The notes beneath the pieces were generated by a model that did no database searches, was not told where the DNA came from, and saw nothing but the letters and a program-made list of their open reading frames with translations. The translations under genes were made by a program, and so were the position numbers. From contig CALSCO010002036.1 in the NCBI GenBank assembly GCA_943704415.1, positions 1 through 32,452 on the forward strand: 32,452 nucleotides of DNA. The letters run 5' to 3'. This document shows positions 1 through 32,452 of the stretch, in pieces (within the stretch, counting starts at the first letter, position 1; each line of letters begins with the position of its first letter). The DNA comes from Parvularia atlantis. Its lineage: Eukaryota > Opisthokonta > Rotosphaerida.

Positions 1-33
<33 letters not shown>
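1..33. repeat. Poly(G) homopolymer at the left edge
   Basis: The window opens with 33 consecutive G. A C-run closes the other end and a third G-run lies inside at 5867-5890. A read or assembly break at homopolymers is the simplest explanation. The last exon of the first gene ends only 13 bp further in. Confidence 0.9.
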
Positions 34-37
<4 letters not shown>

Positions 38-46
38 ACCGCCGAC

Positions 47-3000
47 TCAGCGCGAGCCCGAGCCGGGCGGGACGTGGTGGTGGTGGTGCGGGTGCGGGTG
101 CGGGTGGTGCAGCGACGCGTGGCCTTCGGTCGAGTGCAGGAACTCGTGCGACTGCAGCGCGAGCGCCGTCGCGCGCTGCACGGGGTCGATCGCGAAGCAG
201 CTCTGCGTCGCGCCCGCGTCAGGCCGCACGTCCGCGCAGGCGCGCATGGGGCTCGCGGCGCACCTCCATGAAAAGCCGAAGCCCGTCAGAGTAGCGCATC
301 GGCGACGGCGGCGGCAGCGGCGGCGTCACGCGCTGGCCCACCTTGAACATGATCTGCACCGGGTCCATGCCGTGCCACGGCGCCTTGCCCACGACCATCT
401 CCCAGACGCAGCACCCGAGCGCCCAGATGTCGGCGGCCTCGGTCGACTTTTGCCCGAGGATGACCTCGGGGCACATGTAGTTGGGTGTCCCGCGCAGATC
501 CTCGTGCGGCTTGCGCGGGCGCGACGTGTTCTCGAGGTTGGTCATCTGCCGCGCGTCGTGTGAGCAGCAGCGAGCAGCGAGGTCGGCGCCACGGTGCGCG
601 GTTGCCACGCACGCTCTTCATCACGGCGCTGCCAAAGTCCGCCAGCTTGAGCCGGCCCATTGAGTCGATCAGGATGTTGTCGGGCTTGACGTCGCAGTGC
701 ACGACGCGCGCGTTGTGCAGATACACGAGGCCCTCCACGATTTGGTGCGTGTAGGCCTGCACGATGCTCTCCTTGTCGATCGGCCCGTCGCGGCGCAGCA
801 CCGACGCGAGCGAGCCCTCGGAGCAGTACTGTACAGCGCGCGTCAGCCAAAGAACAAGCACAACGCCGCCACACTGACCTCCATGAACAGCGCGACCTCC
901 TTGCGCTGCACCTCCATGCCCATGTAGCGGATGATGTGGTCATGCTTGAGCGTCTCGAGCAGGCGCATCTCCTCGCCGACCGACTGCAGCACCTCTGCCG
1001 CGCGTATGTGAGCGACGCTGCGCGCACGATGCAGCAGAATTGCGCACACCCTCGTCCGTCGACGATGCGCTCAGACGGATCAGCTTGACGGCCATCAGCT
1101 CGCCCGTGTCCAGGTTGATCGCCTTGTACACCTGGCCGTACGTGCCCGACCCGAGCGACGCTTTCTGGCGTGCGCGCGTGTGCGTCAGCGATGCATCAGG
1201 CACGGCTGATGAGCGCACGCGTGCGCGCGCACGCACCCGTTCCCAGCGGATGCGCGACTTGCCGAACGACGCCGCGAGCGTGTGCACGTGCTGCGGCACG
1301 TCGTCGCGCGACAGCACCTTTCCAACGACCTTTCCCTGCCGTGCGAGCGTCAGCCGGGAGCACGTGCTGAGGATGTGCGCCGTCGCACCTCGACCTGCGC
1401 AAGCTGCACCTTCTGGTCCAGATCGACGAGCTGCGAGCGCGCACGCGCACGAGCGAGTCAGTGCCTGGGCTTGCACCCGCCAGCGCGGGCAGCACCTTCA
1501 AGCGCCGCCGCTCCGACGCCGACACCTGCGCCGCCGGCTCGGGGTTGCGGTCGGTGAACGAGTCGTACCTGCGTGCACAATGCTCAGTGCACAGCGCAGA
1601 CGCGGCACACAAAGGTACGCACGCTTTGGTCGAGAAGGTCAGCTCGTCGATTATGCACTCGGCGCAGCCCTCCATTGACATCTTCTCGAAGACCTTGATG
1701 AGCACGTCAAACAACCTGCGCGCCGCCGTCGCGTTCAGTCGCAGTGGCCATGCATGGGCGCCGCACTTGTTGAACTCTGCCGGGTCCTGTTGCAGGATGG
1801 CCTCCTTGACGAGATCGAGCTCGGTGAAGTGCAGCACTGCGCACCGCGCTCAGCCGCCGCTCGGTGGCACCGCACGCGCGGCCGGCACGCACCGCGCGTC
1901 GCCCAGCGCTGCGACTGGCACGCAAAGTTGTACGCGTTCTTGTCGGTCGCCATGAGCGTCTCCATGACGAAGACGACCCACTTCTGCAGGAACACAAACA
2001 GCTTGCGTTGCTGCGGCGCGACGTGAGCACAAACGGCACGCGCCCGCCGCTGCCACCCACCAGCGTCTTGCGCGTCGGGCCGCGCACGAAGCGCATGACG
2101 TCAAGCGAGAATGTGCCCGCAAAGTCCGAGAAGCGCTGCACGAGCGTCGCAATCTCGCCAAAGACGATCCTGCGGCGGCGGGCGAGTGAGTGCGCAGCCC
2201 GTGGTATCGTGTGGTGCCGGGCACGCACGGGTAGCTCAGCGAGTCGGGTCCCGGCGTGGACGTGACCGACAGCGACGTGGACGACATCGACGTCGGTGTG
2301 GGCGACGCCGACATGGGCAGCGAGGTGCTGGACGGCGTGCGCGTCGCCTGCCGGTCCGGCACACGCTCAGAGGCCACGCGAGGCGTGCGGCTCGCCGGGG
2401 GAAACGCACGGGCAGCGAGCCGGTCGTGGGCAGGGTCGTGGGGAGCGGTGTGCTGGCCATGGACGACATTGACCGCAGGCTTGGGCGCGTGGAGATCGCA
2501 AAGTACGTCGACACGGTCGTTGGGATCGGCCCCGAGGACGACGACGACGGTGTGCCTAAGCGCAGGTCGATCGACGGCGTGCGCTCGCTGCGAAGCACGG
2601 GTACTGTCAGCGCCGGCGGTTGCGGGCAGCGCCACGCACAGCGGCGTCTGCGGTAGCGGTCGCGAGTGCAGCTCGTTCGCCTGGTCGATGAGGACCGTCG
2701 CGAGGGCCACCGCGGCCTTTTTCACCGCGAGTAAGTGGCTGTTGACCGACGGCGCATGCGCTGTGCACGAAGCCCGCCCGTGAGGACCGCGCACCGGCCA
2801 GACCTGTGTCGCAGCGCACCGTAGGTCTCGTCCGACGGCGGCACGAGCGAGTCCATGATGCGCAGGAAGCGCTTTTTGGCTTTGACGAGGCCGTGCGACG
2901 TGGGCGCGATGAGGCTGCATCACGGCGGCATTAGAACGGCAAGGCCGCAGCACTGCGCGCGCACCGGATCGAGTCGAGGCCAAGCAGCGGGCTCGGCGAC

Positions 3001-6000
3001 CCATTCAGCTCCGCCGCAACCGCCTCGGACACCTCGGTGATGCGCCCGTTCCACTGCCAGCGCTGCTGGTTCGGCGCGAGCACGACGTAGTAGTCCTCGC
3101 CCTCGTGGTGGTTGCCGTCCTCCTGCCGCGGCCGGCTAGGTGTCAGTGCACTGGCAGGGCGAAAAACAGGAGGCGTCACGGACCAACTCCTCTGTCGAGT
3201 ACGACATGACGACGCGAAACACGCTGAGCACCTTGTCTGGCTCACCGTGCAGGTCGTCCGCCACGAAGATACGCAGGCCCTTCTCCGTCAGCACCTGCGC
3301 GGGCCACTGGTCAGGCTCATAATGCACGCGCGCACTACAAGGCAGTATGTACCGGCTCACGGTCCAGCTGGCGCACGACGAGCGAGTGGCGCGTCGCGCT
3401 CATCTTCTGCCACAGCGCCGCGGCATCTTCCGTGTGAAAGTCGATCGAGTTCTGCGCGAGCAGTCAGGTCACAGCCCGTGTCGAGCACGGCGGCGCGCAC
3501 CTCAAGCTGGCTGCCCAGCTTCTTGAGGAAGCGCAAGATGCGCCGCGAGCGCCAGCGGAACGTCTCGAGAAGCTTGATGATGGCCTTCATCGTGTCGCGC
3601 GGCTGCGCCTCCAGCTCTGCCGTGGCCCCGGGTGAGCGCACGCGTCACAATACACGATCTGCCGCCGAAGAGAGCGCACGTTTGTACTCGAGCTTCTTGC
3701 CCGACTCCTCCAGATCCTTCGTCATGCGGTTGAACATGCTCTCGCAGAGCTTGCAGAAGCCCACGGCCGCCGCGACCTCGCCGCCGCGGATGCGCGGGGA
3801 GATGGCGCTGACAAAGCTCCACTCCTCCTCAAGAAAGTCGCCTGGCGGGCAGCGTGCGGTCAGCGGGTGCCACCAAGCCGCCGGGCAAGCAGACGCGCAC
3901 CAATCGAGAACGAGCTGGTCGTCGAGCCGCTCTGCCACTTGAGGTGCAGCAGCTTGAAGTAGACGTCCATCGTGCGCACGATCTCGTCGCCGAGCGGGTC
4001 CTGCGCACGCGTGAGCTGCAGCAGGTGGCACGCACAGGACGGGCCGCACGCACGGTTGTGACCGGCTGCCGCAGGTTGAGCGTGCGGATGAGGTCCACGC
4101 CGTATTTCTGGTGCGCGCGCGTCGAGACGTAGAGCGACTCGTGGATGTCGCGGACCATCTCGGTCGCGTCCGTGAGCGACACCTGCGCGCGTGCGCACGG
4201 TCAGAGGACATGCGCGACGGCAGCGCGGCGTCGTGCCTTGGTCAGATGCTGCCGCTTGTCGTTCTTGATGCGCAGGTACTCGCTGATGATGGACGCGCCG
4301 ACGGTGCTGAGCTGCATCAGCTGGTGCGGCGGATGCAGGGTCAGCGGGCATGGGCGGTGCGGCCAGTGGCTCGCGCGCACAGTGTCGTCCAGCGGCGGCA
4401 GATTGTGCTGCACAAAGGCGGTGATGACGTGCGGGTCCGTCAGGCACGCGTGGCCCAGCTGCCGCGGCCACAGCGTGTGAGGCGCACAGAGCCGCCGCCG
4501 TGCGCGCAAGCGCGCACCTCGAGGATGAGCCCGAGTGACTTGAACCGGCGCTGCTGGAACACGACGAGGATGGAGACGTTGCGCAGCTCGCGCATGAGGA
4601 ACTCGGCGATCGACGCGGTGCTGAACACGTCAGGGGCCGACGTGGCGCTGCGCACGCGAGCGCGCGGCGTGCGTTAACAGGCTGGTCCGCAGTGTGTGCA
4701 GCAGCAGCAGACGCACATCCATTTGGCCACGCTCGCGAGCTGGTCGGTGACCATGTTGTAGATCGTGTGCCACGTGCGCAGCGTGTTGAGCTTGCTAAAG
4801 ACGGCGTCGTACAGCTGCGCCTTGCTCTGCGCGCAAGATGTCGTGCCTCAGCAGCGGCTGCGAGCGCCACCACCGACGCCAGCGCACCTCGCGGAACCGC
4901 CGGTGCGTGGGGAAGCACTCGTCCAGGTCGTCCGCGAGCTTGAGCACCTCGGCGATCAACTCGGCCACCTTGGCGATCGGCGCGCCCTGCTGCACCTTGA
5001 ACGCGAGGATGCTGCCCATGACTGGCGGGTGTCTTGTCAGTCGCGCGTGCAGAGCATCAAAGCCACGTACTCCCGTCGGCGCGCTGGCGCTCGGCATGGA
5101 TCGCGTCCTGCTCCTCCGACAACGAGCGCTCGTTCAGCGTTGCGCGCAACTCGGCCCAGAGCGCGTCGTTGTCGAGCCGGCGCTGCTCGGAACCCTCGCT
5201 GGCACTGAGCCGGAGCCTGCGATGGCGAGCGTGGCGTGTCACCGGCGGCTATACGCCACGCACACCGCTGCGCACCGCTGCTTGCTGGCGCCGCGCTGGA
5301 GCGACAACTCGAGCGCCTGGAGCGCGGTGTGGAAGCGCTCGAGCTGGTGCACGGGCGACTCGACGATGGCCTGGGACTGCACGGGCGCCTGGTGCGGCGT
5401 GAACGAGGTGCCGTGCGTGCCGTGCAGCGGCGATGCGCGCACGTACCAGCGTCGGCGTGTTGAAGGGCGTGACTGTCCGGTTGATCGAGGTCGGTGCGAG
5501 CGTGATGCGCGTGGGCAGGTTGACGTCGTGGCCGTCGACAAAGTGCGCCAGCTCGTCCTCGGACACGTTGGGCAGGCGCACAGCACGATCGCGACCTGGC
5601 CGAGGCGAGTGGGGCCGTGAGCGAGCGTGCACAGCGACAGAGCGAGCGGAAAAAGCACACACCCCGCGCAAGCGTCTTCTTTTTCTGGTGCTGCTTGCGC
5701 GCGGTGGGCGGTGTCGACGCTGTGCCAGCTGCGCGCGTGGGGCTGCGCATGGAGCCGTCGCTGCTGCGCGAGCGCGACATGGGCGGGGGCGGGCTGAGCA
5801 GCTGGGACCCTGTCGACATTCGCGTGCGTGCTTCGTCAGCGGCCGATCAGCTCACGACGAACGCGCGGGGGGGGGGGGGGGGGGGGGGGGACGCACGCTC
5901 GAGCGAGTGCGTCAAGGTCTCGTCAGTGCCGGTGCGGCGCCCAATCAGCGCGCCCGAGAAGCTGACGCTGGTGGGGCTGGCGCGCGACGACGACGTGGGC

Positions 6001-6737
6001 GTGCGCGAGTTGTTGCGCGACGGCCTGCGCCCGGGCACGCTGAACGCGGGCGGCGACGTGCCGAACGGCAAGGCCGAGTGGTCGATGTCCTCTGCGCCAC
6101 TGCTGCTGCCGCTACCGGCCTCGCCGGCGTCGCCGTGGACGTGGGCGTGCGGGTGGCGGCCGTTGCTGGTGTTGACGGCGATGAGGTCGTCGTTGAAGGT
6201 GTTGTCGCCGTTCACTCTCTCCTCCCCCTCCTCGTCGTCGTTGTGGTTCTCGTCGTCGTTGTGGTCGTCGTCGTCATCGTCGTTCTCGTCGTCGTTCTCG
6301 TCGCCCTCCTGGGCCGCGTCAGCGACCTCCTCGTCCGTCACAGGCGGCTCGCTCTTGACGTACTCGCTGCGCGCGCGGCGGGCGGGCGGATGGGAGAGAG
6401 ATTTAGCGACGCGAACGTGCCTCGCGAAGGCGCACCCGAGCAGGCTGAACGTGTACGGGTCAACGGGGCGCGCAAACTGGCGGCACGTCTCGAGAAAGTC
6501 GACCGAGACGAGCGGCTTGCCGTGGTCGACCCACTCGGCCAGGCGCGCGCGGTCGGGCCCGGCGCGGCGCACAGCCTCGCGCGTGCTCACGACGTAGTTG
6601 ACCTTCGCGGGCGACAGCACCGCCGTGACCTTCCCGCGGCCGGCCGCGATGTGCGCGCGCGCCGCCGCCTGCTCGTGCTCGCCCATCCCGTGCAGGAAGA
6701 ACGTCGTGCCGAGGAAGTACGCCGGCGGCGCCGCCAT
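47..6737 (-). CDS. BRCT domain fused to MEKK4/SSK2-type MAP kinase kinase kinase (many introns)
   Basis: Read right to left. The start at 6737 opens MAAPPAYFLGTTFF and a BRCT domain (about 6737-6440) ending in SVDFLETCRQF. A long acidic Asp/Asn/Glu linker follows (about 6350-6220). A phase-1 intron at 5810-5896, holding the internal poly(C) strand, then joins the frame to an exon with LLSPPPPMSRSRSS. Downstream pieces match the MEKK4/SSK2 N-terminal region, for example WHTIYNMVTDQLASVAKWM near 4790-4730. A Ser/Thr-rich segment lies at about 2600-2240. The C-terminal kinase domain (about 1190-47) has the glycine loop GSGTYGQVY, LMAVKLI, an alpha-C Glu, VVHCDVKPDN (Arg of HRD is Cys, catalytic Asp kept), LADFGSA, GTPNYMCPE and a helix ending DPVQRATALALQSHEFL, then a His-rich tail. 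It should act as an active stress-MAPK cascade kinase. The start of the MAP3K part as a separate gene (about 5819) is the alternative; only 27 bp would separate the two genes. Confidence 0.8.
5867..5890. repeat. Internal poly(G)24 tract inside an intron
   Basis: Twenty-four consecutive G on the plus strand. Read on the coding strand this is a C-run just after the splice donor GTGCGT (donor at 5896) of the intron that joins the BRCT part to the kinase part. Its length may be imprecise in the assembly, but because it lies in an intron this does not affect the frame. Confidence 0.85.
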
Positions 6738-6988
6738 CCCCGTGGTCTGCGCGCGGTTCCGTGTGACGCGGGTCCGCGCGGCCGCGGCGAAGGGCGCGCA
6801 CGTGCGGGATGGGACCAAGGGCGCTGCTGGCGACGCTGCTCTCGTGCGCGCTCGTCGCGGCGAGGGGAGGGGGGGGTGGCACGTGTGTCGTGCTCAGCGA
6901 CTAACTGTGATGCGAGCGACCCTCAGCGGACGCAATCAACATGGCGGCAATCATCGGGACCCGCGCATTTCGTTTCGGCCTGTGAGTC
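6738..6988. promoter_or_regulatory. Divergent intergenic region between BRCT-MAP3K and ankyrin genes
   Basis: These 251 bp must hold the promoters and 5' leaders of two genes read outward. There is no clear TATA box. Near the ankyrin gene, CAACATGGCGGC at 6937-6948 resembles a YY1-type initiator element and also begins a 14-codon upstream reading frame (6941-6985) that stops three bases before the ankyrin start. A G-rich stretch lies at about 6861-6877. Confidence 0.45.
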
Positions 6989-8603
6989 ATGGAGCAGCGG
7001 CGGGTCGAGGCGCTGCACGCGGCGCTGCGCGCGGGCGACGACGACGCCGTGGCGCGGGCGCTGGAGCGGGACGGGGACGCGGCGGACGTGCGCGCGGTGC
7101 TGTCGGGCGAGGTGTGTGTGTGTGCTGGTGCGACGTGGAAGGCGACGCGTGACAAAGCGTGCAAGGGCGTGCTCGCGGTGCACGTCGCGGCGACGCACGG
7201 GCGCACGCAGTGGCTCGCGCGGCTCATGCCGGTGCGACGGCGCGTGCGGGTGTCGTGTCCATGGCCGGGCTCACGCGCAGGCAGCAGGACGACGTCAACG
7301 CGCGCGCGAGCACGGCCTCGGTCTACGCTGGGTGCACAGCGCTGCACTTTGCCTGCGACAATAAGCGGCTCGACGCGGCGCGGCTGCTGCTGGCGCTGCC
7401 GTCTGTGCGCCGCGCGCTTTCATTCGCCGTGTCGCATGTCGCTGACGACGGGCGCGACGCACAGCTCGACCGGTGCCCCGTCGACGTCAGCGGCCGCACG
7501 CCGTTCCACTTGGCCGCGTTCAAGGGCGACAGCGCGCTCGTGCGGCTGCTGCACGAGCACGGCGCGCACACGGACCTCGAGGACGACCAGGTGCCCCGCG
7601 CGCACGCCGTGCGGGATCACGTGTGGCTGAGTGCAGCGCACAGGGACGCACGCCGCTCATGCTCGCGGCCAGCCAGGGCCACAGCGGCGTCGTGCGCTAC
7701 CTGCTCGCGCACGACCTGAGCGAGATCAACGCGGTCGACCGCGAGCTCAACAGCGCGCTGCACCACGCCGTGCAGGTCCAGTGCCAGACCGTGTTCAACT
7801 ACGGCTACCCGCTGCTGCACGGCCACCACCAGTGCGCGCTGCTCCTCGTCGGCCACGGCATCGACGTCGGCTTGCGCAACGGTCACGGCGACCACGCGCT
7901 CGACGTCGTCGACGAGGCCATGGCCGACTTTCTCGACGGTGCGGCTCGCCCTTGCTCGACCACCGCGCGGCTGATCTGCTCGCACGCGGGCAACAGCCGT
8001 CGCCCGCGATCGCGAGCGCCTCAAGAGCCTCCCGACGCTGGCCGAGCTGCTCGAGCAGCACAGCGAGGCGGACCTGGCCGAGTACGGCCTGGGCGCGGAC
8101 GAGACGCGTGAGCTTGCGCGGCTGCTGGGCGTGTACCGCGACTACCTTGACCGCGAGGACGCGCGCGACAAGCAGCGCGGCGGTTGCCCGTTCGTCCTTG
8201 GCGAGGGCCTGCCCTACATCCGCAAGTTCCGCGCGCTGCGCGACGGTGACTCCCAACCGCGCGAGACCGGCTACCTCACGCTCGAGGATGAGGCGGCCAA
8301 GCGCATGCTCGGCAACGGCAACGGCGCCGGCGACGGCCTCAGGTGCCCGATGGGCTTCGAGGGGTGCGTTGTCACTGCGTCCGTGTCTGCTGCGTGTCGC
8401 TGAATGCGCGCGCCCACAGCCCGAGGCCCGCGAACCACGCCGCCCTCAAGGTCGACCCTGCCGCGACGCCTGTGGCCGTGCCGGCCGCGACCGAGGCGCC
8501 GCCGACCGTGCTCGCGCTGTCGCGCCACAACGCGCCATCACTATTGCTACTCGGCGCGGCCGCGGCTGTGCTCGTGGCCTGGGGCGTGCCGCGGCTGACG
8601 TGA
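6989..8603 (+). CDS. Ankyrin-repeat protein with C-terminal membrane anchor
   Basis: The start at 6989 gives MEQRRVEALHAALRAGDDDA, a typical opening ankyrin helix pair. Introns were followed at about 7111, 7231, 7592, 7940 and 8353. The exons then give successive ankyrin repeats, including GCTALHFACDNKRLDAARLL, GRTPFHLAAFKGDSALVRLL, GRTPLMLAASQGHSGVVRYL and NSALHHAVQ. A charged helical segment of about 100 residues follows, then GGCPFVLGEGLPYIRKF and LRCPMGFEG, two Cys-Pro motifs about 60 residues apart. The protein ends with one hydrophobic helix, SLLLLGAAAAVLVAW, and only a few residues after it. That is the layout of a tail-anchored protein facing the cytosol (inference). The partner bound by the repeats is unknown. 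The stop lies 24 bp from the stop of the convergent amidohydrolase gene. Confidence 0.82.
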
Positions 8604-8627
8604 GCACTGATTAAAGTCGGATACATA

Positions 8628-9553
8628 TCAAGCGCGAAGGAGCTCGCAGCCGGAGCCGTCGCAGAAGACGGTCTCGCCGCCAAAGACGGTCGCGAGCACA
8701 GCAGTCGTGCGCAGCTCCGACGGCGGCACAGCGTACGGGTCGCGGTCGATCAGGATAAAGTCGGCGAGCTTGCCCGCGGCGATCGAGCCGAGCTCGCGCT
8801 CTTGGAACGCCGCGTAGGCCGCGTCGAGCGTGAAGCCGCGGATCGCCTGGGCCACGGTCACGGCCTCGGACGGGTAGAAGCCGCCCGGCGGCTGGTTGTT
8901 GGCGTCCTGGCGCGTCACGGCGGCGTGGATGCCCAGGAACGGGTTGACGCGCTCGACGGGGAAGTCGGAGCCCATGGGAACGCGCAACCCGGCCTCGAAG
9001 AACGTGCGCCAGACGTACGCACCGGCCATGCGCTCCTCGCCAATGCGGTCGACCACGAAGCCCTTGTCCGACGTGCAGTGCGTCGGCTGCACCGACGGCA
9101 GGATGCCGAGCGGGGCCAGACGCAGCATGTCCTGAGGCGCGAAGATCTGCGCGTGCTCGATCCGCAGCCGCAGGTCCTGCTCGAGCCCCGCCGCGCGCCA
9201 CACGCGCTCGAAGATGTCGATCGTGAGCCGGTTGGCGCGGTCGCCGATCGCGTGCGTGTTGACCTGGTAGCCCGCGGCGACCCACTTGGCTGTCGCCACC
9301 GCGAGCTCGTCTGGCGGCAGCAGCAGCAGGCCCGACGTCGACGGGTCGTCTACCAACTCGCGTCAGCCACACAACTCACGGGCACGGGACCAGCACCGCA
9401 CCCGAGTACGGCTCAAGCATCGCCGCGCCCCACGACCCCAGCGCGCCGTCCAGCTGAAACTTGACGGCGCGCACGGTGAGCTGGTCGCGGCCGTAGCCGA
9501 TCACGATCGGGCTGTCCTCCGGGCAGAAGTAAACGCCGTTGGCGCACTGCGGC

Positions 9554-9592
<39 letters not shown>

Positions 9593-10876
9593 CAGCTGGC
9601 CGTGCCGCAGCACAGTCGACGTACGCGCAGGAAGACGTAGTTGCGCAGCGTAAAGTTGAACGTGGGCGAGTCGATCGCGCGGCGGAACAGGTCGATCGTC
9701 TCCTTCTGCACGCCCGCATCGTGCACGCCCGTGAGGCCAAGCCTGTGCCGCGTTCAGCCATCGCCGTGCAGCGCGAGTTGCACGCGTACCGGTTGCACTC
9801 GCGGATCGCCAGCGACAGCGCCGTTAGCTGCTCCTCCTCGGTCTCCTCAGGTGCGTAGTCTTCCACGAGCCACATGGCGTTGTCGATGAACACGCCCGTG
9901 GGCTCGCCCGTGGCGTCGTCGCGGACGATCGAGCCGCCCTGCGCGCGCACGTGAGCGTCATCGGCTGCGCATGCGTTCTGCGGCCTCACCTCGGGGTCGG
10001 TGTCGGGCAGCGGCGGCACTACGACAAGGGCGCGGTCAGCCACCGGGGCACACACCCGCGCACGGCAGGCGCACCGGCGCGCAGCGTCGCCGAGTTGGCC
10101 CAGCCGGCGTGCCCGTCGATGCGCTGCAGCCAGATGGGCGTGGTCGGGAAGGCGCCGTCGAGGTCCTCCTTGGTCGGGAACTCCTTCGACGGCCAGAGCG
10201 TCTGGTCCCAGCCGCGACTGCGCCGATCGTCGCGCGATCAGCACGTGGTCACGTGGCGAGCGGCGCCGCACCCGAAGATCCACTGGCCCGGCGCGACCGG
10301 ATTGGCCTCAACGTACGCCTCGATGCGCGCGATGACCTCTGTCCACGCTGCCGCATTAGCGCACGGCACAGCAGCATGATGCGCGCGCGCACGCACCGTC
10401 CACCGACTGGCTGCCGGCGAGGTCGACCTGGGTCAGGAGGTAGCCCTGCTCCATCAGGTGAGCGTGCGCGTCGATCAGGCCCGGCAGCACGACCGTGCCG
10501 TTCATGTCGATGGCCTGCGAACTGCGCGTTGGCGCGGCATCGGCGGCGCGGCGCATCGCGCACCGGCAGCGTCGGGAAGGCCGCGAGCACGTCGCGGCTG
10601 GTGCCCGTCGCCGCGAAGCGCCCGTCGCGCACCGCGAAGGCCTCGACGCGCTGCACTGGGTCGTCGTGCGCGGCCTCGTCCGCGGTGTAGACACGCGCGT
10701 TGTAGAGCACGTACGCAGCAGGCAGATCGCTGATTGTGCGCACGTGCGTGAGCATCGGCAGACCGCGACGAGGGGAGCAGCGCACTTGCGCCACGCCGCA
10801 GCCGACGCAGCAGACGCAGCCGACGCCGCGAGGATGAGCGCGACCAGCACGTGACGCGTGACGTCGCGCACGCCCA
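8628..10876 (-). CDS. Secreted YtcJ-type metal-dependent amidohydrolase (Amidohydro_3), 10 exons
   Basis: Nine introns were followed and every junction kept frame. The start at 10876 gives MGVRDVTRHVLVALILAASA, a signal peptide or membrane anchor. Then come AAYVLYNARVYTADEAAHDD, TVVLPGLIDAHAHLMEQGY (the HxH metal site), WIFGRGWDQTLWP, IDGHAGWANSATL, GVHDAGVQKETIDLF, NTHAIGDRANRLT, LRIEHAQIF and GSDFPVERVNPFLGIHAAVT, and the usual C-terminal segment GKLADFILIDRDPY. These are the landmarks of the YtcJ/Amidohydro_3 group in order, at normal full length. Such enzymes hydrolyse amide or related C-N bonds with bound metal; the substrate here is unknown. One intron carries a (TG)n/(CA)n microsatellite. 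The signal peptide suggests work in the secretory pathway or outside the cell. Confidence 0.9.
9556..9590. repeat. (GT)n microsatellite within an amidohydrolase intron
   Basis: About 17 GT units on the plus strand. On the coding strand it is a CA run just before the splice acceptor CGCCGCAG, so it stands where a polypyrimidine/purine-poor tract would be. The intron begins GTACGT near 9628. Confidence 0.9.
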
Positions 10877-11134
10877 TTGGTCCGCGATCCTCGACCCCCA
10901 AATCGGGGTGATCTATGCCGTGCCCCGCGCCCCGTGCCCCCGCGCCCGCTGCTGCCCCGCTTGCGCTCTTGCAGTCCGCGCGTCCGTGCACCCGCACTCT
11001 CACGTTGCGCGCGAGCCCCGCTGCGCCCCGTGCTGCCCCGGTCGCGCTGTGGGCACGGCGAGCGCTCGGGAGGCGCTGAGACAGCTCCGTCGCAGGCGCG
11101 TTTCGCAGTTCGCACGGGTCGAAGCGGCCACAAG
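10877..11134. promoter_or_regulatory. Divergent intergenic region between amidohydrolase and first 7TM gene
   Basis: 258 bp between two outward-facing starts. The stretch at about 10920-11050 is strongly C-rich on the plus strand (repeated CCCCGC/CCCCGTG words). I see no TATA box and no reading frame with coding character. Both genes encode proteins with signal peptides, so joint control is possible but not shown. Confidence 0.4.
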
Positions 11135-13186
11135 ATGCAGGCGCAGGGCACGCACACGCTCGCGGCGCTCGTGCTGCTCGCGGCGGTCGCCACGTGCGTG
11201 CGCGCACGCATCACGGTGCTCGGCGGGCCGCGCGACGGGCTCGAGATCGCGCACGCCGACGCGTTCCGCACGAGCGTCCCCGACTACGACGTCACAGGCA
11301 CACGCCGCGCGGGCCGGTTGCCGCTAAAAACGTGCTAAACGCGGCGGCGGCGCACAGGCTTCGTTGTGCCGTACACGCTCACGGGCGGCTGCCTGATCGA
11401 CGGTGCGCGCGCTTCGGTCCAGCACGCTCCCTCAGTCACGCGGCCGCATCGCAGACGGCCAGCCACTCGGCGTCAGCCCAAACATCAGCTTCATCGTCCT
11501 CGACGACGCGTTCCGCGCCGGGTGCCAGTCGATCGCCGACATCGTCGTGAACAATGCCGCGAGCGTGAACGCGAGCCTGTGGGGTGCGCGCGCTCTCACG
11601 CCTCGCTCACGATCCGCTGAGCGCGCACCACAGTCTTCACCCAGGGCGCATTCTACCAGGCCGTCCCGGGCGGGCTGCGCGACCCCGTGGGCGACCGCAC
11701 GCGCTACATGTACATGGGTGCGGCGCGCGTGCTGTGCGGCTGGGCGGCGCTGACGACGCACACTCGCAGGCCTCGCGATCACGCTGCTCTACCCGGGCCA
11801 GGCGCAGAGTGACTTTGTAGCGCTCGTGCAGAACGGCACACTGCGCATCCACGCCGTGGCCGGTGCGCGCGGTGACCGCCTGGGCGCGCTCTCAGTGCTG
11901 ATGCAGGCGTGGCGCACCCAGACCCCGGGCCGTACGCGGCCTCGCTCGCCTCGCCGCTGTACGTGGGCGGGCGCATCGTGGCGTTCATCCTCTTTGTGCG
12001 TGTGGCCTGCTCAATTGCGAACGCGCTCGCTCATGTGCCCGCGTGCACATGCGCCAGGGCCTGCTCGCGCTGTACTGCTGGACCGCGATCGGCATCGTGC
12101 TCGTCCGGCGCTGGCGCAAGTTTGCGCTCAACACATCCAACCAGCTGTTCATCCTCGTCGGCCTCTTTGCGACGCGTGCGTTCGCGCGCCTTTCCCCGCT
12201 TGCGCTGCGCCGCGCGTGACGGCACGCACACGCCCCTCCACACAGTGCGCTTCATCGAGGCCATCGACTACCAGGGCCTGCTGTTCCTGCTCGGCAGCGG
12301 CGGGCAGGCGGCCGTGCTGTGGATCGCGTACATATTTGCGCTCTGGGCCCTGCTCGAGCTGCTGCACGGGTGGACGACGGCGCTGGTCAAGTCGCGCGAC
12401 CTGCCGCAGTGGCTGCTGACGGCGTATCGGGCATTTGCGGTGGTCACGGGCGTCGTGATCGTGCTCGCGTGCGTCTCGGTCGTCATCTACTCGAGCGAGA
12501 AGTCGTTCAACGCGGTGGCGCGGATGCACCGCGTCATGTACTACATCGTCGGCGCGTGCCTGGGCGTGATCGGCGTGGTGTACGTCGTGGCAGGTTCGTG
12601 GCTGCTGGCGATTCTGGGGCGAACGGGCGTGACGGACGCGAAGACGGTGATCATGAAGAAGGTGCGCCTGCCGTGCCTGCCCGCCGTACTGCGCCGGACG
12701 CTGACGACGTTCGCGCGCGCCGCTGCAGATCACGGTGCTCATGGTCGTAGCGGGTGCGCCGTGGCTGCGTGTGCGCATGCTCGCACTGACCCGTCGGCGC
12801 GGCGCGCAGCCGTCTCGCTGCTCGTGCTGCTCATCGTCGTCGTCGCCAACATATTCGCAACGCTCACGCCCGAGAACCAGCTCGCCGTGGCCCTGCTCAA
12901 CACGCTCGTTATCGCCAGCTTTGCCGCGGCGATGCTCGCGTCGCTCCGCTTCGACTTTTACGAGCGCAGCACCTCGACCGAGGCCTCGGGCGGTTCCGCG
13001 TCCAAGACGAGCCAGACGGGCGCGGCGCGGCTCGTGTCGCGGGGCGCGCGCAAGGGCAGCACGGCAGCAGGCGGCGGCGACGACGACGGCGACATCTCGC
13101 TTGGCTCGCTCAGCCCGACCGCGGCCGAGCTGCTGCAGCACAGCGCGTCGGCGTCCTCCGTGGCGCGCAGCGACGTCACGCAGTGA
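11135..13186 (+). CDS. Seven-TM protein with signal peptide and possible PA-like ectodomain, paralogue 1
   Basis: I do not recognise a named family. The start at 11135 gives a signal peptide (THTLAALVLLAAVATCVRA) followed by an ectodomain of about 190 residues. Its landmarks are TGGCLIDDG, ISFIVLDDAF, IADIVVNNAASVNAS, VPGGLRDPVGD and LAITLLYPGQAQSDF. The pattern of a strand, a Gly-Cys turn, VVNNAA and a later ITLLYPG...L...NGT resembles a protease-associated (PA) fold, but this is inference. Seven hydrophobic helices follow, among them IVAFILFGLLALYCW, AVLWIAYIFALWALLELL, AFAVVTGVVIVLACVSVV, YYIVGACLGVIGVVYVVAG and VSLLVLLIVVVANIFATL. A Ser/Gly/Asp-rich cytosolic tail of about 85 residues ends it. 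This is the layout of a receptor. Nine introns were followed; the first appears to be GC-AG (near 11296). The next gene downstream is its paralogue. Confidence 0.8.
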
Positions 13187-13421
13187 ACAGCTCCGTGTGT
13201 GTCCAATCGGGACTTTTCCCCGTTTTTTTTTTTTTGTTGCCGCATCTGGCTGTTGTGCGGAACGCGCCCCTTGCCGCCCTAGCCTTCCCCGCGCCTGCGC
13301 GCCCCCCGCGCCACCCGATAGCGCCCCACGCGCCGCTCGCCGCGCACGCCGTGCTGACACGTGCGCGCGCCGCGCGGCCCGCAGCCTGAGCGTCAAGCTG
13401 TCAGATTCGAGTTACACGACC
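13187..13421. other. Intergenic spacer between the two 7TM paralogues
   Basis: 235 bp holding the 3' end of the first gene and the promoter of the second. A run of 13 T at 13223-13235 is the most AT-rich element here, and C-rich sequence follows. No gene is seen. Confidence 0.5.
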
Positions 13422-15535
13422 ATGCGCGCGCCAATCCTCACCGCCGCGCACGTCGCCCTCTTCGCGGCCGCGGCGCTGCTGCCAGCCGCCCGCGCGACGC
13501 TCACGGTGCTGTCGGGTGCGGGCGCGGGCACGGCCGTGCGCAACGGCGACCCGCGCGAGCTCGCGGTCACCTACGCCGTTTCGGGTGTGTCTCGCCCTTG
13601 TTTCGGTTCGTCTCAACGCGGCTGACGGCTGCCCGGCGACCAAGGCCGCCTCGTGCCCGTCGAGCTCGTCGGCGGCTGCGTCCTCGCCGGTGCGCCACCG
13701 TGTGTGACCTCGCGCGCGCATCGGCTCACGGCAGCGCGCAGATGACGCGCCGCGCGCGCTTGGGCCGGACCTCGCGTTCATCGTGCTCGACGAAGCGCTC
13801 GGCGCGGGCGGGTGCGAGGCGATCGAGGACATCGTGCTCAACAACGCCGCGGCGCTGGGCGCGAGCGCGTACGGTGCGCGCGCGCGACGCCCGCGTCCGA
13901 TCGCCCTGCGCTGAACTGGCACGGCGCGGGTCCAGTCTTCACGCAGGCGACGTTGTTCGGCTCGATCCCGGGCGGCTACTACGACCCCGTCGGCAACCCC
14001 GCGACGTACCGCGACCTCGGTACGCGCACACGCGCATCCCCCTCGTCGGGCCCACACCGCGGCAGGGCTCGCCATCACCATCGTGTACCTCGGTCCGGCC
14101 GACAAGGACCTGCTCGAGCAGCTCGTGACGGACGCAACCGCCGCGAGCCAGTACCTCAACGTCACTGTCGCCTCATGTACATGCCCGCGCGCACACGCAC
14201 GGTAGCAGCGGTGCTGACGCGCACGCCCGCAGACGCCGGCGACTACCCCGCGTTCGCGCAAACGCAACTTGTTCTAGCCGGGCGGATCATCGCTTACATC
14301 GTCTTTGTGCGCCGCGGCTGCGGGACCGTGTGCGGGCTAACGCGTGTGCGCGTGCCCAGTGCTCGATCGACCTATACTGCGTCGTCGTGCTCGCGCTCGT
14401 GCTCGTGCGCCACGGCCGCGCGTTCCCGCTCAACACGTCCACGTTCATCCTCATCTGCATGGTCGTCTTTGCCAGCCGTGCGTGCGGCACGACCCCACCG
14501 GCACCGTGCACGCCTGAGCGCACACGCGTGCCCGCACAGTCAATGTGGCTGCCTCGGTGAACTATGCAGGCTTGTTCCAGATCCTGCCGCCGGGCATGCA
14601 CGCGGCGCTCTCGTACATCAGCTTCATCTTTGGCCTGGCGGCGCTGCTCGAGCTGCTGCACGCGTGGACGAGCGTGCTTGTGCGCGCGCGCAACCTGCCG
14701 ACGTACCTGCTCCTGGCGTACCGCATCTTCGCCGTCGTCATGATGATCGTCACCATCGTCGCGCTCGCCTTCACGGCGGCGACGGTGATTGAGCGACGCG
14801 TCAACGGGGTCCTGCGCGCGCAGATAATCACCTTTCCGCTCATGGGTGCCTTCGTCTTCGTGCTCGTCGTCGTGTTCTTCCTGGCGGGTGTGAGCCTGCT
14901 GATCCTGCTCCGGCGCGTGCAGCTGGCCGCGGACGCAGCCAAGACGGCGATGATCCGCAAGGTGCGTTTGCACGACCTCGCGCACGGCGCCTCATGCCTA
15001 ACCCGCCGCGACGCGCAGATCACGGTGCTCATCATCATCGCCAGTGCGTTGCGAGCGCTCGCGCACGATGCGGCCGGGACTGACGGGGAGCGCACGCGCG
15101 CTGCGGCAGCGGCTGCGATGATCATCATCCTCTCGCAGATCATCCTCATCAGCCAGCGAAAGATCTCCAACCTCACCGCGGGCATCCAGCAGCTGATCGT
15201 GCAGACGATCTTCATCGGCACGCTCGCGGCCGCGATCCTGACGTCGCTGCGTTTCCGCCTGTTTGAGCGCACGGGCAGCAGTGCGGTGCAGGGCAGCTAC
15301 TCGGAGACGGCGCAGACGGTGGCGCTCGGCAGCAGCGACCTGGTCAAGCGCGACGGGTCGCGGGCGGCCAGCCCCGGTGCGACCCGGTCGGGCCATCTGA
15401 CCGGTGCGGTGCTCACGTTCTGCTGTTGTGCGGCGCAAAACTGAGCAACTCGTCGTCGGCGCAGACGATCTTATCATGCAGACCATTGCCGACCTGTCGT
15501 ACCGCCAGCCGGATGCCGACGCGATCGAGCAGTGA
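13422..15535 (+). CDS. Seven-TM protein with signal peptide and possible PA-like ectodomain, paralogue 2
   Basis: A tandem copy of the preceding gene with matching exon order. The start at 13422 gives the signal peptide ILTAAHVALFAAAALLPAARA. The ectodomain follows with LVPVELVGGCVLADDAP, LAFIVLDEAL, IEDIVLNNAAALGAS, IPGGYYDPVGN and LAITIVYLGPADKDL. Seven helices follow, including IIAYIVFCSIDLYCVVVLAL, STFILICMVVF, ISFIFGLAALLELLHAW, IFAVVMMIVTIVALAFTA and FVFVLVVVFFLAGVSLLIL. The shared spine with paralogue 1 includes LLELLH.WT..LV..R.LP and ITVL after helix 5. A last intron near 15404 joins a short tail ending QPDADAIEQ; without that splice the frame would stop at 15444. The copies have clearly diverged, so the duplication is not recent. 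Ligand and partner are unknown. Confidence 0.8.
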
Positions 15536-15924
15536 CCGCCGCTTGTGCTTGACCTTTTCACATGCAATAACTGTTAATGCCATCATCTTGAAGTCAGCTG
15601 AGCCGGAGCTTGAGGCTCGTCGGCAATCCAAGCGTGAGCAGAGAGACTTTTATTGAGAGGTCTGTCAACTTGAACCTTGATTCTCGCCGGCGAGCTAAGG
15701 ATCAGCTTCAGCCGGCCAGCCCACACGCTGACTCGGACCAGCCAGCCAGCCAGCCAGCCAGCCCACACGCTGACTCGGACCAGCCAGCCAGCCAGCCCAC
15801 ACGCTGACTCGGACCAGCCAGCCAGCCAGCCAGCCAGCCAACTTGACGGTGAAACCAACCTGAGCGCCATCAGCCCCGTGGCGCATTACCCGGGTAAGAT
15901 CACAACGACAACAACGTCCGCCGC
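15536..15924. other. Intergenic region before the Kelch-kinase gene
   Basis: 389 bp with a lower GC share than the genes around it. The first 170 bp hold AT-richer sequence that probably covers the 3' end of the second 7TM gene. The rest is mostly the minisatellite described separately, then about 80 bp leading to the ATG at 15925. I see no coding signal; open frames across the repeat are low-complexity. Confidence 0.5.
15712..15842. repeat. Compound minisatellite, CAGC runs alternating with a 21-bp unit
   Basis: Three copies of CCCACACGCTGACTCGGACC start at about 15720, 15762 and 15796. They are separated by runs of the tetramer CAGC and end in a longer CAGC run. The spacings (42 and 34 bp) differ by two tetramers, so the array has changed length by slippage. 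The unit CACACGCTGAC...CCAG looks like the branch point and acceptor of introns in this genome. Confidence 0.9.
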
Positions 15925-18900
15925 ATGAGCGCGCCGCTCGCGTGGACGCCGCTGGCCGGCGCGGCGCGCTGGGCACGGCGCAAGCTGCACACGGTCGTGC
16001 TGCACGGCGAGCACCTGTACGTCTTCGGCGGCGTCGACGTCGCGTCGGGCGCGGTGCTCGACGGCCTCGTCAAGCTGCGCGCGGCCGACGGCGAGCCGCT
16101 GTGCGTCGCCTCCCTATCAAACGGCGCGTCTGCTCACCACGCACGCGCGCGCGCACGGGCAGCGAGATGCCCACGACCGGCCCGGGGCCCGGTCCACGCC
16201 ACTCGCACGTCGCCGCGGTCGTGGACGGGACGATGTACGTGCACGGCGGCGTGGCCGCGTCCGGGCGCGTATGCCAGGACGTCCACGCGCTGCGGCTCGG
16301 TGCGTCACATGTGGCGCCCCTCCGGCCCGCTTAGTTATGGCCTGCGTGACAGCGACCGGCGAGTGGACGCGCGTCGCGACACGTGGCGCCGAGACGCCCG
16401 CGCGCTACGGCCACAGCGTCGCCGCGCATCATCGGTGCCGTCGTCGCTGCATCGGCCATCGCGGGTCTGGCCCTCCCACTGACGCGCGCGCAGATCCCTC
16501 GTCGTCTTTGGCGGCAGCGACGGCCGTGAGGTCTTCGCGACCGTCTTTGTGCTCGCGCTCGACACGGGCGTCTGGGAGCGCGTGCGGCTGGGCGGTGCGC
16601 GCAGTCGATCGACGCGATGGACTGTGAGAGGCTCACGCGGGCCGCATCAACGCAGGCGCCGACGTGCAGCCCTCGCCGCGGCTGTACCACTGCTCCGTGC
16701 AGCTCAGCGGCTCGTTCTACGTGCACGGCGGCACGCCCAAGGTCGCACTCGACGGTGCGCCGCGCTGCCATCCCAATGCGCAGCCGCTAACGCGATCGCA
16801 ATCGCGATGCACACAGGCCAGCTGTCGCACCTGAGCGACTGCAGCGAGTTCCAGCTCGAGACGCGCGAGTGGCGCCCCGTCGAGGTGCGCGGCACTGCGC
16901 CGTCCCGCTGCGGCCACTCGGCCGTCGTCTTCCAGGACACGATGGTGCGGTGCCTGGCAACCGCCCGCCCCGCGCGCGCGCCTCACGCCCTTGGCCGCGG
17001 CGCAGGTCGTCGTCGGCGGGCACTGGGGTGAGATGGCCGAGCCGCGGCCGATGCACCTGTTCAACTTTGTCACGGGTGAGTGGTCGATGGCGCAGGCCGC
17101 GCCCGTCGACATCTACACGCGGTGCGCACACCGGCCCACTGCCGCCCCACGCACTGCTCATGGTCGCGCACGTGCGCGAGCAGACGCTTCCAGGCCGCCG
17201 TGCTCGTCAACTCGGCGCTCATCGTCATCGGCGGCGAGTCCGCCAACTCGCGCGAGACCTTCGACGGCAGCAGGTGCACCTTCGCACGCGAGCCAGGCTC
17301 ACCGCTCACGCGCGTCGGGGTGCGCAGTCTGTGCCTCAAGGTCAAGCTGTCGGCCATGCGCGGCACGTCGCACCCGGCCACGCACACTGACAGCGTGTTC
17401 CAGCCCGAGGACAGGTGCGCAAAAAACACCCTGTGTTGTGCCGCCCTGACGGTCCCGGACATAGCGACCTGTCGCCGCCGATGTCGCTCCGCGCAGCGAG
17501 CGGCACCGCCCTGGCCGCGCCCAACAGCGCCGGCAGTCTGCGCAACGGCAGCGGCAACTCGCCCACGTACCGCAGCCCGCCGCCGCCGCAGCAGCAGCAA
17601 CAACAGCAGCAGGTGTTCCCGCACGGGCGCAGCGCCAGCGGGGCGAGCCTGGCGTCGATGGATCGGCCGCACGCGGCGTCGACATCTGGGCCCGAGGCTG
17701 CCGACGCGGCCGGCGGCACGGTGCGCGCACACTTTATGTGAGTGCGTGCTGATCGCGCATCCATGCGCCAGCTGAGGATAAAGTGCGATGTGGGCGAGGA
17801 GATGCGCCTGCTATGCCTGCCGCGGCACGTGACGTACGACCGGCTCGTGACGGCTATCTGCCGCGAGCTGTCGCTGCGGCAGGACACGCTGAGCCTGCAC
17901 TACGTCGTGCGTGCTGCTCTGGCGCACGTGCGCACCCGTGTTGACACGCTGCGCAGGACGAGGAGGGCGACCGCATCGTCGTGCGCTCGCAGGTGAGCGC
18001 ATTAGCTAGCGCGTGCCGCCGGCTCTCTGACGCGTGGTGCGGCACATCAGGCCGACCTGGACGAGGCCATCCTGCAGGCCGACCAGACGTCCGCGAGCAC
18101 CACGGGTCTGGTCCAGCTGGGAGGCGATGACGGGTCCACGCTGGACGCCCTGCCGCAGGGTGCGCGGCGCGAATGCCGAGTCGCGTGGCTCACACAGACA
18201 CACGTGCGACCAGGCAAGACGGTCACGATCAAGCTCATGCTCACCAACCGCAACGGCGGGCCGCTCGACCGCCAGCCGCTCAGCCGGCAGAACAGCGTCG
18301 GGCACAGCAACGGCAACGGCGCGGTCAACGGCAACGGTGTCAACGGCAGCAAGACCTGGGGCTGGGCGGGCGGGCCGCACCCCATGCGCGCCATGAGCAC
18401 GGGCCCGGGCGTGGCCATCTCGAACGGCGCATCGCCCGTCAGCCCGATCATGTGCGTGACTGCCGCCGCGGGGACGTTGCTGACACTGGCTCCCCTTTCG
18501 CAGACGCAGGAAGTACGCCACCACGGCGACGCGTGGCAAGTCTGAGCACCTGTCGCTGCTCGGCCGCCGGCCCGTCTTCCGAGGTGCGCGCATGTGCAAG
18601 GCCGCGCATCGCTCGCACACCGGCCTGACCGCGCCCGCGCGCCAGACCTGTCCGTGATCAAGGAGGGCCCCGAGATCGGCCGCGGGCCGCACTCGTCTGT
18701 GCACCTCGCGCTCGACCCGCTCACGGGCTACTTCCTGGCCGTGAAGGACGTGCGGCCGCTGGGCGGGGTCAACGCGCGGCTGGTGCGCGTGCAGCGCGCT
18801 CACAACGTGCAACTGACGTCTGCGCGTACGAAAGGCTGCGGCGCTGCGTGAGCACTCGGCCAAGCTCAACTCTTTCGAGCAGCACGACCACCTCGTCCAG

Positions 18901-19783
18901 TACCACGGTGAGCACGCAGCAAGCACGCTCTGCCGGTGCTGCCTGCTGACACGCCCGCGCGCACAGGCTTCGTGTTTGACAGCGATCACGTCAAGCTCTT
19001 TGTCGAGTACATCTCGGGTGGGTCCATCCGCGACCTGCTGGGCAAGTTTGGCACGCTGTCCGAGGCCGTGGCGAAGCTGTACACGCGGCAGATCCTCATG
19101 GGCCTCGACGAGCTGCACTCGCGCCAGATCGCGCACGGCGGTGCGTGCACAGCGCCCAGACTGCCCTTCAGCGCGGCTGACCGGCCGTTGCTTCCCCTTC
19201 AGCGCTCAAGACGAGCAACGTCCTGCTCGACTCGAACGGCGTGATCAAGCTGTCGGACTTTTTCTTTGCGCGCGCGCTCAACGGTGCGTGGCATACGCGG
19301 ACTGCGGACGCTCCGCTTAGGCGCAGCGCTGCTCTAGGCGACCAGCTCGAGACCATGCTCGAGCCGTCCGTGGAAGCGCAGATGCGCGTGTGCAAGGAGG
19401 ACATCTACCGCCTCGGCTGCGTCTTGCTCGAGATGCTCTCGGGCCTGCCGTTGTCAGGCAGCTCGTCGTCGCTGAGCTTGATGGGTGCACGGGTCTGTGC
19501 ACGGGCGGCGCGCTGGTGTGCTCGTTGGCTGAAGTCGCCGTTGCTGCGCAGGCACCGCTCATCCCCGAGTCGGTGTCACCAGACGCGTCCGACTTTTTGC
19601 TGCAGTGCTTCAACAAGTGCGGGCGCTGGCCGGTCGTGACGCTGCTCACGCTGCGCTCTCAGGGACGTCGACGCGCGCCCGACCGCTGCCGTCCTGCTCG
19701 AGCACTCGTACCTACAAGTGCGGGCGCGCTCGCGCTCGCTCGTTCGCACCTCGCGCACGTTCTCCAGTCCCAAGACCGGCTAG
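15925..19783 (+). CDS. Kelch repeat-PB1-STE-type pseudokinase protein (about 21 introns)
   Basis: About 21 introns were followed, nearly all with good phase. Residues 1-400 form six or seven Kelch blades: LYVFGGVD, HSHVAAVVDGTMYVHGGVA, RSLVVFGGSDG, GSFYVHGGTPK, CGHSAVVFQD, VVVGGHWGE, ALIVIGGES. A Ser/Gly/Pro linker with a poly-Gln run (17589-17612) follows. A PB1 domain then starts near 17772 with LRIKCDVGEEMRLLCLP and ends with VDEEGDRIVVRSQADLDEAI, so both the basic strand and the acidic OPCA motif are present. After a low-complexity linker comes a MEKK-like kinase fold: IGRGPHSSVHLAL, YFLAVKDV, KLFVEYISGGSIRDLLGKFG, KEDIYRLGCVLLEMLSG. The catalytic loop reads IAHGALKTSNVLLD (Asp of HRD is Ala) and DFG reads DFF, with a short activation segment lacking APE. 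It is probably inactive and acts as a scaffold. The stop at 19783 assumes the last GTGCGG is not spliced. Confidence 0.82.
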
Positions 19784-19879
19784 ACGCCCACCCTCCCGAC
19801 CGAAAACATGGCTTAGTTCACACGCATATGCGCAACCTTTTTGTGTACGACCACCGGCAAGAACAGGCTCACAGCGCCC
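19784..19879. other. Convergent 3' gap between Kelch-pseudokinase and mannosidase genes
   Basis: 96 bp tail-to-tail. It should hold both polyadenylation regions. No conserved AATAAA is visible on either strand, and no gene is seen. Confidence 0.4.
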
Positions 19880-22800
19880 TCAGCCGCGCGGCACAAAGCC
19901 CAGTCGCCACGTACGCGTCTCGATCGGCCCGAGCGTCGTCGCGTCGCTCTCCTCGCGCGCAAACGGCACCGGTCCGAGGCTCAGTCCGCGCTCCTCGGCG
20001 GTCGCCAGCTGCAGCTCGGGCGCCCACAGGGCCGCGAGGTCGACGTCGACGGGCGCGCCGAGGTCGCCAGGCGCGGCCTGCGTCGCAGTCAGCATGCACT
20101 GAGGGCCCGGCGCACGGCGCGCACCCGTTCAAACATGTGCTCGAGTCGGAGGATAATGTCGTGCGGCGCCGCAGCAGCGTCGCGCGCCTCAAACGACAGC
20201 AGGTGCAGCGCGGTCGGCAGGTCGCGCGCCAGGCCCTGCATGTAGCGCCGCGGGCCGGCTGCGAGCCACGCAGCGCTGTCGGTCGGCGTGAGCACGGACG
20301 GCGCGTGGTCCCAGAGCAGAGCGGCGCGTCGGCGGAGCGTCAGGTCTGCCGCGGCCGTGCTCGTCGTGTTGTCCAACAGGAGCAGCAGGTCCGCCTGGAA
20401 CGGCGCCTGCTCGTCCATCGCCTCGTCCATGCCAAGGCCGTCGTCCTGCACGTCACACATGTGTCAGACCCGCAAGATCGCCCACCCCACAGACGACGCA
20501 CCTGCATGAGGCGCCGCTGCAGCATGATTTCGAGCTCGCCGACCGCGAGCGACGCGGTGCCGTGCGGCTCGGCGGCGACGAGCACCAGCGCGCGCCGCTG
20601 CGACGCGCTCGCGGCGTCCTCGATGGCCGCGGTCGTCAGCAGCGGCCGGTAGTTGGACGCGATGCGGTCGGCCCACGAGCCGTCAAAGTCATGCCGGATC
20701 ATCTCAAACAGGCCGTTATCGGTCCACAGGCGCGCCTGCGTGTGGGCGTCAGCCGCGTGTGGCCGTGCGCAGGAGGCATCGCGCACGTTGTTGTTCTCGA
20801 CGTCGGTCGTGAGGCGCAGGATGAGTTCCTTGTTCTCGCTGATCGGGTCTTCGCTCGACACGCGGACCGCCAGGCCGTACTGCTGCACGTTGGCGGCGTT
20901 GCCCGACGGGCTCGAGTAGACGGTCGCGCTCAGCCGCAGGTCGCCTGCGCCCTCGGCAAACACCTGTTCGACCGCCTCGTACAGCGGGCCGCGCACGACG
21001 ACCGTCTCAGTGGGGCACGGGCGCACGAGCGGCTCAGCCGGACCGCTGGCAACATGTCAGTCTCAGCACGCTTCGCGCGCACGCTTCCGCACCTCGGCGT
21101 GAATAGGTACGCGCCCGACTCGGTCGAAGAGTACTCGAGCAGGGCCATATCGAGCCGCACGTCCGAGCTGTACGCTGCGGGCTGCCAGCGCGTGGGCCGG
21201 CCCGTCGCGCCCGAGAACTCGAGCCGGTTGCGGCCCGCGCTCTCGATCGCAAAATCGACGCTGCCCACAGCGCCGCATGTGGGCACGCTGGCCACCAGCG
21301 CGACCACGGTCGACGGCACGGCCGCGCGCCGCAGGGCCAGCTCGACCGTGACGTAGCCCAGCGGCGGCACACAGCGCTCAAAGGCGACTTCAACGACCGG
21401 CGGCTCAGCCGACAGCGCGCGAACCTGTGCACGCGGGGTGTGAGCCGTGCTCGGCGACACACGCAGCGGCAAACGCAACCTGCGCGGGCTCGTTGTTCCC
21501 GACAGCGATGGCGCCCAGCTGATCCAGCGACGGCACCCGCACGCGCACCCGCTCGATCGCGCACGACGCAAAGCCGAGCGAGTTGAAGAACAGCAGAGGC
21601 ACGGGCTCGTCGATCGCCAGCAGGTCGACCACCGACGTCTCCTTGACCACGCGCAGACCGGCTGGGGCGTGTGGCGCGGTCAGCAAAAGCGTTGAGATGC
21701 TTGGGGCACAGCGGCGCGCACGCCAGGTGCCGTTCGCGCGGCTCGAGAAAGCAAGGCTGGCGACGGCCGCCTGCAGCACATCGTCGGCCTTGGCCTCGGC
21801 GGCGACGAGCTTCGCCAGGTAGTCGTCCACGACGACCTGCTTCGACGTGCCTGGCGGCAACAACGCCGTCAGTCGCACTCGCGCGCGCTCGGGGCCGCGC
21901 ACCCGTGGCCGCGTCGTGGTGGTTCATCAGCGCCGACGACTGCCGCGCGGCCGTCAGTTGGTCGCGCACGCCCTCGGCGTCCGTCAGCCGTGCACCTGTG
22001 CTGCACGTCAGCGGCGCCGCACGCAGCACGCAGCACGACATGCCTTCGGCACCGCGCAGCGCCACTGCCGCCTCGGCCGCACGCAGCGCGGCGTCCGTGC
22101 GGCGCATCTGCCGCTTGAGCTGCGGGCGCGACGTGAAGTGGCCAGCCCACCAGCCGCCGTCTGCGCCGGGATCGTCAGCCCTTGCGCCGTACCTGCACTG
22201 CAGCGCACATGGAATGTCCTCGAACGGGAGGTAGTCGGCGTCGTCGAGGCGCGGCCAGCCCTCGGCCGGCTCGGCAGCGCGCACCTAAATGGCTGCATCA
22301 GCAGTAGGGCATGCAGCGTGCGCCACCCGGCCGCACGCACCGCGTCAAAGTATTCTGTCAGCGTCGCGTACTTTATGTGCATGCCGTACGTGGCGTTGCG
22401 CTCGTTGATGTACGTCTTGAGCGCGTCGAGGTTGCTGAACATCGCCGCCGCGTCGTCAAACGCAAAGTCGTGCCCGAACGGGAACAGGAGATGGCCTGTT
22501 CGCGCGACGGCGTCAGCGATTTGCACGAAGTGCCAGCAGCCGCGCGCACCCGTGCGGAAGTACGCCGCGCGCTCGTTGATGGTGCGGACGAGGTCGCGCG
22601 CCAGCGAGCTGCGTGTACACGGTCAGACATAGTGCGCACCGGCACAGGCACGAATTTGCGCGGGCGCACGCGATGTTGGCGTCCGTGACCGGCGCGGCGC
22701 CCAGGTCCCAGTTCATGAAGCCGGGCACCCTGTGCGCGCGCCCATTGTTGAGCGCCGTACTTGCAGCGACGCGGGACTGCGCACCAGTACCACGAGTCGA

Positions 22801-23730
22801 GCGTGTGTGTGAAGATCTGCGCGGCGCGTCGTCAGGCACGGTCCGCGGCACAGCGGTGGCCGCGCGCACCGTCGACCGCTCGCCCACGGACGGCGAGCCC
22901 TGCCAGAGGAACTGCAGCTCGCGGCTGGCGCTGCGGGCCTGTGTGCGCGCACCCACGCAGCCTGAGCAAGGCGACGCGAAGGCGAGCACAGCGCGCCGCA
23001 CGCACGTATTTGAGCTCGAGCGAGATGCGATCGTTGACGTAGACGTCGAAGCCCATCGCGCGCAGCAGCGTGGGCGACGACGATGCGCTTCCAAACGGGT
23101 CGATGGACCAGGCGACGGTCGGGCGCACGCCGAGCAGCGCTTCGCAGACCTCGTGGCCGAGCTGAGGGGGCGCGCAGCTGAGCGTCGACTGATCGCCAGT
23201 CGTTCAGGCGCGCACCGTCAGCTGGTTAACTCGCGCGATCGGCAGCGTCGACGCCTCGTCGTCCATCACCTGCGGGCGCCGCGTCTGAGCTGCACACGCT
23301 CGCACGCATGCATGTGCGCACCCAGCCGCCGTGGACGATCTCAAAGCGCCCGCTGTCGACCATGCCACGCACAAACGCGCGCGTGTCGTCGTCCTGCTCG
23401 CCAAACCAGCGCGCGAAGAAGACCATCTCGGCCCAGACGAAGCGACGCTCGCCGATTGCGTCGGCGCGCAGCTCGGCGACGACGTTGCTAAGGATCCGGC
23501 GCACCTGGCGCGCAGCACGTCGACGCGTGCATCAGCGAACAGGGGTGAACGGCAGGCGTCCACGGCACCTGCTCGTCGTAGTACTGCTCAACCGTGCGCT
23601 TCCATCCGGCATCGCAGTGGCTGTGCGCGATCATGTGCACCTCGAGCAGCGCACCATGCGCCGCGAGCGCCGCCGCGAGAGCCGCGACGAGCGCCGCGAC
23701 GACCGCGATCACAGCCGGGCGCCTTGTCAT
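19880..23730 (-). CDS. GH38 alpha-mannosidase, lysosomal/secreted type
   Basis: The start at 23730 gives a strong signal peptide (AVIAVVAALVAALAAALAA). The N-terminal GH38 domain shows MIAHSHCDAGWKRTVEQYYDE (zinc His and Asp), FVWAEMVFFARWFGEQDDD, IVHGGWVMDDEAST and TVAWSIDPFGSASSSP, with the nucleophile Asp in IDPFG. Later come DDAAAMFSNLDAL, GWWAGHFTSRPQLKRQMRR and NHHDAATGTSKQVVVDDYL, which supplies the last zinc His. The C-terminal beta domains end in ATTLGPIETRTWRLGF. All expected metal and catalytic residues are present and the length is normal, so it should trim alpha-linked mannose from glycoprotein glycans in a lysosome-like compartment or outside the cell. An alternative upstream ATG at 23826 lacks signal-peptide character. 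The gene is head-to-head with SEN54 across 95 bp. Confidence 0.93.
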
Positions 23731-23825
23731 CCTCCTCGTCGCGAAACATGAGCTGCGCACGTCCCGTTCACACGACGTGTGACGCCGCAACGTGACCGTT
23801 TTCGCGCCCGCATCAGGCGACTGCA
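23731..23825. promoter_or_regulatory. 95-bp bidirectional promoter region, mannosidase/SEN54
   Basis: The two start codons are only 95 bp apart on opposite strands, so promoters and both 5' leaders share this space. It contains TTTTCGCGCCCG at about 23799-23810, which matches an E2F-type site. It also has ACGTG cores at 23774-23778 and 23790-23794. There is no TATA box. The function of these motifs is inferred only. Confidence 0.5.
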
Positions 23826-24785
23826 ATGGCCGACGAGGCGCCGCCGAGCGACGACGACGACGGGCCGCAGCGCGAGCAGCGCGAGCTCGAGCGTGTGCTC
23901 GCGCGGCGCGCAGGCAAGGAGAAGGTCAAGTTGCCTCGCCGGGGCGAGAAGGGCTTCGCGCCGACGGGCGCGCAGGACGAGGAGGCCAAGCTGAAGGCGT
24001 CGCGCGAGCTCGTCCTGGCGGCGATGCGCGACGAGCGGCGGCCCTCGCTGTGCGCACGCGCATGCTTGCTGTGGGCCGTGCGTGCTGCACTGCTCACGCG
24101 TCACACGTGCGTGTAGGCGCGTGCTCTCGATCGCCGACTGGGACGCCGCGCGCAACATGGCCCGCGTGACGCAACCGCGCGGCAACGTGCTCATGACCAT
24201 GGGACGCGCGCACCGGATGCACCTGTACCTCCTGCCCGAGGAGACGGCATACCTGGTCGAGCGCGGCGTGCTGCAGCTGCTCGTCGACGGCGAGCCGGCG
24301 TCGCTGCAGCAGACGATGAGCGTGTGCTTCCGCGGCGGCTTTGCACTCGACAAATACGTCGTGCGTCGCCTGCCATCAGGCGCACCCAGCTTGCCGCTCA
24401 GACGTGCGCGCACATGTGTGCGTGGCAGGTGTACTGCTACTTCAGGCGCCTCGGCTACATCGTCACGCGCCACGGCCTGCCGTGGACGACGCTGCCGTCG
24501 CCCGAGGAGGCGGCGAGCGGCGTGCGCACCGCACCGCCACCCTCGCCTGCGCCAGACAACGACGATGACAACGATGGCAACGACGGCGCTGACGCCATGG
24601 ACGCAGCGCCAGCAGCACCGGCAACAGCTGCGCATGTACAGCCCGGCCGGCCCGCGTCGCTGCTGTCGTCCGCCATCGCACTGTTCACGCGCACGGCCGT
24701 CTCCGTCGGCGGCTGGATGCGCGACGTGCTTGTGCGACGGCCGACCGGCCAGCAGCAGCCTCCGATGCCCGCACAGCCACAGCCA

Positions 24786-24816
<31 letters not shown>

Positions 24817-25416
24817 CGGTTGAGCCGCTCAAGATCAAGCCGCTGCTTGACTTTTCGCAGCGGCCGACGCCCGGTGCGCGATCGTCTGGCGGCCAGTCTT
24901 GCGTGTTTGCTGACCGCAGACGCGCGGACAGAGGAGGTCATGCAGAGGCTGCAGCTGATCCCGGTCGCGAAACCGCAGCCGCCAACGTTTGCGGGTGACG
25001 CGCTGATCGCGTTCGACATCTACCGCCCGACGAACCAGTTTTCGAAGAAGAACCCGCCGCCGATCGCGTTCAAGCTGTTTGTCGCGCGGTGTGCTGTTGC
25101 TGGCTTGTGAGGCACACGCGCTGACGCCCGCGCCACCAGCTACAGCGACCCGCCGCCGGACCTGCACACGATGCTCGCGCTGCTGACCGCGGCCGAGGGC
25201 GTGCCGCTGCGCGTGGCGGTCGTGCACGGCGCGACGATCACTTTCTACTCGCTGGTCAACAAAGAGCTGCCGCACCACGCCGTCAACCTCGTCCCGCACT
25301 GGCAGTGCAAGCGCGCCCCGCCGCAGCCTCTGCGACCGCGCCAGGGCGACCAGCAGCGCGAGAAGCCCAACAAGCGACGCAAGCACGCCGCCGCGCCTTC
25401 TGAGATCAGTGTGTAG
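23826..25416 (+). CDS. SEN54: tRNA-splicing endonuclease subunit Sen54
   Basis: SEN54 is the structural partner of the SEN2 catalytic subunit in the nuclear complex that cuts introns from pre-tRNA. The start at 23826 gives MADEAPPSDDDDGPQ, then the N-terminal SEN54 domain: IADWDAARNMARVTQPRGNV, MHLYLLPEETAYLVERGVLQ, ALDKYVVYCYFRRLGYIVTR. A long insert with poly-Gln (about 24785-24815) follows. The C-terminal nuclease-like fold is LIAFDIYRPTNQFSKKNPPP, LRVAVVHGATITFYSL, and the tail is Lys/Arg-rich (KPNKRRKHAAAP), probably a nuclear signal. Four introns were followed (near 24048, 24361, 24873, 25089), all in phase. The variable middle insert is common in the family. It converges with RPN2, with stops 47 bp apart. 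Confidence 0.9.
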
Positions 25417-25463
25417 GGCTTTTGCTTCGCCAGCGCAAACACCAAAGAGGAGGTGCAGGGCTC

Positions 25464-28400
25464 TCACTCGACGTACTGGAACGGCTCAGGCGGCGAGGGC
25501 TCCTGCTCCTCGGGCACACCGCCGGCGCCGATCTTGGGCACGCTGCGTGCGGCAGAGGAGCGTGAGACCGGCAACACAAAGGCAGCGCGCGCGCACCTTA
25601 GAGACACGATCGCCTCCTCTGTCCCGGCCTGCGTGTCCTTGAGCATGACAATGTCGCTCAGGACGCCCTGCGCGTGCGGGCGCATCGTCAGCATCGCCCC
25701 CGCGCAGCGCCAGATCACGCACCCGCTTCATGGGCTTGTAGCGCGCGCTGTCGTCAACCTTGACGTACGGGGCCTGCGCCGCGCGCCTCACACGTGAGCG
25801 CGAGCGGCGCACACGCCACCGCACGCACGACGCACCTGCGCCGGCAGCACGCGCGCCGGGTTCTCGAGCGTCTCGCTCGTCGGCTCTGGCTTGGGCTTCT
25901 CCTTCTTCTTCTCGCCCTCGGCCGGCGCCACACCCGCGCTCGCACCGCCCGCGGCCTTCTCGCCCTCGGTAGGCGTCGCCATGTCCACGTCCATCTTCTC
26001 CTGCGCCACCGCTGCCTCGCTGCCCTCGGGCTTCTTGCCCGCGGCACCGTCCACGTCCATCTTGTCCGAGCCACGCTCCTTGGCCTCCTTGGCTTGCGCA
26101 CGCGCCTTGGCCTTGGCCGTGGTCGACAGCACCGCCGTCGCGACCTTCTCGACCTTCTCCGTTGTCGGCGGCGCGAGCGGCGGCGGGTACGCGAAGAGCG
26201 ACGGCTTAACGTGGGAGACAAACTGGACCTTCGGCATGTCGTGGTTCTTGTTGAGCCCGATTACGGCCGTGGGCGAGAACGCGAGGGAGAGCATGTTGAC
26301 GAGCGGGTACCAGTACCTTGTCACGCACACGGTCAGCGCAGACGCGCGAGGCAGCGAGCGAGCAAGCGAGCGCACCAGTACTGCGTGAACAGCACGAGAC
26401 CCACAATCGGCAGCATGCGCGCGTGGCCGGAAGTCGACTGCAGCGAGATGGTCACGTTGCGGCCACCTGCAGCGGGAACGCAGTCAACACCACCCATGCA
26501 CTGCGGCTGCCCACGAGAGAGCACGCACCCGCATCGATGATGCCCTGCGCCAGGATCGCGCCGTACTTGGCCATCGCGTCCTCGTGCTTGTCGCCGATGA
26601 TGCGCTCGTACAACTTGCGCACCTTAGGCGCCTTGGGTGCCGAGGTCTCGTTGTGCTGCACACGCGCATGCATAGATGAGCCGCGGCGAGCACTTGCGCG
26701 TCAGTGCGCACACCTGGATCAGGATCATCGCCAGCGCGATGAGCGCGCCCTGCCGCACAAAGTCGACCGAGTCCTCCGCCATCGGTTCGAGCAAGTCCAC
26801 GGCCGCCTGCAGGCCCGTACCGGCGCAGGCGATGCCGAGCGCGATCGTCGCGCCGTACCGCACGTGCGGATTGTACGACTCGGCCAGCAGCTGCACCATC
26901 GGCGGGCACTGCTCGGGCCGGCGGAAGAGCACAAAGCTGTGCACATGGGCGTCGTTGAGCCCCACGATTGTGCGTGCATGCGCGAGCACGAGCGCACCCG
27001 AGCGCGATGACGGCCGCGCGGCGCACGTCGTCGCTCACGTCGCTCACAGCCACGTGCAGCAGGCGCCGGATCGCCGTGTTGTTGGCTGAGCCTGCGTAGG
27101 CCATGCCGACGGTGTACATGCCGCCGTACCGCAGAATCGGGTCCTGCAGGCGCGGGCACGGGCGTGAGCCATGAGAGGACCGGTGCCGAGCCATGCAAGC
27201 ACCTTGTCGGACGCCAGCCGATCAATCAGGCTCTCGGCCGACTCCTCGGTCTGGTACATGACGAGCGCGAGGCCAATGGCCGCGCCGCGGATGATCTTCT
27301 CGTGTTGCGTCTCCTGGGCGTATTGCAGCTGCGCTCGGCGGCGGCGGCGTGAGCGCACGGCCCCTGCCATGAAGCACGGCGCACCATCTCGTTCACCGCC
27401 GTGAGGCTGGCCGATCCGAGCATGACCATGCCGATCGCCAGCCCGGCCGCCTCGCCCGCCACGGCCGAGTCCATGTAGAGCACTTTCTGCAGCTGGTCGT
27501 AGACGGCTGCACGTGCGCGCAAGCTGCATCAGGCAACACGCCCGACGTACAAGCGGCCGCATACGCACTGCTGTCGCCCGACGCCATCGCCGCCACGCCC
27601 ATGCCCAGGCACGCGCCGTGCAGGATCGTCTCGTTTTCGGTGGACGACATGGCCTTGAGCAGGTACGGCACGACCTCGGCGCCGTGGTTGGCGTGGATCA
27701 GGCCGAGCGCGTACAGCGCGCCGCCCTCCGAGTACGGCGACCCCGTGGCCCCGCCGCCCTCCTTCGGCAGGTACGGCGACAGCAGCGCGAGGCCCTGCGA
27801 GATGTGGCCCTGCGAGCGTGCGCCCACTGGGTTCAGCGCGGCCGTGACGCAGACGCGCACACGCGCGGGCGCACCCGGTGGATCACGCCGAGCGACGCAA
27901 CAGCCGTGAACTTGGACCAGTTGGTCGCGCGCCCGAGCCACTCGAGGTTGTCACGCAGGAACTGGTCGACCGACGTGCCAGCGTGCATCAGGCCGTGTGT
28001 GCAGATCGTTGCGACATGAAACACCGAGCTGCGCGCCTCGACCGCCGTCTGCGCGCGGGTGTGTCAGCCTCGGCCGCGCAGTGGGCTGTGTGCGTGCGCT
28101 GCGCGCCTTGGTGTTCTTCAGGATCGCCAGGTCCGTCTTGTTGTTGCGGAAGAGAAACTCCATGTGCAGGCCGATCGTCAGGCGACCCGACAGGATCTCC
28201 TCAATCTTCTTCACCTCGGGCGGCACCGGTTTCGCCGTGGCCTGCGCGACCGCAACACCGTCAGCATAGCATGGCTCGATTGCTACGGTGCCCCGACGCA
28301 CCTCGCCAGTTGCTTGTGGCGCAGCGGCGGCGGCGGCGGCAGCGAGCGCGGGGTCCGTGCCGGCCGCGGACGACGCCGCAGACGTGGGCACGGCGGCGCT

Positions 28401-29675
28401 CGCACCCGACAGACCCTTGCGCTCGTAGAAGAGCTCGAGGACCTGCAGTGCGTCGCGGTCAGCATGCACTGTCGGTGCGCGCGAGGCAGCACACCTGCTT
28501 CAGGAACTGCTGCGTCGCGTTGTCGTACAGGTCGAAGCAGAGCTGGTGCAGCATCAGCTGGTGGTCGGCGTCGCCGTGGTGCAGATGATGCAGAAGGTCG
28601 GCCACGCCCGCAGCGTCGTTGAGGAAGACGAGGCAGCGCGCGACCGACTCGTAGTCCGGGTCGGCGAGCGAGCGGTACAGGTTGACCAGGATCGGGAGCA
28701 CCTGACACAAAAGGCGGCGATGAGACGCGCTCGTGTGCGGGCTATGCGTGCGTGCGCGCGCACCTTGCTGCGGAACTTGCGGCTGAGCACGAGCGTGTTG
28801 GCGACGTCGAGCGCGTAGGCGAGCATCTCGGCGACGCTGCCACTGCGCTTGATCGCCTCCTGCAGCACGTCCAGCCGGCGCGCCTCGAGCGCGATGCCGA
28901 TGGCCTGCCGTCATGCGTGCGCGCCCGTCAGCTCGGTCCGTGTCACGATCGCACGCCGCGCACCTGCTTGAACTCGCCGTCGCGGAAGCAGCGCTGAAAC
29001 ATGCGCTCGACGATGTCCTCCAGGCGCGCGTCGATCGACTCGCCGGCGTTGGCCGGGTCGGCGGTCTCGGACTGCGCCGTCTTGAGCGCGCAGTAGCGGT
29101 CGATGCACTTGGCTGCGTCCGCTGTGTCAGCGCGACTGTCGCCGAGAAGGACGGTTGAGGCGCACCGATGATTGTCTGTGTGTACAGGTCCTTCGCGGCC
29201 ACGTCAAAGGCCGCGCCCGCGCCGAGTGCGAACGTGAGCGCCTCGTTGAACTCACCGAGGTTGAAGTAGACCTTCGCACGGCACCGCGTCAGCACTTTGG
29301 CCACGTCGCACGACATCACCGTACCTTGGACGCGACGAGCGCCGCGAGGCCGCGCCGCGGGAAGCCCTCGTCCTCGTACAACGTCTCTCTGCCACCGCCG
29401 TCGCGCCACGCCGCCGTCAGCCGCCACTGCGCACGTGACGCGGGACGTGGGCGCACATGCTCGGGAGGGCGTCGGCGACCTCGGCCCAGAAGGCCGGGAC
29501 GAGCGCGTCGAGCTGCTCGAGCGCGTACACCTGCAGCTCGACGTCGGTCTCGGCGAGGAGGCCGACGACGCCGGCTGCGCGGAGCCGAGCGTGTGGGCGT
29601 GGGCCGTGTGAGCAGAGGGCAGGGGAGGGCAGCGGCGGGCGGCGCACCGGCGCTGCTGAGGGCGAGCGCGGGCAT
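25464..29675 (-). CDS. RPN2: 26S proteasome regulatory subunit RPN2/PSMD1
   Basis: RPN2 is the large scaffold of the 19S base that holds RPN1, RPN13 and the ATPase ring. The start at 29675, with one splice, gives [18 protein letters not shown] and then [20 protein letters not shown], close to the known N-terminus. Next come [39 protein letters not shown] and TQTIIAKCIDRY-type sequence. Proteasome/cyclosome repeats follow, for example [40 protein letters not shown] and [17 protein letters not shown]. The C-terminal part has [20 protein letters not shown], a Lys/Glu/Ala-rich insert (about 26190-25880), and [17 protein letters not shown]. It ends PPEPFQYVE, like other RPN2 proteins whose tail binds RPN13. 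The length is normal and introns are numerous. Confidence 0.94.
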
Positions 29676-30086
29676 CCGGGCTGACGCGCGTTGCGTTCGT
29701 GTTCCGCTGCGAAAATGGCACGCGCAGCTGCAGCTCATGCTTTGGCGCGACTAGTGGTGTCAAGGCATTCAGTCTGGCTGCAGCTCATGCTTTCTGCTGG
29801 ACTGCTGCCATCAGCAAGGCAGCAGCTCATGTTTTAAGGCGAGCCCGTGGGATGTGCATGAGGAGGACAAGGTCAAGATCAGTCTGTTCTTGCTCGGCAC
29901 GGGCGCGGAGCGGCGCACGTACAACACGCGCGGGCTCATCGTGCGCGTGCTCTCCTCGTCGGCGGGCGCCGGACGCACCAGGTGATCGCGCTCAACGGCT
30001 CGCTGCTGCGACAACGCCAATCTCGCCCGTCGACGGCGCGCGCTTAGGCCTCAACCTGTTCCTCATCATCATCAGCACACATGTAC
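29676..30086. other. Intergenic region upstream of RPN2 with three direct repeats
   Basis: 411 bp between the RPN2 start and the bHLH stop. The 150 bp nearest RPN2 have a lower GC share and hold three copies of GCAGCTCATGYTTT (listed separately). The rest (29851-30047) has weak plus-strand coding character: an open frame reading KVKISLFLLGTGAERRTYN that could splice once and stop at 30047. No start codon is evident, and the same stretch could hold a 3' extension of the bHLH gene. I cannot decide between these. Confidence 0.35.
29730..29835. repeat. Three direct copies of GCAGCTCATGYTTT
   Basis: Copies lie at 29730-29743, 29780-29793 and 29822-29835. The first two are identical over 14 bases; the third has T for C at position 11. 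Spacings are 50 and 42 bp. Two copies are preceded by CTGCAGCTC, giving a CAGCTC/CAGCTG-like E-box core. The position, 55-160 bp upstream of RPN2, suits a promoter element. Confidence 0.7.
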
Positions 30087-30467
30087 TCACATCTTTGTGC
30101 CGCCCGTGTGTAGGAGCAGCTGGCACCGCAGCTCCTCGACCTCGTGACGCAGCGCCGTCTCCTCGGCCGACTGCGCGAGCACGACCGCCTCAAGCTGCTT
30201 GATGTGGTCCGTCGCGTGGTGCAGCACGACCGCGCGCGAGACCTTGTCGTCGATCATGCGCGGCACGCGCTGCCGCAGCCGGTCGAACGACTCCTTGATG
30301 TTGTCGCGCCGCTTGCGTTCTGCCGTTGTGCATGCACGTGTGCGCCGCGTGTCAGGGGCCCGGGGAGTGTGCGCGGTCGCGCCGCAGTGACGTCGATGGC
30401 ACGCACCGAGCATGTTGTGCGTCGCGCGTTTAGGGTCGGTCATGGCCTTGCGTCGGCGGGCGGGCAT
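30087..30467 (-). CDS. Small MAX-like bHLH-leucine zipper transcription factor
   Basis: The start at 30467 gives MPARRRKAMTDPKRATHNML (30443 is a possible inner start). One GTGCGT...CAG intron (about 30409-30327) joins it to ERKRRDNIKESFDRLRQRVP. Basic region plus helix 1 is therefore RATHNMLERKRRDNIKESF, with the His, Glu and Arg that contact the CACGTG E-box. Helix 2 is SRAVVLHHATDHIKQLEAVV, leading into a zipper with heptads through ALRHEVEELRCQLLL. The protein is about 100 residues, little more than the domain, like MAX, and would dimerise in the nucleus. The stop at 30087 assumes the terminal GTGAGT is not used. A 35-nt intron there would add about 18 residues. Confidence 0.87.
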   Translation of the reverse strand: MPARRRKAMTDPKRATHNMLGACHRRHCGATAHTPRAPDTRRTRACTTAERKRRDNIKESFDRLRQRVPRMIDDKVSRAVVLHHATDHIKQLEAVVLAQSAEETALRHEVEELRCQLLLHTGGTKM

Positions 30468-30554
30468 CGTGCTGTGGGCGACGTGTGCGTGTGTGCTCGG
30501 TCTGGGCTCGCACCGATGGCGTGGCAAGAAATGGGGTCAACGCTCCACACCGCT

Positions 30555-32452
30555 TCAGACACCGACACTTGCCAAGCGATCACTCTGCACCAGCAGTGTC
30601 ACGTGGTAGAACGCCTGCTCGAGCGGCGTCACGGGCCCAAAGTCCTCGCGCGCCTCAATCAGCCGCCGCCACTCGTCCACGGCCGTCAGCGGCGGCGCCG
30701 GCACGAGCCACGCCGCGGTCGCCTGCACGGGGCGCGGCGGCAGCGCGCCGGGCAGGTCGAACGCGCCCGCGCGCTCCTCAAACACCTTGGCGGCTGTTCA
30801 CGCGCGCATGAGCGATTACAAGCCGAGACCATGACGACGAGGCGCGCACCGATCGCCGCCCCCGTCGCGCGCTCATAGTGCACGCAGGCTTGCTGCGCCA
30901 CGCTCTCGAGGCCCGCACACGCGTCGCCCAGCTGCAGCGCAAACTGCATGCGCGCGTCAGACGACGGCACAGCCCCGTGCACAAAACGCACGTCCAGCAG
31001 CGGGCCCAGGCGCTCCGCCAGCACCTGCTGCGTCGCGTCGGCCCACGGCGTCGGCGGCAGCGCGGCCAGGGCAGCGGCGTAGGCGGTCGTGTCGACGGAC
31101 ACAAACGCGGTCTCGATCGTCAACGCAAACGTGCGCAGCCGGCTTGGGCCCGGCGCCTCGATCGTGTCGTTGATCGTCTTCTTCACCGCCTTGTCCGTAT
31201 GTGGCGGCGGGCACGCGGCGGCGGCCGCGAGGCTTGTGTCCAGCGCGCCGTGCAGGTGGCGCGGCACAAAGTCGGTCAGCAGGCCGACAGTGTGCAGGTC
31301 GGCGGCGAAGAGCATCCGTGCGCCCGCGCTGCTCGCCGCGTGTTTAGCTTCGCGCACACGTGCATCAGAGGGCGCGAACCAGAGGTAGTGGCGCATCGCC
31401 GCCGTCAGCCCGCTCACGCCCAGCAATATGCCGAGCTGCGAGCACCTGTCGCACGCGTGCACACGGTCAGAGCGAGCCCGCACTGCGTCTCAGGCACACC
31501 CGGATAGACGCATCTCCATTCGCTGGCTGCCGACGCGGAAGCGGCACGCGAGCGCGAGCGGCACGGCGACGCCAAAGAGCGGTGCGTCGACGATCGCGAT
31601 GGTCGGCATGGCGCGCGACACCTGCGACATCGTGTGCGTCATCAGAACAGTCGCACAGCACAGCACGGCCCGCGGTCCACCTCGTGCATAAGGCAGACGA
31701 GCCGCAGCTCGTTGCGCAACGCGTGCTGCGCCTCGGCCGTCTCAACCGGGCCGTGCCTCAGCGACCACGCCTCGAGCCGCGCGTCCATGCCAGCGGGCTC
31801 CGGCACGAAGAAGGGCGGCTGCATGCCGTTCTGTCGCCGCGCGCGCGCGCGCGATCAGCAACCGAGAACGAGAGCGCGTCGCAGCGTGGGCGCACAGCGA
31901 CGGCGAACGTCAGCTGCAGCGCGGTCACGCTGCGGTCGAGCAGACACGTGACGAGATGGTTGCCGAGCGTGGCGACGGTGTGTGGGTCGAAGAACTGCGC
32001 CCGCCGCATCAGTGAGACGCTGCCGATCAGCAGCCGTGCCGCACCGACATGACGTCGCTGAGCACGATGCGCACGTGCGCCAGCCCCGTGCGCGCACGCG
32101 TGAGCTGCAGATGCGCGCCGGCGTCGGCCGCGGGCAGCGCGCCCGTCGCGGCCGGCAGCCCCGCGGGCATGAACGGGCAGCGCGGCTCGGCGGCGGTCAC
32201 GTAAGCCTGCTTGACCTGTGTGTGTGTGTGCGGCGCGGGTTCGCCATCGCGCGGCAACGTGCGCCGCACACAGCGCCACGCACGCTCGCGACGGGCGGGT
32301 GGTCGGCCGGCATCACCCCAACCGCGCCGGTGAAGGGGCACACGGGCTCGCTGGCGGCGCGGCCGGCGGCCGCCGTCTCCCGCTCCCACGTGACCAGCTG
32401 CGCGTAGTCGAGCGGCGCGACCTTCCTGCTCCATGCGCCACCGCCCCCCCCC
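30555..32452 (-). CDS. Crotonase-fold (enoyl-CoA hydratase/isomerase-like) protein, 5' end cut by the window
   Basis: The frame is open to the right edge (WSRKVAPLDYAQLVTWERET) with no in-frame start, so the 5' end is missing. An N-terminal part follows with two CPF motifs. The crotonase core then reads FFDPHTVATLGNHLVTCLLD, NELRLVCLMHEV, SRAMPTIAIVDAPLFGVAVP, LALACRFRVGSQRMEM, LGILLGVSGLTAAMRHYL and LLTDFVPRHLHGAL. A helical C-terminal region ends at 30555. Six introns were followed, one only 32 nt (31831-31862). The fold is clear, but the usual oxyanion-hole GG is GV and the glutamate expected before GLG appears absent (SGCSQLG), so activity is doubtful. A 3-hydroxyisobutyryl-CoA hydrolase-like role is possible; the substrate cannot be named. 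Confidence 0.78.
32444..32452. repeat. C-run at the right edge
   Basis: Nine C close the window, mirroring the G-run at the left end. The frame of the crotonase-fold gene runs into it. Confidence 0.8.

Follow-up and report, generated by a model that had tools for sequence, protein, structure and literature searches.

Seven-helix proteins with a fused ectodomain form a small family in Parvularia atlantis and probably share distant kinship with THH1/TOM1/TOM3 proteins

Results

Two Tandem Genes with Matching Exon Structures

The stretch of DNA examined here (hereafter the window; 32,452 nucleotides) is contig CALSCO010002036.1, designated C480 in our numbering of the 616 contigs that make up the 16.25 Mb genome assembly of Parvularia atlantis. 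Two genes lie head to tail on its + strand, separated by 235 nt, and splice models for both were built by hand. Gene A (11135-13186) has 10 exons (11135-11297, 11358-11402, 11455-11583, 11634-11717, 11770-11862, 11922-11995, 12058-12175, 12246-12661, 12729-12753, and 12810-13186) and encodes a protein of 507 aa. Gene B (13422-15535) has 11 exons (13422-13584, 13645-13689, 13742-13873, 13936-14019, 14066-14176, 14233-14306, 14360-14477, 14540-14961, 15019-15043, 15110-15403, and 15465-15535) and encodes a protein of 512 aa.

All introns are short (nine of 50-70 nt in A and 10 of 46-66 nt in B), and 18 of the 19 have GT-AG borders, the exception being intron 1 of A with GC-AG. A preliminary description of this locus, made from its letters alone, noted that the two genes have the same order of exons, and the spliced models bear this out. 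The first nine exons measure 163/163, 45/45, 129/132, 84/84, 93/111, 74/74, 118/118, 416/422, and 25/25 nt in A/B, and all nine of the first exon boundaries agree in position and in intron phase. An extra intron interrupts the tail of B without a counterpart in A. The two proteins are 41% identical.

Predicted Topology of the A and B Proteins

Each protein begins with a hydrophobic segment (residues 4-22 in A and 5-23 in B) that agrees with the signal peptides proposed earlier. These predicted peptides, which are followed by signal-peptidase-like cleavage sites judged by eye, cover approximately residues 1-25 in A (11135-11209, + strand) and in B (13422-13496, + strand). The ectodomains that follow comprise approximately residues 26-187 in A (11210-11970, + strand), with cysteines at positions 66 and 93, and residues 26-194 in B (13497-14278, + strand), with cysteines at positions 66 and 94. 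The mature domain is therefore nearer 160-170 residues in both proteins than the approximately 190 first estimated, and the sequence motifs quoted for it are present. Hydropathy scanning also detects a weak additional hydrophobic segment within the ectodomain (residues 109-127 in A and 106-124 in B).

Past residue 190, the same scan finds exactly seven above-threshold segments in A and seven in B, which is the helix count originally described. The seven-helix region of A spans residues 188-428 (11971-12963, + strand), with TM1 at 188-212, TM2 at 224-242, TM3 at 257-278, TM4 at 296-317, TM5 at 332-359, TM6 at 375-398, and TM7 at 407-428. In B, this region spans residues 195-438 (14279-15264, + strand), with TM1 at 195-219, TM2 at 231-249, TM3 at 264-285, TM4 at 303-325, TM5 at 339-366, TM6 at 384-405, and TM7 at 420-438. 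The spliced models confirm that a tail follows TM7 in both genes, and the loop charges favor a cytosolic position for it, as had been proposed. The tail of B (15265-15535, + strand) is part of a C-terminal stretch in which Ser and Thr account for 23 of the last 110 residues.

The distribution of basic residues favors an arrangement with the N terminus outside and the C terminus inside (N-out/C-in) for both proteins, with one loop as an exception. Counts of Lys plus Arg in intracellular loops 1-3 are 4, 2, and 4 in A and 2, 2, and 5 in B, and the corresponding counts are zero in extracellular loop 1 of both proteins and zero (A) or two (B) in extracellular loop 3. However, extracellular loop 2 carries three such residues in A and in B, which is at odds with this orientation.

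A Family of Seven Genes in One Genome

A search of the genome with B revealed gene C on contig C396, and a search with C revealed genes D through G on C5, C252, C44, and C6. Neither A nor B appeared among the matches to C, so this second search is incomplete as a ranking. It also matched C411 (E 0.0019), which carries a plain gene of the THH1/TOM1/TOM3 family (PF06454; E 4.9e-28). A separately obtained match on C430 (E 0.033) looks by eye like a kinesin gene and was dropped.

The spliced models of C through G all span seven helices, and a signal peptide and an ectodomain precede TM1 in every member from A to G. By hydropathy scanning, F has seven segments and C, D, E, and G have six, with TM2 below threshold; however, TM2 is present in all members by joint alignment. 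The proteins encoded by C, D, E, and G are 530, 602, 559, and 554 aa long, and F is at least 463 aa, its last exon probably being absent from the model. An alignment of the seven members has 13 invariant columns, including the two ectodomain cysteines, which are spaced by 25-29 residues in all seven proteins, and a tryptophan in TM3. One intron pattern is common to A, B, and G and another to C and F, with several positions occurring in both patterns, whereas D and E are each divided into just three exons. A further locus, on C120, is a relic in which an ectodomain is fused to a stretch of TM4 and helices 1-3 are lacking. A tail motif, D-x-x-L-S/T-E-L/I, is common to C, D, and E.

Thus, the tandem pair initially described is real, but it is not a lone pair. 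The search for further copies yielded five relatives with all seven helices and one truncated relic, so that A and B make up a tandem pair within a small family specific to this lineage. The presence of homologous genes on five further contigs of the assembly excludes a chance origin of the A/B architecture, and these genes almost certainly represent a genuine seven-transmembrane (7TM) family.

Searches of Family Libraries and Databases

Pfam searches at an E value of 10 returned nothing above cut-off for any of the seven members or for the family consensus, and NCBIfam gave no match. The absence of A and B from known family models that had been proposed therefore holds for these two libraries. 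Matches to DUF2678, FAM165, SUa-2TM, SLC3A2_N, DVL, and DUF6185 fell under the Pfam cut-offs and were judged to be noise. Models for GPR137, the cAMP receptor, GOST, and other 7TM families in Pfam matched none of the seven members at E 10.

Searches of 5.8 billion proteins scored 7993 candidates with B and 7994 with the seven-member alignment and yielded no match at E 10 for B and none for the alignment. Both searches detect a relative only when it has short exact words in common with the query, and with this limited sensitivity it does not follow from them that the family is absent elsewhere. Among PDB entries searched by sequence, B gave only noise and the PF06454 proteins described below gave nothing, while the family profile had a sole hit to a GPCR chimera (E 0.024).

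These data also bear on whether the proteins might be transporters or channels that happen to have seven helices. Hydropathy alone does not separate these types of protein from receptors, and insect gustatory-receptor-like channels likewise have seven helices, according to published abstracts. However, the signal peptide and the N-out charge pattern argue against this possibility, since 7TM channels of the insect type are inserted in the membrane the other way round. Moreover, the joint alignment places few charged residues inside the helices, and no transporter family in Pfam was matched at E 10 apart from single weak matches under cut-off. We therefore consider a transporter or channel function very improbable.

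Relationship of the Helical Core to THH1/TOM1/TOM3 Proteins

We assembled a comparison set of 12 aligned PF06454 proteins, comprising the C411 protein and 11 fetched relatives. Profile-profile comparison of the seven family members with this set gave an E value of 2.2e-5 and a probability of 76.5%, with TM3 through TM7 in register. The subsequent tests used 10 rows, since two of the 12 (P0001 and P0011) are incomplete. When only the 7TM part was compared, the profile score was 33.5, as opposed to 15.2 for the reversed profile. Among the controls, 100 block-permuted profiles had a mean of 18.7 and a best score of 33.4, and 100 permuted reversed profiles reached at best 24.8. The single near-tie may be explained by short motifs that survive within permuted blocks.

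A hidden Markov model (HMM) of the family scored the 10 PF06454 proteins between 22.1 and -0.1 bits, and five of them exceeded the top score among 200 local shuffles (12.8). In the opposite direction, the PF06454 HMM scored C at 17.2 bits and F at 6.1 against a best control of 1.1, with A, B, D, E, and G at or under the control. In one-by-one comparisons, all 10 PF06454 proteins scored above their own reversals. A cAMP-receptor-like protein encoded by P. atlantis scored 11.4. Among 958 other open reading frames (ORFs), an unrelated one scored higher with the family HMM (9.0) than did the unspliced C411 ORF (7.1). Pfam does not list PF06454 for any of the seven members, even at E 10, or for the consensus (gathering score, 25 bits). 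Because no member reaches this cut-off, we do not file the family under PF06454.

Individual residues and gene structure provide additional points of comparison. In the joint alignment, the TM3 tryptophan is present in 17 of 17 sequences (seven family members and 10 PF06454 proteins), an arginine in TM2 is shared by five of the seven members and all 10 PF06454 proteins, and a Leu-Arg pair ends TM7 in six of seven and 10 of 10, respectively. The GGRL sequence of TM5, which is invariant across the 12 PF06454 proteins and is followed by a basic KLxEVG stretch, appears as GGRI in C and GGWL in F and is absent from A, B, D, E, and G. Gene A has a phase-1 intron in TM2 (12176-12245, + strand) that matches the PF06454 gene on C411 in alignment column and in phase. 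The same column and phase are shared by B, C, F, and G, with B and G one column off when the family is aligned on its own. We estimate the chance of one such match at approximately 0.03, given three introns in the C411 core and eight sites in the family core.

One possibility is that the family constitutes an undescribed 7TM class of its own and resembles THH1/TOM1/TOM3 proteins only through convergence of hydrophobic helices. This would be consistent with the lack of a Pfam match and of relatives within the exact-word reach of the 5.8-billion-protein searches, with the one permuted control that nearly equals the real score, and with the similar scores of background ORFs. However, the order of the helices, the TM3 tryptophan, the Leu-Arg at the end of TM7, and the TM2 intron all agree with the C411 gene, and the consistent advantage of PF06454 proteins over their reversals also speaks against convergence, making this explanation unlikely.

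Given this moderate evidence, the family core is probably a far relative of the THH1/TOM1/TOM3 7TM proteins, as judged from sequence and gene structure. The earlier view that the core could not be placed thus stands with respect to the libraries, but it is modified by a probable distant kinship indicated by the alignment, the TM3 tryptophan, the shared intron, and the profiles.

The predicted fold of one PF06454 relative (P0004) is GPCR-like and resembles solved class A and taste 2 GPCRs. For the family itself, the structure prediction proposed at the outset was carried out on a piece of B running from TM2 to the tail (14542-15402, with two introns read through), using an alignment that also contained exon 8 of A together with nine PF06454 proteins. 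The resulting model is weak (pLDDT 58.9, pTM 0.36), and a structure search with it returned 12 matches that carry no meaning (best E 2.9).

The Ectodomain and Its Possible Likeness to PA Domains

The preliminary description also hinted at a fold like that of protease-associated (PA) domains for the ectodomain. The order of its elements (GC, strand, Cys helix, strand, strand, helix) is similar to that of PA domains, and an hhalign comparison of the ectodomain profile with a PA profile produced a PA-like register across 95 columns. The PA profile was built from eight bacterial plasmid-borne protease pieces and two PA domains from the P. atlantis genome, with a further piece from this genome (L046) left out. 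However, the score of 19.4 lies within the range of the controls (17.2 for the reversed profile; mean 12.8 and best 20.4 for 60 permuted profiles), and the PA family (PF02225; gathering score 23.9 bits) matched none of the seven members at E 10 and not the ectodomain consensus. The register agrees with that of PA domains and the family keeps its two cysteines in all seven members, but the score does not rise above the best control and Pfam gives no match; as far as register goes, a PA-like ectodomain is a plausible candidate.

A PA-like domain on a THH1/TOM-like core raises the main alternative to a receptor function, namely that these proteins reside on endomembranes rather than at the cell surface. 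They would then be vacuolar or lysosomal scaffold or sorting proteins of the THH1/TOM1/TOM3 type, with a lumenal PA-like domain binding cargo and a cytosolic face recruiting small GTPases. TOM1 and TOM3 are located on the tonoplast and bind ARL8, and PA domains bind cargo in vacuolar sorting receptors. A vacuolar sorting receptor is also a PDB relative of one of the PA domains encoded by this genome, and GPR137 is described as lysosomal in a published study (PMC12716839). However, the PA reading of the ectodomain on which this alternative draws is not established, and the existence of seven paralogues with diverging ectodomains would suggest sensing more than housekeeping sorting. We therefore consider an endomembrane role rather unlikely, although it is the most serious competitor.

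Discussion

The proteins of the A/B family carry a secretory signal and an ectodomain with two cysteines ahead of seven helices, their charges follow an N-out/C-in pattern, and their gene structure is conserved. From this architecture, we infer a receptor role for A and B. The reading that we favor, to which we assign roughly even chances, is that they act as receptors, belong to a divergent THH1/TOM-like class, have a sensing domain fused in front, and couple to G proteins. In such a receptor, the THH1/TOM-like helical core would carry the fused N-terminal ectodomain, and this ectodomain, possibly PA-like, would encounter a ligand either in the extracellular space or within the lumen of a vesicle. 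The seven-helix bundle would then relay its state to heterotrimeric G proteins, and the tail, which contains Ser and Thr residues, might serve regulation.

The genome has G-alpha genes on two contigs and RGS matches at 16 places, 12 of which score above cut-off. A signaling receptor fits the family because there are seven paralogues with a preserved core and diverging ectodomains, because a GPCR-like fold is predicted in the nearest family, and because these G-alpha and RGS genes are present. Whether the family as a whole acts through G proteins is, in our estimate, evenly balanced. To our knowledge, THH1/TOM1/TOM3 proteins have not been proven to be G-protein-coupled receptors. They represent an old 7TM stem that is still poorly understood, and whether they count as receptors is a matter of dispute.

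More tentatively, the family might represent an undescribed class of eukaryotic receptors in which a PA-like sensor is joined to a core with a GPCR fold. This core would have diverged early from the THH1/TOM1/TOM3 stem, and the class would have grown to seven paralogues within a single protist lineage and would signal through the G proteins of that lineage. We think that this full picture is somewhat doubtful. If true, it would illustrate how the ancestral 7TM stem of plants and protists acquired ectodomains separately from the animal GPCR classes. A THH1/TOM-like branch with a secreted ectodomain and several paralogues could offer a handle on what such cores sense and on whether they couple to G proteins. 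The family also illustrates that 7TM proteins outside the reach of library models still surface in single protist genomes.

Comparison with known systems helps to define what is distinctive about these proteins. Class A GPCRs carry E/DRY, CWxP, and NPxxY motifs, whereas the family cores have none of the three: E/DRY and CWxP are absent from all seven members, and NPxxY occurs only as two matches in the ectodomains of B and D. Therefore, if the cores contain a switch, it must use other residues. The RSF (Remi-sans-famille) receptors of choanoflagellates and other protists are, like the present family, orphan 7TM proteins with a link to THH1/TOM1/TOM3, which is described as weak and structural (PMC12716839). 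In contrast to A through G, the RSF receptors consist of the 7TM region without further domains and have an NxLQxxMNxL motif between TM6 and TM7, according to that report (PMC12716839). This motif, even in a relaxed form, is found in none of the seven members.

The closest likeness is to the PF06454 proteins, which have seven helices in the same order. However, those examined lack a signal peptide and an ectodomain, whereas the family has both ahead of TM1. Among the papers listed by our literature searches, no title or abstract reports a 7TM core that carries a PA ectodomain or an ectodomain attached to a THH1/TOM1/TOM3 core. Therefore, the known kind to which these proteins appear to belong is the THH1/TOM1/TOM3-like 7TM protein, and the new element would be the variant with an ectodomain fused in front of it.

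Gene structure and surroundings of the tandem pair

In our hand-made splice models, intron 1 of gene A, the upstream member of the tandem pair (window 11298-11357), has a GC donor, whereas intron 1 of the downstream gene B has GT. Between them, A and B have 19 introns, and the 18 other than intron 1 of A are GT-AG.

A short minisatellite (15709-15840) lies 170 bp downstream of B and consists of 34-42 bp units that end in CCAG runs. Judged by Pfam, the neighbors of A and B across the window look ordinary. Named by the Pfam pieces whose coordinates are given, they are, on the plus strand, ankyrin (7656-7937), kelch (15904-16128), a protein kinase (18966-19133), and the tRNA endonuclease subunit Sen54 (24121-24363), and, on the minus strand, another protein kinase (610-828), amidohydrolase 3 (8640-9350), glycosyl hydrolase 38 (20520-22610; N and C parts both under the cut-off), and a proteasome/cyclosome repeat (27555-27860).

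Relatives and other 7TM loci elsewhere in the genome

The tails of the relatives C, D, and E (L009 6146-6276; L038 and L039 tails) have D-x-x-L-S/T-E-L/I in common, and C and D also share ASPxTPSxHY farther along. These motifs may mark a site of binding or phosphorylation in the cytosol.

A truncated relative of D and E lies on the minus strand of contig C120 (L070, about 2900-3500). It lacks helices 1-3, and its ectodomain is followed by a TM4 stretch.

The same genome carries a cAMP-receptor-like 7TM gene (PF05462; L080, C117:20046-20477, E 7.1e-8) and a second such place with a weaker match (L081, C331). A second piece of PF06454, the THH1/TOM1/TOM3 family that is probably distant kin of the A-G core, reaches its contig end (L043, C418:12089-12361, 27.8 bits).
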